In this document: positions 1 through 62,568 of the stretch, one piece after another
Position numbering within the stretch: the first letter of the stretch is position 1
How the letters are laid out: each line of letters opens with the position of its first letter
The notes under the pieces: model-generated
What the model saw: only the letters and a program-made list of their open reading frames with translations
Databases searched by the model: none
Told to the model about the DNA's origin: nothing
Assembly: GCA_029261165.1 (NCBI GenBank)
Contig: JAJDBV010000001.1
Span: forward strand, 1-62,568
Direction of reading: 5' to 3'
DNA from: Nitrospirota bacterium
GTDB taxonomy: Bacteria > Nitrospirota > Nitrospiria > SBBL01 > JAADHI01
Length of the DNA: 62,568 nucleotides
Program-made: the position numbers and the translations under genes

Positions 1-1
1 G

Positions 2-556
2 GAAGAAATAATAGAGCTATTCCCTCATGGAATTGATGTTGCCAAACTATCAAAAAACAAATCTGAAATTGAAAAAGCGATTCAAGCGATTGAGCTAAAT
101 ACATCCCGTATAAGCCTTGGTGGTCAGCGTTTAAAATTACAGGACTTAACAGATAAAGTAAGGCAATCGGATGGGGCTATATCTAAAAAAATCAGAATAT
201 TTATCGAAAATGCTATTGGTAATCCATTACATTCCTCTGATGTCGTCATCCAAGAATGGCAAGGATTCATAGCTGAGTTGGATAGGCTTAGTAAGCTCTC
301 GATTTATTTGAATGATGTTGAAAATATTGCTGAAAAAATAGCCGATTCAGGAGCTTCTCAATGGGCCGAGGATTTAAAAACGGAACCACTCTTGGCAACA
401 GATGATGAATTAACCCCAGTAGACTGGTATGAATCATGGCAATGGAAACGACGTGCGCAGTATTTACGAGAAATCGACGGACGGGAACAGCTTAAAAAAT
501 TATCCAGCAAACGATCTCAGCTTGATCACGATTTAAAAAGAACATTTTCTGGGCTG
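2..556 (+). pseudogene. SF1 helicase-nuclease, 5' part (cut by IS element)
   Basis: This is the middle of a large protein whose start lies outside the window. The frame is open from base 2 and runs to a TAA supplied by the insertion sequence at 557. The 185 residues are mostly helical and charged, as expected for the insert between the Walker A region and motif II of large AAA_11/AAA_12 (DNA2/NAM7-type) helicases. Joining codon CTG (554-556) to GTT at 1922 gives one uninterrupted frame into the helicase core (seen). That the full protein was a helicase-nuclease is inferred from the 3' part. The ATP-binding Walker A motif must lie upstream of the window. Confidence 0.75.
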
Positions 557-595
557 TAAAGTGGACCCCTGTGTCAAGACAATCATGCCTCGAGT

Positions 596-1567
596 TTAAG
601 CTGCACATTCGACCTCACTTGCAGCTGGACGGCGCTGCCCCGATTTTGCCTTTGCTTCTGGTGTTGCTGTTTCTAATGTTGCCGTTACTTCTTTGCGTGG
701 GTATTTGTCCAAGATCATTGCACCACCCCCTGTCGAGGTTCGGTACACGACATCTGGCGTCTGGTTTCCAAGTGACTGATGAGGGCGCTCTCCGTTGTAG
801 AAGACGAAATACTTTGTCAGGCCGACCATCAATTCGCCCACAGTTGCATACCCCTTCAAATATACGTCCTCATGCTTGACGCTGCGCCAGAGCCGCTCGA
901 CGAAGATATTATCAAACGCCCGTCCACGGCCATCCATGCTGATGACAATGTCCTCTCTTTGCAAAACGTCGGTAAAGGCATCGCTGGTGAACTGCGAACC
1001 CTGATCGCTGTTGAACATCTCCGGCTTGCCATGGGCGCGTATCGCCTCCTCCAGACAATCGACACAAAATGTCGCCTCCATGCTGTTGCTGATCCGCCAA
1101 CCGAGCACGCGGCGCGAGTACCAGTCGATGATCGCCACCAGGTAGGCGAAGCCGCGCGCCAGCCGGATATAGGTGATATCCGTGCTCCAGACCTGGTTGG
1201 GCCTGACCACTGCGACGCCGCGTAGCAGGTAGGGATAGACCTTGTGCTCGGGGTGTGCGTGGCTGGTGTTGGGCCCCGGTGCCATGCCGGCCAGCCCCAT
1301 CTGGCGCATCAGGCGTTGTACCCGTTTGCGGTTGACGATGTGGCCATTTACCTTGAGGAATACCACCATCCTGCGAGTGCCGTAGAACGGGTGCCGTGTG
1401 TATTCTTCGTCGATCAGACGACAGAACAGCAGGTCGCTTTCGTCCACCTGTTTCGGCTTTTGCTGCGTATAGATGGTGGCGCGGGATACCCCGGCCAGCT
1501 CGCATTGCTGCACCACCGCTACCGAATCATCTTTATCGATCCATGCTTGCCGTATCATGACAGGCAC
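596..1567 (-). CDS. IS3-family transposase OrfB (DDE integrase core)
   Basis: This is the catalytic half of the transposase, which acts as an OrfAB fusion to cut and join element ends. The rve-type integrase core shows the D-D-E set: Asp in DITYI, Asp in NSDQGSQFTS and Glu in FVERLWRSVKHE. An HTH_21-like region (HPFYGTRR) lies before it, and YNGERPHQSLGNQTP follows the Glu, both typical of the family. The 323-residue frame starts at an ATG inside the end of OrfA. In the family the protein is made mainly by -1 frameshifting from OrfA, so the ATG is a bookkeeping start. The C-terminal 50 residues are longer than in many relatives and run to the left terminal repeat. Confidence 0.93.
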   Translation of the reverse strand: MPVMIRQAWIDKDDSVAVVQQCELAGVSRATIYTQQKPKQVDESDLLFCRLIDEEYTRHPFYGTRRMVVFLKVNGHIVNRKRVQRLMRQMGLAGMAPGPNTSHAHPEHKVYPYLLRGVAVVRPNQVWSTDITYIRLARGFAYLVAIIDWYSRRVLGWRISNSMEATFCVDCLEEAIRAHGKPEMFNSDQGSQFTSDAFTDVLQREDIVISMDGRGRAFDNIFVERLWRSVKHEDVYLKGYATVGELMVGLTKYFVFYNGERPHQSLGNQTPDVVYRTSTGGGAMILDKYPRKEVTATLETATPEAKAKSGQRRPAASEVECAA

Positions 1568-1881
1568 ATCCCGGACTTTTTTTTGAGCCAGTCGAGTTCA
1601 ACCTTCAGTTTGCCTATCTCGCTGAAGAGCAGCTCCGGCTCGCGATGCGCGGCTGTCGGCTTCGGCCCTCGCTTGCCTTCAAACAGCGTTTTGGCTTGCG
1701 CCTGAATTTCCTTCTTCCACAGCCCAACCTGCACGGGATGCACTCCGTACTCCTGACCAATATCGTTGATCGTTTTAACACCTCGCAACGCTTCCAAGCC
1801 TACCTTCGCCTTGAATGCTGGAGTGTGTATTTTCCGCTTCTTTGCTTCGCTCATTTCTGCTTGCCCCTTATGACCGCGCAC
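1555..1881 (-). CDS. IS3-family transposase OrfA (HTH_Tnp_1)
   Basis: This 108-residue DNA-binding subunit has an N-terminal helix-turn-helix (about residues 15-60, around INDIGQEYGVHPVQVGLWKKE) and a C-terminal leucine-zipper-like helix (ELLFSEIGKLKVELDWLKKK). It binds the terminal repeats and supplies the N-terminus of the OrfAB transposase. The tail of the frame overlaps OrfB by 13 bp and contains the A8 slippage site. The ATG at 1881 gives a product that starts directly with the basic region before the HTH. A further in-frame ATG lies about nine codons downstream, so the exact start is not certain. Confidence 0.9.
   Translation of the reverse strand: MRGHKGQAEMSEAKKRKIHTPAFKAKVGLEALRGVKTINDIGQEYGVHPVQVGLWKKEIQAQAKTLFEGKRGPKPTAAHREPELLFSEIGKLKVELDWLKKKSGMCLS
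1577..1584 (-). other. A8 slippery site for -1 frameshift OrfA/OrfB
   Basis: On the minus strand an uninterrupted run of eight A residues sits in the LKKK codons near the end of OrfA, a few bases before OrfB opens. Runs of this kind drive programmed -1 frameshifting in IS3-family elements. The position, at the overlap of the two frames, fits that role. The frameshift itself is inferred. Confidence 0.7.
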
Positions 1882-1921
1882 ATCTTAAACTGCTGTCTTG
1901 AAAACTGGGTCCACTATACTG

Positions 1922-3415
1922 GTTCGGATAAAAACAAATATCGGCTTGCATCGAAATATGAATGATCGCGTCCAAGGTGCCTTGTTGCGCTTTGTCTCTG
2001 CCGTTTCAAGAATAGGAAAAGGTAAAGGAATAAGAGCACCCCGCCATCGTAGGGATGCCTATAGAGCAATGCAAGATTGTTACGGTGGTGTTCCTTGCTG
2101 GATTATGCCTACATGGCGTGTCAGTGAAAGTCTGCCTTCAGATTTTGGATCATTTGACTTGGTGATTATTGATGAAGCATCACAATCAGATATAACGGCA
2201 TTACCTGCAATTATACGGGCAAAAAAACTACTCATTGTTGGTGATGATAAGCAAGTGAGTCCAACGGCCGCATTTTTGGCTGAGGAGAAAATACTCCAAC
2301 TTAGGCATAACTTCCTTGGGAATCAGCCATTTGCAGAATTACTTCTTCCTGGAGTGTCTGTATATGATCTTGCAAATGCTGTATTTCCCGGTCAACGTAT
2401 TATGTTGACGGAGCATTTTAGGTGCGTTGAACCAATCATCCGGTTCAGTATGCAGTTTTATACTGAGACACTCATTCCACTGAGAATTCCAAAAGCATCA
2501 GAAAAGCTTAGCCCTCCATTAATTGATGTTTATGTCAAAGGTGGACATCGTACTGAAAGGAAGAAAGTGAATGAGCTTGAAGCAGAGGCGATTATTTCTG
2601 AAATTAAAAAACTGGTTTCTGACTCAAAGTTCAACGGACGAAGCATAGGTGTTGTGTCGTTGATCGGCGCTCAACAAGCAAAATACATTCAAGAGCAATT
2701 GCTTATTGAAATAGGGGAGGACGCGTATCAAGATCATCAAATAGCATGTGGTGATGCCGCAACTTTTCAAGGTAAAGAGCGTGACATAATGTTCTTATCA
2801 ATGGTTGTCGGATCAGGTCAGGGTGCGGTAATGAACAAGAGAGAATATGAACAACGAACGAATGTTGCCTTATCCCGAGCAAGAGACCGGATGTATCTCT
2901 ATAGAAGTGTCCAAGAATCTGACCTTAAGAATGAATCTGACTTGCGCTTGAAGATTTTACGCCACTTTTCTAGCCCAATGCCTCAAAAAAATCAGGTTGA
3001 AAATCCAATGGAATTATGTGATTCCGGGTTTGAAAGGGATGTCTTAAAAAAACTTCTCGAAAAAGGATATAACGTGACCCCGCAAGTAAAGGTTGGGACT
3101 CACTCAATTGATATGGTGGTTGAAGGTGAAAATGATCGAAGGTTAGCAATAGAGCTAGACGGTGATAAATACCACCCACCAGAAAATTGGATGAAAGACT
3201 GGAAACGACAGAGAACGATGGAAAGAGTGGGTTGGCAGTTTTGGCGATGCTGGGGATCAAGCTACACACTAGATTCTGATGGGTGTCTTGATGACCTAGT
3301 GAACGTCCTAAATAACATGCAAATACAACCCTGCAAAAGCTCTAGTAGCGCAAATATTTACACTGAGTATCGTGTCTACGAAAAAGAAATAGACCCACAC
3401 GTTACTGAATGTTGA
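1922..3415 (+). pseudogene. SF1 helicase with C-terminal Vsr-like nuclease, 3' part
   Basis: This is the downstream half of the IS-interrupted gene. It carries helicase motif II (VIIDEASQSD), motif III (LLIVGDDKQVSP), motif V (ATFQGKERDIMFLS) and motif VI (NVALSRARDRMYLY), so it belongs to the SF1 AAA_11/AAA_12 group. The last 130 residues form a restriction-endonuclease-like domain of the Vsr/MTES_1575 type, with Asp in SIDMVV, Glu-x-Asp in AIELDGDKYH and a conserved QRTMERVGWQFWRCW stretch. Such helicase-nuclease proteins are common in defence islands. A start at 1898 within the IS would give a shortened product without Walker A, so the helicase is probably inactive in this copy. Confidence 0.85.
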
Positions 3416-3441
3416 GTATATGTTTATTTAAGGAGACGGCT

Positions 3442-3675
3442 ATGGCAAAGAAAACACAGCATGTAGTAAGAACGACTAAAGGTGGTTGGGCTGTGAAAAA
3501 AGGCGGTTCATCTAAAGCTACTAAGGTCTACAAGACTCAAGAAGAAGCAATTGGCAGAGGCAGAGAGATTGCTAAAAGCCAAAAAGCTGAATTTTATATT
3601 CATGGAAAAGATGGAAAAATACGTAACAAGGATAGTTATGGGAATGATCCACATCCACCGAAAGATAAAAAATAG
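3442..3675 (+). CDS. DUF2188-family small protein
   Basis: This 77-residue basic protein is of the DUF2188 type. It has an HVV-x-x-x-GGWAVKKGG opening, a T-Q-E-E-A-I-x-R-G-R-E-I-A helix and a closing DGKIRNKDSYGNDPHPPKDKK. The function is unknown; the family often sits in mobile and defence regions. The start is the ATG after AAGGAGACGGCT, the best ribosome site; an upstream ATG at 3409 would overlap the preceding gene. Its UAG stop is followed in the same frame by an open frame encoding a TIR-like protein that has no ATG, GTG or TTG of its own. A second, leftward DUF2188 gene lies at 4389-4622. Confidence 0.85.
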   Translation: MAKKTQHVVRTTKGGWAVKKGGSSKATKVYKTQEEAIGRGREIAKSQKAEFYIHGKDGKIRNKDSYGNDPHPPKDKK

Positions 3676-3678
3676 GCT

Positions 3679-4302
3679 ATTTGTATCACCAACAACTTCG
3701 GAAAAAATGTTTTTATAAATAGTCCAATTGACGATGACTATCGGCAATTACTTATCGCTATTATCTTTACTGTAAAATACTTTAATTATATTCCGCGGCT
3801 TTCCTTAGAACGGTTAGATTCTGGCGAGTCTAGAATTGAAAAAATTCTAAGCTTAATCACAGAATCAAAATTTGGAATTCATGACCTCTCCAGAATGATT
3901 TCATCTAAGGAGAATGAACACTCCAGGATGAATATGCCTTTTGAGTTGGGTATAGACTATGGATGTCAGAAGTTAAAAGGCGGGATCTGGAAAGATAAGA
4001 AAATATTGATCCTCGAAAAAGAGAGGTTCCGGTTTCAAAGAGCACTATCTGACCTTTCCGGATCAGACATAAAAAGTCACGAAGATAACCCAATCAAAGC
4101 TATTTGTGCTGTAAGAGACTGGTTTATTACCGAAGAACTACAAAGAGGTTCTAGTGGCAAAAAAGTCTGGAATGACTTCAATGATTTTCAGGCATATCTA
4201 TATGACAAAGTGGTTGAGGAGGATGGTCATGAGTCTACTGACGAAGTCCTTATCCCAGAGATAATCCACCACATGAGTAACTGGTTTAGTATAAAAACAT
4301 AA
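3679..4302 (+). CDS. TIR/nucleoside-deoxyribosyltransferase-like protein lacking a normal start
   Basis: The frame open from the UAG at 3673 to 4302 encodes about 207 residues that read as a complete protein: VFINSPIDDDYRQLL at the start, then LERLDSGESRIEKI, then FGIHDLSRM and MNMPFELGIDYG. This layout resembles small nucleotide-binding proteins of the TIR/nucleoside-deoxyribosyltransferase-like fold seen in defence loci (family by memory, inferred). There is no ATG, GTG or TTG before the conserved core. The first ATG (3889, or 3895) lies a third of the way in and would cut the fold. ATT at 3679 or ATC at 3685 are the only near-cognate starts, so the gene may use a rare start, be read through from DUF2188, or have lost its start. 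The coordinates take ATT. Confidence 0.55.
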   Translation: MCITNNFGKNVFINSPIDDDYRQLLIAIIFTVKYFNYIPRLSLERLDSGESRIEKILSLITESKFGIHDLSRMISSKENEHSRMNMPFELGIDYGCQKLKGGIWKDKKILILEKERFRFQRALSDLSGSDIKSHEDNPIKAICAVRDWFITEELQRGSSGKKVWNDFNDFQAYLYDKVVEEDGHESTDEVLIPEIIHHMSNWFSIKT

Positions 4303-4388
4303 CGTTGTTTCAGCTCGACCACATAATACTTTTCCTTTTTATTTTTGGGAGGGTCCACTTCTCTTTTTTATAATACGAGTCTCTGTTA

Positions 4389-4622
4389 TTAATGTTTCCT
4401 ATCTTTCGGAGGGAAGGGGTCATTGCCATAGCTGTCGCTATCACGAATCCTTCCATCTTTACGATGAATTACGACTTCACTTTTTTCTCGAATAGCCTGA
4501 TCTTTTGCGCGAGAAATAGCATCTTTTTGGGTATTGTGTAGGGAGCCAGCGCGACTTACTCCTTCCTTCTTGGTTGCCCATCCGTCCTTATGTGGTACAA
4601 CATGGATATCTTTTTTCTTCAT
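4389..4622 (-). CDS. DUF2188-family small protein, second copy
   Basis: This 77-residue paralogue of the rightward DUF2188 gene at 3442-3675 shares the HVV-x-x-x-GWATKK opening, the T-Q-K-D-A-I-S-R-A helix and the ending SYGNDPFPPKDRKH. The start is the ATG at 4622, preceded by GAGGAAAAATACC; an ATG five codons upstream overlaps that ribosome site. The two copies end at the same place relative to the conserved motif, which shows that the UAG of the first copy is a natural end. The sequences have diverged and the genes point in opposite directions, so this is not a fresh duplication. The function is unknown. Confidence 0.85.
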   Translation of the reverse strand: MKKKDIHVVPHKDGWATKKEGVSRAGSLHNTQKDAISRAKDQAIREKSEVVIHRKDGRIRDSDSYGNDPFPPKDRKH

Positions 4623-4747
4623 GGTATTTTTCCTCACCTTTAATTTTTAGATCAACATATTGTGGGTGCTCTACTACAAATATACATCAATTTGTGGAAT
4701 TCAACCTATTCAAGAACTTTTTTGAAAATATGATATGGAAATTCATG

Positions 4748-4871
4748 CCTATGAGACAGAATTAGGAATACTGTCTTGGTTTTTCACCCTTTAAGGCCTT
4801 CCCAGTCTTGTTTTTTTCGATTTTCCCATTCAATTTGAGACAATCCCTCTTAATATAGTGCCTCAAATAGG
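4748..4871 (-). repeat. Dispersed repeat, copy A (inverted partner at 43872-43994)
   Basis: Reverse-complemented, this 124-bp non-coding stretch aligns end to end with 43872-43994, roughly three quarters identical by eye. Both copies start CCTATTT, share TCAAATTGAAT and CAAGACTGG, and end with a TGAGACAG/CTGTCTCA-type hairpin. The two copies are about 39 kb apart, in opposite orientation, on either side of the plasmid-like block. The repeat looks like a small non-autonomous or REP/MITE-type unit. No transposase link is seen. Confidence 0.6.
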
Positions 4872-5192
4872 AGGTATGATTTATTTCGACTCGAATTCCT
4901 CAAAATATCTAATCCACAAAGTTGTCGGTTTTTAAGATCAATCCTCACTACTCCCCTCATAGCTCTATGTTCCAAGGTCGGCGGTGATCTGGTAACCGGG
5001 CAAGTCGTCTGAAAGACAGTCTTTTTGGCGATCAAGGCGTACTCTTCCGTACGGTGAGGAGCCAAAAAGACCGATAACGCAGTATCATCAGGCGAATCGG
5101 CGGCCTACTCCCCTATTTCTTTCTCCTGAATGCTCCACTATAATACCCCTCATCGCACCTCCTCATTTTTTTATCCTAAAAGGATCTTTCCC
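4872..5192. other. Intergenic stretch before the nuclease gene
   Basis: I see no convincing gene here. A 71-codon leftward frame exists but resembles no family and overlaps a perfect hairpin. The stretch contains the inverted repeat at 5019-5071 and probably the promoter of the secreted nuclease. Confidence 0.4.
5019..5071. repeat. Inverted repeat, 11-bp perfect arms
   Basis: GTCTTTTTGGC (5019-5029) and GCCAAAAAGAC (5061-5071) are exact inverted copies around a 31-base loop, which itself holds GTAC...GTAC. It could form a cruciform or an RNA stem upstream of the nuclease gene. It lacks the terminal T run of a terminator in the rightward direction. The function is unknown. Confidence 0.6.
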
Positions 5193-6122
5193 GTGAGAGC
5201 GAAAAGCCTGACCCTCTTATTCTTCATCCTGTTGGCTCCCTTCCCTACCCTTGCCCATCGGGGTGGACTTGACTCCTTTGGTTGTCACAACAACCGGACG
5301 GCGGGGATTTACGAATGTCACAAAGGACAATTTGCTGGCCGGTCATTTGCAAGCAAAGCAGAGATGCAAGAAGCTCTGGCTGGGGGTTCAACACCACCTG
5401 GCAATTCTTCTGCCCCAATCCTTCCGGAAGGGCTTTCTGGTTGTGATGAACACCTCAAGTTTGGAGCGCCAAGTAATGAGCCGGTTCTCCTTTGTCGGCT
5501 TGGCTATGCGCTCTCTCATGATGCTGACCTCAAGGTTGCTGACTGGGTGGCCTATCACCTCACAAGAGAGAAGGTCGCTGGAACGCACCCACGTGTTGAT
5601 AGGTTCAGGCCCGACCCGGATTTAAGCCCAGGAGATCGATCTGAGAAGAAGGACTACAGAGGAAGCGGTTATGACCGGGGGCACATGGCACCGGCTGGAG
5701 CAATGAAGTGGTCAATACGAGCGATGAGCGAGAGTTTTCTTCTGTCTAATATGGCTCCCCAGGTCGGAGCGGGATTTAATCGTGGTATTTGGAAATCACT
5801 TGAGACCAAGGTTCGGAAATGGGCCACTGAAAGAGGAGAGCTTTACATCGTCACCGGACCGATCTTTGAGGGTAACTTAAAAACCATCGGAGACAACAAG
5901 GTTGCAGTCCCGACGCATTTCTTCAAGGTAATTTTTGACCCGCTTAGGGTTGAGGTGATTACTTTTGTATTGCGAAACAGGAGGCTCAAGACGAGCGATC
6001 TCCCGAAATACATCACTACCGTCGATGAAGTAGAAAGCCTCACTGGACTCGATTTCCTCTCAGAGATTGAGGATAATGTTGAGACCGTGATTGAAGGAAC
6101 GAAGCAACCGGGGTTGTGGTAG
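5193..6122 (+). CDS. Secreted DNA/RNA non-specific endonuclease (NUC family) with YHYH-like domain
   Basis: This 309-residue secreted nuclease has an N-terminal signal peptide (RAKSLTLLFFILLAPFPTLA, then HRGG), a Cys/His-rich YHYH-type segment (residues about 22-55, FGCHNN...YECHKG), and an Endonuclease_NS domain. The domain carries the catalytic DRGHMAP motif and the metal-ligand Asn region (LSNMAPQ, FNRGIW). Members of this family cleave DNA and RNA with Mg2+. The start is GTG at 5193, because AAAAGGA lies just upstream and the signal peptide then begins at once; an ATG at 5130 would add 21 poorly fitting residues. Two small genes follow closely in the same direction and may form an operon. 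It could act in nutrient scavenging or as a toxin; no immunity gene is recognised. Confidence 0.88.
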   Translation: MRAKSLTLLFFILLAPFPTLAHRGGLDSFGCHNNRTAGIYECHKGQFAGRSFASKAEMQEALAGGSTPPGNSSAPILPEGLSGCDEHLKFGAPSNEPVLLCRLGYALSHDADLKVADWVAYHLTREKVAGTHPRVDRFRPDPDLSPGDRSEKKDYRGSGYDRGHMAPAGAMKWSIRAMSESFLLSNMAPQVGAGFNRGIWKSLETKVRKWATERGELYIVTGPIFEGNLKTIGDNKVAVPTHFFKVIFDPLRVEVITFVLRNRRLKTSDLPKYITTVDEVESLTGLDFLSEIEDNVETVIEGTKQPGLW

Positions 6123-6131
6123 GAGATCAAT

Positions 6132-6305
6132 ATGGCAGAAAAACTCGATCCAAAAGAAGTGGTTTCGTTGGATGAATTAATGATGAGCAATATATTCTTT
6201 CAAGAAGCGATAATGAACCTTCTGGATGCAAAGGGGGTCCTGAAAAAAGAGGAAGTTCTGGAAGAGATCAAAAAGCTGAAAGCTTCCCTTCCGAGGGGCA
6301 GGTAG
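6132..6305 (+). CDS. Small acidic helical protein, unknown function
   Basis: This 57-residue frame has an ATG 9 bases downstream of the nuclease stop and a ribosome site (TAGGAG) that overlaps that stop, so it is probably co-translated. The product is mostly helical (MSNIFFQEAIMNLLDAKGVL, then KKEEVLEEIKKLKA) without Cys or a membrane segment. Its pattern resembles short coiled-coil accessory proteins found in many genomes. No family is recognised. A role as partner of the nuclease is inferred from spacing alone. Confidence 0.6.
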   Translation: MAEKLDPKEVVSLDELMMSNIFFQEAIMNLLDAKGVLKKEEVLEEIKKLKASLPRGR

Positions 6306-6314
6306 GGAGGGAGT

Positions 6315-6542
6315 ATGGGAAATAGCTACCGCTTTTTAGATGAGACCTTGAAACCTGAAACAAGGGATCTCTGTAAACGACATATCGAAGAGTCGATAAG
6401 AGATCAGGGCATAAGTTGCCACTGCGATGACCTCAAAGTAATTGTCAACTTCAATGATCCAACCAAAGTAAGTTGTGCCGCGATGGTGAGATGTGGATGC
6501 GGACATCTCAAGTCCGTGACCTTCCATTTCTCCTTGGCTTAA
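6315..6542 (+). CDS. Hypothetical 75-residue protein with Cys cluster
   Basis: This is a short gene after a good ribosome site (GGGAGGGAGT-ATG), 9 bases beyond the previous gene. The product holds ISCHCDDLK and VRCGCGHLKSVTFHF, four Cys in two C-x-C pairs plus His, which could bind a metal. No family is recognised. It ends the nuclease gene run; a long gene-free region follows. Confidence 0.6.
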   Translation: MGNSYRFLDETLKPETRDLCKRHIEESIRDQGISCHCDDLKVIVNFNDPTKVSCAAMVRCGCGHLKSVTFHFSLA

Positions 6543-6933
6543 GAAGAGAACAATCATCACTTTTTCCCTGTAACCTTGTTTTTTAATGGAGTCTATCTTG
6601 TGCAAGGTTTCTCAACGAAATATTTTCTTCCGTCTCTGAAAATCAGCCCGGCCGATCAGTCTCAGCAAAAATATTGCACTATTTTTAAAAATTATTTTGT
6701 CTGCCGAAAATCGGCCCTAAAGTGGCGATCACTCTGGTGACAACCCTGGTGCTGACCCCGGCGCTTACCCTCGTTCCACCCTGGTGATGCACTTTCACAT
6801 AACACTATGAGTTTACTAACTAATTAAGAGGGACTACCCCTAATATTGCATATAAAAAATGTCGCTGTATTTCAACGATCGGCGCCAACCAGTGTGTACC
6901 GGGTTTGATTCGTGAATAGACGTGTTTTTTTGC

Positions 6934-6962
6934 TTGACAGATGGAATCCGAAGGCGTAATCA
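6934..6962 (+). promoter_or_regulatory. Candidate sigma70 promoter
   Basis: TTGACA (6934-6939), a 17-base spacer and TAATCA (6957-6962) make a fair sigma70-type match inside the gene-free region. No gene start follows within 700 bases, so it may drive a leader or a small RNA. The call rests on sequence only. Confidence 0.3.
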
Positions 6963-7430
6963 TTAAGCCATTATATTAATTGCAATGCTCATCTATTGGG
7001 TGCTTGGGGATTTAATTCCCGAAATATCAACAACTTAGACCTTTCTGCTTATTTAGAAATACTTAATCCGGCGGAAGGGGTTTTTTATGTCTAACGCTTA
7101 ATCTCTTTTTAATCTCTCCTATCACAATGTTTTCTCAGAGTATTTTTAATATCTTCCCCTCATCTTACTAAAATATTTTGGTCGTTCACATGTCGTTGAC
7201 CGCCGATCCTATCGCTCTCCTTTTTCAATGGAAATTCGTGATCCATAAATAATCGTTATCCGCCTGCGCTTTACACCATAGATCTTTTATCCCTGTCTTT
7301 TTGATCAACTGAAACCCGCAACCATTTTCTTGTTTATCCTTTCGTTTTAATTCGTAGCTCCCCGAATTCAAGGTTGCATATGTGAGTCTTTGAGGCTATT
7401 AGAAAGGACAATGATCAATGACATACCTTA

Positions 7431-7450
7431 GTAAAAGTACGTACTCTTAC
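7431..7450. promoter_or_regulatory. 20-bp palindrome, candidate operator
   Basis: GTAAAAGTAC directly followed by GTACTCTTAC is a near-perfect palindrome with one mismatched pair, centred on ACGT. Size and symmetry fit the binding site of a dimeric repressor. The regulator is unknown. Confidence 0.4.
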
Positions 7451-7593
7451 TGATCTTTATTGTGCCGATTTAATCAGTAGCATGTGCCATAAAAACCACA
7501 ACAAGAAATAACCTTTAAACAACCAAAAGGATAGTTCGTTTACTTCTTCAACGGATGACGTTTTGGTCATCTCAAAACAAACTCCATAAAGCC

Positions 7594-7634
7594 AAAGCCC
7601 TTGGAAGAGTCCATATCTTCGAAGGGCTTTTTTA
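7594..7634 (+). terminator. Intrinsic terminator-like hairpin
   Basis: AAAGCCCTT (7594-7602) pairs with AAGGGCTTT (7622-7630), followed by a T run. No gene lies just upstream, so it may end a leader transcript. It is the first of a series of similar hairpins in the block to the right. Confidence 0.6.
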
Positions 7635-7672
7635 TTTCCAAAGAAGGTCTTCCGGTATCACTGACTCATCTT

Positions 7673-7689
7673 TTGTGATGCCATCACAA
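7673..7689. promoter_or_regulatory. 17-bp palindrome, candidate operator or stem
   Basis: TTGTGATG, one central base, then CATCACAA: perfect 8-bp arms, 46 bases before the first possible start codon of the block. It could be a repressor site or an RNA stem. It is inferred from symmetry only. Confidence 0.4.
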
Positions 7690-7734
7690 GGACACCCAAA
7701 GGTGTTCTTTCAACCAGGAGCGATGAGGTGAGTC

Positions 7735-7926
7735 TTGTCAACAAAAACTGACTCAGCCGACGCCTCCAAGATCAAGAAAGCAAGCAGTAAAGAAGCAAGG
7801 GGAAAGAACCCAAATCAAAAAATAATCCAACCTGAAGGAGGAACTTACAATGAAAACAAGAACCAGATTCCAAGGTGCAAAGTCACAAAGAATCGGAAGT
7901 CAGGATTTAAGCGATGTCGGCTATGA
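7735..7926 (+). CDS. Possible 63-residue Lys-rich small protein
   Basis: This TTG-started frame follows a GAGGTGAG sequence at suitable distance and encodes a short, very basic, low-complexity protein (SKEARGKNPNQK). It overlaps the better-supported frame at 7850 in another reading frame, so its last part or the whole may be spurious. No family is recognised. Confidence 0.3.
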   Translation: MSTKTDSADASKIKKASSKEARGKNPNQKIIQPEGGTYNENKNQIPRCKVTKNRKSGFKRCRL

Positions 7927-7984
7927 CCTCAAATATCACTTGAGACAGATCCGCCTAGACCGTCTCCTGGCGCGACAAAGATAA
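7850..7984 (+). CDS. 44-residue basic small protein
   Basis: This frame has a strong ribosome site (GAAGGAGGAACTTACA-ATG) and encodes a compact basic peptide ending in YHLRQIRLDRLLARQR, which could form an amphipathic helix. No known family is seen. Similar tiny basic proteins with good ribosome sites lie at 8476 and 9315, all before the ribonucleotide reductase gene. Function is unknown. Confidence 0.45.
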   Translation: MKTRTRFQGAKSQRIGSQDLSDVGYDLKYHLRQIRLDRLLARQR

Positions 7985-8051
7985 AACCAGATCAGTCTGG
8001 TTCATACCCATCTATCCAACAAATAAACCCATCAAAATAAGGAGGATCCAC

Positions 8052-8366
8052 ATGTTCAGAAAGACCTATGCACTGACCCTTTCAAGCGTATTTGTCACCT
8101 CCGCCCTCGCGTTTTTATTCGCCACAGCACTGTTCCTGGCTGTCGGCGTGGGGCATGTCATTGAACATCCGATCGGAACAATTAACAACCTGCTGGTCGC
8201 ACTCTTCATGATCGGCATCACGAGTCTGCTTCTTACAGGGGCTTACCGCTTTTCGCGATCTCTCATCGATCAGGATGAAGGGGTGTGTTTAGAAAAACGG
8301 GGAACGAAATCAAGCGGCGGGAAAGTCGTTCAAATAAAAAGGGACCAATCAGCTGTAACTGATTGA
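8052..8366 (+). CDS. Small inner-membrane protein, two TM segments
   Basis: This 104-residue protein has two hydrophobic segments (about residues 9-33, LSSVFVTSALAFLFATALF, and 45-67, LLVALFMIGITSLLLTGAY) and a polar, Lys-rich C-terminal tail. A strong ribosome site (AAGGAGGATCCAC-ATG) supports the start. No family or catalytic motif is recognised. It stands in the run of small genes before nrdJ and is followed by a hairpin at 8380-8433. Confidence 0.7.
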   Translation: MFRKTYALTLSSVFVTSALAFLFATALFLAVGVGHVIEHPIGTINNLLVALFMIGITSLLLTGAYRFSRSLIDQDEGVCLEKRGTKSSGGKVVQIKRDQSAVTD

Positions 8367-8379
8367 CCCCCTTAAGTGC

Positions 8380-8433
8380 AGGCCTCCATTCGAAGACCAT
8401 AACTTCAAATATCAGTCTATTGAATGGGGGCCT
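8380..8433 (+). terminator. Hairpin after the small membrane protein gene
   Basis: AGGCCTCCATTC (8380-8391) pairs with GAATGGGGGCCT (8422-8433), with one G-U type mismatch and a 30-base loop, followed by a short T-rich stretch. It is terminator-like but weaker than others in the block because of the large loop. Confidence 0.45.
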
Positions 8434-8475
8434 TCTTGTCAATAACAAATCATCAGACAGAAGGAGAATAAAAAA

Positions 8476-8640
8476 ATGAAAAATCAAAGCCGTGGTGGAA
8501 AGTTTCTGAATCAATGGCAGGGTGAAGGCCCCCGTGGAAGAGATTCCTCACCCTTGTATTTTCAAAAAGGACAAATACTCCAAGACCGCCGTCTCGTCTA
8601 CACACTTGATCCAGACGGCGCCAGGGTCTGGTCCTTCTAG
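8476..8640 (+). CDS. 54-residue small protein, unknown
   Basis: The ATG follows AAGGAGAATAAAAA. The product is Arg- and Gly-rich at the start (NQSRGGKFLNQW) and ends QDRRLVYTLDPDGARVWSF. No family is seen. The 58-base gap to the next gene contains another ribosome site, so the two may be co-transcribed. Confidence rests on the ribosome site and position only. Confidence 0.45.
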   Translation: MKNQSRGGKFLNQWQGEGPRGRDSSPLYFQKGQILQDRRLVYTLDPDGARVWSF

Positions 8641-8698
8641 AAAAAGACCTCTGAAACAAACCCAATATCAATTCAATCCATTTGAAAAGGAGAATGTC

Positions 8699-9160
8699 AT
8701 GAGGGTGATAAATCATCGTCAAAAGAAGCAGCAATCAGATCGTCCTTTCAGAAACAGCGCCTTTGAGATCGTTCACGCCCCTGCACCTAAAAGATCGCGG
8801 GGAGACCGGTATCTGGCATGGCGAATCTCAGCCAAGTCCTATGTCAAAAGGTTCGGGCTGAAATTCAGAGAAGCAGACCGGATCTCTTATTTCATCTATC
8901 TGGTGAATGGTGAAGAAGACCGCACCTTTCTCAGGATGATGGAAGCATGGGTGCAGGAGGTTGCACTTCCAAATGGCACGGCACGAGAGGCGATCGATGC
9001 CATTGCCATCCTCTCCGTTTGCCGGATCGATCAAGAAAAGATCCGGACATGCAGAACCGTCAGAAGGGAGATTATTCGCTACGTACGAACCAAATATCAA
9101 TATGCGGAAACGTCTCATTTCAACGATGAGGCACGCATCAAAGTACACGCCGTCCGGTAA
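8699..9160 (+). CDS. Conserved-looking 153-residue protein, unknown function
   Basis: The start is the ATG at 8699 after AAAAGGAGAATGTC; a longer frame from 8522 overlaps the previous gene and is not preferred. The product is basic and helical, with no Cys cluster or membrane segment (YLAWRISAKSYVKRFGLKF, then ICRIDQEKI-like segments). It might bind nucleic acid, but no family is recognised. A very strong terminator follows 10 bases after its stop, closing the transcription unit before nrdJ. Confidence 0.6.
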   Translation: MRVINHRQKKQQSDRPFRNSAFEIVHAPAPKRSRGDRYLAWRISAKSYVKRFGLKFREADRISYFIYLVNGEEDRTFLRMMEAWVQEVALPNGTAREAIDAIAILSVCRIDQEKIRTCRTVRREIIRYVRTKYQYAETSHFNDEARIKVHAVR

Positions 9161-9170
9161 CCTTGCATCT

Positions 9171-9207
9171 GATAAGAGAGGAGGTCTCTCCGGCCTCCTC
9201 TCTTATC
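9171..9207 (+). terminator. Strong hairpin terminator
   Basis: The arms GATAAGAGAGGAGG and CCTCCTCTCTTATC are perfect over 14 bp with a 9-base loop, followed by CTCTTCT. It separates the 153-residue gene from the ribonucleotide reductase unit. The tail is T-rich but not a pure T run, and the symmetric stem could act in both directions. Confidence 0.7.
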
Positions 9208-9314
9208 TCTTCTACCCCTTCCATTACCAAGTATCTTGAGTTTGCAGAACCAAGACCCATGATGTTGCTCGATAAAACATTCGGAAATATCTGAAAGTGA
9301 AGGAGATCAATGAA

Positions 9315-9461
9315 ATGCCGTTAAGAAACCGTTTTGCAAATGCCTTATTGAAACCTCTGAAACCGATGCTGTCAAAGAGATCTTCAGAGGACGGAAAAAA
9401 CAAGAAAAGGAAAAGTGTCGCGTTTATACGTCACTTCTTTCAACGGAAAAACTGGTATTAG
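9315..9461 (+). CDS. 48-residue highly basic small protein
   Basis: The ATG follows GAAGGAGATCAATGAA. The product is very rich in Lys and Arg (KPMLSKRSSEDGKNKKRK), so it may bind nucleic acid. It ends 62 bases before nrdJ and would lie in its transcript. No family is recognised. Confidence 0.4.
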   Translation: MPLRNRFANALLKPLKPMLSKRSSEDGKNKKRKSVAFIRHFFQRKNWY

Positions 9462-9523
9462 AAGGAGAGAGAAATCCATGGATGGGAAAGTAAGAAAAAC
9501 CCGATACACAAAGGAGCATAGAG

Positions 9524-11743
9524 ATGAATAAAACACAGGAGTCCCTCGTTTCAGAAAATGCCCTCCGTGTCTTGAAAAAACGGTACCTGCAAAAAGACCC
9601 TGAAGGCAAGGTCGTCGAAAGCCCGGAAGCAATGTTTCAGAGGGTGGCGGAGAATATCGCAAAGGCCGATCTGATCTATGATAGCAACGCGGATTTGGCA
9701 GCGACAAGCACTGACTTTTTCCAACTCATGTCCGGCCTGAAATTCCTTCCCAATTCACCGACGCTGATGAATGCCGGGAGAGAGCTCCAGCAGCTTTCAG
9801 CCTGTTTTGTCCTCCCTGTGGGAGACTCCATTAAAGAGATCTTCGAGACGATCAAACAGACCGCCATCATTCACCAGACGGGCGGCGGAACAGGATTCTC
9901 ATTCTCCGGAATCCGTCCAAAAGGAGACCGGGTCCGCACAACTGGTGGCATCGCTTCAGGACCTATTTCCTTCATGAGAGTCTTCAACCACGCAACAGAG
10001 GCGATCAAGCAGGGTGGAACTCGCCGCGGTGCCAACATGGGGATCTTATCGGTCCACCACCCGGACATCCTTGCGTTTATCCGCTGCAAGGAGGACACAT
10101 CGGAGATCACAAACTTCAATCTCTCCGTGGCGATCACTGATGCTTTCATGAATGCCTATAAAAAGAATCAGGACTATGATCTGATCAATCCCCGGACGGG
10201 AACAGCCGTACAAAGTCTCTCCGCCAGAGCGGTCATGGATGAAATCGCAAAACAGGCCCATAAGACCGGAGAGCCGGGTCTCTTCTTCATCGACCGGGCG
10301 AATGAAGGCAATGCGACACCGCAGATCGGCATGATCGAAGCGACGAACCCCTGCGGAGAACAACCCCTTCTCCCCTACGAGAGCTGCAACCTCGGAAGCA
10401 TCAATCTGGAGAAGCACCTCAGCATCAAGAATGGGAAATATCGGATCGACTGGCCGGCGCTGGAAAAAAGCATCCGGACAGCCGTGCATTTTCTCGACAA
10501 TGTCATCGACATGAACCATTACCCGATCGAAAAGATTGAAGAGATCACAAAAGGGAACCGAAAAATCGGGCTCGGGGTCATGGGATTCGCCCGGATGCTT
10601 TTTAAACTCAAAATCCCCTACAACTCTGAAAAGGGGATTGAAACAGCAAAAGAGGTGATGGGGTTCATCCACCGGACCGCCTATGACGCATCTGCCCGAT
10701 TGGCCAGTCAACGGGGCGTCTATCCAAACTGGATCGGCTCTCTCCATGAAAAGCAAAACCAAAGGGTCCGCAATGCCACGCTCACAACGATTGCGCCGAC
10801 CGGGACCCTCTCGATGATCGCCGACACCTCGGGGGGATGCGAACCGGAATACTCGCTCATCTGGCACAAGAACGTCATGGACGGCGAGCATCTGCCCTAT
10901 GTGCTTGAGCATTTCATCGAGATTGCCGAATGGGAAGGATTCTGGACGGAGGATCTCTTGGAGAAAATCACTAAAAACAAGGGATCGGTTTGCGGCATCG
11001 ACCAGGTTCCGGAACTTTGGCAAAAGATATTCGTGACGGCCCATGACATCGATTATAAGTCACACGTCCGGATGCAGGCGGCCTTTCAGGAGGACTCCGA
11101 CTCCGCCGTCTCCAAAACCATCAACCTTCCATCGACCGCAACCATTCAAGAGGTCAAAGAAGCCTACTTCCTGGCTTACCTTCTGGGCTGCAAAGGAATC
11201 ACGGTCTATCGGGACGGCGCACGGGCGGATCAAGTCTTAAATGCCGGGACCAACAAGGAACCCGAAAGCGAAAAAAGCAATGAAGCACAAACCCTGCCCG
11301 ATCTGATTCCGGAATTACGGATCAAGGTCAAAACAAAACGGGGCAACTCCTATGTCCATGTCGGATTCCTGACCCAGGAAGAAGGGCTCTCGCAAATCCT
11401 TGCAACACTGCGGGAACAAGGCCGTGTCCGGGAACTCTTTCTCTCCCCCTCTCCCCATGTGAAAAACCGGGAACTGCTCGACATGGTCTGCCGCCTCGGA
11501 AGCAAGCTGCTTCGCACCGGCGCACCGATCGAAGAGGTCTTGGAGCAACTGATTAAATCGAATGATCAATTCGGAGAGATGACATCAGACGCCTTCGCCC
11601 TGGTCAAAGGCCTTACAACCGTAAGCTCCCAGATCACAGGCGGGACAAGTATGAAGCTGCCCTGCCCGGAATGCGGAAGCACCCCTCTTCGCATGCAGGA
11701 AGGCTGTTTTTCTTGTACACGATGCGCCTGGAGCCGGTGTTGA
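9524..11743 (+). CDS. nrdJ: Adenosylcobalamin-dependent ribonucleotide reductase (class II)
   Basis: This class II reductase reduces ribonucleotides to deoxyribonucleotides using coenzyme B12. The 739 residues hold the N-terminal half with FLPNSPTLMNAG and the redox Cys in LSACFVLP (about residue 93). The barrel motif NPCGEQPLLPYESCNLGS (about 273-290) carries the catalytic Asn, Cys and Glu. A TSCPD-like region (about 600-690) and a C-terminal Cys cluster (CPECG, CFSCTRCAWSRC) follow, the latter able to shuttle reducing power or bind zinc. No separate small subunit or activase is present, as expected for class II. Carriage within a plasmid-like block suggests a supply of dNTPs for element replication, as in large phages (inferred). 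Confidence 0.93.
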   Translation: MNKTQESLVSENALRVLKKRYLQKDPEGKVVESPEAMFQRVAENIAKADLIYDSNADLAATSTDFFQLMSGLKFLPNSPTLMNAGRELQQLSACFVLPVGDSIKEIFETIKQTAIIHQTGGGTGFSFSGIRPKGDRVRTTGGIASGPISFMRVFNHATEAIKQGGTRRGANMGILSVHHPDILAFIRCKEDTSEITNFNLSVAITDAFMNAYKKNQDYDLINPRTGTAVQSLSARAVMDEIAKQAHKTGEPGLFFIDRANEGNATPQIGMIEATNPCGEQPLLPYESCNLGSINLEKHLSIKNGKYRIDWPALEKSIRTAVHFLDNVIDMNHYPIEKIEEITKGNRKIGLGVMGFARMLFKLKIPYNSEKGIETAKEVMGFIHRTAYDASARLASQRGVYPNWIGSLHEKQNQRVRNATLTTIAPTGTLSMIADTSGGCEPEYSLIWHKNVMDGEHLPYVLEHFIEIAEWEGFWTEDLLEKITKNKGSVCGIDQVPELWQKIFVTAHDIDYKSHVRMQAAFQEDSDSAVSKTINLPSTATIQEVKEAYFLAYLLGCKGITVYRDGARADQVLNAGTNKEPESEKSNEAQTLPDLIPELRIKVKTKRGNSYVHVGFLTQEEGLSQILATLREQGRVRELFLSPSPHVKNRELLDMVCRLGSKLLRTGAPIEEVLEQLIKSNDQFGEMTSDAFALVKGLTTVSSQITGGTSMKLPCPECGSTPLRMQEGCFSCTRCAWSRC

Positions 11744-11767
11744 AACAATTGACAGGAGAACAATAAA

Positions 11768-12079
11768 ATGGATGAAAGGAAGCAGAAAGAAGAGATCCAA
11801 TCGGTCTCGATCATTAAAATAAAGATGGTCAAAGAGGGATCAATTCCCTATGGAGAGGAACAGATCATCAATTGCCGTGTCGCGGCGAAGATCGCACGAT
11901 CCTTCCTGGGCGATACAGACCGTGAACATTTTCTGGTTCTGATCCTGGACCAGAAAAACCGGGTCAACGGCATCAACCTCGTCGCCACCGGCAGCCTGTC
12001 CGGAGTGAGCTTTCATCCTAGAGAAGTATTCAAGCCTGCGATCCTTGGCAATGCCGCGCGAATCATTGTGATACATAAT
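11768..12079 (+). pseudogene. RadC-like JAMM protein, 5' part (split by RIT element)
   Basis: The first 104 residues of a RadC-family protein (SIPYGEEQIINCRVAA, then REHFLVLILDQKNRV, then LVATGSLSGV) end at I-H-N of the metal-binding HNH. The matching remainder (HVSGDIQPSQED) lies at 15596-15745 and joins exactly in frame. The gene was thus whole before the recombinase-trio element entered between Asn104 and His105. As it stands, translation runs on into the element and stops at 12118 after 12 foreign residues, so the JAMM site is lost. It starts 24 bases after nrdJ with a fair ribosome site (GACAGGAGAACAATAAA). Confidence 0.88.
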
Positions 12080-12099
12080 TTATGTGAAGCTCAACATAA

Positions 12100-12132
12100 A
12101 TTGTGTTATGTGGAGTAGCGGGTTATGTGGTG
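12100..12132 (+). repeat. RIT left terminal inverted repeat, 33 bp
   Basis: It is identical to the reverse complement of 15563-15595. It contains two copies of GTTATGTGG separated by eight bases, probably recombinase binding sites. Outside it lies a 20-base near-palindrome (12080-12099) with a further TTATGTG. Confidence 0.92.
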
Positions 12133-12163
12133 TTGTTCCGGCAGTAACCAGTAAAAGCATAGG

Positions 12164-12192
12164 AAGTACGGGAGAATCGGTCTCCCGTACTT
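12164..12192. repeat. Hairpin at the 3' end of the recombinase operon
   Basis: AAGTACGGGAGA (12164-12175) and TCTCCCGTACTT (12181-12192) form a perfect 12-bp stem with a 5-base loop just beyond the ritC stop. It has no T run on either side. It may end or protect the recombinase mRNA, or be part of the element end structure. Confidence 0.6.
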
Positions 12193-12200
12193 CACATAAC
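12188..12200 (-). repeat. RIT inner inverted repeat, left copy
   Basis: TACTTCACATAAC is the exact inverse of GTTATGTGAAGTA at 15495-15507. It shares GTTATGTG with the terminal repeats, giving each end a third recombinase-site candidate. It overlaps the last base of ritC. Confidence 0.7.
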
Positions 12201-13210
12201 TACAGCCTTGATAGCCAAACCAAAATGTCCGGATTTCGTTGCCAGGATGGGCCGTTCTTCCCAGATTTTGGGAGTACCTTCTCACAGGACTGAAGCGTTT
12301 TCCGTTTCATCTCCAGATCCAATTCGACATATCGATGCGTGGTCTCAATGGAGGAGTGTCCCATCCAGGATCGGATCATGTTCAGGTCTACCCCTGACTG
12401 TAGCAGATGCATGGCCGTGGTGTGACGGAAGGTGTGAGGGCTGATCTTCCGAGTGAGCAGCGCCGGCGCTGACTTGGCAGCAGCAGCGACGCAATGGCGA
12501 ATAATGTCGCCCAGTCCAAAACGAGTGAGCCGTTCTCCACGGGCGTTTTTAAAAAGTGGCACCCGATCCGACAACCTCACGCCTCGCTCTCCCAAATAGG
12601 TCTTTATTGAACTGATCGTCTCCGGCCATAGCGGACAGGTCCGCTCTTTATTCCCTTTGCCGTAGATGCGGACCAAATGCGGACGGCTGAAGCGAACGTG
12701 ATGGACGTCCAGATCAACCAACTCCTGGGCGCGGGCCCCACTGTTATACAACAGTCTCAAGATGGCATCATCCCGCCGGGCCCGAGTTTTGTGAGGATCG
12801 ATGTGACGAAACAGGCAGGCCACCTCCTCCCGTTCTAAATATTCCTCGACCGGATGCGCCTGGCGCTTGAAGGGCACGCCAAGCACTGCTTGGGCCATGG
12901 CTAAGAAACGGGGATCCGACGCTGCCAAGTAGCGAAAGAAGGCATGAAGGGCCGCCAAACGGGCATTTCGAGTGCGGACTGTGTTGTGCCGGGTCCGATC
13001 CAGATGGATCAGAAACCTTCGGACGATCTTTGCAGAGAGATCCTCCAAGGTAAGATCCAGGCAGGATTTACGGTAATGCACCGAGGCAAATTCAAGGAAC
13101 AGTTTCATCGTGTCGCGGTATGCAAGCACCGTATGGGTGCTTAGGCCTCGCTCGGTGACTAGATGTTGCTCAAAGAAGTTTTGCACCGGCTTAGTGATAT
13201 TATGAGCCAT
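12200..13210 (-). CDS. ritC: RIT tyrosine recombinase C
   Basis: This 336-residue tyrosine recombinase is the third of the trio. An N-terminal SAM-like core-binding domain (residues about 5-100) precedes the catalytic domain. That domain carries Arg in YNSGARAQELVDL, the box-II pattern HTFRHTTAMHLL (H-x-x-R), GHSSIETTHRY with a catalytic Tyr, and a Lys in YGKGNKERTCPL. The start is the ATG at 13210, with AAAGGAGG five bases upstream; an upstream ATG at 13333 lies inside ritB. It overlaps the ritB end by 11 bp, which points to coupled translation. In RIT elements all three recombinases are thought to act together on the element ends. Confidence 0.9.
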   Translation of the reverse strand: MAHNITKPVQNFFEQHLVTERGLSTHTVLAYRDTMKLFLEFASVHYRKSCLDLTLEDLSAKIVRRFLIHLDRTRHNTVRTRNARLAALHAFFRYLAASDPRFLAMAQAVLGVPFKRQAHPVEEYLEREEVACLFRHIDPHKTRARRDDAILRLLYNSGARAQELVDLDVHHVRFSRPHLVRIYGKGNKERTCPLWPETISSIKTYLGERGVRLSDRVPLFKNARGERLTRFGLGDIIRHCVAAAAKSAPALLTRKISPHTFRHTTAMHLLQSGVDLNMIRSWMGHSSIETTHRYVELDLEMKRKTLQSCEKVLPKSGKNGPSWQRNPDILVWLSRL

Positions 13211-14186
13211 GAGGATCCTCCTTTCCGGAGAGCGGGATGGCGCTGTACTGGTGAAAGCGCTTGCCCGCTTCCTCGAGCAGTTCGGCCGTGGCCTGCAGAT
13301 AGACTTCCGTGCAGACCACTGAGGTGTGCCCAAGATAGGTTGTCAGAAGGGGCAACTTGACCGAAAGGTCCGCCCCCTCTTTGTACCAGGCGGCGAGTCT
13401 TTGCACTGCAAAAGTATGGCGGAAATCGTGCATCCGCGGCCCTCGTTCCCCCACGGGACCACGAAAGCCCAGGTTGCGCACGATTCCCAGAAAAAGCTCA
13501 CATACCCGCCCCGGTCCGTATGTGCGCCCCGTCGGACTAACGAACACGGGAGCGGCAGGGTTTATTGAAAAACCAGCGTCCTGGCGCTCGCGTAGAAAAC
13601 TCGATAGGGCCTTTGAGGTCGAGACAGAGATCGGCACATCCCGAGATTTTTTGAACTTGGTCTCCCTAACGTGAAGCACATGATTCTCTAAATCGACATC
13701 GGCCAAAGTCAGCTTGCGTGCCTCTCCGACACGCAGCCCCGTGGCGTAGAGCAGACCTAGCAGGGTCGCCATCACGGCAGGATGCAAAGAGTTGGGCGGT
13801 CCGCTGATCTGCCGGGCAGCAACCAATATGGCCTGTACCTGCTCGAGGGTGTATATGTAAGGAGCCGGTCGGATTCTCTTTGGCAAGAAGCTTTGATGGA
13901 GCAGGTAAGTGCGCGGATCGAAGTGGTTCAAATAGAGGCAGAACTGCCGAAACAGACACATTCGGTTAATCCGGGATCCTACGCTCAAGGGTTCGATTTC
14001 TTTAACCCACTGCACCACCACCCGCCGCGTGATAGGCTGACCGGGCTTGAGCGTTTTGCTCAGGAACCGATCAATGCAGCGGAACAGCGTGTAATCCGAC
14101 TTTATACACCGGCCCAGGGCGTGGCGCATCTCAAAAAAGGCGGAAAGCCGCTCCGCCAGAGGACTGCGAAAGAGACAAGTACTCAT
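13200..14186 (-). CDS. ritB: RIT tyrosine recombinase B
   Basis: This 328-residue second recombinase of the trio has its ATG overlapping the ritA stop as ATGA, so it is translationally coupled. The catalytic domain shows Arg in YATGLRVGEARKL, MHDFRHTFAVQRL (H-x-x-R), and LGHTSVVCTEVYLQA with the candidate nucleophile Tyr. A Lys candidate lies in the FKKSRDVPIS strand. Length and order match the middle gene of known trios. An upstream ATG at 14270 would place 28 residues inside ritA and is not preferred. Confidence 0.9.
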   Translation of the reverse strand: MSTCLFRSPLAERLSAFFEMRHALGRCIKSDYTLFRCIDRFLSKTLKPGQPITRRVVVQWVKEIEPLSVGSRINRMCLFRQFCLYLNHFDPRTYLLHQSFLPKRIRPAPYIYTLEQVQAILVAARQISGPPNSLHPAVMATLLGLLYATGLRVGEARKLTLADVDLENHVLHVRETKFKKSRDVPISVSTSKALSSFLRERQDAGFSINPAAPVFVSPTGRTYGPGRVCELFLGIVRNLGFRGPVGERGPRMHDFRHTFAVQRLAAWYKEGADLSVKLPLLTTYLGHTSVVCTEVYLQATAELLEEAGKRFHQYSAIPLSGKEDPHGS

Positions 14187-15439
14187 GACGTCCCTCCCGG
14201 CCAAGGCATGGCCACCTGTCGAAGGGCTTTGAGATCCGCTTTGGCATAAATGAAGGTCGTATCCAGACATCGGTGGCCCAGCACATCGGCGATGGCCTTC
14301 ATCGGAACATCCTGCGCCAAGGCGCGGATCGCCCAGGAATGCCGAAGGGTACTGGTACCGCCACGTGCTACTTTAATGTGCGCCTGATCCAGATATTGTC
14401 GGACGATATGGCTGAGGGCCAAGCCACTTAAAGGTTTGAATGGGCCTCGAGTCGAGAGAAACACCTCTCGGTAAGGACGGTCTGGACGATGGCGTAAGTA
14501 GGCCACGATCGCCTCACCCACGGCTTCGAGCAAGGGGAGCAGAACTTCTTTCCCGCCTTTTTTTGCCCGGATCCGGATAGTTGACCGATGCCAACAAAGA
14601 TCCTCCAGTAGAAGCTCGGCAACCAATTTCCCGCGAATACCATAGGCCATTAATAAGAGCACGATCGCGTAATCCCGGCAGCCTATCGGTGTATCTTTCG
14701 GAATGACATCAAGCATGCGCTGTAAATCAGAATCCTCCACCCCCCGGGGGACGCTCGTCATGCGATAGGAGGGAACCGATGGGATCACGCCAGAAAGGTC
14801 GAGGGCTGTATAGTGCTTACGGGCGCAGAACTGGAGAAACCCGCGTAAGGCACTGGCGAGTCGCTGAAGACTGCTCTGGCTCTCCGATAGATGGCGTTTA
14901 ATGTATGCTTCGATCTCATCGGCCCGCAGGGACTTCATCTCACGTGGTTCCGCCTTGTCACCTAGATCTTCTAGAAACAGCGAAAGTTGTCCACGCAAGT
15001 TCCGAATCGTCTTCACTGACCTCTCGCAATCCTCGCGCAGATACTTCAAATAAGGCTCCAGCATCCAGCTGTATCGCGTCATCGGCGGATTGGAGGGTGC
15101 TGGTGGAAACGCGCCAATACCCACCATGTAGGCGGATAGATGCTTCACTGAGCAGCGGGCTCCGAGCCTTGCGAGTTGCCGGCTGAAGTTGGGCAACTTC
15201 GGCAGATAGACATTTAAAAACGATTCAATGAGGGAGGGGGTTACCCTCTGGCAGGTGGTGATCCCCTGATCAATGAGGTAAGTATTGAGCAGACAACACC
15301 GTCCAAGAATTGTTTTTACGTATATACGGGCATACCCGTTTTCTTTCAGATGAGCGGCAAATTCGTCGAAGTAGGGTCCGATAGGACCCCGACGAAAGTC
15401 AACCAAAGACCGTCGTTCTTTGTAATAATATTCAAGCAT
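14183..15439 (-). CDS. ritA: RIT tyrosine recombinase A
   Basis: The first and longest recombinase of the trio (418 residues) starts at ATG 15439 behind AAAGGAG. It has an extended N-terminal part (about 100 residues more than B and C), then a core-binding domain and a catalytic domain. The latter carries YGIRGKLVAELLL (Arg), RAKKGGKEVLLPL (Lys), STLRHSWAIRAL (L-R-H in place of H-x-L-R-H) and LGHRCLDTTFIY with the terminal Tyr. The His of the usual H-x-x-R box appears replaced by Ser or Thr, tolerated in some family members. The promoter should lie in 15440-15562, next to the inner repeat at 15495-15507, where recombinase binding could shut the operon down (inferred). Confidence 0.9.
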   Translation of the reverse strand: MLEYYYKERRSLVDFRRGPIGPYFDEFAAHLKENGYARIYVKTILGRCCLLNTYLIDQGITTCQRVTPSLIESFLNVYLPKLPNFSRQLARLGARCSVKHLSAYMVGIGAFPPAPSNPPMTRYSWMLEPYLKYLREDCERSVKTIRNLRGQLSLFLEDLGDKAEPREMKSLRADEIEAYIKRHLSESQSSLQRLASALRGFLQFCARKHYTALDLSGVIPSVPSYRMTSVPRGVEDSDLQRMLDVIPKDTPIGCRDYAIVLLLMAYGIRGKLVAELLLEDLCWHRSTIRIRAKKGGKEVLLPLLEAVGEAIVAYLRHRPDRPYREVFLSTRGPFKPLSGLALSHIVRQYLDQAHIKVARGGTSTLRHSWAIRALAQDVPMKAIADVLGHRCLDTTFIYAKADLKALRQVAMPWPGGTS

Positions 15440-15494
15440 GGTAACGCTCCTTTCTCCCCTCTTAGTGGAGGTAGGAACAGTCTACCAAGCTTAG

Positions 15495-15507
15495 GTTATG
15501 TGAAGTA
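15495..15507 (+). repeat. RIT inner inverted repeat, right copy
   Basis: GTTATGTGAAGTA is the exact inverse of 12188-12200. It lies upstream of the recombinase operon, 56 bp after its start codon in plus-strand order, and could serve both as a recombinase site and as an operator. Confidence 0.7.
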
Positions 15508-15562
15508 ATGAACCGCTTGGGTCAGGGATTAACGAGGTGATCCGAAGAGAAAATTCATACCG

Positions 15563-15595
15563 CACCACATAACCCGCTACTCCACATAACACAAT
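15563..15595 (-). repeat. RIT right terminal inverted repeat, 33 bp
   Basis: It is an exact inverse of 12100-12132 with two GTTATGTGG boxes. Here it abuts the radC target directly, with no extra bases, unlike the left end. Confidence 0.92.
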
Positions 15596-15745
15596 CATGT
15601 TTCTGGAGACATTCAGCCCAGTCAAGAGGATTTGAAGATGACGGAAAAGTTACGGGATGCCGGAAAGATATTGGGGATTCAGGTCTTGGATCACATTATC
15701 CTGGGGGAGGGCAAACACTTCAGTTTCGAGGAAAACAACATATAA
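15596..15745 (+). pseudogene. RadC-like JAMM protein, 3' part
   Basis: Codons from CAT at 15596 continue the interrupted radC-like frame: HVSGDIQPSQEDLKMTEKL, then VLDHIILGEGKHFSFEENNI. This supplies the second His, the Ser and the Asp of the JAMM site (HNH-x-SG, then S-x-x-D). Together with the 5' part it gives a 153-residue protein of normal RadC-like length. In this copy the fragment has no start and is presumably silent. Confidence 0.85.
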
Positions 15746-15871
15746 GAAACGTTGGAAACACATCTCTATAGAAATAAAGTACGCTATATTAGCAGGATAT
15801 AACATCTTGCTATTTAGGCGTTACTGCGTTATCCTTTTTATCAGACAGACAACCCATTCAAAGGAAAGGCT

Positions 15872-16228
15872 ATGAAACCGGCAACCATTCAAGAGATTGC
15901 GTGTGCCTCCACCATCGAATCGATTCGGTCCGTCCTTCAGCTCTCACAGGAGGCCTTCGCCCGAGTGCTTCAGGTCTCGGTGCGGACCATCGTACGGTGG
16001 GAGAAAGAGGGGGATGCGCCGCCCGCCCTGGAAAAAGAGCGGCTGGAATTGATCCATGAATTGACGCTCATCTCAGAAGAGATCATGGAGAAGAATGACA
16101 TCCCTCTATGGTTTTCCAGGCCCAAGGTTGCTTTCTCAGGAAAGAAGCCGCTGGATCTCCTCTCCACCTTCCGGGGCATTCAACAGGTTCGGGAACACCT
16201 CGATCAGGCCCGCTGGGGAGTTTTCTAA
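15872..16228 (+). CDS. Xre/MbcA/ParS-type antitoxin
   Basis: This 118-residue antitoxin is of the Xre-RES class. An HTH lies at about residues 20-50 (LQLSQEAFARVLQVSVRTIVRWEKEG) and is followed by a C-terminal toxin-binding segment (PKVAFSGKKPLDLLSTFRGIQQVREHL, i.e. the usual FxGxxPLDLL pattern with W/Y-G-F/V-F at the end). It binds and blocks the RES toxin and probably represses its own promoter. The toxin starts 3 bases after its stop. The ribosome site is AAAGG just before ATG. Confidence 0.9.
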   Translation: MKPATIQEIACASTIESIRSVLQLSQEAFARVLQVSVRTIVRWEKEGDAPPALEKERLELIHELTLISEEIMEKNDIPLWFSRPKVAFSGKKPLDLLSTFRGIQQVREHLDQARWGVF

Positions 16229-16231
16229 GCC

Positions 16232-16747
16232 TTGTCAAAACAGGTCCGGCCTGCTTCCCTCAAAAAGGCGCCATCTAAAACCCTGCGAATCAATGCCTAT
16301 CGCGTCATTGCCTCTCAACTTCCGCCCCTGTCTTTAGAGGGAAGCCTGAAGCTTGGCGGGAGGTACAACACGCCATACCAATTCGGTGCGATTTATTGTG
16401 GGCAAAAGGAAGAGACCTGCTGGGCGGAGATTGAAAAGAAGTTCGAAGGGCCGGTAAAACGGACGCAATTCAAGGTCGTTCCGATTCGTGTTCATCTCCA
16501 CAAGGTCTTGGATCTTACGGATCCTCAGGTCCTCTCCAGGCTAAAAATAACCCTTCAGGATCTGACAGATCCGAACGATCATACCCTCACACGGCAAATC
16601 GCAGAATCGGCCAGAGAAGCCGGGTTTGAAGGCATCATCGCCCCTTCTTCAGCAGGTCCGGGAACGATACTTGCCGTCTTTTCAGACCGTTTTGATTTTC
16701 AGTCCAAGCTGACTATTGTGAAGCATCGTAAATCAGGAAAGACATAA
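16232..16747 (+). CDS. RES-domain toxin (NAD-consuming/ADP-ribosylating family)
   Basis: This 171-residue RES-domain toxin shows NAYRVIASQLPPLS, GGRYNTPYQFGAIYCG (the Arg/Tyr core), a Glu in ETCWAEIEKKF and a final TILAVFSDRF strand. Family members attack NAD+ or ADP-ribosylate targets, halting growth unless bound by the Xre antitoxin encoded just upstream. The start is TTG at 16232, four bases past the antitoxin stop, with GGGAG upstream. The pair probably stabilises the element after segregation. Confidence 0.9.
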   Translation: MSKQVRPASLKKAPSKTLRINAYRVIASQLPPLSLEGSLKLGGRYNTPYQFGAIYCGQKEETCWAEIEKKFEGPVKRTQFKVVPIRVHLHKVLDLTDPQVLSRLKITLQDLTDPNDHTLTRQIAESAREAGFEGIIAPSSAGPGTILAVFSDRFDFQSKLTIVKHRKSGKT

Positions 16748-16825
16748 CTCGCCGAAGCGGTGCTTCAACATCTAAATCACTAAACCACAAGACACAAGCT
16801 TCAGAAATCATCCACCGTTTTAATG

Positions 16826-16860
16826 GCCCGAAGGGTATTTTCTCTTCGGGCTTTTTATTT
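16826..16860 (+). terminator. Intrinsic terminator abutting the next ribosome site
   Basis: GCCCGAAG and CTTCGGGC form an 8-bp stem followed by TTTTTATTTT. The ribosome site of the following gene begins only a few bases later (AAGGAGG at 16864), leaving no room for a promoter between them. Confidence 0.75.
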
Positions 16861-16875
16861 TCCAAGGAGGAAAAA

Positions 16876-17031
16876 ATGGAAACCATCATCGGAAACCCAA
16901 AGAAAGAAGCGACACTGTACCAGCATATGAAAAAAGTCCGTCCTTATTTGGACGAAGTCATGAGGGCTATTGAATGGACTGAGCTTGAATGCCCCACACG
17001 GGAAGATCGTTCAGTTCATCGATGCAGATGA
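16876..17031 (+). CDS. 51-residue frame, possibly frameshifted from the next
   Basis: This ATG has a textbook ribosome site (CCAAGGAGGAAAAA) and encodes METIIGNPKKEATLYQHMKK and 31 more residues before a TGA. A second frame (16970-17320), which lacks a good ribosome site, carries on with a conserved-looking FIDADEAYPHDTLEVL segment. The overlap suggests that one protein was broken by an indel near 16990-17010, or that two coupled genes exist. No family is recognised. Confidence 0.4.
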   Translation: METIIGNPKKEATLYQHMKKVRPYLDEVMRAIEWTELECPTREDRSVHRCR

Positions 17032-17320
17032 GGCTTATCCCCACGACACCTTAGAGGTTTTAATGGAAGAAAAACAGTGTTTAATCAAACCTGACATTCA
17101 CAAGCGATCAACAAGAGGCTGTTCTGATTTGAACCGTCTTACTTTCGAGGATCGACTGTTCTTAGATGCGATCACCAAGACGGCGTTTCCGGATCTCTTG
17201 AGGCACAGACGTCCGAAGTTCTTTGATCGTCTGCAAGGAAGATTGGTATCAATGAAAAGAGAAGTCATCCGGTTTTACCGGAAAGAGCAAAAATTGAATA
17301 GGAGGCGATGTGAGCAATAG
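16970..17320 (+). CDS. Hypothetical protein, perhaps 3' part of a frameshifted gene
   Basis: The 116-residue frame contains GKIVQFIDADEAYPHDTLEVL and a basic C-terminus (REVIRFYRKEQKLNRRRCEQ). Its own ATG overlaps the preceding frame and has only a weak upstream GAGG. The end overlaps the next gene by 11 bp in the way usual for operons. It may be the main part of a protein that once started at 16876. Function is unknown. Confidence 0.5.
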   Translation: MNGLSLNAPHGKIVQFIDADEAYPHDTLEVLMEEKQCLIKPDIHKRSTRGCSDLNRLTFEDRLFLDAITKTAFPDLLRHRRPKFFDRLQGRLVSMKREVIRFYRKEQKLNRRRCEQ

Positions 17321-18875
17321 TCTCAATGAAAATCAAAAGATCACGTATCTCTCAGACGCGGTTGCCGACAACCCGGACAACTTGATTCCCGAACCGGAAT
17401 CGATCCTGACAAACCGCAGGATGCAGACTTACGCTGGAACCTTGCGGCCTGGGATCAAGGTTCCCTTCGAGAACGGGAAAGACAGCTTATCCTCAAAAGA
17501 GAAGACCCTCTACAAAAAAAGAACACGAGAGGGAAAATCACCGCGTGAGATTGAGGCGGAAATCGGCAAGATGCTTCGACCCAAGAACGTTCCCTATTTT
17601 TCGGTCTATCGCTCCGAATGCAAAAACAGACCGGAACATGCCGACCTGATCCGGTCCCTTTACGGCAACGAGCGCGGCGAGATCCATAGGCTTCAGATCA
17701 CCTTTCTCTCCGACAAGTGGTGGGAAGTCCTGCCGCATAACCTGATGGCCTTTCGCCGGTCGGGGCTCTACTGTTCATCCGAACGGATCGGAGGGAAGCT
17801 CATCGCATCACGAGACCCTGCCTTGGAAAAGGGTGACGGTCAAAAGAACGATGCAACACGGCGCTTCAAAAGAGAAAAGGTCACACTTCCCTGTATACCC
17901 GACCAATGTCCCATCTATCAGTCGCGGGGATGTCAGTTCTCCGGCATCCTCCATTTCCTGATCCTGGGTGTTCCGGGATGTGATCTTTGGCGGCTTCCGA
18001 CCACCTCTATGTACTCCGTCGCGGCGATTCACAAAAAGCTCAATGATTTTAATCAGGCCTTCGCGAAAAAAGGGAAGAGCATCATCGGGATGCCGTTTAC
18101 ACTCTATAAAGCCGAATCCGAGATCTCCCGATGGGACCCGGAGCGGGGGAGAGTCCGCAATAAACAATGGATCATCAGGATCGACTGTCCCGAACTTCCG
18201 CTTGCCGATCTCATGGTCCAGATGGGAACTTTTCACTTAGAGGCACGTGACGCGGACAAGCGCCTTTTGGAAAGCCGGGAGAAGGAAAACACTACTTCAA
18301 AAGCGCACCCGACAACAGAAACGGCATCTGCATCCGATGCGCCGATGCAAAACCAAGACAGTCCCAGCCATCGTCCTCACGACGCTGAAAGTGAGGGAAC
18401 CGAGACAAACAAGAGAGGCGGTAAAAATGGTCATGGGAATCGAAATACAAAAGAAAGCCCAGCTAAACAGAAAGCGGATGAGATTAAAAAAGACGAGATC
18501 ATAGAGAACGGTGAGACCGGATCGATGAGTATGATCCGAACGTCGATCTTTTCCGAGTTGGAACCGATTGGACCGGTTTCGATGGTCGTCGTTGAAACCT
18601 TTCTCGCCTCTGTCAACAAGACCCGTTTCGACGCACTTTCCCTGGAAGAAGCCAAGCGGCTTCATCAAAAGGTCATGACGGCCAAGACAACAGGCGAGGC
18701 GAAATCGTGTTCAAATTGTGAGACCCCACTGACATCCCAGGTTGCAGAATATTCGATGAGGCACTATGGCATCCCATTCTGCATGAATTGTCAGAAAAAA
18801 AGAACGGATCATCTCCCGCCGCAAACCAAAGCCGAGCGAAAGCCGAAGAAACAAATTGAAGACTCAATCTTTTAA
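17310..18875 (+). CDS. Recombination directionality factor-like protein (Gp3-like) with zinc ribbon
   Basis: This 521-residue protein starts with GTG after GGAGGCGAT. The central part (about residues 130-310) has CIPDQCPIYQSRGC, then GILHFLILGVPGCDLWRL and TTSMYSVAAIHKKLNDF. This matches my memory of Gp3-like recombination directionality factors, which switch serine integrases between integration and excision. A low-complexity linker (about 330-395) leads to a C-terminal four-Cys zinc ribbon (SCSNCE...FCMNCQ). No serine integrase is present in the window, so a different role in DNA handling is possible. It is followed by a hairpin and the primase gene. Confidence 0.6.
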   Translation: MSNSLNENQKITYLSDAVADNPDNLIPEPESILTNRRMQTYAGTLRPGIKVPFENGKDSLSSKEKTLYKKRTREGKSPREIEAEIGKMLRPKNVPYFSVYRSECKNRPEHADLIRSLYGNERGEIHRLQITFLSDKWWEVLPHNLMAFRRSGLYCSSERIGGKLIASRDPALEKGDGQKNDATRRFKREKVTLPCIPDQCPIYQSRGCQFSGILHFLILGVPGCDLWRLPTTSMYSVAAIHKKLNDFNQAFAKKGKSIIGMPFTLYKAESEISRWDPERGRVRNKQWIIRIDCPELPLADLMVQMGTFHLEARDADKRLLESREKENTTSKAHPTTETASASDAPMQNQDSPSHRPHDAESEGTETNKRGGKNGHGNRNTKESPAKQKADEIKKDEIIENGETGSMSMIRTSIFSELEPIGPVSMVVVETFLASVNKTRFDALSLEEAKRLHQKVMTAKTTGEAKSCSNCETPLTSQVAEYSMRHYGIPFCMNCQKKRTDHLPPQTKAERKPKKQIEDSIF

Positions 18876-18894
18876 ATCTGTTGAAACGCTTGAA

Positions 18895-18930
18895 GGGGTC
18901 TTGGGGGGAAACTCCCAAGGCCCCTTTTTT
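18895..18930 (+). terminator. Intrinsic terminator just before the primase ribosome site
   Basis: GGGGTCTTGGGGGG and CTCCCAAGGCCCC form a long GC stem with a GAAA-like loop, followed by six T. AAGGAGGAAGGAA and the GTG of the primase come directly after it. Confidence 0.75.
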
Positions 18931-18948
18931 CATTTAAGGAGGAAGGAA

Positions 18949-19968
18949 GTGACCCTTGAACAAATCAAGGCAATCCCGATTCTTGATGTGGCTCATTGGC
19001 TGGGCCTCAACATGAAAGGCCGATCCGCGCACTGCTTTTCACACCTGCCTGACCGGCATCCGTCGCTTGTATTCAACATACAGAGGAACACCTTCAAGTG
19101 TTTTGTCTGTCCGATGGTGCACGGATCGGTCATTGATCTGGTCATGCAGGTCAGGGGAGTCGACTTTATAGAGGCGGTTGAGCAGCTCTGCCTCTATAAC
19201 GGAGAAGCTGTTCCCTGGAGATCTTATTTGGTTTCCTTAAAACCAACGACACAAACCACAAGGCTTACACCCGAGTATAAAAGCATAATCCTGAAATCCC
19301 TCCTTCAGGTCGCGCCCTTGGAACAAGAAGGACGCCACTACCTGATTGAGAGAGGGATTGATCCAAAGACTTCGATGACTTTGGGTGTCGGGTTCTTACG
19401 GCCCGAAACCTATGAAAGCCTCTATAAAGTCTTGGTCTCGCTGCACGGCCGATCCGCGCTTCGCCGTTCGGGCCTGAGTCATTTCTTCCTGTTGGCAAAA
19501 GGAGGGCTTTCGTTTCTGCTCTTTCCTTACCGGCAGGCAAAACAGATTCATCTGATCAAGGCCCGATGTCTCTTGACAAAAGAAGAAGCGGATAAACGTG
19601 GTGTCCGCCGCTTCGTGGCGACCGAACCGGCTGGAATTCTCTACAACCAGGATGCCATCAAATCATCGTCCAAGCTCTATTTATGTGAAGGAGAGATCGA
19701 CACCCTGACCATGATCCAAAGAGGATATCCGGCCATCGGCATCCCCGGCGTCAGCAGTTTCAGAGAGGAATGGTTTCAACTCTTTACCGGCAAACACCTG
19801 GTTCTTTGTCTGGACAATGACGCTGCATGGGAAAAAGCATCGGAATGGTTTTATGAGCGGTTTTCCCACCACAACATCACTCATTCCAGGTTTGTTTTGC
19901 CTCATGGAATGGACATTAACCAGTATTTTTCAGAAAAGGAGAATTTGATTGGACAAACTAAATGCTGA
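18949..19968 (+). CDS. DnaG-like primase: CHC2 zinc finger plus TOPRIM
   Basis: This 339-residue protein starts with GTG behind AAGGAGGAAGGAA. Residues about 25-90 form a CHC2-type zinc finger (CFSHLPDRHPSL, then TFKCFVCPMVHGSVIDLVMQ). A TOPRIM domain follows at about 240-310 (LYLCEGEIDTLTMIQRGYPA, then VLCLDNDAAW) with the Glu and D-x-D metal ligands. It should synthesise or process RNA primers for element replication. It is shorter than chromosomal DnaG (about 600 residues) and lacks the helicase-binding C-terminus. Its end overlaps the UvrD-like helicase gene by 20 bp, so the two are probably made together. Confidence 0.88.
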   Translation: MTLEQIKAIPILDVAHWLGLNMKGRSAHCFSHLPDRHPSLVFNIQRNTFKCFVCPMVHGSVIDLVMQVRGVDFIEAVEQLCLYNGEAVPWRSYLVSLKPTTQTTRLTPEYKSIILKSLLQVAPLEQEGRHYLIERGIDPKTSMTLGVGFLRPETYESLYKVLVSLHGRSALRRSGLSHFFLLAKGGLSFLLFPYRQAKQIHLIKARCLLTKEEADKRGVRRFVATEPAGILYNQDAIKSSSKLYLCEGEIDTLTMIQRGYPAIGIPGVSSFREEWFQLFTGKHLVLCLDNDAAWEKASEWFYERFSHHNITHSRFVLPHGMDINQYFSEKENLIGQTKC

Positions 19969-21823
19969 CCAAAGTGAAGTGGTCGTAACCCGTGATCTCC
20001 CGATCCTTGTCCTGGCCGGACCCGGCACGGGAAAAACAGAGACCATCGTTCAACGGATCTCATCCTTGATTCAAGAGGGAGAAGACCCGGATTGCATCCT
20101 GGCGATCACCTTTACGAACAAAGCGGCACATGAAATGAAATCGCGGGTTTTAAATCTGACAGGTAAAAAGCCCTCATGGATCAAAACGATCCACGGAGCC
20201 TGTGCTCAAATCCTGCGTTCCCATATTCACAAGCTGGGCTACACGAACGCGTTTCAAATCGCATCGGCCGAATTTACGATCAAGACACTCAAATCCGTTA
20301 TCCGTGAGAAGGGCTTGTCAGAGGTTTCATGGGACGCTTCAAAGATTGCCCGGCAGATCGCAGGGATCAAAGCATCAGGTGACCCCAATCCGGCATTTGA
20401 ACAGATCGAAGACTCGACACTCGCCGAGATCTTCGTTGCCTATCAGGACAAGATGAAGGCCCAAGGCTGCATCGATTTCGACGATCTGGTTTTTCTGACA
20501 CTGAAATTGTGTGTGGATGATACGACGACTCTAAGCGAGATCAGAGACCAATGGCGGCATCTGATCATTGACGAATTTCAGGATTGCGACCTTTCACAAT
20601 ATGCCCTCATCTCGCTCATTGGCCGTGAGAAAGGCATGGTCGCCGTCGGAGATGACGATCAATCCATCTATTCTTTCAGGTCGAGCACCCCTGAAGTCCT
20701 CCGGATGTTCGTCGCCGATTTCAGCCCGAAGATCATCACCCTCAAAACAAGCTACCGTCTTCCCAGGGCAATCCAGGAGGCGGCATCGGCCTTGATTCAG
20801 AACAATCAGACCCGGTTTGAAAAAGCACTCCTCTGTGCAAAAGACACCAGGGGACAGCTTGCAATCTCTGGTTTTGGCTCCGAGGCGGAAGAGGCCGATT
20901 TTGTGGCTTCTCAGATTCAGAACCACCTCACCCAAGGCATCGCGCCGGAAGAAATCGGCGTGTTGGCCAGACGCCATGCAGAGCTTGCACTGGCGGAAAC
21001 GGCCTTGAAACGCTTGAAGATCCCGACACGGAAAACCGGAGAAAGATCCTTCTTCGAATTCAGGGAAGTGCGGGACATGATCGCCTACATCACCGTCATC
21101 GCACTGCCGGAAAACTCAGCGGCCTTTGAAAGAATCCTCAAGATTGAAAAAGGCATCACCAACCGTGTGGTCGAGCTGCTGGAAGACATCGCCGAACGGA
21201 ATGATGTCAGCCTGTATCACGCGGCTGAAATTTCCGTAGAGAATCACTATGTCACTGAAGAGATGCAGGAGAAACTCAAACAGCTCTTCGAGCGATTTGA
21301 GTCCCTTCGCACAGAGGTCTCCGACTATTGCATCTCCGATCTCATGCGGGCAACGGCCAAGTCCTTCGACTATCTGCAACATCTTCAAAGCATCTCCCGC
21401 GGCAAGACCCGTCTCGAAAAACGGATTCAACACCTGAAAGACCTTGCCCGGATGGCCGACCGCTTCGAACTGGAATCAGAACCCGGCCTGGTCAACTTCA
21501 TCAATGAAATGGCGATTGCGGCCATCCAGGGCGGTCTCCAAAAGGAGCAGAAAGAGATCCGGCTGGTCACCCTGCATGGCGCCAAGGGGCTGGAGTTCCG
21601 CATCGTATTCCTGATGGGAGCGAGTCAAGGCAACATCCCGCACCTGAAAGGCAATATCGAAGAAGAACGCAGGCTGTTCTATGTCGGCATCACGCGTGCA
21701 AAAGAGCGGCTCACTATCACGCATGCCCGTTATGTCGGGAACGAGGTCCGTCAGAGATCCCTTTTCATTGACGAAATGGGACGGCCTTCCACCCAGAGGG
21801 AAGAAGTCATTCAGGTAGGATGA
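19949..21823 (+). CDS. UvrD/Rep-type SF1A DNA helicase
   Basis: This 624-residue 3'-5' DNA helicase has motif I AGPGTGKTETIV (about residue 22), motif Ia TFTNKAAHEMKSR, motif II LIIDEFQDCD, motif III VGDDDQSIYSFRSS, motif IV-V VTLHGAKGLEFRIVFL and motif VI RRLFYVGITRAKERL. All are intact. It starts with TTG at 19949 behind AAAAGGAGA, inside the end of the primase gene. Primase and helicase together suggest a replication module of the element. Confidence 0.93.
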   Translation: MDKLNADQSEVVVTRDLPILVLAGPGTGKTETIVQRISSLIQEGEDPDCILAITFTNKAAHEMKSRVLNLTGKKPSWIKTIHGACAQILRSHIHKLGYTNAFQIASAEFTIKTLKSVIREKGLSEVSWDASKIARQIAGIKASGDPNPAFEQIEDSTLAEIFVAYQDKMKAQGCIDFDDLVFLTLKLCVDDTTTLSEIRDQWRHLIIDEFQDCDLSQYALISLIGREKGMVAVGDDDQSIYSFRSSTPEVLRMFVADFSPKIITLKTSYRLPRAIQEAASALIQNNQTRFEKALLCAKDTRGQLAISGFGSEAEEADFVASQIQNHLTQGIAPEEIGVLARRHAELALAETALKRLKIPTRKTGERSFFEFREVRDMIAYITVIALPENSAAFERILKIEKGITNRVVELLEDIAERNDVSLYHAAEISVENHYVTEEMQEKLKQLFERFESLRTEVSDYCISDLMRATAKSFDYLQHLQSISRGKTRLEKRIQHLKDLARMADRFELESEPGLVNFINEMAIAAIQGGLQKEQKEIRLVTLHGAKGLEFRIVFLMGASQGNIPHLKGNIEEERRLFYVGITRAKERLTITHARYVGNEVRQRSLFIDEMGRPSTQREEVIQVG

Positions 21824-21843
21824 GCTACCAAGTTGGGCTACCA

Positions 21844-21873
21844 TTGACAATTAGAATATTCTTACGATATCCT
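21844..21873 (+). promoter_or_regulatory. Candidate promoter of the VapBC pair
   Basis: TTGACA (21844-21849), then 17-18 bases, then ATATCC/TATCCT. The adjoining CGATA...TATCG half-sites (21865-21880) could be the operator for autoregulation by the AbrB-type antitoxin. Confidence 0.45.
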
Positions 21874-21906
21874 TATCGATAGGTTAAATGTAGAATGGAG
21901 GGGCAG

Positions 21907-22116
21907 ATGGCACAGACAACCATTTCATCTAAATTTCAGATTGTGATCCCAAAAGGGATTCGAGAGAAACTGCATTTGGCACCCAAACAGCGACTCCACG
22001 TGGTTGAGAAGGGTGGCGTGATTACTTTAATTCCGGAAGTGCCTCTCGCAAGCCTCCGGGGGGCCCTGAAAGGAATGAATATGGAGGAGATTCGCGAGAA
22101 AAAGGATCGACCATGA
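21907..22116 (+). CDS. AbrB/SpoVT-type antitoxin (VapB-like)
   Basis: This 69-residue swapped-hairpin AbrB protein reads TTISSKFQIVIPKGIREKLHL and then LHVVEKGGVITLIP. It starts at ATG 21907 behind GGAGGGG; an ATG four codons earlier would itself contain that ribosome site. It should bind the PIN toxin encoded next and repress the operon. The toxin ATG overlaps its stop by 4 bp. Confidence 0.9.
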   Translation: MAQTTISSKFQIVIPKGIREKLHLAPKQRLHVVEKGGVITLIPEVPLASLRGALKGMNMEEIREKKDRP

Positions 22117-22484
22117 AAACCGTGATCGATTCAAGCGGATGGATTCAATACTTTTCTAATGGGCGTCTCGCCCACAAATATGCATCCTATCTCAAAAACC
22201 TGAAGGAGATCATTACACCAACTATCGTCCTTTACGAAGTTTACAAAATCACCAAGCGGGAAAAAGGTGAGGAGACCGCACTTGTGATTGCAGGACAACT
22301 GAACGCCACAGAGGTCATTCCACTCACAGATTCACTCGCGCTTTTTGCAGCCGATATCAGCCTTCAGCACAGGCTCGCAATGGCCGATGCGATCGTATAC
22401 GCCACTTCGCTGGAAGAAAAGGCCGAGTTGATCACCAGCGATTCGGATCTAAAAGGCCTTCCTGGCGTTGTCTACCTACCCTAA
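22113..22484 (+). CDS. vapC: PIN-domain toxin (VapC-like ribonuclease)
   Basis: This 123-residue PIN-domain ribonuclease carries the acidic residues Asp in TVIDSSGW, Glu in VLYEVYK, Asp in MADAIVYATS and Asp in LITSDSDLKGL, the usual four. It cleaves tRNA or rRNA when not bound by its antitoxin. It overlaps the antitoxin gene as ATGA. It is complete and probably functional. Confidence 0.9.
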   Translation: MKTVIDSSGWIQYFSNGRLAHKYASYLKNLKEIITPTIVLYEVYKITKREKGEETALVIAGQLNATEVIPLTDSLALFAADISLQHRLAMADAIVYATSLEEKAELITSDSDLKGLPGVVYLP

Positions 22485-22588
22485 GTAATCTTCTAATCGA
22501 ATCAAACCCACCATCCTGACAAGCGCTGTGACTTATTTTGAGGAGTCACAGCTCAGTCTATCCATATCCTTACATCGAAGAGGGGTAT

Positions 22589-23032
22589 ATGAGCTTAAAA
22601 ATATTGAAGGAAATCCATCCGCTGATTGCGGAGGCATGGAGCATGGGCTTTGATCCGATTCTGGATCAAGGCGCCGTGGTCGTCCTCGATCCCTTTCCCA
22701 CTTCCGGGGAAGACGTGGAACAGAGAGCACAATCCAAATCCGATCTGGAAAAACAAATCGAAGGAAAAGAAGAAGAGGTACGCGTCTATTTGCATTCACT
22801 CGACGGCTTGCAGGTCATGATCGACAGCAAGATCTTAGGCGAGCGTATCTGGATTGTCGGAAAGAAAGAGATGTTGTCCGGCCTTCCTCCCGATGAGGTG
22901 GGTTATTTCCCACAGGAGGTGATGCGGATCAAAAAGGGAGAATGGACGGATGAGACCTTGCGGAAGATGCATCAGATCAAAAAGGTCTTCGGCGGAACCC
23001 TCCTTGATATTCAGAGAAAACGCATCGATTAA
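22589..23032 (+). CDS. Hypothetical 147-residue protein
   Basis: The start is the ATG at 22589 after GAAGAGGGGTAT; upstream in-frame ATG codons lack a ribosome site. The product has an N-terminal globular part (IHPLIAEAWSMGFDPILDQG, which ends in predicted strands), a charged helix (QRAQSKSDLEKQIEGKEEEV) and a basic C-terminus. No family is recognised. It closes with a strong terminator 35 bases downstream. Confidence 0.6.
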   Translation: MSLKILKEIHPLIAEAWSMGFDPILDQGAVVVLDPFPTSGEDVEQRAQSKSDLEKQIEGKEEEVRVYLHSLDGLQVMIDSKILGERIWIVGKKEMLSGLPPDEVGYFPQEVMRIKKGEWTDETLRKMHQIKKVFGGTLLDIQRKRID

Positions 23033-23066
23033 ATAATAACGCGTTAATAGGCAGCATGTGCAATGA

Positions 23067-23096
23067 AGGCCCTGGGATTTCCCAGGGCCTTTTTTT
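23067..23096 (+). terminator. Strong intrinsic terminator
   Basis: AGGCCCTGGG, ATTT, CCCAGGGCCT and a run of seven T: a perfect 10-bp stem. The next ribosome site (AAGGAG) lies 25 bases further on, with only ACTGTTTTTC between. Confidence 0.88.
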
Positions 23097-23132
23097 ATGC
23101 AGTGGACTGTTTTTCAACAATAAGGAGTGAAC

Positions 23133-23297
23133 ATGAACGAATCAAGATTTCCGATATCGAGAGGCGGGCTTGACCACGACAGGGAAGAGGCCGAGAGAGA
23201 GGGCCGAAGGAGGTTGGACGCCATCCGGGAAGCGGAGAAGCTTTGTGTTGATGATTATGTCAAACGCTTAAAGGAGATCCAACACGGGATGTACTGA
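23133..23297 (+). CDS. 54-residue charged small protein
   Basis: The ATG follows AAGGAGTGAAC. The product is a single charged helix (DHDREEAEREGRRRLDAIRE) ending VKRLKEIQHGMY. A possible 22-codon TTG frame (23298-23366) follows in the same direction without a gap. It may be an accessory to the Ycf46-like ATPase gene 100 bases downstream. No family is recognised. Confidence 0.5.
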   Translation: MNESRFPISRGGLDHDREEAEREGRRRLDAIREAEKLCVDDYVKRLKEIQHGMY

Positions 23298-23395
23298 TTG
23301 TCCGGACGAAATGATTTGCCGGATGAGATTATTCGAATGATAAACAAAAACCATAACCGAAAATAGAGAACGAAAAAATTGGAAGGAGTCTATTC

Positions 23396-24820
23396 ATGCC
23401 TGAATTTAAAACCTACCTGCAAGCGGGTTATCCCGCACTGTATGTGCAGACCTTGGAGCCCTCCCGTGCCATCGCGACCTTGTCGCAGCAGGTCGTGGAA
23501 GCACAAGGGATCTCCTTCGTCTGGGATCTTCAGAACGGCGTTGTGACCCAATCAAACGGAGAAAAAATCCCGAACCAGGCCGATCCGAATGCGGCATTAC
23601 AATGCTTTTCCGATTTTCCGGAAAATGCCGTGCTCTTTGTCTGGAATTTTCACCACTTTCTTCACTCCATCGAGATCATACAGGCAATCCAGAACGGTCT
23701 TGATGACTGGAAATCAAAAGGACAATGCCTGGTTGTCCTGGCGCCGGAGGTCAAAATTCCGGTGGAGCTGGAACGGGTCTTTACGCTGATGGAATTTGAG
23801 CTTCCCGATCGGGAAGCCTTGCAATCGATCTTTTCAGATGTCGCGGCCTCGGCTGCACTCCCGATGCCCGAAGAGACCGGCAGAATCCTCGATGCCGCAA
23901 AGGGGCTTACCACCTTTGAGGCGGAAAATGCCTTCGCCCTTTCGGCGCTCGATTCCAAACCCTTCTCCGTCAGTACCATCTCATCACAGAAAGCCCAGAT
24001 GGTGAAGAAGAACGCCTCCATCGACATCCTTGAATCATGCGACCGCTTTGAGACCCTCGGTGGTCTGGCGCAGCTTAAAACCTTTGCCCTTCAGATCGCC
24101 CCTTCACCCCTCGCGCGAGGGCTGCTTCTGCTCGGCGTGCCGGGCTGCGGGAAAAGCCACTTCGCCAAGGCCCTGGGGGGAGAGTTGGATGTGCCGACCC
24201 TCTCGCTCGATTTCGGGCGGCTCTTCGGGTCGCTTGTCGGGCAATCAGAAGCGCGTATACGCCAGGCCCTGGCGGTTGCCGATGCGATGGCGCCGTGTGT
24301 CTTGATGATTGACGAGATCGACAAGGGCTTGTCAGGAACAGGTTCATCCCCCCAATCGGATGGCGGTGTCGGTTCAAGAATCTTCGGCGCGTTTTTGACT
24401 TGGCTGAACGACCACACAAGCCAGGTCTTCGTAGTGGCCACCACAAATAATATCTCCCAGCTTCCGGCTGAATTCCTGCGGGCTGAAAGATGGGACGGCA
24501 TCTTCTTTGTCGATCTTCCAACGAGAGAAGAAAGAGAGGCGATCTTAAAGATTCATGCAGTGACATATGGCATCACGCTGTCCGATCTTCCGGATATGTC
24601 GGCCTGGTCCGGGGCGGAGATCAAGTCGCTCTGCCGGATCTCGGCGATGGCCGGCACAACCTTGAAGGAGGCCGCGCGTTATGTCGTGCCCTTGTCGAGG
24701 AGCATGGGCGAGAAGTTAAAGACTTTGCGGGACTGGGCGAAAAGCCGGACGATTCCGGCATCCATCCCGGCCATGCCGGAGCGGACACGCAAGATCGCCG
24801 CAAGGATCACGGAGAACTAA
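23396..24820 (+). CDS. Ycf46-like AAA+ ATPase
   Basis: This 474-residue ATPase has an N-terminal domain with LQAGYPALYVQTLEPSRAI (about residues 6-25, resembling the Ycf46 opening), then a central degenerate P-loop-like part. A full AAA+ module follows: Walker A LGVPGCGKSHFAKAL (about 245), Walker B CVLMIDEIDKGL (about 300), sensor VVATTNN and the arginine-finger region LRAERWDGIFFVDLP. Ycf46 and Ycf35 (DUF1257) are known from cyanobacteria and plastids, and the next gene is a DUF1257 protein, which supports the call. The substrate is unknown; a remodeller of a DNA or protein complex is likely. The ribosome site is AAGGAG. Confidence 0.82.
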   Translation: MPEFKTYLQAGYPALYVQTLEPSRAIATLSQQVVEAQGISFVWDLQNGVVTQSNGEKIPNQADPNAALQCFSDFPENAVLFVWNFHHFLHSIEIIQAIQNGLDDWKSKGQCLVVLAPEVKIPVELERVFTLMEFELPDREALQSIFSDVAASAALPMPEETGRILDAAKGLTTFEAENAFALSALDSKPFSVSTISSQKAQMVKKNASIDILESCDRFETLGGLAQLKTFALQIAPSPLARGLLLLGVPGCGKSHFAKALGGELDVPTLSLDFGRLFGSLVGQSEARIRQALAVADAMAPCVLMIDEIDKGLSGTGSSPQSDGGVGSRIFGAFLTWLNDHTSQVFVVATTNNISQLPAEFLRAERWDGIFFVDLPTREEREAILKIHAVTYGITLSDLPDMSAWSGAEIKSLCRISAMAGTTLKEAARYVVPLSRSMGEKLKTLRDWAKSRTIPASIPAMPERTRKIAARITEN

Positions 24821-24856
24821 TCGGATCTTTGTCAATAATAAAATAGGAGAAACAGC

Positions 24857-25294
24857 ATGTCACATATCACAAAGATTGAGATCGAGGTGACGGATCTGAC
24901 GGCCCTCAAGGCGGCCTGCAAGCGTCTGAGCCTTCAATTCAATGAAAACCAGCTTACATATCGATGGTACGGGAGCCGTGTCGGTAACGACCCCCTTCCG
25001 GAAGGAATCGCGGTAGAAGATCTTGGGAAATGCGATCACGCGATCAAGGTGCCGGGAGCTTCCTACGAAATCGGAATTCTCAAGGATGGAAACCGCTACC
25101 GTCTTCTCTGGGACAGTTGGACATCAGGTGGACTGGAACAAGTGATCGGAAAAAATGCCGGGCTGCTGAAACAGGCCTACGGCATTGAAAAGACCAAGTC
25201 AGAAGCCCGCCGCAAGGGCTATTCCCTTTACGAGACAAGACATTCAAACGGTGCAATCACCCTGAAGGTCTCACTCGGCGGAGGTGCCGCATGA
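24857..25294 (+). CDS. DUF1257 (Ycf35-like) protein
   Basis: This 145-residue protein starts MSHITKIEIEVTDLTALKAA, the hallmark of the DUF1257/Ycf35 family, and continues with YRLLWDSWTSGGLEQVIG. The function is unknown. In many bacteria the gene sits next to a Ycf46-like AAA protein and a DUF2997 gene, as here on both sides. It overlaps the DUF2997 gene by 4 bp (ATGA), so the three are likely partners. Confidence 0.85.
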   Translation: MSHITKIEIEVTDLTALKAACKRLSLQFNENQLTYRWYGSRVGNDPLPEGIAVEDLGKCDHAIKVPGASYEIGILKDGNRYRLLWDSWTSGGLEQVIGKNAGLLKQAYGIEKTKSEARRKGYSLYETRHSNGAITLKVSLGGGAA

Positions 25295-25482
25295 GGCAGA
25301 TCCGGATCACGATTGATGTCAATGGAGCGGTAGAGATCAAGGCGGAAGGCTTTGCCGGAAAGGCTTGCAAAACGGCAACCGCATTTATCGAAAAAGCGCT
25401 CGGATCGGTAGCAGGCCGGACATTGACCAGCGCCTACTATCAAAACAAGACCGAGAACCTGCTTCAACAAAAGCAGGATTGA
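25291..25482 (+). CDS. DUF2997 small protein
   Basis: This 63-residue protein has a strand-rich opening (IRITIDVNGAVEIKAEGFAG) and a central KACKTATAFIEKALG helix, as in DUF2997. It begins within the DUF1257 stop codon, which implies translational coupling. Function is unknown; it probably belongs to the same complex as the AAA ATPase. Confidence 0.8.
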   Translation: MRQIRITIDVNGAVEIKAEGFAGKACKTATAFIEKALGSVAGRTLTSAYYQNKTENLLQQKQD

Positions 25483-25532
25483 TGGCCCAAATCATTACAA
25501 ATCAATCCAATCCAAAACATGGAGAAACCAGT

Positions 25533-26426
25533 ATGAAACTATTTGAAAACGGCTGCCTTGTGCAGTTGAGTGTCAGCGTGTGGGGTGGAAGGATCAAACT
25601 CCCTTCCACGCTGCTTCAGGTCGATGCCGACCCTTCGCTCATCCGGGCCACGAAATACCTGGTCGACCGGAGCTGCCTCAAGCCGGTGGAAGAAGTCCGG
25701 CATCAGGCCCGGACCTTTCTCTACAACAAGACGCTTCCCTTTCCGGTACCGGGGGTCCTCTTTATACCCAAGTCACTCCTGGGTGAGGTGGACGAAACAT
25801 TCCAGGGCTACCAAAAGGTCTTTGAGAATAAGGTCACGGAGTTTGCCGAGAATTACGATCTCTTCATGAATACCGCCAAACTCCGGCTGAACGGCCTTTT
25901 CAACCCGAATGATTACCCGGCCGATATCCGGGCCAAATTTTCATTCGCCTGGCGTTTCCTGGTGATCGATGCGCCTGGAAAGAGCGGTGTCCTGACACCT
26001 GAAATCTACAATCGTGAAAAGGAGAGCTTTCAGCGGACGATCAAGGAGTTTCAGGAGCTGGCCATGACGACCCTGCGGGTTCGTTTCGCCGAGATGGTTG
26101 ATCATATGGTCGATCGTCTCTCCGGGGAGAAGAAGGTCTTCCGTGATTCTATGATCAACAACATCAGGGATTTCTTGAACGACTTCGAAAAGCTCAACAT
26201 TAGCAACGATGCCGCACTCGGAGAACAGGTCGAGAGATGCCGGTCCATCCTCTCCGGCGTCGATCCGAGTACACTCCGGTCCGACCAGGGCTTCCGTAAA
26301 GAGATCGCAAAAAACATCGCTTCGGTTCAAGGCGCCCTGGACGGCATGATGATCGAGCGGCCCAAAAGAAAAATCCGCTTGAATGTGGAAAAGGAGGCAG
26401 TGCGTGAAGATCGCCTTTCTGCCTGA
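25533..26426 (+). CDS. DUF3150-family protein
   Basis: This 297-residue protein opens MKLFENGCLVQLSVSVWGGR and contains FLYNKTLPFPVPGVLFIPK and a long helical second half, the pattern of DUF3150. DUF3150 genes commonly travel with MoxR/CobS-type AAA genes and PRTRC genes on plasmids. The start is the ATG at 25533 behind GGAGAAACCAGT; a longer frame from 25365 overlaps DUF2997 and is rejected. No enzymatic motif is seen. The next gene overlaps its end. Confidence 0.78.
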   Translation: MKLFENGCLVQLSVSVWGGRIKLPSTLLQVDADPSLIRATKYLVDRSCLKPVEEVRHQARTFLYNKTLPFPVPGVLFIPKSLLGEVDETFQGYQKVFENKVTEFAENYDLFMNTAKLRLNGLFNPNDYPADIRAKFSFAWRFLVIDAPGKSGVLTPEIYNREKESFQRTIKEFQELAMTTLRVRFAEMVDHMVDRLSGEKKVFRDSMINNIRDFLNDFEKLNISNDAALGEQVERCRSILSGVDPSTLRSDQGFRKEIAKNIASVQGALDGMMIERPKRKIRLNVEKEAVREDRLSA

Positions 26427-26664
26427 GGGGAAGGCCTTCATGGTCTACACGGAGGTGTTTGATCTGAGCAATCTCGGATCTTATTCGCATCGCCGTGCCT
26501 CACATGTCGAGCCGACAGAAAAAGGGAGTTGGCGAGCCGACCTTTCTCCTGTAGGGGGACCGCTTATTGGACCGTTTCAGAAGCGGTCTGAAGCCTTATC
26601 CGCGGAACAGGACTGGTTGGAGAGGCATCTTATGGAGGTGTGTGGAGGACAGAATCAAGTATAG
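26404..26664 (+). CDS. Hypothetical 86-residue protein
   Basis: This GTG start lies inside the end of the DUF3150 gene (GGAGGCAGTGC upstream). The product has VYTEVFDLSNLGSYSHRRAS and WLERHLMEVCGG and may fold as a small alpha-beta domain. It is the last gene of the Ycf46-like run and is followed by a perfect terminator 26 bases on. No family is recognised. Confidence 0.6.
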   Translation: MKIAFLPEGKAFMVYTEVFDLSNLGSYSHRRASHVEPTEKGSWRADLSPVGGPLIGPFQKRSEALSAEQDWLERHLMEVCGGQNQV

Positions 26665-26689
26665 ATGGAATGGGGACATGCTCATTTCC

Positions 26690-26731
26690 GGGGGTATCAA
26701 TAGGCGGCTGTCTATTGATACCCCCATTTTT
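26690..26731 (+). terminator. Perfect 14-bp stem terminator
   Basis: GGGGGTATCAATAG and CTATTGATACCCCC with an 8-base loop, then ATTTTTAG. It ends the Ycf46-like gene run. Confidence 0.85.
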
Positions 26732-26881
26732 AGAGCCAATGGGGGTACGTGTTATGATTAAATGGCGAGGAGAGGGGTTTCCCCGGGGATCGTGCCCTTC
26801 ATAGAATTCAAGGGGTGTTAAGACCTTGACTTATCTCAGATAGTTTAATATCCTTTTTTACATATCATAGAGGCAACGAAG

Positions 26882-27109
26882 ATGTCAAAAACCATCAAAG
26901 CAATATATGAAAAAGGTGTTTTTAAACCCCTTACAAAGATTGAGATGAAAGAGCATACGAAACTCACCATCATTCTTCCGGATGAATCCAACCATCCTAC
27001 ATTACAAGCCGGCAGTCTTGACGGCATAATCGATATTGCAAAGGATTGTTCCGATTCTGACCTCTCCATTCACCATGACACCTATCTCTATGGCGCCGGT
27101 TCAGGGTGA
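26882..27109 (+). CDS. DUF104 / AF2212-like antitoxin
   Basis: This 75-residue protein reads KTIKAIYEKGVFKPLTKIEM and then KLTIILPDES, the DUF104/AF2212-like fold used as antitoxin for PIN toxins. Its stop overlaps GTG of a PIN frame that breaks off after 16 residues. The antitoxin is therefore an orphan here. The C-terminal toxin-binding part looks intact. Confidence 0.85.
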   Translation: MSKTIKAIYEKGVFKPLTKIEMKEHTKLTIILPDESNHPTLQAGSLDGIIDIAKDCSDSDLSIHHDTYLYGAGSG

Positions 27110-27156
27110 AGGTCTTTGTAGACACCAGCGCATTCTGCTGTGCTTACGATCCCTAA
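27106..27156 (+). pseudogene. VapC PIN-domain toxin remnant (16 residues)
   Basis: GTG overlapping the antitoxin stop opens KVFVDTSAFCCAYDP and then TAA. The first PIN-domain strand with its Asp is clear, and nothing of the rest follows. The gene was truncated by deletion or rearrangement, leaving only the antitoxin. Confidence 0.75.
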
Positions 27157-27245
27157 AGATCAACACAACCTCAAGGCAAATTTGCCTACCTTCCTTTACA
27201 TCTAAAGGGAATGATATGCCTATAATGAAGTAGGAGGTAATTACG

Positions 27246-27473
27246 ATGATAAAAACGGATGCTCTTTTATCAATGGTTGACACATTGCCGACGGATATTA
27301 AGACACAGCTCATTGAAAAGCTTCTACGGAGCTTAAATCCCACTCAAAAAGGAATTGATGCGCTTTGGGCCGAAGAGGCGGAAAGACGGGTTGATGAAAT
27401 AAGGAAAGGGAAAGTGAAAACAGTTCCTGGAGAGAAGGTCTTTGATGATATTCGACAGCGTTTCTCAAAGTGA
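27246..27473 (+). CDS. Addiction-module antitoxin (ParD/RelB-like, TIGR02574-type)
   Basis: The 75 residues contain LPTDIKTQLIEKLLRSLN and ALWAEEAERRVDEIRKGKVK, the signature of small addiction-module components paired with ParE/RelE toxins. The ribosome site AGGAGG precedes ATG. The toxin gene overlaps its stop by 4 bp. Confidence 0.88.
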   Translation: MIKTDALLSMVDTLPTDIKTQLIEKLLRSLNPTQKGIDALWAEEAERRVDEIRKGKVKTVPGEKVFDDIRQRFSK

Positions 27474-27760
27474 AATATTCCTTTCATCCGTTGGCAAGAG
27501 TAGAACTCGATGAAGCAACCGACTATTATGAGGAGTGTCGGCCGGGGCTCGGATTGGAGTTTGTCAAGGAGATTTTTTCAACGATTCAACGCATCGTTCA
27601 TTTCCCGGATGCATGGTCAATGCTTTCTAAGAATACCAGAAGATGCTTAACCAGCCGATTTCCGTATGGAGTTGTTTATCAGATTTCCGGAGAAGAAATT
27701 TTTATTATCGCTATCGCGCAATCGAATAGGAAGCCCGACTATTGGAAAAAGCGAACATAA
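27470..27760 (+). CDS. ParE/RelE-family toxin
   Basis: The 96 residues read YSFHPLARVELDEATDYYEE, then FVKEIFSTIQRIVHFPDAW, then RRCLTSRFPYGVVYQISGEE and IIAIAQSNRKPDYW, the full ParE/RelE fold. The target may be gyrase or ribosome-bound mRNA. It is coupled to the antitoxin by a 4-bp overlap. The pair is complete. Confidence 0.9.
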   Translation: MKYSFHPLARVELDEATDYYEECRPGLGLEFVKEIFSTIQRIVHFPDAWSMLSKNTRRCLTSRFPYGVVYQISGEEIFIIAIAQSNRKPDYWKKRT

Positions 27761-27940
27761 TATGGGAGTGCGGCGGCGCGCAGATTTCCGTCATAATGCA
27801 GCTTGACCGCGGTATCCAGTGACTGAAATATAGGCCGACCCCCACAAGAGACCAAACACGTTTGGGGTCTGGCGTGAAAGGCTCCCAAAACGCTTATGAT
27901 TATTTCGCTACATTCAATATAGCCACAAGATCATCAATGA

Positions 27941-28138
27941 AAGCTGAAGGGCAAAAAGGCTGCCGATATCTTGGGCGTGACAGAGGCGGGTATTTCACGC
28001 ATACGAAATGCTGATCTGGCCCGCTTCACCCTCGACCGCCTGGTTGAAGTTCTCAACCGTTTATCGATGCATGTCGAAATCAAAGTGACGCAAACCCGAT
28101 CGCTACGCATGAAACACCCTGAGCTATCTGTTTCATAA
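27941..28138 (+). pseudogene. HigA-like HTH antitoxin remnant
   Basis: The frame reads KLKGKKAADILGVTEAGISR, then LARFTLDRLVEVLNRL and HVEIKV, the C-terminal three quarters of a short XRE-family antitoxin. It has no start codon and is closed upstream by TGA directly before the first codon. It is therefore a truncated or frameshifted relic. The related intact gene of this type in the window is at 48024-48383. Confidence 0.7.
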
Positions 28139-28181
28139 GACCAATCCCGCATCTCTGAGAAATAAAAATATTGAATTAATG

Positions 28182-28217
28182 AGGCCCTCTTCGGAGCAAT
28201 CCGTCGAGGGCCTTTTT
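28182..28217 (+). terminator. Intrinsic terminator
   Basis: AGGCCCTC (28182-28189) and GAGGGCCT (28206-28213) pair, with TCGG/CCG inside, followed by TTTTTATT. It lies 56 bases before the methyltransferase gene. Confidence 0.75.
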
Positions 28218-28273
28218 ATTCAGACCATTTTATTCGGAAATGAAGGAGATGACAAACTTATAGAAAGGAGTCT

Positions 28274-30856
28274 ATGGGAAAGAATCAAGCGAATCAGCTC
28301 GACCTGTTCTCGTTTTTTGAAAATAAACCGATAAACGACGCCCCTCTTGAACTATTCCGTCAAGAAAAGAAAAACCCTGTGGAGACGGAAACAACATTCA
28401 ACTATCTATCCTATCCGGTCTGCCCCTCATTATGGGTGACTTCGTTTTCAGGGACGGAAGATCGGGCCAGGAAATATATCGACGCCGTAGGAGAGCTCTC
28501 CGAATTTCAAACGCGTCTTCATCGTCTGATCGAGGAGACACGAAATAATCCGGCCTCTTCATTGGCGGAGAAATGGCGGGAAATCGCTGCACTACAGCAA
28601 TCCCTCTACTGCCGCTATTCCGGCGAGGGGGGGCTTCCGATCAGCGGCAGTCTAGCGCAGGCCCAGCTCTTATTTATCCGGGATCACCAAACGCCCGCAG
28701 AGCAGCGGAAACTCCTCTTTGCGGGACTCTACGCTTATCTTGAAGGCGACTTTCCCTTCTCCGTGAGGCCGCTCACCGAATCCTTAAAGTCGCAACTCAA
28801 GGAGCTGTCGTCCGGAGAGATCAGCACGACGCGCATGGAGCGGTTTCTTCAGATGCTTTCCGAAATCGATGAGACAACTAAGGGCGATCCCCGATTCTCA
28901 AACTCGAAACGATCCCTCAGCTCGGATGAGGGGAACGGAGCCTATTATTCACCCGAAGTGTTTCAACACCTGCTCCGCCTCATCCCGATGACCGCCGTTT
29001 CGGGGCAGGAGATCAACGTCCTGGAACCGAATATTGGAAAAGGGAGTCTCATCCGTCCCCTTGTTCACCGTCCCGGCTTCCTGATCTTCGCAAACGATCT
29101 CAACCCAATCTCCGCAGAGGTGACGGAGCTGACGACGAAGGTCGATCCTTCCGTGATGGCATCTGCCTGTGAAGAAGGCAGGGCGATCCCTGCGGCGAGC
29201 AATTGCGCCGTATTCCGGCATCATGCCTTTGACTTGCACCAGGTATTTCCGGATCATCAGTTCGATCTACTCATCGCCAATCCGCCCTATATTTTCAACC
29301 AGGCAAAGCAGGCGCAAAAACGGGAATTCAAAAGGCTCGGCTTAACAGGCACATCGCAAGGGATCTCTCTGGCCGCTTTTACAAGAAAGATTCTCCCGAT
29401 GAAGCTGCGGGAGGGCGGGATTTCGGTCTTGATCACCTCCTCAAGATCGCGGAATTTCAAGCGGGTGAGACATGCCGAAGGGCTGATCAGCCACCCGGTG
29501 ATGATCCTGGCGTTAACGGGACAGCCCTTCTCTTTCAATGACGCAACACTGATGCCGATCTCCATGCCGGCCTACCCCTTCGACGGGGAAAAGGTCTCCG
29601 GTAAAAGCCAGGTGAAAGCGGAATGTTTCATCTCGGTCAATGTCCTGGTATCGGGCAGGGTCGCAAACGGCAAGGAGTCCCCCTTTTCAGAATGCGACAT
29701 CATTCATCTCGATGTCGAAGATCTTCCCGTCTTCGTCCGACACTGTCTCAATGCAGATCAATGGGGTGCCTTGGATCATCAGGTCTTGGGGCCGTCGATG
29801 CAGATGCTCCAAACTGCCAATCTGCTTCGGATCTTCCTACAACATCAAGAGGCGATCCAGGCTTCCCTCGAATCGGAAATCCGGGCGGCCAGGAGACGAT
29901 ACGATGCGGCCGGGGCCAAGCGCTACCAAAGGTTTCTGAAGGAGATCCAGGCGAAGCGTTTTCACCAGATCGGGACCTTCGAAAAGCTGTCCGGCTGGAT
30001 CGGCGTGCTTGAGAAGCGATGGCAGATCCCCCTTCAAGAGTCCGTCGGGGTCTTCTTAAGAAAAAACCCCTTGCGGAAATACTTCACGAACCATCGACTG
30101 AACCGGCGTCAAACATCCGGGCTTGGGGGCGCAGTCAAAAAGGCCTTTCATTCGATCCTGGCGACCTCCAACCGCTTCCATTCACGGTTCTATCTCCTCT
30201 CAACGATCCATCCGATCCGGGCGAATGCGGCCCTATGCCGGATCGCCGGGGAGTACAACGGTACCTGCTTCAAAACAGACCATCCGGTATTGGGTTGCAT
30301 TCCCTATCCGTTTTCCCTCTATCTGCTCAATGAGAGAGAAATCGTTGATGTCCTGGAAGCCTTCCCGGAGATCGAACAGAAACAGATCCTGCGTCAACTG
30401 CGGCTTCGATCCGCCGATCTCAACAACAATGTCCCGATGTTCAACCAGATCAGTCGGGAGGCCGAGGGATTGATGAAGACCATCCTTGGGGAGGTATGGT
30501 ACAACGCACTGCGCATGGGGGATCTTCCGGGAAAAGAGCACGTTGCAGCACTGCTTCTTTCCGGAAACCCGCTCTGCGAGGCGATATCACAACTCATGCG
30601 CTCGATCCTTCTGCAGGATGCACCCGGACTCACGCAGATCAATCAAGCGATGGAAGGGCTCGATCTGCTGGAAAAACAGAAGAAGTACCTGCATTACCTT
30701 CAAAACTTTTCGGAAACAAGCGTCACGCCGCTTAAGATCCGGAATCTGCTGGTGAAAACAGAAACGATGAAAAACGAACTACAGAAGGGCCTCGAGATCC
30801 TGAAAGGGCCGTCCAGACCGGTCAGGAAGATCCGTCCCCTCCATCTCGTTTCCTGA
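28274..30856 (+). CDS. N6-adenine DNA methyltransferase-like protein (860 aa)
   Basis: This large protein has an N-terminal half without a recognised domain and a class I SAM-dependent methyltransferase core: motif I INVLEPNIGKGSL (about residue 248) and motif IV FDLLIANPPYIF (about 332), the NPPY box of N6-adenine enzymes. The C-terminal 450 residues are helical and could hold target recognition. PRTRC-type plasmids often carry comparable large orphan methyltransferases. No restriction partner is seen. It starts after GAAAGGAGTCT and leads a run of genes (GHKL ATPase, zinc protein, PRTRC). Confidence 0.78.
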   Translation: MGKNQANQLDLFSFFENKPINDAPLELFRQEKKNPVETETTFNYLSYPVCPSLWVTSFSGTEDRARKYIDAVGELSEFQTRLHRLIEETRNNPASSLAEKWREIAALQQSLYCRYSGEGGLPISGSLAQAQLLFIRDHQTPAEQRKLLFAGLYAYLEGDFPFSVRPLTESLKSQLKELSSGEISTTRMERFLQMLSEIDETTKGDPRFSNSKRSLSSDEGNGAYYSPEVFQHLLRLIPMTAVSGQEINVLEPNIGKGSLIRPLVHRPGFLIFANDLNPISAEVTELTTKVDPSVMASACEEGRAIPAASNCAVFRHHAFDLHQVFPDHQFDLLIANPPYIFNQAKQAQKREFKRLGLTGTSQGISLAAFTRKILPMKLREGGISVLITSSRSRNFKRVRHAEGLISHPVMILALTGQPFSFNDATLMPISMPAYPFDGEKVSGKSQVKAECFISVNVLVSGRVANGKESPFSECDIIHLDVEDLPVFVRHCLNADQWGALDHQVLGPSMQMLQTANLLRIFLQHQEAIQASLESEIRAARRRYDAAGAKRYQRFLKEIQAKRFHQIGTFEKLSGWIGVLEKRWQIPLQESVGVFLRKNPLRKYFTNHRLNRRQTSGLGGAVKKAFHSILATSNRFHSRFYLLSTIHPIRANAALCRIAGEYNGTCFKTDHPVLGCIPYPFSLYLLNEREIVDVLEAFPEIEQKQILRQLRLRSADLNNNVPMFNQISREAEGLMKTILGEVWYNALRMGDLPGKEHVAALLLSGNPLCEAISQLMRSILLQDAPGLTQINQAMEGLDLLEKQKKYLHYLQNFSETSVTPLKIRNLLVKTETMKNELQKGLEILKGPSRPVRKIRPLHLVS

Positions 30857-30909
30857 AGCCGACCCGGCGCTGGCTTGTCTCATCAATCACATCTTTTCAG
30901 GAGAATAAT

Positions 30910-32565
30910 ATGACAAGTATCGATTCAAAGAAGGACTTGCATGTCGATGTCAATCTCTCCGTTCTGATTAAAAACTTTGGAGAGGTCTTCTCGGGAGAGA
31001 AGATCTGGATCCGAGAGCTACTACAAAACGCCAGAAGGGCGAAGGCATCCAGGATTCGCCTTTTTACCAGTCCATTGGATCCATGCTACTTACGGATCGA
31101 AGACGACGGCTGCGGCATTCCTGACTTTCAAGCATTGCTGACCCTGGGCGGCTCAGGATGGGACCCGGCCGTGATCGAAAAAGAAAATCCTTTTGGATTG
31201 GGATTCTACGCCACCCTTTATGCCGCTAATAGGGTTGAAATCAGGTCAAATAATCAACGCCTCCTGATCGAGACCGACAAGGTGCTACACGGAGAAAGGA
31301 TCCAGCCAAAACCGGCTCAGACTCCTGTCGGGACGACGATCATCATCGAGCTCAAAAAGCCCTTGGGAAAAACGGCCGATCCAAAACCGGAAGAGATTCA
31401 CTCCCTTTTCAAAGAGATCGTCTCTGGATTTCCCCTCCCCGTCACTCTGGATGGTGTCGAATTGCCGCGGCCTCATGCGCTCGATGTCTGGGAGGGGTTT
31501 CGCTTCGAGCTCCCTGAGGGGGTGGCGCTGGTTGAACTCGATTCCGAAGATTCTTTTGGCATCAATCAAGGCATCACATTTCTCCAGGGACTCGACATCT
31601 CCCATTCACAAAATCACTCCTACCAATGGCCGAACTTCAGCCGCCGGGGGATGCGGGTCTTCATGCACCTGCATGCGGACCAATGGCGTGTCCGCGTCCC
31701 GGACCGGAACGCCCTGTATGAATCGACGGAAACATCTGAAAAGATCGAGACACTTAAGAGGGGCCTCAAGGAAACCGCGGCACGACATATCGTCAACCGG
31801 GGGGAGATCGGGAAATATTTTGAAACCCTCCTTGCCTGGGGCTGTCATGCGCCGATCCGCACCCTCCCCATTTCAAATGGCCGCTGGTCTCGGCTGACGG
31901 CATCCGTACACCTGCCGCATTATGATTCCGAGGAGATCGATTACGCAATCGGTTCGATCCCAGACAGAAAGATCCCGACCCCGGAAAACGGCCTTAGCTT
32001 TATCCGGGATGAGATTGGGATACGTTCAGAAGAGGATGTGATCGATCATCTCTTTGCCGTGTATCTCTTTGAAATACCCATTCTCGACAGCTGGGACGAC
32101 CCGGAACACTGGTTCTCGAAAACCCCCTCCGCCGAGCCGGTCGATGCCTTCTATGACCGGAAGATCTCCGTCTTGGTGAAAGACGAGGAACGCATCGCCG
32201 AGGGAACCTGGTGGGGGAAACGTGTGGTCCTCTGTAGACGTTTCTCCCTCACCCTGGCAGGGTACGGCACGAAAGAGGTTACAGAGGACGCCTTCATCAA
32301 CGGCACCTTCTGGATCCTCGATCAAGCGCTGCACGACAACTACCCGATCGACCAGGCCTTCACTTTCCAGACGGAGTCCGAGGATTTCGATTTGGCTTCG
32401 TTCGAGAACGCGATGGAGCATTTCCGCGCAACGATTGCGATCCTGAAGGGAGATCTTTGCGGCCTCATTGCCAACGCGATTTACCCTTACAGCGACGCGT
32501 TGAAAGGCCATCGCTTCTCGGTTGTGTCCGCAAACGGAAAGATCGAAGTCTCTCAAGGCACATGA
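30910..32565 (+). CDS. GHKL (HSP90-like) ATPase domain protein
   Basis: This 551-residue protein has an N-terminal Bergerat ATP-binding fold: N box WIRELLQNARRAKAS (about 32-45), G1 box RIEDDGCGIPDF (about 62), and G2 box NPFGLGFYATLYAAN (about 94). The rest resembles the transducer and further alpha-beta parts of HSP90/MutL/MORC-like proteins (FSRRGMRVFMHLHADQWRV). Related ATPases work in conformational clamping or in defence. The ribosome site is CAGGAGAATAAT. The partner is unknown; it lies between the methyltransferase and a zinc-binding protein. Confidence 0.8.
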   Translation: MTSIDSKKDLHVDVNLSVLIKNFGEVFSGEKIWIRELLQNARRAKASRIRLFTSPLDPCYLRIEDDGCGIPDFQALLTLGGSGWDPAVIEKENPFGLGFYATLYAANRVEIRSNNQRLLIETDKVLHGERIQPKPAQTPVGTTIIIELKKPLGKTADPKPEEIHSLFKEIVSGFPLPVTLDGVELPRPHALDVWEGFRFELPEGVALVELDSEDSFGINQGITFLQGLDISHSQNHSYQWPNFSRRGMRVFMHLHADQWRVRVPDRNALYESTETSEKIETLKRGLKETAARHIVNRGEIGKYFETLLAWGCHAPIRTLPISNGRWSRLTASVHLPHYDSEEIDYAIGSIPDRKIPTPENGLSFIRDEIGIRSEEDVIDHLFAVYLFEIPILDSWDDPEHWFSKTPSAEPVDAFYDRKISVLVKDEERIAEGTWWGKRVVLCRRFSLTLAGYGTKEVTEDAFINGTFWILDQALHDNYPIDQAFTFQTESEDFDLASFENAMEHFRATIAILKGDLCGLIANAIYPYSDALKGHRFSVVSANGKIEVSQGT

Positions 32566-32592
32566 CAACTTAGAATAACCGGAAACGACTTT

Positions 32593-32637
32593 AGAAGGCC
32601 CTCTTCGGATGCATCCGAAGAGGGCCTTCTTGTTTTC
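32593..32637 (+). terminator. Perfect 38-bp palindrome terminator
   Basis: 32593-32630 is a perfect palindrome built from AGAAGGCCCTCTTCGGAT and its inverse, followed by TGTTTT. It is the most regular of the hairpins in the block. The ribosome site of the next gene follows within 25 bases. Confidence 0.8.
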
Positions 32638-32661
32638 AGACTAAAAGTACAGGAGGACGGC

Positions 32662-33831
32662 ATGGATGTGAAATTCATATATGAACTGACGGGGCGGACG
32701 GGCGCCAATCTATATGAGGCGCTTGAGGAGCATCATTTCGATGCGATATTCGCCCTTGAAAGCAAGCACTACTTCGAGGAAGCGGCAATCGGTCATGCTT
32801 CCCGGAGCTGCTTCATCGATTGGCTCGAGCGTGACCTGTCGGCGCAGTCATGGCGCGAGATGAAAGAAGACGCCGAATGCGAAGACCTTGCCGCATGGTT
32901 GCTACAGCATTCCATCCCCGACCGTGAGGAGGAACTCAGGGAAAGGTATGCGGAAGAAGAGACAAGATTCCAGTTCGAGACATTGACCAAGGGAAAAGAC
33001 GGGGCCTCCGTTCCCCTCTATCTGGATCACATCGATCCGGACGATGATGCGGCCATCGCCCTGTTTTTCAATCTGATCACCTTTCCAATCAGGGATGAGA
33101 ACGGCCGATACAACGAACACAGAAACGATCGGCAGATCCCGGCCAAGATCGCCAACAGGATCTCCGAATTGATGGATCAGGCGAACCGCCTGGCAAAGAC
33201 AACGGGCCGATATGTGGGCTCCCCACCGCCGAAAGACAACCTGGAGAGGACCGCCGATGAAAAGATCGACCGCCTCCATAAAGCGGCCACGCGACTGGAG
33301 AAAGAGACGGTCCTCTCCTTCATCCGGATTACGGGATTTGAATGCAGGATCTGCGGCGGGACCGTGCGCTATCCGGAACCAGTGCTGAAAGCCGATCTCC
33401 CGGTCTGCCCTTCGTGTGAACACCCCATCTGTCCTTGTTGTGCGAACTGCTACGACAAAGACCCTGCGACCGTCGAGGAGGCGGCCGACTATCTGGCCTC
33501 CTGCGATGACGTGTCGGGGATGGCCTATTGCGGTCAATGCGGCGACTGGGGGACCGGGTTCATGCTCCGGTTTCTTCGGATGAAGGGCTGTCCCCTCCCG
33601 GAAGCCTACCGGGATTTCACACCCGCGCCGCGGTGTGCGCGATATGTGACGACGAGGACCGTCGCAGACCTGCCGGAACTCAATGAGATCGCGGCCTCTG
33701 TGCAGAGGGCGTTCATGGAGGGGACCTCCGGCATCATCAAGGTGCAGCACACCTCCGGAGAGATCTGGGGAATTCCCGAGCGACACCCCGACGGATGGAT
33801 CGTCACGATCTGCTATCCGGCGGAGCGATAG
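32662..33831 (+). CDS. Zinc-ribbon protein, unknown function
   Basis: This 389-residue protein has an acidic helical N-terminal half (LERDLSAQSWREMKEDAECE) and a C-terminal part with many Cys pairs: CRICGG, CPSCEHPICPCCANCYD and CGQCGDW, probably two zinc sites. The family is not recognised. It sits directly before the PRTRC ParB gene, 47 bases away, and is likely co-transcribed with it. Ribosome site: AGGAGGACGGC. Confidence 0.65.
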   Translation: MDVKFIYELTGRTGANLYEALEEHHFDAIFALESKHYFEEAAIGHASRSCFIDWLERDLSAQSWREMKEDAECEDLAAWLLQHSIPDREEELRERYAEEETRFQFETLTKGKDGASVPLYLDHIDPDDDAAIALFFNLITFPIRDENGRYNEHRNDRQIPAKIANRISELMDQANRLAKTTGRYVGSPPPKDNLERTADEKIDRLHKAATRLEKETVLSFIRITGFECRICGGTVRYPEPVLKADLPVCPSCEHPICPCCANCYDKDPATVEEAADYLASCDDVSGMAYCGQCGDWGTGFMLRFLRMKGCPLPEAYRDFTPAPRCARYVTTRTVADLPELNEIAASVQRAFMEGTSGIIKVQHTSGEIWGIPERHPDGWIVTICYPAER

Positions 33832-33878
33832 AAAGAACCTATGAAAGAAAATGATGAAATAAAGATAAGGAAACAGAG

Positions 33879-35609
33879 ATGAACGAGACAAAGCAGACAG
33901 AAACAATGGAAATCAAAGCGATTCAAATCGATGAGATACATGACCACCCGAACGAACCTCGGATCTACATCGATCCGAATTCTCTTCAGGAATTGAAGAA
34001 AAATATTGGAGAGATCGGCTTGATCCATCCAATCACGGTAATGCCGAGGGACGAAGGAGGGTACTACCGTCTTGCGGGAAGAAGACGGCTTTTGGCCAGC
34101 AAGGCCCTTGGGCATGAGACCATTCCCGCCCGTCTCCGAACCGGCCTGAACCCGGAGGAAATCGAGGCGATCCTCCTCTCCGAAAACCTGCAACGGGTCG
34201 ATCTTTCACCCGTCGAAGAAGCGGAAACCTTTACGCGGCTCCTTGCCGCCCGTTCCATTGAAGACCTCTCGGCCTACATCAACCGGAGTCCCGATTACAT
34301 CCGTCGGCGGCTGAGACTGGCGCAGCTTGATCCATCGATCCGCCACAAACTGCTGCAGGGAGAAATCAGCCTTTCTATCGCGGAGCAACTGGCCTGTCTT
34401 CCGGAAGGGCGGCAAAAGGCGATCCTCGCAATGGTGGAGGAGCAGGGCTTGAATGGCGTCCAACTTTCAAACCTGCTGATTCTGAAAAACAACCGGGATC
34501 TTCAGACGGCGCCCTTCGATACCGACGGATGCACCCGCTGCTCCCACAACAGCGCGATTCAACCCGAGCTCTTCGCCCGGGAGACATCAGGCCTCGGCCG
34601 CTGTCTCAACGATTCCTGCTGGCGTGAGAAAGAGGGGGAGCAGGCAAAATCGCTCGTAAAAGAGATCGAAGCGATGGGCCCCAGGGCGGTCATCACGGAG
34701 AAACTGAAGATCAGCCTCAAGGAACTGCCGGCCGACATCGATCCGACGGCGTCGGTCATTCACGACAAGGCGGAATTGGGGAAAAACAATCTGATCGACT
34801 GCCAGAGCTGTAATTTCCTGGTGGTCTACATCTCCAACATGGGCCATCTGCTCAGACAGAACATCTGCACCCGGAAGACTTGCTACCGGGAGCGCGCCGC
34901 CGCCTATAGGGCGATACAAACCGAGACCGCGCGCCCGGTTTCATCCGGCGACCGACCGGCGGCACCTTCCCAGGCGCACTCCGAAGCTGCTTCCAGCCAT
35001 GCAGAAAAGACCGGTCAGGTTGAAAAGATGGTCCCTTCAAATGCCCCTCAGCGGGTCAAGGAGTACAAGCGGAAGCGCTATGACGACTGCCTGATGCAAT
35101 CCTTTACCGAAACGGATGAGAATACGCTTCGGCTCGCAATGATGGCGATGGGAAACGGCGCATGGCTGCGGGAGGCCGCTGTGGACTCGGTCATCAAGGG
35201 ACTGAACGGGGATGCGGAGGGAGGCCAACCGCTCGAAAGGCGGCTCCTGAAAGGGACACGTTCCAGACGCCTCGATGGCCTTTTTCATCTTGCCGGGCAA
35301 ATGGCGGTACAGGTCATCCCGAAGCTGTGCCTGGAGACAGTCGAGCAGATGCTCTTCACCGATCTGAAGAAGGACCCCGAAGCGCTGTTTGCAGTCGACC
35401 AGGCCTATCTTGAACTCCTGACCAAAAGGGAGATCGAGGCAACCGCCAAGGAACTCGGCCTCGACACCCTGCTCAAGCAAAGGGGGCTACCGCTCAAGAA
35501 GCTCTCAAGCCGGCCAAAAAAGAAGCTGATCGAAGGGATATTGGCTTGCGTCGTTTCCCAAACGCGTCTCCCGACATGGCTTCGGCCGGAAACCCTCACC
35601 CTGTCCTAG
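33879..35609 (+). CDS. PRTRC system ParB-related protein
   Basis: This 576-residue protein begins with a ParB/sulfiredoxin nuclease-like domain (IDEIHDHPNEPR, then LIHPITVMPRDE, then YRLAGRRRLLASKALG, with the AGRRR box in place of GERR) and an HTH (about 130-170). A middle section holds Cys pairs (CTRCSHN, CLNDSC, CQSC, CTRKTC) likely binding zinc, and a basic C-terminal region follows. ParB domains of this kind bind DNA and may use CTP. It is the first of the seven-gene PRTRC run, the ParB-related member for which the system is named. Confidence 0.88.
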   Translation: MNETKQTETMEIKAIQIDEIHDHPNEPRIYIDPNSLQELKKNIGEIGLIHPITVMPRDEGGYYRLAGRRRLLASKALGHETIPARLRTGLNPEEIEAILLSENLQRVDLSPVEEAETFTRLLAARSIEDLSAYINRSPDYIRRRLRLAQLDPSIRHKLLQGEISLSIAEQLACLPEGRQKAILAMVEEQGLNGVQLSNLLILKNNRDLQTAPFDTDGCTRCSHNSAIQPELFARETSGLGRCLNDSCWREKEGEQAKSLVKEIEAMGPRAVITEKLKISLKELPADIDPTASVIHDKAELGKNNLIDCQSCNFLVVYISNMGHLLRQNICTRKTCYRERAAAYRAIQTETARPVSSGDRPAAPSQAHSEAASSHAEKTGQVEKMVPSNAPQRVKEYKRKRYDDCLMQSFTETDENTLRLAMMAMGNGAWLREAAVDSVIKGLNGDAEGGQPLERRLLKGTRSRRLDGLFHLAGQMAVQVIPKLCLETVEQMLFTDLKKDPEALFAVDQAYLELLTKREIEATAKELGLDTLLKQRGLPLKKLSSRPKKKLIEGILACVVSQTRLPTWLRPETLTLS

Positions 35610-35659
35610 CACCCGCCTGCTTTCTTGTTTTTCAAACCATCACTTTTAGGAGAAACCAA

Positions 35660-36082
35660 ATGTTTGATTTTAAAAAGATTGCACCCCTCATCCCCCCACA
35701 AGGAAGAATCGCATTCACAATCACGACCGGCAGGAACGACCGCTTGGTCGTACTGGTTCAACCGATCTATGCGGCCCTGGAAGATCTGGCCGGGCAAAAA
35801 AAAGAGGATTACCAGCAGGCCCGCGTTCCGATGGTTCTGGAAGGCTCGCCCGAAGAACTGAACCAGGATTTCATCCGGATCCTGGAAGAGACCGAGTCCG
35901 CCGAGGGGAATCTCCAACGGGCCTTTCTGGCCAAGCAAGTGGCCATCGACAAGGCGATTTCGACGACGGATAAATCACCTCCGTCACCGGAAAAAAAAGG
36001 TCTTACAGAGAAAAAATCTGAAACGGAAGCCAAGACCACTGATACCACGACAGAGCAGGAAGGCTTCAGTCTCTTTGAATAA
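35660..36082 (+). CDS. PRTRC system protein E
   Basis: This 140-residue protein opens MFDFKKIAPLIPPQGRIAFT with a strand-rich N-terminal domain (about 1-85) and a Thr/Lys/Glu-rich disordered tail. It resembles PRTRC protein E by memory, and the position between ParB and protein C agrees. Function is unknown. The start is the ATG behind AGGAGAAACCAA; a longer frame from 35546 overlaps the ParB gene and is rejected. Confidence 0.75.
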   Translation: MFDFKKIAPLIPPQGRIAFTITTGRNDRLVVLVQPIYAALEDLAGQKKEDYQQARVPMVLEGSPEELNQDFIRILEETESAEGNLQRAFLAKQVAIDKAISTTDKSPPSPEKKGLTEKKSETEAKTTDTTTEQEGFSLFE

Positions 36083-36104
36083 TGTCATTCAATAAGGAGA
36101 AACG

Positions 36105-36497
36105 ATGGAAAAACGACTGATTGAACGCATCTTCGAATACAGCGGTATGCGCCTGAACGACCCGGACCCGACGATGAATCCGGAGGATGTCAAACACTTC
36201 TACACCGCCGTCTATCCGGAATTGTCCCAGGCGGTTATAGAGGAACCGGTGCGGCGGGGGGATCGCCTGGTTTACGCAATCAAACGGGCAGTGGGAACAA
36301 AGGGGGGCGGGCAATCGCCCCCCATCACCGTGCAAATGCTGGCGTATAGGGAGGCAAAAGAGACAAACAGCGAACCCGAGAAAGGAGGAAGCGCATGTCC
36401 ACACAAACTACTGACACAACTGTTCGGCAAATACAATCAGAGCGGACAAGCAGGAGAGATCGTTCTGCCGAGCGAAGGACTTCCGCTCCTGCCTTGA
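36105..36497 (+). CDS. PRTRC system protein C (ubiquitin-like candidate) with extended tail
   Basis: Residues 1-67 (LIERIFEYSGMRLNDPDPTM, then VKHFYTAVYPELSQA, then AIKRAVGTKG) match PRTRC protein C, which I recall as corresponding to the Prok_Ub beta-grasp family. Relatives that I remember end at about GTKG; here two Gly follow (GTKGGG, residues 64-69) and the frame runs on for 61 more residues, overlapping the F gene by 103 bp. A run of six G with an 8-bp stem lies at that point, so the tail may be a processed precursor extension, a frameshift product or a mutation scar. Ribosome site: AAGGAGAAACG. Confidence 0.78.
   Translation: MEKRLIERIFEYSGMRLNDPDPTMNPEDVKHFYTAVYPELSQAVIEEPVRRGDRLVYAIKRAVGTKGGGQSPPITVQMLAYREAKETNSEPEKGGSACPHKLLTQLFGKYNQSGQAGEIVLPSEGLPLLP
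36302..36323 (+). other. G6 run plus 8-bp hairpin inside the protein C gene
   Basis: GGGGGGCG (36302-36309) pairs with CGCCCCCC (36316-36323) across a 6-base loop. It sits exactly at the codons of the last canonical residues of protein C. One alternative reading frame closes 24 bases later (TAG at 36347), before gene F starts. It could promote frameshifting or slippage. Confidence 0.45.
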
Positions 36498-37495
36498 TCG
36501 CACTCCCCGTGTTGGGAGGCATTCCCTCGAGACTCGACCATGTGAACATTGGAATCGGCGGCGGAAAACTTGCTCAGATCGGCCTCTGGATTTCTCATAT
36601 TGTGAAAGATCATGAGCTCAAGCCCCCCGGCCCCTGGGCTTCCAATTCCGATCCGGACCGGATCAAGACGGCCCTTGTTTCATGGATCGAAAGACTCCTC
36701 TCAAGCCTGGAATCCAGCGTCACGGGAAGATCCGGCTGCACCCTGAGCCTTGAGAAGCTCGGGGACACCGGTGAGCCGAATGGCATCTGTCTGATGATCC
36801 ATCATCCGTATGAGGTCGATGTCATTTTCTGCGACATTCTGCCGAAGATCGGAGCATCGGATAAAAGACTGGAGAGGGTGGTCATCGCAGCCCTCCAGAT
36901 GCTCTCCTGGTTCAGGAATACCTATACCTACGACGATTGTTTTGAACAATACCAGGACTGGGGTGAAGAACAAATAAACGATGCCGGGCTGGAAGCCGAT
37001 GAGCGGAAAGCGATCAAAAGCGAGCTGCATTGGATCGAGAATCATATTCCAAAAGACCACCGCTTCCTTTTCAGGATGAAAGAACGGCCGGGCTTTCCTC
37101 CGTTTCCTGAATGCCCACCGGAATCTGCATGGACCCATCCATGGTGGCACTGGGCGAGGGTGGTTTTCGATACCAGCCTGACTTGGAAAAACCCGATTCC
37201 TTATTTCCCGCATTACGACCTCCTCCCGGATGCCTGCCTCCTCGATCCGGGTTGCCTCACGCCCCTTCTCTGGTCTCCAGGGGATCCTTTAACCGAGTAT
37301 TTCTCGGAAATGATGGACTCAGAATATCAAGGGGGATGTGAGCCGGTCTCAATCCTGCCGTTCAATAACGCAGCGGAGGTCCGCGACAGTGTTCATCTGA
37401 TGAAACGGTCCTCCGAATGGTTCGATCTCTTTCTGAAGGCCTCGCATCTTCCCAATCCACCCCAACCGGAAAAGAAGGAGGAAAGAACACCATGA
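36395..37495 (+). CDS. PRTRC system protein F
   Basis: This 366-residue protein contains LPVLGGIPSRLDHVNIGIGG, a strand-helix body and WFRNTYTYDDCFEQYQDWGE, the segment I associate with PRTRC protein F. Function is unknown and no catalytic motif is obvious. It begins with a very strong ribosome site (AAAGGAGGAAGCGC) inside the long tail of protein C, and its stop overlaps protein B as ATGA. Its size and position between C and B fit the system. Confidence 0.75.
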   Translation: MSTQTTDTTVRQIQSERTSRRDRSAERRTSAPALIALPVLGGIPSRLDHVNIGIGGGKLAQIGLWISHIVKDHELKPPGPWASNSDPDRIKTALVSWIERLLSSLESSVTGRSGCTLSLEKLGDTGEPNGICLMIHHPYEVDVIFCDILPKIGASDKRLERVVIAALQMLSWFRNTYTYDDCFEQYQDWGEEQINDAGLEADERKAIKSELHWIENHIPKDHRFLFRMKERPGFPPFPECPPESAWTHPWWHWARVVFDTSLTWKNPIPYFPHYDLLPDACLLDPGCLTPLLWSPGDPLTEYFSEMMDSEYQGGCEPVSILPFNNAAEVRDSVHLMKRSSEWFDLFLKASHLPNPPQPEKKEERTP

Positions 37496-38262
37496 TGGTG
37501 GAAACGCTTGAATTAAAAACGGCGCTCTTATGCTACGCAAATTCCAATAGCTATGGCAGCGCCATCCATTACTGGCAAATTCATCCGGTAATGACCGATG
37601 CCAAAGGGGTTCCCCATCTGGAAGCCGGACGATCCGTTTCTAATAGAGCGCTAGAGGCGCTTTGTAAAGCGGTCGTTCCTTTTTTGGTGACGCGCCTCGG
37701 ATGGGTCGATCCCTTTCTCCTGGCCTATGGTACCGGGGACAATGGCCCGCTGATCTTCTTCCGCCCTTCCGTACGCAGACCGATCTATTTCGGACAGAGA
37801 ACGGGATTAAAAAGCGGCATGGTAAGGTGGCCGTCGATGGTCTTGCTTGCGGAGCCTTCAAAGCTGTCGGTCTATGTTGTCAAGGGAGACAAACGCCCCG
37901 GCCTTGAGACGATGCTTTTACGCCCCCCTTTCCTGAACGTCTATCCGGATCACAGCGTCTGCATCGGGCAGACGAAGACCCCCTCAGGCTGCCGGCCTTG
38001 CGATATGGAGGCCTGGGCGGAGAGTTTCTACAACAGCGCCTTCACACATCCCAATGCGAATGACCGGGACTTCTTGATCAAGAGCACGCTTGAGCAATTT
38101 TGGCAGGCCCTGCTCTCGGGACAAAGAAAACGCTTCCCGTACCACCTGTTAAAACCCGCCGGCAAGACCTTACGGCAGCTTTTGATTGAAAGGGATCTTT
38201 ATGAACCGAAAAGACCTGCTTCTTCAAAACCATCTTCCAACAGTCATGGTGCCGCGTTTTGA
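37492..38262 (+). CDS. PRTRC system protein B (E2-like fold candidate)
   Basis: This 256-residue protein follows F with an ATGA overlap and AAGGAGGAAAG upstream. I recall PRTRC protein B as belonging to a prokaryotic E2-like family. The sequence supports this: PPFLNVYPDHSVCIGQ (about residues 145-160) mirrors the active-site stretch of eukaryotic E2 enzymes such as UBC9 (HPNVYPSGTVCL), placing Cys157 as the likely thioester Cys. A second Cys pair (GCRPC) follows. The E2-like activity is inferred from the motif and from its E1, JAMM and ubiquitin-like neighbours. Confidence 0.8.
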   Translation: MMVETLELKTALLCYANSNSYGSAIHYWQIHPVMTDAKGVPHLEAGRSVSNRALEALCKAVVPFLVTRLGWVDPFLLAYGTGDNGPLIFFRPSVRRPIYFGQRTGLKSGMVRWPSMVLLAEPSKLSVYVVKGDKRPGLETMLLRPPFLNVYPDHSVCIGQTKTPSGCRPCDMEAWAESFYNSAFTHPNANDRDFLIKSTLEQFWQALLSGQRKRFPYHLLKPAGKTLRQLLIERDLYEPKRPASSKPSSNSHGAAF

Positions 38263-38857
38263 ACCGCTGCCCTTGCTTCAAGAAAAATGCTCCCGCTTAC
38301 TGATGGCAGCGGACGGCTTATGGATCGAGACGAAAACGGCTTGGGGAACATTTATCAAAAGAATCTTTGAAAGTTCCCGTCCACTTCCCTATGGATCCGT
38401 CAAGAAACGGGTGGAATTATTGACCGGTCCGATTCCGATGCGATTGCTGGAACGATTTGTGACGCAGGCGAACGAATCCGGGCAAGAAGGTCTTGAAACG
38501 GCCGCTTGGATTGTCTGGAGTCCAAGACAGGGTTGGGAATATCTGGAACTGGATATTCTCAGGCAAACCGGTGGTTCTGTCCAGTTTCGTTGGCCGGATC
38601 TTGCCCCGGAATCTTTCCTCGTCCTGGACATGCACAGCCATGGCCGGGGACCTGCCTTCTTCTCGAAAACAGATGACGGCTCGGATCAAGGAACCGCTCA
38701 CTTCTCCCTGGTAGTGGGACATTGCAGAGCAGGCAGGCCCCTGGCCGAACTCGACACGGCGTTCCGGCTCTGTCTGTCCGGTTTTTTCTTTGACTATGGA
38801 GAAGGACTAAGTCTCTGGAAGCATCCTACAAAGGAGATGATGTGCGACATTATGTAA
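38201..38857 (+). CDS. PRTRC system protein A (JAMM/JAB metalloprotease)
   Basis: This 218-residue protein has an exact JAMM zinc motif, H-x-H-x7-S-x2-D, as His145, His147, Ser155 and Asp158 (HSHGRGPAFFSKTDD), with Glu99 as candidate general acid. JAMM enzymes remove or process ubiquitin-like proteins at their C-terminus. The start is ATG 38201, inside the end of gene B; the ribosome site (AAAGGGATCTTT) is fair. It overlaps the ThiF gene by 16 bp. A likely job is trimming the tail of protein C or releasing it from targets (inferred). Confidence 0.87.
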   Translation: MNRKDLLLQNHLPTVMVPRFEPLPLLQEKCSRLLMAADGLWIETKTAWGTFIKRIFESSRPLPYGSVKKRVELLTGPIPMRLLERFVTQANESGQEGLETAAWIVWSPRQGWEYLELDILRQTGGSVQFRWPDLAPESFLVLDMHSHGRGPAFFSKTDDGSDQGTAHFSLVVGHCRAGRPLAELDTAFRLCLSGFFFDYGEGLSLWKHPTKEMMCDIM

Positions 38858-39657
38858 CCTCTCTAAACGGGCAAAGGCCGATCCTCATCCATCTCGTCGG
38901 TTGCGGGGGGACGGGAAGCCACCTCGCAACCCGTCTTGTTCAGCTCAATACGACCCTCCTGGCCTTGAGCCATCCGGGCCTCCATGTCGTGATGTATGAC
39001 TCGGATATTGTCAGCTGGGCCAATGTCGGAAGGCAGATGTTTTATGAACCGGATATCGGCTTGCCGAAGGTGTCGGTCCTGGTCACCCGAATCAATCAAT
39101 GCACCGGCTTCGACTGGGTAGGGATTCCGGTCGCCTATCCGGCCAGTTATTCCGGTTCTCCCAAAATCGTGATCACGGCGGTGGATACCGCAAGCGCAAG
39201 AGTGATGATCGGCCGCGCCCTCCACCGAAATGTCCATCCTCTTTATTGGTTGGATTGCGGGAATATGCGGCGTCAGGGACAGGTCGTCTTTGGATCCATC
39301 GCTAAAGTTCAACAACCTAAGATACCCAAAGTCAAGACGATCAACCGGCTTCCGACCGTTCTCGATCTCTATCCGGAATTGGCCGATGGAGAAGACGACG
39401 ACCAGGGGCCCTCCTGCTCTCTGGCCGAGGCGATCGAACAGCAGGACCTCTTTATCAACCCCTTGGTCGCCCTGGAGGCGGTTGAGATGCTCTGGAAGGC
39501 CTTGCGGTACGGCTACCTCGAATATTCTGCGGCATACATCAGTCTTGAGCCGAGGGGCACGACCGTCTTGCCGGTCGACCCAAAGAGTTGGAGACGCTTC
39601 GGATACGGGGTCAGAAAACCAAGAAGGAAAACGTCTGAGAAAAAGAAAACGGCGTAA
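38842..39657 (+). CDS. PRTRC system ThiF-family (E1-like) adenylating enzyme
   Basis: This 271-residue E1-like enzyme has LVGCGGTGSHLATRL (nucleotide loop, residues 18-32), MYDSDIVSWANVGRQMF with Asp53/Asp55, Asn61, Arg64 and Gln65 for ATP and Mg, ITAVD (Asp115), and Cys192 in GPSCSLAEAIEQQD as the candidate thioester Cys. Such enzymes adenylate the C-terminal Gly of a ubiquitin-like protein. The start is GTG behind AAAGGAGATGAT. It ends the PRTRC run; a strong hairpin follows 29 bases on. Confidence 0.92.
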   Translation: MRHYVTSLNGQRPILIHLVGCGGTGSHLATRLVQLNTTLLALSHPGLHVVMYDSDIVSWANVGRQMFYEPDIGLPKVSVLVTRINQCTGFDWVGIPVAYPASYSGSPKIVITAVDTASARVMIGRALHRNVHPLYWLDCGNMRRQGQVVFGSIAKVQQPKIPKVKTINRLPTVLDLYPELADGEDDDQGPSCSLAEAIEQQDLFINPLVALEAVEMLWKALRYGYLEYSAAYISLEPRGTTVLPVDPKSWRRFGYGVRKPRRKTSEKKKTA

Positions 39658-39686
39658 CAGAAGACCAATTGGAGTGAATTGTTTTG

Positions 39687-39728
39687 AAGGCCCGGCTTCC
39701 CTGATATGGAAAGCCGGGCCTTTCTATT
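39687..39728 (+). terminator. Intrinsic terminator after the PRTRC run
   Basis: AGGCCCGGCTT (39687-39697) and AAGCCGGGCCT (39710-39720) pair perfectly, followed by TTCTATTT. The ribosome site of the helicase gene comes 15 bases later. Confidence 0.8.
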
Positions 39729-39750
39729 TCAAATCAAGAGAGGAGATGCA

Positions 39751-42700
39751 ATGAACGAACTTTTATCAAAAGCCTTACAAACAAGACTAGATCAGCTTCG
39801 TGATTTTTATCAAAGGGTCGCATCCTTTTCCCATTCCCCGGAGATTGTGGCAGAGGAGATTGAGGACGAGATCGGGCAATTTCGGCCGATCGATCCGATT
39901 CAGACCATTCATGTCCCGGAAGTACCGGGAATCAAGATCTCTTTCCCGAAGAAAGTGAGCCGAAGAAATCCCCCGTTGATCAAGGCCGCATCGCATGATG
40001 ACGGACTGTTCCTGCTTCCTTACACCCAGGCATTCAGGGAAGCCTATGTGACCCGCTTCGGAAATCTAATCTCGCCCTTGAAAACGCTGATGGAGCGGCT
40101 GCGGGACCTGGAGCTCTCATATCACAAGGCGGCGAATGAAAGCAGCACGGTTGCTCCGGAAAAGGGTAAGGTAGAAAAGGAGGAGAATCCCCTTCTCCGT
40201 GATGTTCGCTTCTTCAGGTGTCTCTACACAACGATTCCGGACAACACCAAGCTGGGAAGAATCCTTACGGAGATCGGGACCATCCTCTCAGCGAACCCGG
40301 TAGAGAACGGAAAGATCGTCGATCTATTATCCGCTTTGAAAGATCGAAAGATCACAGGCCCCGACTTGGGAGAAGCCCTGGTGCAATATCAGAAGCTTGC
40401 CGCCTTGTGCGACAACATGTTCGTGTCTTCGATTGCGTCCTGGGCTGCTTTATCGACCTTTGTGTCCATACAGGCCAAAGCCCTTGAGAAGGAAATGCTG
40501 CGTGAATCCGGCCAGGAAATCTACCGGGACCGGTTTGTTGCATTTAAGCGCTTCATCAAGGAAATCGCAGATGGGTTTTCCGGATCACCGACCGCGATGC
40601 AGGAAAAGGCGCTCTTTTACGCCTATCTGAGCATGCAATCGTTCCTCTCAAGAAAACGGCATCCGAAGGATTTCTACAGATTGAACAACTTCGCCCAGGT
40701 CGGAGCCGGAAAGACCTATACGACGCCGATCTTCCTGAAGATGTTCGCCGAATTGATCGGGAAGGCGGAATCGGAACGCGGCCGGCACGTTCCCAAAATC
40801 ATTACCCTTTACCTGACGGAGGCCAATCTTTGTGAAAATGTGATCAAGTCGATGATCGAGATTGGGGTTCCGAAAGAGAAGCTGCATCATGTCCGAATCA
40901 AAGACCTCCCTTCCCTGGCGGTCAAGGATGGCGATTGCATTGTCTTGAGCCGCCATGAGGTCGGATTAAAGAAACAGGAGGACATTACGCAATCGCTGGA
41001 GATCCTCGTTCGCAGGGGGTTCCACTTCATGATCGTCGCGGACGAATCTTCCTTCATGAAGAATTCGGAAAGCGGGATTTCTGCGGCGATGGAAACCCTC
41101 TATGGCTATCTGAAAAAACGGAGGATCCTCCGGGTGGACTACAGGCTGTCGGCCACACCAGTGAATAACGATACAGGTGATTTCCTCTACCTGCTGTCGT
41201 CCAATCAAATCAATGTCGGCGCCTTCCTTCTCGCTTATCCCGATATCTCCCGCCGGATGCAGTCGGTTTTGACCTCGCTCCAAGACCGAATCCACAGTAG
41301 AAATAGCCTGACATTACATCGGTTGCTGAACCTCTTAAACACCAGCGGATCACGCACCGGCGTGCTGATCGATTTTAATCGTATCGAAACATCAAAAAAC
41401 GGATCGACTAAGGTCAATGAAGTGAATGAAAAACCGACGGCAAAAGCCATGCATGAGCTGATCTATACCGACTGCGCCGGCGCTGTTCTGGGCTGCTACT
41501 ACCACGCGGTCTTTCATGCTGGTCTCTTTCCGATTCAGCCGTGGCTGGGGGAAAGCAGAGACGGGAAAGAAATTCAGGCTACCCTGGTCGATATCATGCA
41601 GAAACTGGGCGTCGGCTACACACGGATCGTACAGCCGACTGAAGAGACGATTCGTCCCCTCATCGGCCTGGAGAAACCCCTGGTTCATCCCGGATCAAGG
41701 GACCTGGACGCCCTGATCCCCTGCCTGCTTTTACTCAAAGCGATGACATCAGCCCTGACCTACGACCGGGCGTTGAATGCCGAAGAAGAGGTCCATTTCC
41801 AGATCAATGCCAAGCAACTCCAGCCGAATCTACTTGAGGCGGTGACAAACCTGGAAGTCCTGGAGAAGATCCGCCAATTCCTGAATCTCATCATGTTTGT
41901 CAATCTGGTTCGGAAGGTCCGTTCATACGACCGGACCTGGTGGGTAGTGAGAGAGGAGGTGGAAGCCGAATGCAGAAAACTCCGCATGGAATTTCTCGCC
42001 ACTTACGCTTTCATGCATGGCATTCCTTTGATCCCGAAGCAAGAGGAGGTCACACGAAAAGTACACAAGGGGTTTCAGATTGTGGAAGAGACGGAGTCCC
42101 ATGCCTATTTGGCGGCGCGTCCGGATCAAAAGCAGGCCCTGATTGGCCTGCTGGAGGATTTATCCGAGGGAGAGATCCTCGGTAATGCGCTGATCGAGGA
42201 ATTGGCACAGTTCTTTGCGCCGGTGCGTTATTTTGAGTTGCTTAATCTGTTGGAGAAGCGATCACAAGAACATCAGCGTGGCCGGATGGAACAAGATGAA
42301 GAAGAGATCGAGAAAAAACGTGCCATGATCATGGAAACCCTGGGAGTGGCCTTGGGTTTCAAACAGGGAAAACAGACGTTTCATGACCTTGTTTCACTTT
42401 TCAAAAATGATCTGGATAAAATCGAAATGGAAGAAGATCAACTGATTCACTTCCGGCCCTCTATCCTGGCGAAATATCCGATCCTTCTCAGCACAACTTT
42501 AGCTGTCCTGCAAGATAGCGCGAAAGGGCTGATCGGACTGGAGGCGCAAAGATTTAATGAAGTCCTCCATGATATCGGCTCCGAGCATGTCGATCTGGCG
42601 CAGGCCTTGGCCGAGTACGGGATTATCTTCAAGGCCTCCGAGTCATTGAACTTCCCTTTGGTTCTTCGTTTTGCGGACCGGATTCTACATCGTCTGGCCA

Positions 42701-43581
42701 CGCTCTTAGCGGAGCGCGACATCAAACTAAAGATAGAAAAGGGAGATGTCGAAAGAATCCGCTTAGTCATTTCACGATGTGCCGGTTTTGAAAATTATGC
42801 GCGCAGAATGGCGGAACTCACCCGGTCTCATCAAGTTCCACTTTTGATCTCTTGCCGGTATCGCTTCTCGCAACAGAGTTTGGTTTCTGCCGCCGATGCG
42901 GAATTTTCCGTGACGGGAAAGACGGAGAAGTCGGAAAGATATCGCTTGTTGGAATCCTTCGATCGCTTGGGTGAAAATATGGGACGGACCCTGGTCGCCA
43001 CCACAAAATCGATCTTGAAGGGCTTCAACCTGTTTTACACGCAGTACGGATTTATGAGTGAAGGCATGGACAACGCCGAGGTGAGGATGCAGATGGCGGG
43101 ACGTCTCCGGCCGCTCTTTCCGCAGCATTACAAAGAGATTGCATCGATGGAAGCTGTATTGAACAGGACGCGGCCGGACTCACCTGTGCTACAGCATTTA
43201 AGTCGGCTCCGGGAGAACGTCAAGATCTTTGATATCGTCTCGCCTCAGATGATATCGGGCTTCCCGGATATCCAGAACGGGAAGGCCTACATGCTCAACA
43301 CCTTTCTCTTTTCGCAAACACATCAGCGCGCATTTCCAGGACTCTTTACGGATCAGGAGGTCTTCCATTTTGTCGATACGAGGCCGGTATTCAATGCAAA
43401 GACCGTCGAAGGGTTTTGTAAAAAATCTATTGAGGAGGCAATAGAGCAGTATGCGAATTGGCTTAAGGGGGAAAAGACGATTTCGGTCTCATCCTTCATC
43501 GAACTGTTGGAGCGGGAGATTCAGAATGTGTCGGAGATCAATATGCGGCAATCGAGTTATTATGACATCCTTGCCTTGTAA
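39751..43581 (+). CDS. Large SF2 (SNF2/DEAD-like) helicase, 1276 aa
   Basis: Motif I NNFAQVGAGKTYTTPIF lies near residue 316, motif II MIVADESSF near 428 (D-E-S-S), motif III YRLSATPVNND near 464, and motif VI EVRMQMAGRLRPLF near 1113. The 650 residues between the two RecA-like halves form a very long helical insertion, and about 300 residues precede motif I. I do not recognise the family beyond SF2; it resembles Snf2-like or strawberry-notch-type proteins of PRTRC plasmids. The start is ATG 39751 behind AGAGGAGATGCA. It may remodel DNA-protein complexes for the PRTRC system. Confidence 0.75.
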   Translation: MNELLSKALQTRLDQLRDFYQRVASFSHSPEIVAEEIEDEIGQFRPIDPIQTIHVPEVPGIKISFPKKVSRRNPPLIKAASHDDGLFLLPYTQAFREAYVTRFGNLISPLKTLMERLRDLELSYHKAANESSTVAPEKGKVEKEENPLLRDVRFFRCLYTTIPDNTKLGRILTEIGTILSANPVENGKIVDLLSALKDRKITGPDLGEALVQYQKLAALCDNMFVSSIASWAALSTFVSIQAKALEKEMLRESGQEIYRDRFVAFKRFIKEIADGFSGSPTAMQEKALFYAYLSMQSFLSRKRHPKDFYRLNNFAQVGAGKTYTTPIFLKMFAELIGKAESERGRHVPKIITLYLTEANLCENVIKSMIEIGVPKEKLHHVRIKDLPSLAVKDGDCIVLSRHEVGLKKQEDITQSLEILVRRGFHFMIVADESSFMKNSESGISAAMETLYGYLKKRRILRVDYRLSATPVNNDTGDFLYLLSSNQINVGAFLLAYPDISRRMQSVLTSLQDRIHSRNSLTLHRLLNLLNTSGSRTGVLIDFNRIETSKNGSTKVNEVNEKPTAKAMHELIYTDCAGAVLGCYYHAVFHAGLFPIQPWLGESRDGKEIQATLVDIMQKLGVGYTRIVQPTEETIRPLIGLEKPLVHPGSRDLDALIPCLLLLKAMTSALTYDRALNAEEEVHFQINAKQLQPNLLEAVTNLEVLEKIRQFLNLIMFVNLVRKVRSYDRTWWVVREEVEAECRKLRMEFLATYAFMHGIPLIPKQEEVTRKVHKGFQIVEETESHAYLAARPDQKQALIGLLEDLSEGEILGNALIEELAQFFAPVRYFELLNLLEKRSQEHQRGRMEQDEEEIEKKRAMIMETLGVALGFKQGKQTFHDLVSLFKNDLDKIEMEEDQLIHFRPSILAKYPILLSTTLAVLQDSAKGLIGLEAQRFNEVLHDIGSEHVDLAQALAEYGIIFKASESLNFPLVLRFADRILHRLATLLAERDIKLKIEKGDVERIRLVISRCAGFENYARRMAELTRSHQVPLLISCRYRFSQQSLVSAADAEFSVTGKTEKSERYRLLESFDRLGENMGRTLVATTKSILKGFNLFYTQYGFMSEGMDNAEVRMQMAGRLRPLFPQHYKEIASMEAVLNRTRPDSPVLQHLSRLRENVKIFDIVSPQMISGFPDIQNGKAYMLNTFLFSQTHQRAFPGLFTDQEVFHFVDTRPVFNAKTVEGFCKKSIEEAIEQYANWLKGEKTISVSSFIELLEREIQNVSEINMRQSSYYDILAL

Positions 43582-43649
43582 GCTGTAAGGAACGCAAATG
43601 GAGCGGAGAAAGATCAAGATGAAATGATGGCTTAAAATCGGGAAGAATC

Positions 43650-43692
43650 AAAAAAGAGGCCCCCCGGAAGAGGGTGGGGTCTCTTTTTTTTT
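43650..43692 (+). terminator. Terminator at the end of the plasmid-like block
   Basis: AAAAAAGAGGCCCCCC pairs with GGGTGGGGTCTCTTTTTT and leads into a nine-T run. It ends the helicase transcript and, by symmetry, might act from the other side too. Confidence 0.8.
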
Positions 43693-43871
43693 GTCTTTTT
43701 TTGTTTGGGAAAAAATAAAATTTTCTGTGACTCGACTAAATTGAGTAGACGTTTTTTTACCTATTACCCTCAAGAGTTTAATTTCATAAAATTATCGAGT
43801 ACATCTACTACTCCTTAACATCAAACACGCTGAAAATCATTGATTTCACCAGGATGAAAGGAAGCGTAACT

Positions 43872-43994
43872 CCTATTTTAGACACTATGTTAAAAGGAAA
43901 TGCCTCAAATTGAATAAAAAAATGGGGGAAAGCAAGACTGGAAAGACCCTAAACAGTGAAAAAATGAGACAGTTTTCCTATATTCTGTCTCAAG
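43872..43994 (+). repeat. Dispersed repeat, copy B
   Basis: This 123-bp stretch matches the reverse complement of 4748-4871 over its length. It ends in the hairpin TGAGACAG-N12-CTGTCTCA (43965-43992), which recurs at 47638-47664 on the other side of the ietAS genes. Confidence 0.6.
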
Positions 43995-44014
43995 GGGAGT
44001 ATTTTTATTGTGCA

Positions 44015-44048
44015 TTCGGTGATTCTAACTATCTTTGTAATCACCGAA
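44015..44048 (-). other. Hairpin overlapping the ietS stop codon
   Basis: TTCGGTGATT (44015-44024) and AATCACCGAA (44039-44048) form a perfect 10-bp stem spanning the TGA of the subtilase gene. It lacks a downstream T run on the minus strand, so it may protect the mRNA end rather than terminate it. Confidence 0.5.
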
Positions 44049-46461
44049 CCCTTGTTCGGGTTTGGATATTTGTTTTAATGGTATTATAAAGGTCTATTTC
44101 TTTTTCGTGTTCAAATGTTACTGCAATGCAATAATCCTGCATTCTATTACTATCGCTAATCCATTTATTAACATTTAGAAGAACCAAAGATATGGGAGAG
44201 GTAGGTCTGTTTTTCGGCTCTCTTTGGTATAGCTTCCATGCTTTTTGATGACAACCAGCTTTCCGGGTGTTTGCGCCAGGGAAAAAATCAATCTCAAAGT
44301 CCTTTACGGGATGAGGTACATCAACTTGTTCAGTATCATTGCTAATCACGCCGTAGTTTTCTATTAAGGTTTGTGGATTAACCGTATGAAAAAGATGAAA
44401 TTCCATCCGATTACCTAAATAACTATCACCACGAGTTGCACGGGTTTCAGTAGTAAAGGTGAGGGTGATGATTATTCTTTTCTTGCCAGCCTCAGTAAAA
44501 AACAGTTCTGGAAGTTGCAGTGAATAGACCTTAATCTGATTGAGTGCAATTTGGTCTTCATCCCAAAGCACTGCCCTATTATTGAAGGAATACAGGGCTC
44601 TTTCGTGGTGACTCAATCCATAGCCACAAACGGACAAGTGGTCTTGCTCTGCTTTTGGTTTGTTCTCTGTTCCATAAAATGCTTTGGTTGGGAGAAAAGG
44701 ATATTCTGCTCCTACAAGCAACATATTTTTAATGAAATTGGCTGATTTATCAGGGAATTGGTTGGCAATTTTCCCGGCAAGATGAGCAACTTTTGGAGCC
44801 GCAAAGCTTGAGCCGCTATCTAATTGAATAATACTCTTTGTTACCCTATTGTTTAACAGGAAAAGTTTTCCACCGTTATCTTCAACGATACGACTATGTC
44901 TTTCAGATAAAATCAGGTTTCCCCCGTATTCAACCAACTCAGGCTTAATCATGCCATTAATACCGAGACCTGTTCGAGTGAAAGGTGAAGGTTGCTGTGC
45001 TTGAGCAATCGGAGTTTTGATCTGTTCTGAACCGTAGCGTTCTTGCGAAATTCTTACTTCACCGGCAATGGAGCCAATACTAAGTGCTAATGCGGCACTG
45101 GCGGGGTTGATGATTTTAAAATCTTTATTGTCGATAAGGTAGCGTGGATAATTTTCTATCACATCCGCTATAGAGTCATGAAAATCAAGTGGGTTCTGAT
45201 TGCCAGCAGATACTATAAAAACCACATGTGGGAAGGTAAGAGCGAGTTCATCAATCAAAGCAGCTAGTGGCAATTGGCGAAAATAATGTTTATGCCAAAT
45301 TTCACTGCTATTACCCAACGAAATATTGATGACTTTGATGTGGTACTCAGGCTTGGACAAAAAGTGTTCTACGGCATCTTTAAACTGATGCTCAATTAGT
45401 TTTTCTGCGTCATAAACGGCATTGATTATATTACTGTCAAAAACTTGCTCCGCATACATTATCTTGGCTGAAAATAGCCAATTTGAAGGGGTAAACTTTT
45501 TACTATTCAGACTGTCTTCAATATCGCCATAAGCGGCACAACCTGCCACTGCCGTACCATGTCCTACGGTATCCTGTGTTTCCGCTTCACCCGATTGAAA
45601 GTTCTCTTCATCGCCAATACATTTTTCCAACATGGGATGATTGGAGATAATCCCTGAATCAATCACTAATATTCCAGCGGCATTTTCGTCAGGTACGTCA
45701 ATTTCAATGCCTTCTATGTCAGGTCGCATCATCTCAAACGGATTAAATTGAACCATAGCGGGTCTGTCTGCCCGTGCAATTTCTTTTAATTGAATGATTT
45801 CATCAAATACGGTTCTAGTAAGTTTTGCTCTCAGCAAAACAAAAGATTTTGTGATTAGACTATCGGTTACTCTGAATTGCGTAGAATCAGGGTAGCCGTC
45901 TTTTAATTGCTGGATAAATTGCTCATTCTTCTGGGGGTCATCCATTTTCCACAATTCAATATCAATAAAGTCAGCTGTATCATTCAAAGGCTGATTAGCC
46001 AGTCGCGCACCAATTTTTTTCTCCACCGGAATGTCATCAAATGATTCGATGGCATTGAAAAAGTCATATTTCGCCCCTTCATCTGAACCATAGGTCACCA
46101 GCTTTTGCTTGAATCGGTTTAAGTCCTCATCCTCACTAAACACAACCCAAAAACCTTTTTTGTCCTCAGCAACGGATAAGACATGAATGCCCATAGATGC
46201 CAGTGTTTTTTCAAAGCCATCAGGGGAAACGCCTTGGTTGATTTTAATTTCAAAAATTAGTGAGGGGTCAATTCTACCGGAAAGCTGGTTTTTTAATGCC
46301 GAAAATGCACTGCTTAAATTTTCGGCTTTTTGAGTTGCCAGTTGTGAAAACTGAGATTTGTTTCTATCTGGGGGAGATTTAAAACCGCCACCGCCAACGC
46401 GTTTTTGCCGCTCTACGTTACCCTGAAACAAGGGAAGTTTCAGATGTTGGTGTTTTTCCAT
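44041..46461 (-). CDS. ietS: Subtilisin-like serine protease (IetS-like)
   Basis: This 806-residue S8-family protease has Asp in GILVIDSGIISNHP (about 266), His in VGHGTAVAGCAAYG (about 297) and Ser in LDSGSSFAAPKVAHLAGK (about 552), with INISLGNSSE and FIVSAGNQN between. It has an N-terminal helical region instead of a signal peptide, so it acts in the cytoplasm. It begins one base before the stop of the AAA gene (TAATG). The AAA-subtilase pair matches the IetAS arrangement known from plasmid incompatibility and as an anti-phage system; the assignment is by layout and motifs. Confidence 0.85.
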   Translation of the reverse strand: MEKHQHLKLPLFQGNVERQKRVGGGGFKSPPDRNKSQFSQLATQKAENLSSAFSALKNQLSGRIDPSLIFEIKINQGVSPDGFEKTLASMGIHVLSVAEDKKGFWVVFSEDEDLNRFKQKLVTYGSDEGAKYDFFNAIESFDDIPVEKKIGARLANQPLNDTADFIDIELWKMDDPQKNEQFIQQLKDGYPDSTQFRVTDSLITKSFVLLRAKLTRTVFDEIIQLKEIARADRPAMVQFNPFEMMRPDIEGIEIDVPDENAAGILVIDSGIISNHPMLEKCIGDEENFQSGEAETQDTVGHGTAVAGCAAYGDIEDSLNSKKFTPSNWLFSAKIMYAEQVFDSNIINAVYDAEKLIEHQFKDAVEHFLSKPEYHIKVINISLGNSSEIWHKHYFRQLPLAALIDELALTFPHVVFIVSAGNQNPLDFHDSIADVIENYPRYLIDNKDFKIINPASAALALSIGSIAGEVRISQERYGSEQIKTPIAQAQQPSPFTRTGLGINGMIKPELVEYGGNLILSERHSRIVEDNGGKLFLLNNRVTKSIIQLDSGSSFAAPKVAHLAGKIANQFPDKSANFIKNMLLVGAEYPFLPTKAFYGTENKPKAEQDHLSVCGYGLSHHERALYSFNNRAVLWDEDQIALNQIKVYSLQLPELFFTEAGKKRIIITLTFTTETRATRGDSYLGNRMEFHLFHTVNPQTLIENYGVISNDTEQVDVPHPVKDFEIDFFPGANTRKAGCHQKAWKLYQREPKNRPTSPISLVLLNVNKWISDSNRMQDYCIAVTFEHEKEIDLYNTIKTNIQTRTRVR

Positions 46462-47471
46462 TATTCTTTCCTGAGTTCGTGTTTCTTGACCTTTTCCCGG
46501 TGGATGAATTGCTCTATCGCGGCATCCAAATCATTCATAGATAAACTGTTTCTGGCATCAATAATTGCAGACTTCATTGCCTCGACCGCAATCATTTCTA
46601 TATCCGCAGGTGATAATTCCTTACTGTCCTTTGCGGCTTTACTGAAATTTATTTTTTTATCACGTTTGAGTGGTTGCAAGTAGCGTTCAAAGAGTTGTTT
46701 TCGAGCTGCCTCATCGGGTAATTCATAATCAATCACCGCGTCGAAGCGTCGCCAAATGGCACTGTCTAGCATATTTTGGTGGTTGGTGGCGGCAAACAGG
46801 ATACTATCACCTTTGAAGTTATCCAGCATTTGCAGAAAATTATTCACCACTCGTTTGATTTCGCCATGTTCGTGACTATCATCACGATTTTTGCCGATAA
46901 TATCAAATTCATCAAACAGTACAATCCAAGTGCCGTTCTCAATAAAATCAAAGACTTTACGTAAGTTGCCCGCTGTTTCGCCCAGATAAGAGGAGATGAT
47001 TGCATCAAAACGAATATATACTAAAGGTATTTGAAGGACTGAGCTGACGATTTGTACTGAAAAAGTTTTACCTGTTCCGGGTTTACCACAGAGTAGAATT
47101 TTCTTTTTATAGTTTAAATTGTATGTAGCTAAAATATCTGCGTCCTTAAATTCTCGGATAATCCGTTCCAGGTGGGTTTTGGTTTCTTCGGATAAAACGA
47201 GGCTGTCAAAATCATACTCATAATGCTGGATTTCCAGCAATGGAAAGCCCTTTTCCGTATCTCTGGGAATCGGAAGATTTTGCTTGAAACGTTTTTGGCC
47301 GTTAGAAACGCCTGTTGTTTGGTATAGAGCTTTTTCTAGTTCTCTGGCAACAATCGTATGTTTTTTGCGTTCTTCTCGGTCAATATACTCCCTTGCTACC
47401 TGGAGAAAGGCTTCGTTATCCTTATTATTGAATGACAAGAAAAGCTGTTTAATCAACTCTGAAGTAGTCAT
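46461..47471 (-). CDS. ietA: AAA+ ATPase partner of the subtilase (IetA-like)
   Basis: This 336-residue AAA+ ATPase has Walker A LLCGKPGTGKTFSVQIV (about 130), Walker B TWIVLFDEFDIIG (about 182), sensor ILFAATNHQNML and arginine finger WRRFDAVIDYELP. The layout is FtsH/Cdc48-like with a short N-terminal domain. The start is ATG 47471 behind AAGGGTACAAC; a GTG six codons upstream is possible. In IetAS the ATPase is thought to hold the protease in check or to deliver substrates. Confidence 0.85.
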   Translation of the reverse strand: MTTSELIKQLFLSFNNKDNEAFLQVAREYIDREERKKHTIVARELEKALYQTTGVSNGQKRFKQNLPIPRDTEKGFPLLEIQHYEYDFDSLVLSEETKTHLERIIREFKDADILATYNLNYKKKILLCGKPGTGKTFSVQIVSSVLQIPLVYIRFDAIISSYLGETAGNLRKVFDFIENGTWIVLFDEFDIIGKNRDDSHEHGEIKRVVNNFLQMLDNFKGDSILFAATNHQNMLDSAIWRRFDAVIDYELPDEAARKQLFERYLQPLKRDKKINFSKAAKDSKELSPADIEMIAVEAMKSAIIDARNSLSMNDLDAAIEQFIHREKVKKHELRKE

Positions 47472-47655
47472 GTTGTACCCTTGATTCACCGTTCATTGGT
47501 TTCGGTGTTCTGGTAATTTGTTCGTCATGTAGAGTTAAGTATTCAAGTTCAGGAAGGTAACGAATAAAACTTCTAAAATCAATTTTATTATTTCTACCAT
47601 AGGCAATCTTCAAAATAGAACCATGAGCATCAGCCCATGAGACAGAATTACTCAT
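47449..47655 (-). CDS. Possible 68-residue leader frame before ietA
   Basis: The frame (ILKIAYGRNNKIDFRSFIRY, then LEYLTLHDEQITRTPKPMNG) overlaps the ietA start by 23 bp. Its ATG lies inside the TGAGACAG hairpin, so its first codons come from a repeat. It could be a relic of another gene or a short regulator. No family is recognised. Confidence 0.35.
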   Translation of the reverse strand: MSNSVSWADAHGSILKIAYGRNNKIDFRSFIRYLPELEYLTLHDEQITRTPKPMNGESRVQHDYFRVD

Positions 47656-47664
47656 TCTGTCTCA
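47638..47664. repeat. TGAGACAG/CTGTCTCA hairpin upstream of ietA
   Basis: TGAGACAG-N11-CTGTCTCA matches the hairpin ending repeat B (43965-43992) and, less perfectly, repeat A (4752-4778). With the copy at 43965 it brackets the ietAS genes. Confidence 0.6.
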
Positions 47665-47919
47665 CTACCTGCCTCCTTCGCGATTATTATGGCGAAAATA
47701 TCGGAAGGGCTGACAAATCGCAAATGCTATACCCCCATCAATGATAAAACAAACAGGCGTAGATTTTATCGGTTTCCAATAAAAACCTTGCACAGATTGG
47801 ATCATCTCAAAATCCACTGATTCAGGAAGGAAGGCTTGTAAAGCTATAAAAGAGTCCATGGTTGCTGGTCCGGTTCCTTTTCTCTGCAAATATAACACAG
47901 CAAAAGCTGCGATTGACAT
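47665..47919 (-). CDS. Doubtful 84-residue frame
   Basis: The frame holds FIALQAFLPESVDFEMIQSV and PVCFIIDGGIAFAICQPFRY, which reads like protein, but no ribosome site precedes the first ATG. No family is recognised. It may be a relic of the module that hosts the nearby repeat. Confidence 0.25.
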   Translation of the reverse strand: MSIAAFAVLYLQRKGTGPATMDSFIALQAFLPESVDFEMIQSVQGFYWKPIKSTPVCFIIDGGIAFAICQPFRYFRHNNREGGR

Positions 47920-48023
47920 CTAACGGATGGGTCGATTTGAGTGAATCACAACACCCACTACTGGGGAATAAGTGAGCTGTAACGTGTGAGAGGAGGACAG
48001 CGAAAAGGGTTTTGGCCCTCGAA

Positions 48024-48383
48024 TCAACCGGCCATGACGTGAATTCCGGCAGGTTCCTTAGAACGCGAAGAATGTTTTTTAATGATGATGTCAATATCTT
48101 GATCAAGCGCATTGAGGAGATAAAACAGCTTCTCTACAGAGAAGCGATACAGTCTTCCACGGCTTAATGCAGATATTTGAGGCTGAGAGATATTGAGTAT
48201 TTTTGAAGCTTCCGCTTGTTTTAATCCGCGTTGTTGAATGATTGCGTTAATAGAAGCCGCGATTTTTGCTTTCAACTTTAATTCGTCAGGATTGTCCAGA
48301 CCAAGGTCGGCAAAAACATTTCCGCTGCTTTCAGTGACCTCTATCTCTTGAATGTCCTTTTTTATTTTTTCCGTCTTCATCAT
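48024..48383 (-). CDS. HigA-like XRE antitoxin
   Basis: The 119 residues have a central HTH (LKQAEASKILNISQPQISAL) and LYRFSVEKLFYLLNALDQDI, typical of short XRE antitoxins of the HTH_37 type. The gene overlaps the toxin stop by 4 bp, with the toxin first, the HigBA order. It should neutralise the toxin and repress the operon. Confidence 0.88.
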   Translation of the reverse strand: MMKTEKIKKDIQEIEVTESSGNVFADLGLDNPDELKLKAKIAASINAIIQQRGLKQAEASKILNISQPQISALSRGRLYRFSVEKLFYLLNALDQDIDIIIKKHSSRSKEPAGIHVMAG

Positions 48384-48751
48384 TTTTCTGAACGCCTTTC
48401 GTGTTCCATGACAGCACGTTTGTATCGCATTTTTATGAGATCGATCTCTGATTTGGGGGTTTTAATATCTTTTTTTGATTTCTTTTTAAAGGCATGCAGC
48501 GCATAGACAATCCCTTCCAAACGAACCGTGTAAACTGCTCGATATGTATCGCCGTCAAACCGTTCGATCACTTCCAGAATACCACTTCCGGTTACAATCC
48601 CCTTCAAGGGTTTGACGTGGTCTGCTTTTCCTCCATTCTGAGCGACATCCAAGGCATAGCCGATTTCACAGCGGACCTGTTTGGGAAATTTCCTTAAATC
48701 CTGTAAAGTCGTTCCGATCCATACTAACGGTTTCTCTTCAAATCTTTTCAT
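48380..48751 (-). CDS. HigB-like (Gp49/RelE-type) toxin
   Basis: The 123 residues contain LVWIGTTLQDLRKFPKQVRC, then PLKGIVTGSGILEVIERF and YRAVYTVRLEGIVYALHAFK, the phage-derived Gp49/HigB-like family of ribosome-dependent mRNA endonucleases. The C-terminus is basic. A near-consensus promoter abuts its ATG, which raises a question about the true start. It is followed by the XRE antitoxin. Confidence 0.88.
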   Translation of the reverse strand: MKRFEEKPLVWIGTTLQDLRKFPKQVRCEIGYALDVAQNGGKADHVKPLKGIVTGSGILEVIERFDGDTYRAVYTVRLEGIVYALHAFKKKSKKDIKTPKSEIDLIKMRYKRAVMEHERRSEK

Positions 48752-48780
48752 ATTATATACATATGTAGATGATATGGCAA
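48752..48780 (-). promoter_or_regulatory. Near-consensus sigma70 promoter touching the toxin ATG
   Basis: On the minus strand TTGCCA (48780-48775), a 17-base spacer and TATAAT (48757-48752) end directly before ATG 48751. A TACATATGTA palindrome in the spacer is a possible operator. Transcription from it would start a few bases inside the frame. Confidence 0.5.
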
Positions 48781-48962
48781 ATCAGTTCCGTTCATCCGTT
48801 CATTAGATGTTTTTTGAAAAGACATGAAAGTTGAACTCACCCAGCAAGGGATTGCAGGCGGGCTTGCAACAGATGAATCCTGCATGAAAAGCTGCCTCCG
48901 AAGATTGTAGAGAATCGCTCTGACTGCATTGGTCTGAGTTAAACCATATTGCGCCGAATGCC

Positions 48963-49241
48963 TTACAACTTATCCTTCAAAGCGGGCGCTGGTTTGAACT
49001 TGACCGACTTTGAGGCCTTGATCTTAATCGCTTCTCCCGTCTGTGGGTTCCGGCCCTTCCTGGCGGCGCGTTTTGTCACGGTAAATGTTCCAAAGCCGGG
49101 ATAACTAAAACGGCCGGACTTTTTAATCGTTTTTCCTATAACTGTGAAAGTGCCTGAAATAATCGTTTCAACCGTCTTTTTGCTTAGGCCGTCGTGAGAT
49201 ACTGACTTTGAGATTTCCTCGATAAGTTCACTTTTTGTCAT
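48963..49241 (-). CDS. HU/IHF-family DNA-binding protein
   Basis: The 92 residues read KSELIEEISKSVSHDGLSKK, then GRFSYPGFGTFTVTKRAARK, GRNPQTGEAIKIKASKSVKF and KPAPALKDKL, a complete HU with the DNA-binding arm GRNPQTGE. It bends DNA as a dimer. The ATG has AGAGGTG upstream. It might be a chromosomal-type HU in the flank or a cofactor for nearby recombination. Confidence 0.93.
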   Translation of the reverse strand: MTKSELIEEISKSVSHDGLSKKTVETIISGTFTVIGKTIKKSGRFSYPGFGTFTVTKRAARKGRNPQTGEAIKIKASKSVKFKPAPALKDKL

Positions 49242-49831
49242 GAAGTTACACCTCTCTGCACTGTCAGGTTAGAAGAATAGATTTCGATATTATTAGATCA
49301 ATACGGGATTGTCAAAACAGATGGAACCTTATAAAACAAGAGTGACATTAAATTAGAGGTCGAACAGAATATTATGGACCACCTATTTGTATAGCAATAG
49401 AAGTTAACAAGACCGTAACCGTAGCTCACCAATCGGGAAAGTTCGAATTGATTTAATTTATTGATAGTGATGTAATGTCTTCATATTCCAATCTCCAACT
49501 CTAAAACATGTGGGCTTAATACGGTAACTTTTACCCTTCACGGCGAATGGAAATTCATCGTATATTATCACTAAAAGGGTCGATATTTAGGGTAATTTTT
49601 TCTTGAAAAAGCACAGTATATTGTTGTACTATGTCGGAAAATTACATATATATTGTGGTTATGGTCAAATCATCCCATGCCATAAATGTAGGGTTCCTTG
49701 GTGATGTCCTTAATAGTTCTAAGTTTATGAATTTATAACACTAACTTTTCGAGCTCCATTGCCTGGCCTTTACATTAAAACTTTCTATTTCCACATGTCT
49801 CTTTAATTCCAAGGATAAGAAGAATCGGCTC
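49242..49831. other. 590-bp AT-rich gap between HU and the Dnd-related operon
   Basis: I see no gene on either strand. A promoter-like pair (TTGAAA at 49603 and TACTAT at 49627, 18 bases apart) could serve the rightward operon, leaving a leader of nearly 200 bases. Confidence 0.5.
49603..49632 (+). promoter_or_regulatory. Candidate promoter of the DUF4007 operon
   Basis: TTGAAA, an 18-base spacer and TACTAT in an AT-rich region, 200 bases before the first gene. The match is moderate. Confidence 0.35.
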
Positions 49832-50776
49832 ATGAATATAGTCGAAACCGAAAGAATCTCATCGTTTGATACGAAAAAAGGATCTTTCGGCCGCCACGAA
49901 ACATTTCCCCTGAGATTTAGTTGGCTGACTAAAGGATTTCAGGAGTTAATTCGTGACCCCAAGATATTCTTATCTGACGATGCGACCGTTACTTTGGGGG
50001 TTGGGAAAAACATGGTCAATGCGATCCGCCATTGGCTTCTAGCGGCGCGTTTAATTAAACCAGGTCCAGAGGGGTTTCTGCCCAATACGCTGGGAGAGAG
50101 GATTTTTGGCTCCGAAGGTTTTGACCCCTACTTGGAAGACGAGGGCACACTCTGGCTAATTCACTGGCTGATTGCGACAAACCCAAAACAGGCAACAGGC
50201 TGGTATTGGTTCTTCAACTGTTTTCATAAAGCAGAATTTACTTCTCAGGAAGTTGCCACATCACTCTTTGATTTTGCCGAGCAGAATATTCAATCAAAGT
50301 TTTCAGCAACAACGGTAAAGCAGGATGCGGCTATTCTATTACGAATGTATGTCCGCTCCAGGGGCAATACCCGTACACCTATTGAGGAGGCTCTCGACTC
50401 TCCTCTGTCGCTACTGAAACTTATTTCCAAGGCAGACGGGACGACCTATTATTCTCGTCCTGCAGAACGTGAGGAATTGCCCCTCGGGATTTTTGGTTTC
50501 GCTGTGGCCGAACTATATCACGCAATGGAAGAGCAGGCCTTGCCCATCGAAACTCTAATGTATTCTAACAACAACTATCCTTCCCCTGGAGCAGTTTTCA
50601 GGCTGACTGAGAATGCCTTGATTGCCAAACTTGAAAAATTGATTCACCAACTACCAGGAATATTTGAAATCCGTGAGACAGCGGGCATTCACCAGCTCTA
50701 CCTCCTGGAGCAGGTTGATCCTGTCAGGTTCCTAGAATTCCACTATGCAGAACAATCGCAGGAGCAAGTGGCTTGA
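49832..50776 (+). CDS. DUF4007 protein (Dnd-associated)
   Basis: This 314-residue protein opens with GSFGRHETFPLRFSWLTKGF and has VTLGVGKNMVNAIRHWLLAA and LIHWLIATNPKQATGWYWFF, the clear pattern of DUF4007. Such genes are found next to PAPS-reductase-like and ATPase genes in DNA-sulfur and related defence loci. A DNA-binding role is possible (winged-helix-like parts). Its end overlaps the ATPase start by 4 bp (TTGA). Confidence 0.85.
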   Translation: MNIVETERISSFDTKKGSFGRHETFPLRFSWLTKGFQELIRDPKIFLSDDATVTLGVGKNMVNAIRHWLLAARLIKPGPEGFLPNTLGERIFGSEGFDPYLEDEGTLWLIHWLIATNPKQATGWYWFFNCFHKAEFTSQEVATSLFDFAEQNIQSKFSATTVKQDAAILLRMYVRSRGNTRTPIEEALDSPLSLLKLISKADGTTYYSRPAEREELPLGIFGFAVAELYHAMEEQALPIETLMYSNNNYPSPGAVFRLTENALIAKLEKLIHQLPGIFEIRETAGIHQLYLLEQVDPVRFLEFHYAEQSQEQVA

Positions 50777-53700
50777 GTGTAGCAGACAAGGTTAGCGTCA
50801 ACACCCACTACACGCGCTCTATCAATCTGGAACGCGATGCCGATTCGATCTCTGTTGTAGCGTCCTATATTCCGACATCACGGGCATTACGGACACTGGA
50901 ACAGATCCTGGATTCCCTTAAGGAAGACGAGAGTCCGCGCGCCTGGTCATTGGTTGGCCCCTACGGGTCGGGTAAGTCTTCTTTCGCGGTCTTTATTTCC
51001 CATCTTCTAGGAGATCCTCGGTATGATGCCACAATAGTTGCCCGTAAAGTTTTAGAAAATAGCAATCCCGCCTTGGCTGCAAAGCTTAGAACCCTATGCG
51101 AAAGCCATGAGGGTTCAGCGGGTTATTGCACGGTATCACTGACCGGCAGACCTGAATCACTCAGTAAGAGAATCATCAATAATCTCGCCGAGACAGCGGA
51201 AGAGATATGGAGAAAGCGACGAGGTCGAAGAAATGCCATCGTGCATAAGCTGGCGAATCTCGCAGAACAAAAAACCCCACCCTCGACAACCGAAGTATTA
51301 GAGTCCATCAAAGAGTTTCAAGAGGCTCTTTCTAAGATAAAATATGATGGATTGATGCTCGTGATCGATGAGCTCGGGAAGTTTTTAGAATATGAAGCCC
51401 GTCACTATGGCGCGAATGATATCTATCTTCTCCAGGCACTTGCTGAGCATGCCCTTTCTTTCCACAGGACTAAGTTTTCATTGGTCGTCCTGCTGCACCA
51501 GTCAATCGACAAGTATGCTCAGGATCTAGGTAAATCACTCAAGGAGGAATGGGCAAAGATCCAAGGTCGATTTGAAACGGTTCCGTTCATTGAATCTGCA
51601 GAACAAACACTCCGCATCGTAGCGGCAGCCATCGAACACGAGTTCGATAAGAAAGAATCCGAAAAGATTTTAAAGTATGCCAAGCGGGCAGCCCGTGTTC
51701 TTGAAAAGGGCAAAGCACTTCCGGGTACGATGGATGAGACCACGGCTGCAGAACTATTTTCCCAATGTTATCCGCTCCACCCTCTGAGCAGCCTGCTTCT
51801 CCCTCTTCTATGCCAAAGGGTCGCACAAAATGAGCGGACCCTCTTCAGTTACCTTGGGAGCCGGGAGGCCTATGGATTCCAAGAAGGTATGGAGCGATGT
51901 AAGCAAGTGGGCGATTGGATCTATCCCTGGGAAATCTACGAATACTTTATTCAGAGTCAACCCGCAATGCTCTCCGATCACGGCACACGCCGCCGTTGGG
52001 CCGAGGTTGTATCGGCCACCGAACGTCTTGGCGATGCCCCTCTGCAGGAGGGAGAACTCCTGAAAACGGTTGGGCTATTGAATATCATCGGAGCAAAAGG
52101 AAACTTCAAAGCATCCAAGCAGATTGTTGAGTTCTGTTTGCCGACAAAAGCGGCGGTAAGAGATACGCTTGATCGATTGTGCAAGAAATCTCTGCTTCAA
52201 TACCGAAAGTTCAGCGCGGAATACCGGGTCTGGCAGGGGAGCGATTTTGACCTTGATGCGCACGTGGAAGAAGAACGGAGTAAGCTCGGACGATTCCCCC
52301 TCGCAGAAAAGCTGAACAGCCGTCACAGCTTGCTCCCGATTGTGGCCCGACGCCACACCATCGAAAAAGGAACTTTACGGTACTTCACTCCGATCTTTAT
52401 TGATGCGGGCTCCTACAGACAGCACCCAAAACAGAATGATCAGGCACGTATCATCTTCTTTCTTGCTGAAAGCAAGGATGATGAGGATTGTTTCCAAGAT
52501 TCAGTAAGGGGCTATTTCTCCGATCTCGATATCACGGTGCTTTGCTTTAATGGCGAACAACTCCGAGAAGGGGTTGGAGAGGTTTTAGCCCTGGAAGAGG
52601 TACAAAAAAAATCTCAAGTACTCAACTCTGATCCGGTCGCCCAACGTGAATTCAAAGACCGATTTGTCGCCGCCGGGGCTAAAGAAGATGAACTACTTGC
52701 ACGCTTAACCGATGAACCAGCTCAGTCTCTTTGGTCTTGGAAGTCGGACCGTCTTTCCATAAGAAGCAAAAGGGCATTGCAAGAAACATTGTCGTCTACT
52801 TTAGATATGATTTACTACGCCGCTCCGATCATCAAAAATGAATTAATTAACCGCGACAAACCGTCAGCCCAGGCTAATGCGGGACGAAACAAGCTGGTAG
52901 TCGCGATGTTGAAAAATGAAAGCGAAGAAGACCTCGGATTCGATAAGTATCCCTCGGAAAAGGCAATCTATCGGGCTCTCCTAAGAGAGACAAGGCTGCA
53001 TGTAAAGGGCAAAGATGGTCAATGGCGATTTCAGGGGCCTCCTAAACGAAATCGTTACAACCTGCACCCAGTTTGGAAACGCATTGAAGGATTTCTCGAC
53101 GGGACGGAGCAAAAACCTCAGTCTCTTATTGAACTCAACCAGGAGCTACTTGCCCCGCCCTATGGCGTGAAAGCAGGGGTTTTACCCATTCTATATCTCA
53201 CTGCCCTGATTGCAGATAAGAATGAGTTAGCAGTCTACGAGAATCGACGCTACGCCCCTTATCTCACTGAAGAACAAGTCGAACGATTTCTGAAACGCCC
53301 GGACGAGTTTACACTGCAACGGTTTAGAATCAGGGGATTAAATCACACGATCTTCCAGGAGTATTCAAAAACTTTATTTGGTGATGAAAAAGGCCGATCT
53401 CTATTATCGCTTGCACGCCCTATTGCCGAATTTATGGGAGAACTTTCGGAATACACAAAAACAACAAAGCGGGGAGTCTCAAAAAAAGCTCAAGATGTCC
53501 GGGATGCCTTTAAGTTAGCAAAGTCTCCTGTCCACCTATTAATGGAGGACATTCCAAGGGCTTTAGATATCAACCTGAAGAAAGCACATCGGGATGGCGA
53601 AGAAGTCAAGTCGCTTTCCAAGCGGTTGACTGAAGTCCTCCGGGAATTAAAACACTGTTGTGCCGGATTGCAAGAAGAGTTGAGGGTGCTGTTAGCACAA

Positions 53701-54279
53701 GCATTTGGATTAGATAAGGAGACAAATATTTCCGAATTACGGCACACCCTCTATGGGCGGTGTGCAGGCTTAGAAAGCTACACAATTGATCGGGACGGGC
53801 AGCGGGCCTTTATTCTGCGCCTGATCAACAATGTTGGCAGTGATGCGCAATGGTTCAACAATATCCTGATGTTTCTAGGGCACAAACCCTTGGAAAAGTG
53901 GAACGACACCGACCGGGATACTGCGGAGTACCGTTTGACAAAATTTACCCGTAAATTGAACGACCTGGAAAAACTCCGTATCCATTACGATTCATTTGAC
54001 CACAATCGCGATGATGATTTTGAGGTTTACCTCCTTCGGAGTATAAAGAAAGGTGCTCCCGATTACGATGAAATCATTGCGGTGGATAAAAAACGTCACG
54101 AAGTGATCTCCAAGGTGAAAACAGGAATCAAGGAGCGGCTGAAGGAACTTGGTGATCAGGACTTGGAACTTGCCGCCCTCGCGGAAGTTGTCGATGAGGT
54201 CTTAGCCGAGCGCCATGAGAATAGCGGCAAGGCCAACGAAACGTTCAAAGAAGGCAGACGGCTGCGCAACGTTAATTGA
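50773..54279 (+). CDS. Large P-loop ATPase (Dnd/BREX-like locus), 1168 aa
   Basis: The N-terminal ATPase has Walker A WSLVGPYGSGKSSFAVFISH (about 55-75) and Walker B GLMLVIDELGKFLEYE (about 195), with VVLLHQSIDKYA as sensor. About 750 helical residues follow. It resembles the big ATPases of BREX (BrxC/PglY), but I cannot name the family. The start is TTG behind CAGGAGCAAGTGGC. Being coupled to DUF4007 and the PAPS-reductase-like gene, it probably forms a complex with them. Confidence 0.75.
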   Translation: MSVADKVSVNTHYTRSINLERDADSISVVASYIPTSRALRTLEQILDSLKEDESPRAWSLVGPYGSGKSSFAVFISHLLGDPRYDATIVARKVLENSNPALAAKLRTLCESHEGSAGYCTVSLTGRPESLSKRIINNLAETAEEIWRKRRGRRNAIVHKLANLAEQKTPPSTTEVLESIKEFQEALSKIKYDGLMLVIDELGKFLEYEARHYGANDIYLLQALAEHALSFHRTKFSLVVLLHQSIDKYAQDLGKSLKEEWAKIQGRFETVPFIESAEQTLRIVAAAIEHEFDKKESEKILKYAKRAARVLEKGKALPGTMDETTAAELFSQCYPLHPLSSLLLPLLCQRVAQNERTLFSYLGSREAYGFQEGMERCKQVGDWIYPWEIYEYFIQSQPAMLSDHGTRRRWAEVVSATERLGDAPLQEGELLKTVGLLNIIGAKGNFKASKQIVEFCLPTKAAVRDTLDRLCKKSLLQYRKFSAEYRVWQGSDFDLDAHVEEERSKLGRFPLAEKLNSRHSLLPIVARRHTIEKGTLRYFTPIFIDAGSYRQHPKQNDQARIIFFLAESKDDEDCFQDSVRGYFSDLDITVLCFNGEQLREGVGEVLALEEVQKKSQVLNSDPVAQREFKDRFVAAGAKEDELLARLTDEPAQSLWSWKSDRLSIRSKRALQETLSSTLDMIYYAAPIIKNELINRDKPSAQANAGRNKLVVAMLKNESEEDLGFDKYPSEKAIYRALLRETRLHVKGKDGQWRFQGPPKRNRYNLHPVWKRIEGFLDGTEQKPQSLIELNQELLAPPYGVKAGVLPILYLTALIADKNELAVYENRRYAPYLTEEQVERFLKRPDEFTLQRFRIRGLNHTIFQEYSKTLFGDEKGRSLLSLARPIAEFMGELSEYTKTTKRGVSKKAQDVRDAFKLAKSPVHLLMEDIPRALDINLKKAHRDGEEVKSLSKRLTEVLRELKHCCAGLQEELRVLLAQAFGLDKETNISELRHTLYGRCAGLESYTIDRDGQRAFILRLINNVGSDAQWFNNILMFLGHKPLEKWNDTDRDTAEYRLTKFTRKLNDLEKLRIHYDSFDHNRDDDFEVYLLRSIKKGAPDYDEIIAVDKKRHEVISKVKTGIKERLKELGDQDLELAALAEVVDEVLAERHENSGKANETFKEGRRLRNVN

Positions 54280-54289
54280 GGCACACATC

Positions 54290-55150
54290 ATGAAGTGGCA
54301 CGAACTCGCACTCAATGAAGATAAAAATACTCGTCATGTCCTAGGTCTTTCTGGGGGCAAAGACAGCGCCGCCCTCGCTATCTATATCAAGGATCACTAT
54401 CCGAAGATATCAGAAAAAATGGAGTATTTTTTCTCTGATACGGGATCGGAACTTCAGGAAGTTTATGAAACCCTCGATAGGCTTGAAGCCTACTTAGGAA
54501 GAGAAATAACCCGTTTGAGTAGTGGAAAACCTTTTGAGCATTGGTTGAAAATGCACGGGAATTATCTACCTTCACCTCGCGAACGATGGTGTACCTTAAT
54601 GATGAAAATCAAACCCTTTGAAAGATTTGTCGGTGACGATCCGGTTATCAGTTATATCGGTATTCGCGCAGACGAAAACCGGGAAGGCTACATCAGCAAA
54701 AAACCGACCATCAAAGCAGTCTTTCCTTTTGTGGAAGACGGCATTGTCAGAGAGGATGTTTTTCAAAAACTAGAAAACTCCATAGGTATTCCAAAATATT
54801 ATGAGTGGAGAAGCCGCTCTGGATGTTATTTTTGTTTTTTTCAGCGGCAGGATGAATGGCTGGGTCTGAAACGGCGTCACCCCGATCTTTTTGAGGAAGC
54901 GAAACGGATTGAGCGTGAGGTCTCGAAAAAAAAGTTTGACTGGGTCAAAGGGGAAGTTGAAGAGTGTGGGCAAGGATATACGTGGAATCAATCAGGGACG
55001 CTTGACGAGATCGTGGCTCGAGCAGAAGAGAAGGAAAAAACAAAGAGGGTATCTAAAACAAAGGGTACACAGAAATGGCAAGATTTGCTGAAGAGTGAAT
55101 CGTATGACGATGACCCTGAAGACCAGGCCTGTTTAATCTGTAGTTTGTGA
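54290..55150 (+). CDS. PAPS-reductase-fold sulfurtransferase (DndC-like)
   Basis: This 286-residue PP-loop protein has LGLSGGKDSAALAIYIKDHY (SGGKDS 21-26), FSDTGSELQEVYETL, and Cys101, Cys179/Cys182 (SGCYFCFFQ) and a C-terminal CLIC pair, which together could hold an Fe-S cluster as in DndC. It would activate DNA backbone sulfur incorporation, though it is much shorter than classical DndC (about 500 residues). The start is ATG 54290 behind GAGGCACACATC; an upstream ATG at 54215 lies inside the ATPase gene. Confidence 0.82.
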   Translation: MKWHELALNEDKNTRHVLGLSGGKDSAALAIYIKDHYPKISEKMEYFFSDTGSELQEVYETLDRLEAYLGREITRLSSGKPFEHWLKMHGNYLPSPRERWCTLMMKIKPFERFVGDDPVISYIGIRADENREGYISKKPTIKAVFPFVEDGIVREDVFQKLENSIGIPKYYEWRSRSGCYFCFFQRQDEWLGLKRRHPDLFEEAKRIEREVSKKKFDWVKGEVEECGQGYTWNQSGTLDEIVARAEEKEKTKRVSKTKGTQKWQDLLKSESYDDDPEDQACLICSL

Positions 55151-55155
55151 CTAAG

Positions 55156-55647
55156 TCAAAACTTTGGGGTAATAGATGAAAATGCCTCGTCGTCCTTTTT
55201 AAGCTTCGACAATTCTTCAACGATTTTATCTACCAATGTGCTAGTACCTTCCAAATCTTGAGGGTTTTCACTTAACCAATCATCTATCGTCGATAACCCT
55301 CCATTACAGTATTCTTCAAAAACTTTGATGCAGTTTATCAGAGATTCGTCTTTTAGAGAATAAACATCCTGAGATTCGAGCAGGCCGAGTAGATAGATGT
55401 ATCCATCCTTTTCATCGCTAGCATATGTCCCTAGAATTATTTGGATAGAACTCTCAAAGACTGGTTCTTTCTTACTAGAGGTGTACCCGACCATTGCTGC
55501 AAAGACCATTAGATCTTTGATAAATTCAAAAATTGGCCGCCCAGTCACTTCTGATCTCCGAGTGCAAAATAGATCAACTAGATGCTCATATTTTCTATTT
55601 CTTCTGACGTTTATTCCTCGCCAGTCTCTTTTTTGTTGCTCAGACAT
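55156..55647 (-). CDS. Dnd-associated protein (dnd_assoc_4-like)
   Basis: This 163-residue protein reads INVRRNRKYEHLVDLFCTRR, then FEFIKDLMVFAAMVGYTSSK and YLLGLLESQDVYSLKDESLI. It matches my memory of the phosphorothioation-associated protein 4 family. Its ATG lies inside the end of the DndD-like gene (8-bp overlap), so it is made with it. Function is unknown. Its stop lies 5 bases from the convergent DndC-like gene. Confidence 0.75.
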   Translation of the reverse strand: MSEQQKRDWRGINVRRNRKYEHLVDLFCTRRSEVTGRPIFEFIKDLMVFAAMVGYTSSKKEPVFESSIQIILGTYASDEKDGYIYLLGLLESQDVYSLKDESLINCIKVFEEYCNGGLSTIDDWLSENPQDLEGTSTLVDKIVEELSKLKKDDEAFSSITPKF

Positions 55648-57652
55648 ATCTTCCGATCTCTTCTATTAACGTTTTATCTACTTCGCAAGTGTATCGGCTT
55701 GTTGGATAAGTTTTTCCATCCACTTTTATTGCGTCTATTTTTTTTCTTCCTTGATCACCTGCTATTTCAAGTACCAAATTATATTCATGGCCTACTTTTT
55801 CTCTAATTGCATGTTCGACCGTCCCTTCCCAGTGACCAGAGGATAAAAGGAAGATTACTTGACCTACGGAGTTTGGGATCTCCTTTGCTACATTTGCTTT
55901 ATATGTATTGTCAAGAACTCCAAATGGGGCATCAATAACAAATGGTGCTATTGCTCCAGGTGTAAGAATGTTCCCTTTTGCTTTTGCTCTTAGTTTTGCG
56001 ATGTTAATGAGTGCTGAGATAAAAGTTAAGCTAAGGAGGAGGGTTTGTCCATCACTTTTTCCCACAGCATTGTTATTTCGATCTTTAAGTTCTAATGAAT
56101 AATTATCAGAAATTGTTGCTTTGAAATCTTGTCGTACAAATTTTTCCAGAAACTTATTTATTTCTGATATCAGTTTAATACGGATGCTCTCCTCTGTTTT
56201 CTCTAGAGTCTCGGATAAGGCATCTTCTATACTCTTAGTATAGTTGAGTCTCTTTTGAAATTTAGCTGCTTGGGGTACAGTTTTAGACAAACGGTTCACT
56301 TCTCCGTCTAGTTTTTGGATCTTTTTATCCGTATCTTTGAATTTATAATTAAAACCAGCTTGCTGTTTAATTGTCTCTTTCAGCTGGTTATCTAATTGAC
56401 GACGCAATTCCTCTTTATTTTTGATATCTTCGAAGTTAATACCGCTAATTTCAAGTGATATTTCTTTAAGTTTTTGTTGCTCACGGTCTAAGGATGATTG
56501 TGAGTCTGATAAGAACTTCAATGTATTTTTAAATGCATCTGGGGCTCGCCTTAGATCTTTTTTAATCGCGGTAAGCTGGCTTCTGGCTCTGGTTACTCTG
56601 CTAACGACTAAAGAGTCAGCAGCTTTTGCCATTAGTTTTTGGATTTCACCAAATGCCGTCGAGCCTGGGTGAACATCGGCTCCACATATACACTTTTTTT
56701 CAGATAAAATGTCCTCGACAAGTTGTACATTATATGGTGCCGGAATTTTTCCTTTTAGTTCCTTTTCATCGATGAATTCGATCCCTAGTTTGACAATTTT
56801 TTGTGAGAAAACAGAAATAGCAAAATCACTCACTAATTTTGTTTTGTCCTCTAGGGCTTTTCTTACGAAGGAGGATAACTCAGAAACTTCCCTTTCCTTC
56901 GCATCTCTAAAGAGTTGTTTTTGTTTTACTAGGTCATGATTGCTATTTCTGAGTTGTTCATCAATTTCTTTTAACCTTTCAGAGAGGGACAGTTGTTCTT
57001 TCTCACAATGTTCAATTTCTTTTCGAGTGAATTCCTTCTCTGATTCAAGTTCACCCAACTGTTTTTGCATTTTGCTTAGATCAGAAGATTTATCTAACTT
57101 TTGATACTCTTTCCTAAGTTCCGTTCTTGCGTAGCGGATACTCTCTAGTGCCTTTTCTGCAACCGTAAATCCAAGAATATCTCTTACTGCGTTGCGAATT
57201 CCACTTTTTCGGGTTCCTGAAGCAATGGACCCCATCCCCTCTCCTTGGAAGAAAAAGTAGTCTGCCATGTCATTAGGAATAATGGTGTTCAGAAAATAAA
57301 AAGGATTGCGTACAGATTCATAGTTTCCGTTGCGGATACGAAAAATAAGAAAGCTGTTTTCAGATCTTTGAACACTAAAAGTCTGTCCGTTTTCTTCGAA
57401 TTCGACATGGACATAGAAGCTATTTTTGTTTTCTTTTTTTGCCCAATTGTTTATGAGTTGAGTGGGAATACTGAAATTTGGGGTCGTACGTTTATAAAAA
57501 CACCAAAGTATTGAATTTAAGAGAGCGGTTTTGCCCACACCGTTTTCAGCATGGATCAGCGTTATGTTCTTATTGGGATCAACTGAAAACTTTATATGCT
57601 GAGTCCCGTAGAATTGCCGAAAGTTTTTTAGTTCTAGGCTCTTTAATATCAT
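55640..57652 (-). CDS. dndD: DndD-like SMC/Rad50-type ATPase
   Basis: This 670-residue ABC ATPase has LKNFRQFYGTQHIKF, Walker A HAENGVGKTALLNSILW (about 35), long coiled coils (about 180-300 and 350-490), and a zinc-hook-like CICGADVHPGS (about 320). LLLSLTFISALINIA (signature region) and APFVIDAPFGVLDNTY (Walker B and D loop, about 570) follow. This is the DndD layout. It is tightly coupled to the 71-residue gene (ATGA) and to dnd_assoc_4. Confidence 0.87.
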   Translation of the reverse strand: MILKSLELKNFRQFYGTQHIKFSVDPNKNITLIHAENGVGKTALLNSILWCFYKRTTPNFSIPTQLINNWAKKENKNSFYVHVEFEENGQTFSVQRSENSFLIFRIRNGNYESVRNPFYFLNTIIPNDMADYFFFQGEGMGSIASGTRKSGIRNAVRDILGFTVAEKALESIRYARTELRKEYQKLDKSSDLSKMQKQLGELESEKEFTRKEIEHCEKEQLSLSERLKEIDEQLRNSNHDLVKQKQLFRDAKEREVSELSSFVRKALEDKTKLVSDFAISVFSQKIVKLGIEFIDEKELKGKIPAPYNVQLVEDILSEKKCICGADVHPGSTAFGEIQKLMAKAADSLVVSRVTRARSQLTAIKKDLRRAPDAFKNTLKFLSDSQSSLDREQQKLKEISLEISGINFEDIKNKEELRRQLDNQLKETIKQQAGFNYKFKDTDKKIQKLDGEVNRLSKTVPQAAKFQKRLNYTKSIEDALSETLEKTEESIRIKLISEINKFLEKFVRQDFKATISDNYSLELKDRNNNAVGKSDGQTLLLSLTFISALINIAKLRAKAKGNILTPGAIAPFVIDAPFGVLDNTYKANVAKEIPNSVGQVIFLLSSGHWEGTVEHAIREKVGHEYNLVLEIAGDQGRKKIDAIKVDGKTYPTSRYTCEVDKTLIEEIGRYV

Positions 57653-57864
57653 TGTAAAGCATCCTCTTCATCAGCGTGAGAAATGATCAGATGTAAAATT
57701 TCTTTCCGTTTCCCGTAAGTGCTTTTTTCGCCGTAAAGACACTTTCTCTCCATCTTGATGATTTCATGAAGAATATGGTTATATGAGTTTTCCCTACTCT
57801 CACTATCATCTTTTTTCAATTCTTTTTTTAAAAGGTCTTTGATTTGTCCATAATTATCGGTCAT
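57649..57864 (-). CDS. 71-residue Dnd-locus small protein
   Basis: This small helical protein (LLKKELKKDDSESRENSYNH, then KMERKCLYGEKSTYGKRKEI) sits between the restriction helicase and DndD-like genes, touching both (TAATG and ATGA). It recalls the small DNA-modification-associated proteins of Dnd loci but is shorter than DndE. I cannot assign it to DndE. Confidence 0.7.
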   Translation of the reverse strand: MTDNYGQIKDLLKKELKKDDSESRENSYNHILHEIIKMERKCLYGEKSTYGKRKEILHLIISHADEEDALQ

Positions 57865-60002
57865 TAAAAATTCCCTATTTCGTCAATTTTTTGTAGATTT
57901 TCGGCCTTGTTCCTAGCTAATTCTAAAAAGTCGTAAACTCTTTCTAGCTCGGCAGTTTTCAGTCGTTCTGAGCTAGGATCATTTCTAGCTGAAGGGTTTG
58001 GCAACACTACAAAGTCATGTATTTCAGCATATTTTTTCCCCGGAAATTTACGAAGTATTCGACCTCTTCGTTGAATGTACTGCCTTGGATTTCTAGTACT
58101 CGCTAAAATATATGCTTGACTGCATGCGGGTATGTCTATTCCTTCATCCAATACTTTCATAGAGACTAGTCCTTGGATGTCGCCATGAAGAAACGAATCT
58201 AAAATTTGTTTTCTCTTTTCACTTGATTCTAGGCAAGTAAACTGTGTCGTTCGCCAACCTTCATCGGCTAGGATCTTGCTTACCCTCGAAACTTGTCGAA
58301 TTGGAGATTCGCTTTCATCATTATCATGATAGCCCTCAGCACAGTAGAACAAGCTGTGATACCGGTTGGCACTATCGACACGAGCGACAATATCTTTCAG
58401 TAGATCAAATTTTTCTTCTGCTGCTCCGAGAAGCCTAGAGCGCTTCCCGCATAAGTATACCAAAACCTTCCTATCAGCGTCATTATTCCGACCGGATTTC
58501 ACTAACGCGGTGATCTCGTTTGATAAATCTTTGAATTCTTCTTGTTCACAGGAGGTCAGGTACGCAAGGTGAATATGATAATTATATGGGGTTAGGACCC
58601 CATCGCTTATCGCATCACTTAGAGTATATTCACACACCACATTACCGTAGTAATTTGTGATTCTTTCTTTTGCGTAATCAGGAAATGGTGATTCAATCTC
58701 TTCCTCATCTGACCTGTAGGGAGTAGCGGATAGTCCCATTCTCATGTGAGTATCCGGCAGAGAATTCGAAATATTTTCTGCCCCATGATGGTGACATTCG
58801 TCACCAATGAAGAGAATCTTATTCCTAGGGAGATCTCTTAATAATATTTGAAAACTTGAACTAGACAGGGTCGCATTAACGACTACTAAACAGCAAAAAT
58901 CGATACTTCTAGTTTTAAATGCAAGAACATCTGCTTGGAGTTTTTCATACCAGTTGCTTTTTTTTATAAAGCACTTGTGTGCATTTATTCTGAACGATCG
59001 AAAAACTTGGACCCATTGATTAGCAAGTTCAATATAGGGTACAGCAACTACTACAAACAATCTTTCCGAAACATCAAGCACTTTTACAGTGCCATAAATT
59101 GCAGTGATGGTTTTTCCAGCACCGGTAGCTAATTTCAAAATCCCTTTGTAATCGTTAGCTCGCCAAGACTCTAATGCTTTTCTTTGATGATCTCTTATCT
59201 GAAAAGGATTTCCAAGTAGTGAATTTGGAATAAAAGGGGATGTCATTAAATTTGATACAAACAACCCTAGATCTCTTCTTTGAGAGAGAAAATCTAGTTC
59301 AATATCTAGGTTTGGCTTTCCTATCACTGCGGCAAGCTCAGCAATGCGGTTATAATCCTTCGAAGGGAGTTGGACACAATATGTTCCTAGTTGTTTGCTG
59401 TTCCAAACTTGATCGAATGCTCGTTCATATTCCAAACCATGTGTTTGATAAACACTTTCCCAACTAGGATAAGTTGAAATTGATTCGGCGTTTAAGTCTT
59501 GCATAGCATTAAGAGATTCGTTTGCAGAGCCTTGGAATACAAGTTTGTCATTATTACCATCGATTAACACCCCTATTTTCTCGTGGTACATTCCTTTTTT
59601 CCGAAACGCAAATTTGATCTCTAGATTTCGACAGGCGATCATCCAGCATAGGAGTTGTAGCCTGTAGGTTTCTAGATCGCCAGCGGGATATTGTAAGGCT
59701 TCATTTAATGCCGATGCTGGAGAAAAATCTAATTCTTCTAATTGTTTTCCATTTTTAACTGCTTCGTATTCTACAGCGTCCAAAGGGTGGCCAATTATCA
59801 ATCTCATTTTCCCATTATTTTTGATGAGAGAGGATAATCCCTGTGCTGCAGCGGAAAGGATATGGGAAGAAAAAAACCCCACAGCACGATTATAAAATTT
59901 TGCTCTAGCTAGCGCTGGAATATAGAAATCCGTGAGTAAGTTGTCAGTTCCGGTACGATAAACGTACTTCCATTCATAACCCTTGAGCATTTGAGATTCC
60001 AA
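57864..60002 (-). CDS. PLD-nuclease plus SF2 helicase (Dnd restriction enzyme-like)
   Basis: This 712-residue protein has an N-terminal phospholipase D-type nuclease half with HEKIGVLIDGNNDKLVFQGS (H-x-K) around residues 140-165 and an SF2 helicase: LKLATGAGKTITAIYGT (about 288), FIGDECHHHGAE (about 397), MGLSATPYRSDEEE, and YIQRRGRILRKF (about 663). It matches the pattern of DNA phosphorothioation system restriction enzymes (TIGR04095-type, by memory). It should cut DNA lacking the modification. It starts the four-gene leftward run. Confidence 0.85.
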   Translation of the reverse strand: MESQMLKGYEWKYVYRTGTDNLLTDFYIPALARAKFYNRAVGFFSSHILSAAAQGLSSLIKNNGKMRLIIGHPLDAVEYEAVKNGKQLEELDFSPASALNEALQYPAGDLETYRLQLLCWMIACRNLEIKFAFRKKGMYHEKIGVLIDGNNDKLVFQGSANESLNAMQDLNAESISTYPSWESVYQTHGLEYERAFDQVWNSKQLGTYCVQLPSKDYNRIAELAAVIGKPNLDIELDFLSQRRDLGLFVSNLMTSPFIPNSLLGNPFQIRDHQRKALESWRANDYKGILKLATGAGKTITAIYGTVKVLDVSERLFVVVAVPYIELANQWVQVFRSFRINAHKCFIKKSNWYEKLQADVLAFKTRSIDFCCLVVVNATLSSSSFQILLRDLPRNKILFIGDECHHHGAENISNSLPDTHMRMGLSATPYRSDEEEIESPFPDYAKERITNYYGNVVCEYTLSDAISDGVLTPYNYHIHLAYLTSCEQEEFKDLSNEITALVKSGRNNDADRKVLVYLCGKRSRLLGAAEEKFDLLKDIVARVDSANRYHSLFYCAEGYHDNDESESPIRQVSRVSKILADEGWRTTQFTCLESSEKRKQILDSFLHGDIQGLVSMKVLDEGIDIPACSQAYILASTRNPRQYIQRRGRILRKFPGKKYAEIHDFVVLPNPSARNDPSSERLKTAELERVYDFLELARNKAENLQKIDEIGNF

Positions 60003-60164
60003 AGTTACCCCTTGCCCGAATCCACCTATTTTGAGAATACTAGCATTCTACCGATATTAGTTACTAGTAATTTCTACCTCTTCATTAGAACTACCTTGCC
60101 TATTCTAGCTATCTATATATTCGAATTTAAACATTTATTCAATTAAAAACCATTCCCTCTTTAC

Positions 60165-62051
60165 CTAAGAAAGTTGAACTATATTATAGATCTGTTTTTT
60201 TAATAATGGAGGCGGCTCAAATTTCCCGCCATAATCAAAAAAGTCCACATGCAATTCACGCAGTTTAATCTTAATCCGTTGAATCAATAACGGAACCTCT
60301 TTTTCAAAATCGTCATATCGCATCAGCGAAACCTTTCCAGAGGTAAAGTGGATCTTGATCAGGTGAATTTCATCAAGATCCCCATAGAGCTGACAGGCAC
60401 AACCCACATAGACACGAAGTTCTGGAGGAAGGTCTTGGAGCAGTCCTTTCGGGATAACCCATGAGTGTCCTTGATTCAATTCACCGATATTGTATTTTTC
60501 GTAGGCTTGGACGGCCTTCTCCCCGATAACTTTTGGGTTTCCCACACTAAAAAGGAGGCGCATTGCTTCTTCGTTGGCGTTGCTGTATTTGTCGAAGAAG
60601 AACTTGATATCCCGTTTTAACTCCTCCGGCATTTGTTTGTAGGGTTTGCGTCTTCCAAATTTATCCAGGGCAAAATAGACGAGCAGGTCTTCCCGGCGTG
60701 CGACACGGGCCTGCTCGAAGGTCTCATGGCCGAAATAATCCACAAGGGCATCGAACGCTTTTTTGTGAGAACTCGCAACGCTTCGCACCCGATCAGAAAA
60801 TTCAAACTCGTTATTGGCAGGGATTCGACCAAGGTCAAGGATTGTCTCCCAAAAATGGGTGAATAGTTCCTTATGTTTATCGATCAGGCCCTTGGTGACC
60901 TGCTTTGTTTGTGTCCTCGCTTCACGCTCGGTAAGCTGCCGCCAGTTGCGGCGGATGTGCTGCCTTTCAAGGAGAAAATGCTGCTCTTCCAGTTTATCTT
61001 TAAAAACGATGAAGACACCTTGTCCCACCGCAATGGGACTCTCCTCTAATGAATCTTCGAGATAAGTCTTAATTTCGCTCTGGGTGTAATAACGTTGAAA
61101 GGTGTTGCGGGAGGTGATGACCCCATCCTTATAAGGTGTAAACTGCTGGATGATGCTCTCTCCCGCAATCATCACAGAAACGATGAGCAGCTTGTTGGCA
61201 TAGCCGAAGGCCCGGATCAAGGTCTCTCTCCGTTCATCAATATCTTCGACGACATTGAGTACATAACCGAGGTTAACGATATCGGATTCAGGTAATTTCC
61301 CGTCGGGTTTATGAGCCGGGTCCCAACCGGTGGCATCGATCCCATGCGCCTCAAGTTCCCTCAAGTCGTCCCCTTTGCCACAGCCGTAGTCGAGTATCGA
61401 ATAGTTCCCATCCAGATAGCTACGCCGGGCCAAAACCTGCATGGGTGATGAGAGCTTGTTCCGGTCAATGGCGGTCTTGTGGCGATCAATACCATTTCCA
61501 GAAATTTCGGGTGTATTGTTCTGGGCAAGGATCTCCTTCTTGTGAAGTCGGCCCTGTTCGTCCAGGATATGACCTTTATTATTAATTAACCGATTCCAGG
61601 ATTTCCTAAAGCCAATTGATCGAGGTTTCTCATAGAGCCCGATGGCCTCTCCCTCTTGAGTAATTGCTTTAAACAGGCTACGGAGAGGGTAGTCTTCGGC
61701 AACAAACGTCTCTTTACGGTGAAGAATGGGTGGGTTATCAGAGGAGGAATAATCAGCCTTCCGGACGGATAATTTGGTTAGATCAATTGTGAAGCTCTGA
61801 TGTAGGGGAGGGTAGGCGTAGGTGTCAAAGTTCGGGTAGTTCAGCAGGGTGATCTTGAAACCACGGCGGAAATATTTGGCAATATTCCATTCTCCACCAT
61901 CGACGTTAAGCGTCTTGGCGATATCCTCTGTAAATATTGCCAGCTCAGGAGACGTCTCAGAGGTCAAGCTCTTGTGGAGGTAAACAGCGTCTGGGAGCTG
62001 CTTACCGAGGTGCAATGCTCCAACTAATTGGTGAAATTTTGGATAATCCAT
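60165..62051 (-). CDS. Dnd-associated putative methyltransferase
   Basis: This 628-residue protein has SAM motif I YSILDYGCGKGDDLRELEAH (about 217) and DIVNLGYVLNVVEDIDERRE, matching phosphorothioation-associated putative methyltransferases (dnd_rel_methyl, by memory). It has an N-terminal domain (about 200 residues) and a long C-terminal helical part. The substrate is unknown. A 162-bp AT-rich gap separates it from the helicase gene, so it may have its own promoter or share a transcript. Confidence 0.82.
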   Translation of the reverse strand: MDYPKFHQLVGALHLGKQLPDAVYLHKSLTSETSPELAIFTEDIAKTLNVDGGEWNIAKYFRRGFKITLLNYPNFDTYAYPPLHQSFTIDLTKLSVRKADYSSSDNPPILHRKETFVAEDYPLRSLFKAITQEGEAIGLYEKPRSIGFRKSWNRLINNKGHILDEQGRLHKKEILAQNNTPEISGNGIDRHKTAIDRNKLSSPMQVLARRSYLDGNYSILDYGCGKGDDLRELEAHGIDATGWDPAHKPDGKLPESDIVNLGYVLNVVEDIDERRETLIRAFGYANKLLIVSVMIAGESIIQQFTPYKDGVITSRNTFQRYYTQSEIKTYLEDSLEESPIAVGQGVFIVFKDKLEEQHFLLERQHIRRNWRQLTEREARTQTKQVTKGLIDKHKELFTHFWETILDLGRIPANNEFEFSDRVRSVASSHKKAFDALVDYFGHETFEQARVARREDLLVYFALDKFGRRKPYKQMPEELKRDIKFFFDKYSNANEEAMRLLFSVGNPKVIGEKAVQAYEKYNIGELNQGHSWVIPKGLLQDLPPELRVYVGCACQLYGDLDEIHLIKIHFTSGKVSLMRYDDFEKEVPLLIQRIKIKLRELHVDFFDYGGKFEPPPLLKKQIYNIVQLS

Positions 62052-62078
62052 TAGGTCATTGCAGTTTGATGGTTTATT

Positions 62079-62568
62079 CTATTTCTCGTCCAACCGTGAC
62101 CTTTTTTTTAAAAGGAGGTTCAGCCAATTTTTCCCGGTTGTATCTTGGGGGTCTTTTGGTGGACTTTTGTCCCACTTCTGGAGTTGAAGAAGAGTGTTGT
62201 CTTGGTACAACTCCTTAACAGTATTTTCATTGTAATATTGGAAATAGCGCCCTTGGTCCTTTACTGGGTCGTTTGTTCCATCTCCATATTTCAGAGAAAT
62301 AAACATAAACCCACCTGGCTTGAGTGCTTTCTCTAAATTTTTTACAGCCTCTTTAGCTTCAATAATTGGTTCGTGATGTAAAGATGCGAGTGCCCATACA
62401 CCATCAAACTCCTCATGAAAAGTAATCTCTTTAAAACTCCTATGTAAGCAGTAGGCATGAGGGTATTCTCGACAAAGCTCTACCATTTCCGAAGATGCAT
62501 CAAAGGAAATAACAATGAAGCCATTTTCGATAAAATATCGCGTATCTCGACCGGTTCCACACCCGGCA
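62079..62568 (-). CDS. SAM-dependent methyltransferase, 5' end beyond window
   Basis: The frame runs to the window edge. It starts in the window with GCGTGRDTRYFIENGFIVIS (SAM motif I) and has ALASLHHEPIIEAKEAVKNL and KPGGFMFISLKYGDG, a small class I methyltransferase. An internal ATG at 62486 is not the start. It lies 27 bp before the Dnd-associated methyltransferase and points the same way. Probably a tellurite-resistance/UbiE-like small methyltransferase; the role is unknown. Confidence 0.85.
   Translation of the reverse strand, partial: AGCGTGRDTRYFIENGFIVISFDASSEMVELCREYPHAYCLHRSFKEITFHEEFDGVWALASLHHEPIIEAKEAVKNLEKALKPGGFMFISLKYGDGTNDPVKDQGRYFQYYNENTVKELYQDNTLLQLQKWDKSPPKDPQDTTGKNWLNLLLKKRSRLDEK

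Follow-up and report, generated by a model that had tools for sequence, protein, structure and literature searches.

The SspBCD proteins write single-stranded phosphorothioate (PT) into DNA, for which nicking by SspB is required, and in the known Ssp systems the single-strand mark lies at CCA (CpsCA). Before this analysis SspBCD had been described beside SspE or SspFGH, as in SspABCD-SspE and SspBCD-SspFGH (Wang 2021, PMC8092258; Xiong 2020), and PbeABCD beside DndCDEA (Xiong 2019, PMC6459918). Ssp marks held SspFGH in check, whereas the Dnd marks tested did not. PbeABCD blocked virus replication, which PT-marked virus escaped, and the published archaeal PbeABCD was paired with Dnd-made GATC marks. 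In their account of CxC ABC ATPase-DndE systems, Rakesh et al. (2024, PMC10853773) named PbeD as the DndE cognate, PbeC and PbeD as the CxC ATPase/DndE pair and PbeA as an HKD nuclease-helicase; they doubted that Pbe is a PT-dependent module, and DNA cutting by PbeA is disputed in the literature. Surveys found 84% of sspBCD modules to be without a known restriction partner and 58% of pbeAC pairs (320/553) to be without dndCD; the authors raised undiscovered partners for the former and other modification partners for the latter.

We analysed a 62,568 nucleotide stretch of DNA from a Nitrospirota bacterium, referred to here as the window. It contained a locus with the same modification genes as SspBCD-SspFGH and SspABCD-SspE, but its restriction half was PbeABCD, with no SspE adjoining and no SspF found in the host genome (the same model found SspF in the related genome G139). 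Compared with DndCDEA-PbeABCD and the CxC systems, the locus had the same PbeA-B-C-D in the same order, but its PT writer was Ssp instead of Dnd and the genome yielded no DndC (the model was positive in five control genomes). As the assembly is approximately 95% complete, these genome-wide absences are not absolute. Unlike BREX type 4, in which BrxP has homology to both SspD and SspB, and BrxC to SspC (PMC12839542), the locus had Pbe genes and no PglZ or BrxL. Menshen (NsnABC) had no match among the matches listed for the locus; an NsnA-like protein was encoded on another contig (C11, L118), unlinked to it. We judge the locus to be a new combination of known cassettes, which most likely acts in PT-based restriction. 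No earlier description of an SspBCD-PbeABCD pairing was found in the main texts of openly accessible papers, a single one of which names both, in a list; an earlier mention elsewhere is possible.

The Ssp modification genes and their sulfur supply

Analysis of the + strand between 49832 and 55150 revealed a three-gene operon. The first gene, sspB (49832–50776), encoded the DUF4007 DNA-binding/nicking component (314 aa), which matched PADLOC SspB at 302 bits (1.5e-90) and PF13182 at 8e-79; when its family profile was compared with solved structures, SspB 6juf was found at 2.8e-61. It overlapped by 4 nt with sspC (50773–54279), which had a TTG start and encoded a BrxC-like AAA+ ATPase of 1168 aa (PADLOC SspC, 1406 bits). 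The third gene, sspD, encoded a PAPS-reductase-like PP-loop sulfurtransferase (PADLOC SspD, 339 bits). Its start was moved by homology from 54215 to what is probably 54290 (residue 26), where the homologue in locus L106 starts, giving a protein of 286 aa (54290–55150) and a gap of 10 nt after sspC. The SGGKDS motif of SspD and five cysteines (counted in the longer frame, residues 126, 204, 207, 306 and 309) were invariant among ten relatives. SspB, SspC and SspD, the Ssp modification gene set, were encoded together, and judged by its gene content the + strand operon is a complete SspBCD PT modification module. The identity of the parts and their linkage to PbeABCD have good support, and from them we predict phosphorothioation and defence.

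An earlier note on this DNA had described a Dnd-like locus with DUF4007, a 1168-residue ATPase and a short DndC-like protein. The first label stood, the protein being SspB, and the other two proteins are now identified as SspC and SspD; SspD scored 22.7 bits against the DndC model, far under the 290-bit cut-off. The absence of DndA and DndB was borne out and extended to DndC. The proposed sulfur-type chemistry would fit the SspBCD gene content, whereas a separate kind of DNA-sulfur modification was not supported, the modification genes being ordinary SspBCD. The suggestion of BREX-4-like parts held for the common ancestry of SspBCD and BREX type 4, in which BrxP matches both SspB and SspD and BrxC matches SspC, but no PglZ or BrxL gene adjoined. 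Profile searches with defence models named Ssp and Pbe at the locus and found neither the full Dnd modification module nor the full gene set of BREX type 4. A true Dnd system was rejected, there being no DndC in the genome, and the locus is not a damaged version of one either.

SspA was absent from the locus. The host genome encoded two strong NifS/IscS-type desulfurases, one of which, on contig C89, lay 3′ of an Rrf2/IscR-like gene and 5′ of chaperone-like genes, a gene set that looks like an ISC operon with IscS. Use of IscS in place of SspA is known from published Ssp systems, and the desulfurase required by the Ssp module is represented here by the IscS on C89. As no DndC was present, SspBCD was the only PT writer found in the genome. 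The sole DUF262 protein over the cut-off was the NsnA-like protein on the other contig.

The convergent Pbe operon and the methyltransferase genes

The − strand carried a second operon, running from 62051 to 55156 and converging on the Ssp operon with 5 bp between the stops of sspD (55150) and pbeD (55156). The seven genes of the earlier note were open at their places and the convergence that it described was confirmed; pbeB was missing from its list. With the operons convergent, Ssp and Pbe are not one transcript here, which counts against reading them as one system.

The pbeA gene (57864–60002, with a start probably at approximately 59990, residue 5, and not at 60002) encoded an HKD (PLD) nuclease fused to an SF2 helicase and matched PADLOC PbeA at 780 bits and TIGR04095 at 424 bits. 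Its HKD signature (H140, K142, D148 and N161) and helicase motifs were kept and invariant in an alignment of six relatives. The pbeB gene (57649–57864), an open frame for a protein of 71 aa that overlapped its neighbours, was identified by position and by the pattern II..ER...Y....S, which it shared with similar small ORFs in the corresponding position of relatives such as L050, L051 and L082. The pbeC gene (55640–57652) encoded a coiled-coil ABC ATPase of 670 aa (PADLOC PbeC, 766 bits) with a Walker A motif and, in the form CIC, the CxC motif; the latter was present in most Pbe-side ATPases of the loci fetched for comparison and absent from the Bacteroidota ones. The last gene, pbeD (55156–55647), was recognised by TIGR04062 (dnd_assoc_4) at 62 bits (6.6e-17), under the 74-bit cut-off, and by its position 3′ of pbeC, which was kept in relatives. 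The genes overlapped by 1 nt (pbeA/pbeB), 4 nt (pbeB/pbeC) and 8 nt (pbeC/pbeD). The PbeD profile matched DndE profiles weakly (39% probability, with an E of 3e-4 in a single comparison), so the equivalence of PbeD and DndE is taken from the literature; nothing useful was found when the PbeD profile was compared with the PDB.

All four Pbe genes were therefore present in the canonical order, PbeB by place and pattern and PbeD by a sub-threshold match. Read from its sequence, the − strand operon comprises a full PbeABCD module of the CxC-ATPase/DndE-like kind and a TIGR04096 methyltransferase gene. The labels DndD-like SMC and restriction helicase, which these genes had first been given, are corrected to PbeC and PbeA, and the missing clear DndE is accounted for by PbeD, its cognate in published work. 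SspFGH was also considered as the identity of this operon and rejected, PADLOC calling Pbe and SspF being absent from the genome.

The intact HKD signature favours DNA cutting by PbeA, without showing it. It would also suit an abortive-infection device of the kind proposed for CxC systems (Rakesh et al., PMC10853773), in which PbeABCD attacks self DNA and is restrained by PbeB, while Ssp has decayed or serves regulation only. The Ssp motifs are intact, however, and some other reason would be needed for the repeated association with a PT writer; we regard this explanation as improbable.

Upstream of pbeA, at 60165–62051, lay a gene for a 628 aa protein that matched TIGR04096, 'DNA phosphorothioation-associated putative methyltransferase', at 631 bits (cut-off 150). 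With PbeD, it would correspond to the two Dnd-associated proteins of the first description. Residues approximately 151–354 formed a class I SAM-methyltransferase core, for which METTL6 was one among many similar structure matches (Z 13.0, 170 residues, 3.0 Å); the predicted structure had a mean pLDDT of 76 and a pTM of 0.41 and was weak around the SAM site; a generic class I core was all that was recognised. The N-terminal part of the protein resembled the C-terminal end of a shorter actinobacterial form in L064 (NPPILHRKE against NPPLLHRKE). This placing of the LHRKE motif, N-terminal in the window protein and C-terminal in the L064 form, points to duplication or permutation of the flanking domain, of which the window protein seems to carry two copies. 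A further class I methyltransferase gene (−) ran off the end of the window: the part for its C-terminus lay at 62079–62568, and the rest extended in the contig to approximately 63392 (437 aa in full). It had a weak match in L052 only and is possibly co-transcribed with the Pbe operon as a putative member of the system.

Both methyltransferase genes are on the pbeA strand and directly upstream of pbeA, as would be expected if the TIGR04096 enzyme, with or without the second one, wrote the self mark for PbeABCD and SspBCD were separate. No DPPY- or PCQ-type DNA-methyltransferase motif was visible in the TIGR04096 alignment, however, and a full-length TIGR04096 protein was lacking in 11 of the 14 Ssp-linked Pbe loci that were fetched. 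Additionally, TIGR04096 occurred with SspBCD in L116, where no Pbe was annotated within approximately 8 kb, and likewise in plasmid records, which indicates a wider association with PT loci. A methylation system of this sort is very unlikely.

Recurrence and history of the Ssp-Pbe pairing

A PbeA-alignment scan with one genome per species yielded 56 loci, 47 of them PbeA-like (L050–L096). With flanks of up to 10 kb, SspB, SspC or SspD was present in 14 of the 47, DndC in 13 and both in none; the other 20 had neither, some being on short contigs. Behind these counts is a pattern-limited sample, for which loci of both kinds served as seeds, and not an unbiased census. As DUF4007 was found in 12 of 396 genomes of the host's phylum, approximately 0.01 chance neighbours are expected in 47 loci, a figure somewhat too low because defence genes cluster. 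When the phylum was scanned with TIGR04095, other helicases dominated the output, and only four matches had the look of true PbeA.

The Ssp-Pbe loci came from Alpha- and Gammaproteobacteria, Bacteroidota, Acidobacteriota and Rhodothermota. Two further pairs were found on plasmids. On a Sphingomonadaceae plasmid (CP099618), sspA-B-C-D-pbeA-B-C-D formed one co-directional and unbroken eight-gene operon, whose genes overlapped or almost abutted, the overlap of sspD and pbeA being 4 nt. On a Rhizobium indigoferae plasmid the modules converged, 15 bp apart, and a cysteine desulfurase gene lay 3′ of sspB. DndB-like genes, DndB being normally a Dnd regulator, were seen between the Ssp and Pbe modules in four loci (L066, 15022–16278; L073, 7583–8818; L091, 8676–9929; L078, 6414–7676).

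In the window, the locus adjoined an IetA-like AAA ATPase and an IetS-like subtilase, a known anti-phage system (44041–47489, −), an HTH_37 and Gp49-like (RelE/HigB type) pair that is likely a toxin-antitoxin module (48024–48751, −) and, beside sspB, an HU-like DNA-binding gene (48963–49241, −), which was also found beside SspBCD in L106 but inverted. Genes for a T4SS coupling protein, a DnaG-like primase, an F-type TraC, TraN, ParB and a recombination-directionality-like protein were encoded between 17 and 43 kb of the window and in the contig beyond it (G000:C1, L043). The defence region is thus apparently part of a conjugative element or plasmid.

In such a region two independent defence systems could adjoin by chance, with Pbe acting alone or with methylation, and the neighbouring IetAS and toxin-antitoxin-like pairs, the conjugation genes beyond and the published pbeAC pairs without dndCD, for which methylation partners were suggested, all agree with this. 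So does base composition (G+C 44–48% in the Ssp genes against 34–39% in the Pbe genes), which is expected of a recent joining and also of chance abutment. However, the pairing was found again among the fetched loci (14 of 47) and on both plasmids, once as a continuous operon, and no Pbe locus of that sample had Ssp together with DndC, all of which argues against chance. The same modules recur in these 16 other loci, from several phyla and in every orientation (co-directional, convergent and divergent), so that two systems merely abutting, the outcome that would have undone the first reading of the locus, is unlikely.

A quick tree of 38 PbeA sequences gave the Ssp link more than one origin. 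The Ssp label needed three changes on this tree, compared with a shuffled mean of 12.5, and a single Ssp clade was rejected (p-AU 2e-80; 1e-4 for the proteobacterial set alone). The window PbeA grouped with those of alphaproteobacterium 46_93_T64, Pseudoalteromonas sp. 0303 and Alteromonas genovensis, all of which are Ssp-linked and carry TIGR04096, and this group was nested in a larger set that includes Dnd-linked Pbe.

Genome G139, from another genus of the host's family, encoded SspB, SspC and SspD that shared 75, 74 and 86% identity with the window proteins, but behind its sspD lay the genes for SspF, SspG and SspH. DNA similarity between the two ran from sspB to 55144 and ended at the end of sspD, where pbeD begins in the window; the Pbe module thus occupies the place held by SspFGH in a close relative. 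Together, this neighbour, the break in similarity and the difference in G+C suggest that the restriction half was exchanged in nature while the modification half stayed nearly constant. In L106, a type I system (HsdR, HsdM and HsdS; 1451–8027) lay directly upstream of the SspBCD-SspFGH of the sister genome. L106 was rejected as an Ssp-Pbe locus, the PbeA relative there being this HsdR.

Proposed mode of action and significance

The locus is probably, and with good confidence, a single PT-based system of restriction, IscS-SspBCD-PbeABCD, to which the TIGR04096 protein would be accessory. The earlier suggestion of a hybrid fits as Ssp with Pbe; that of Dnd with Menshen parts does not, the partner being PbeABCD. 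In this system host IscS would hand cysteine sulfur to SspD, SspB and an SspC ring would find and nick the site, and SspD would put sulfur into one strand of the host DNA. PbeC and PbeD, an ABC ATPase and a DndE-like DNA binder, would scan DNA for the sulfur mark; on unmarked incoming DNA they would engage the PbeA HKD nuclease-helicase, and replication of the invader would stop. PbeB may be a small regulator of the PbeA step. The sulfur mark, its sequence, the reading of self and non-self and the order of events are all predictions of this scheme, as opposed to the identity and completeness of the parts, their intact motifs and their recurrent linkage, which were observed.

We infer that the PbeABCD here reads Ssp marks. 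The archaeal Pbe works with GATC Dnd marks and Ssp marks lie at CCA, so the Pbe reader would need to have changed, which counts against the scheme, as do the doubts of Rakesh et al. about the PT dependence of Pbe. It is also conceivable, though doubtful, that the sulfur mark or a Pbe component is changed or supplemented by the TIGR04096 enzyme and that PbeABCD would therefore read a doubly modified signal; if true, this would be a third layer in PT immunity.

The Ssp-Pbe pairing accounts for part of the orphan sspBCD modules and part of the orphan pbeAC pairs, and it offers concrete cassettes for testing. It would imply that Pbe can switch its target from Dnd to Ssp marks, and the closely related Ssp-linked and Dnd-linked Pbe sets may provide a means to find the PT reader.
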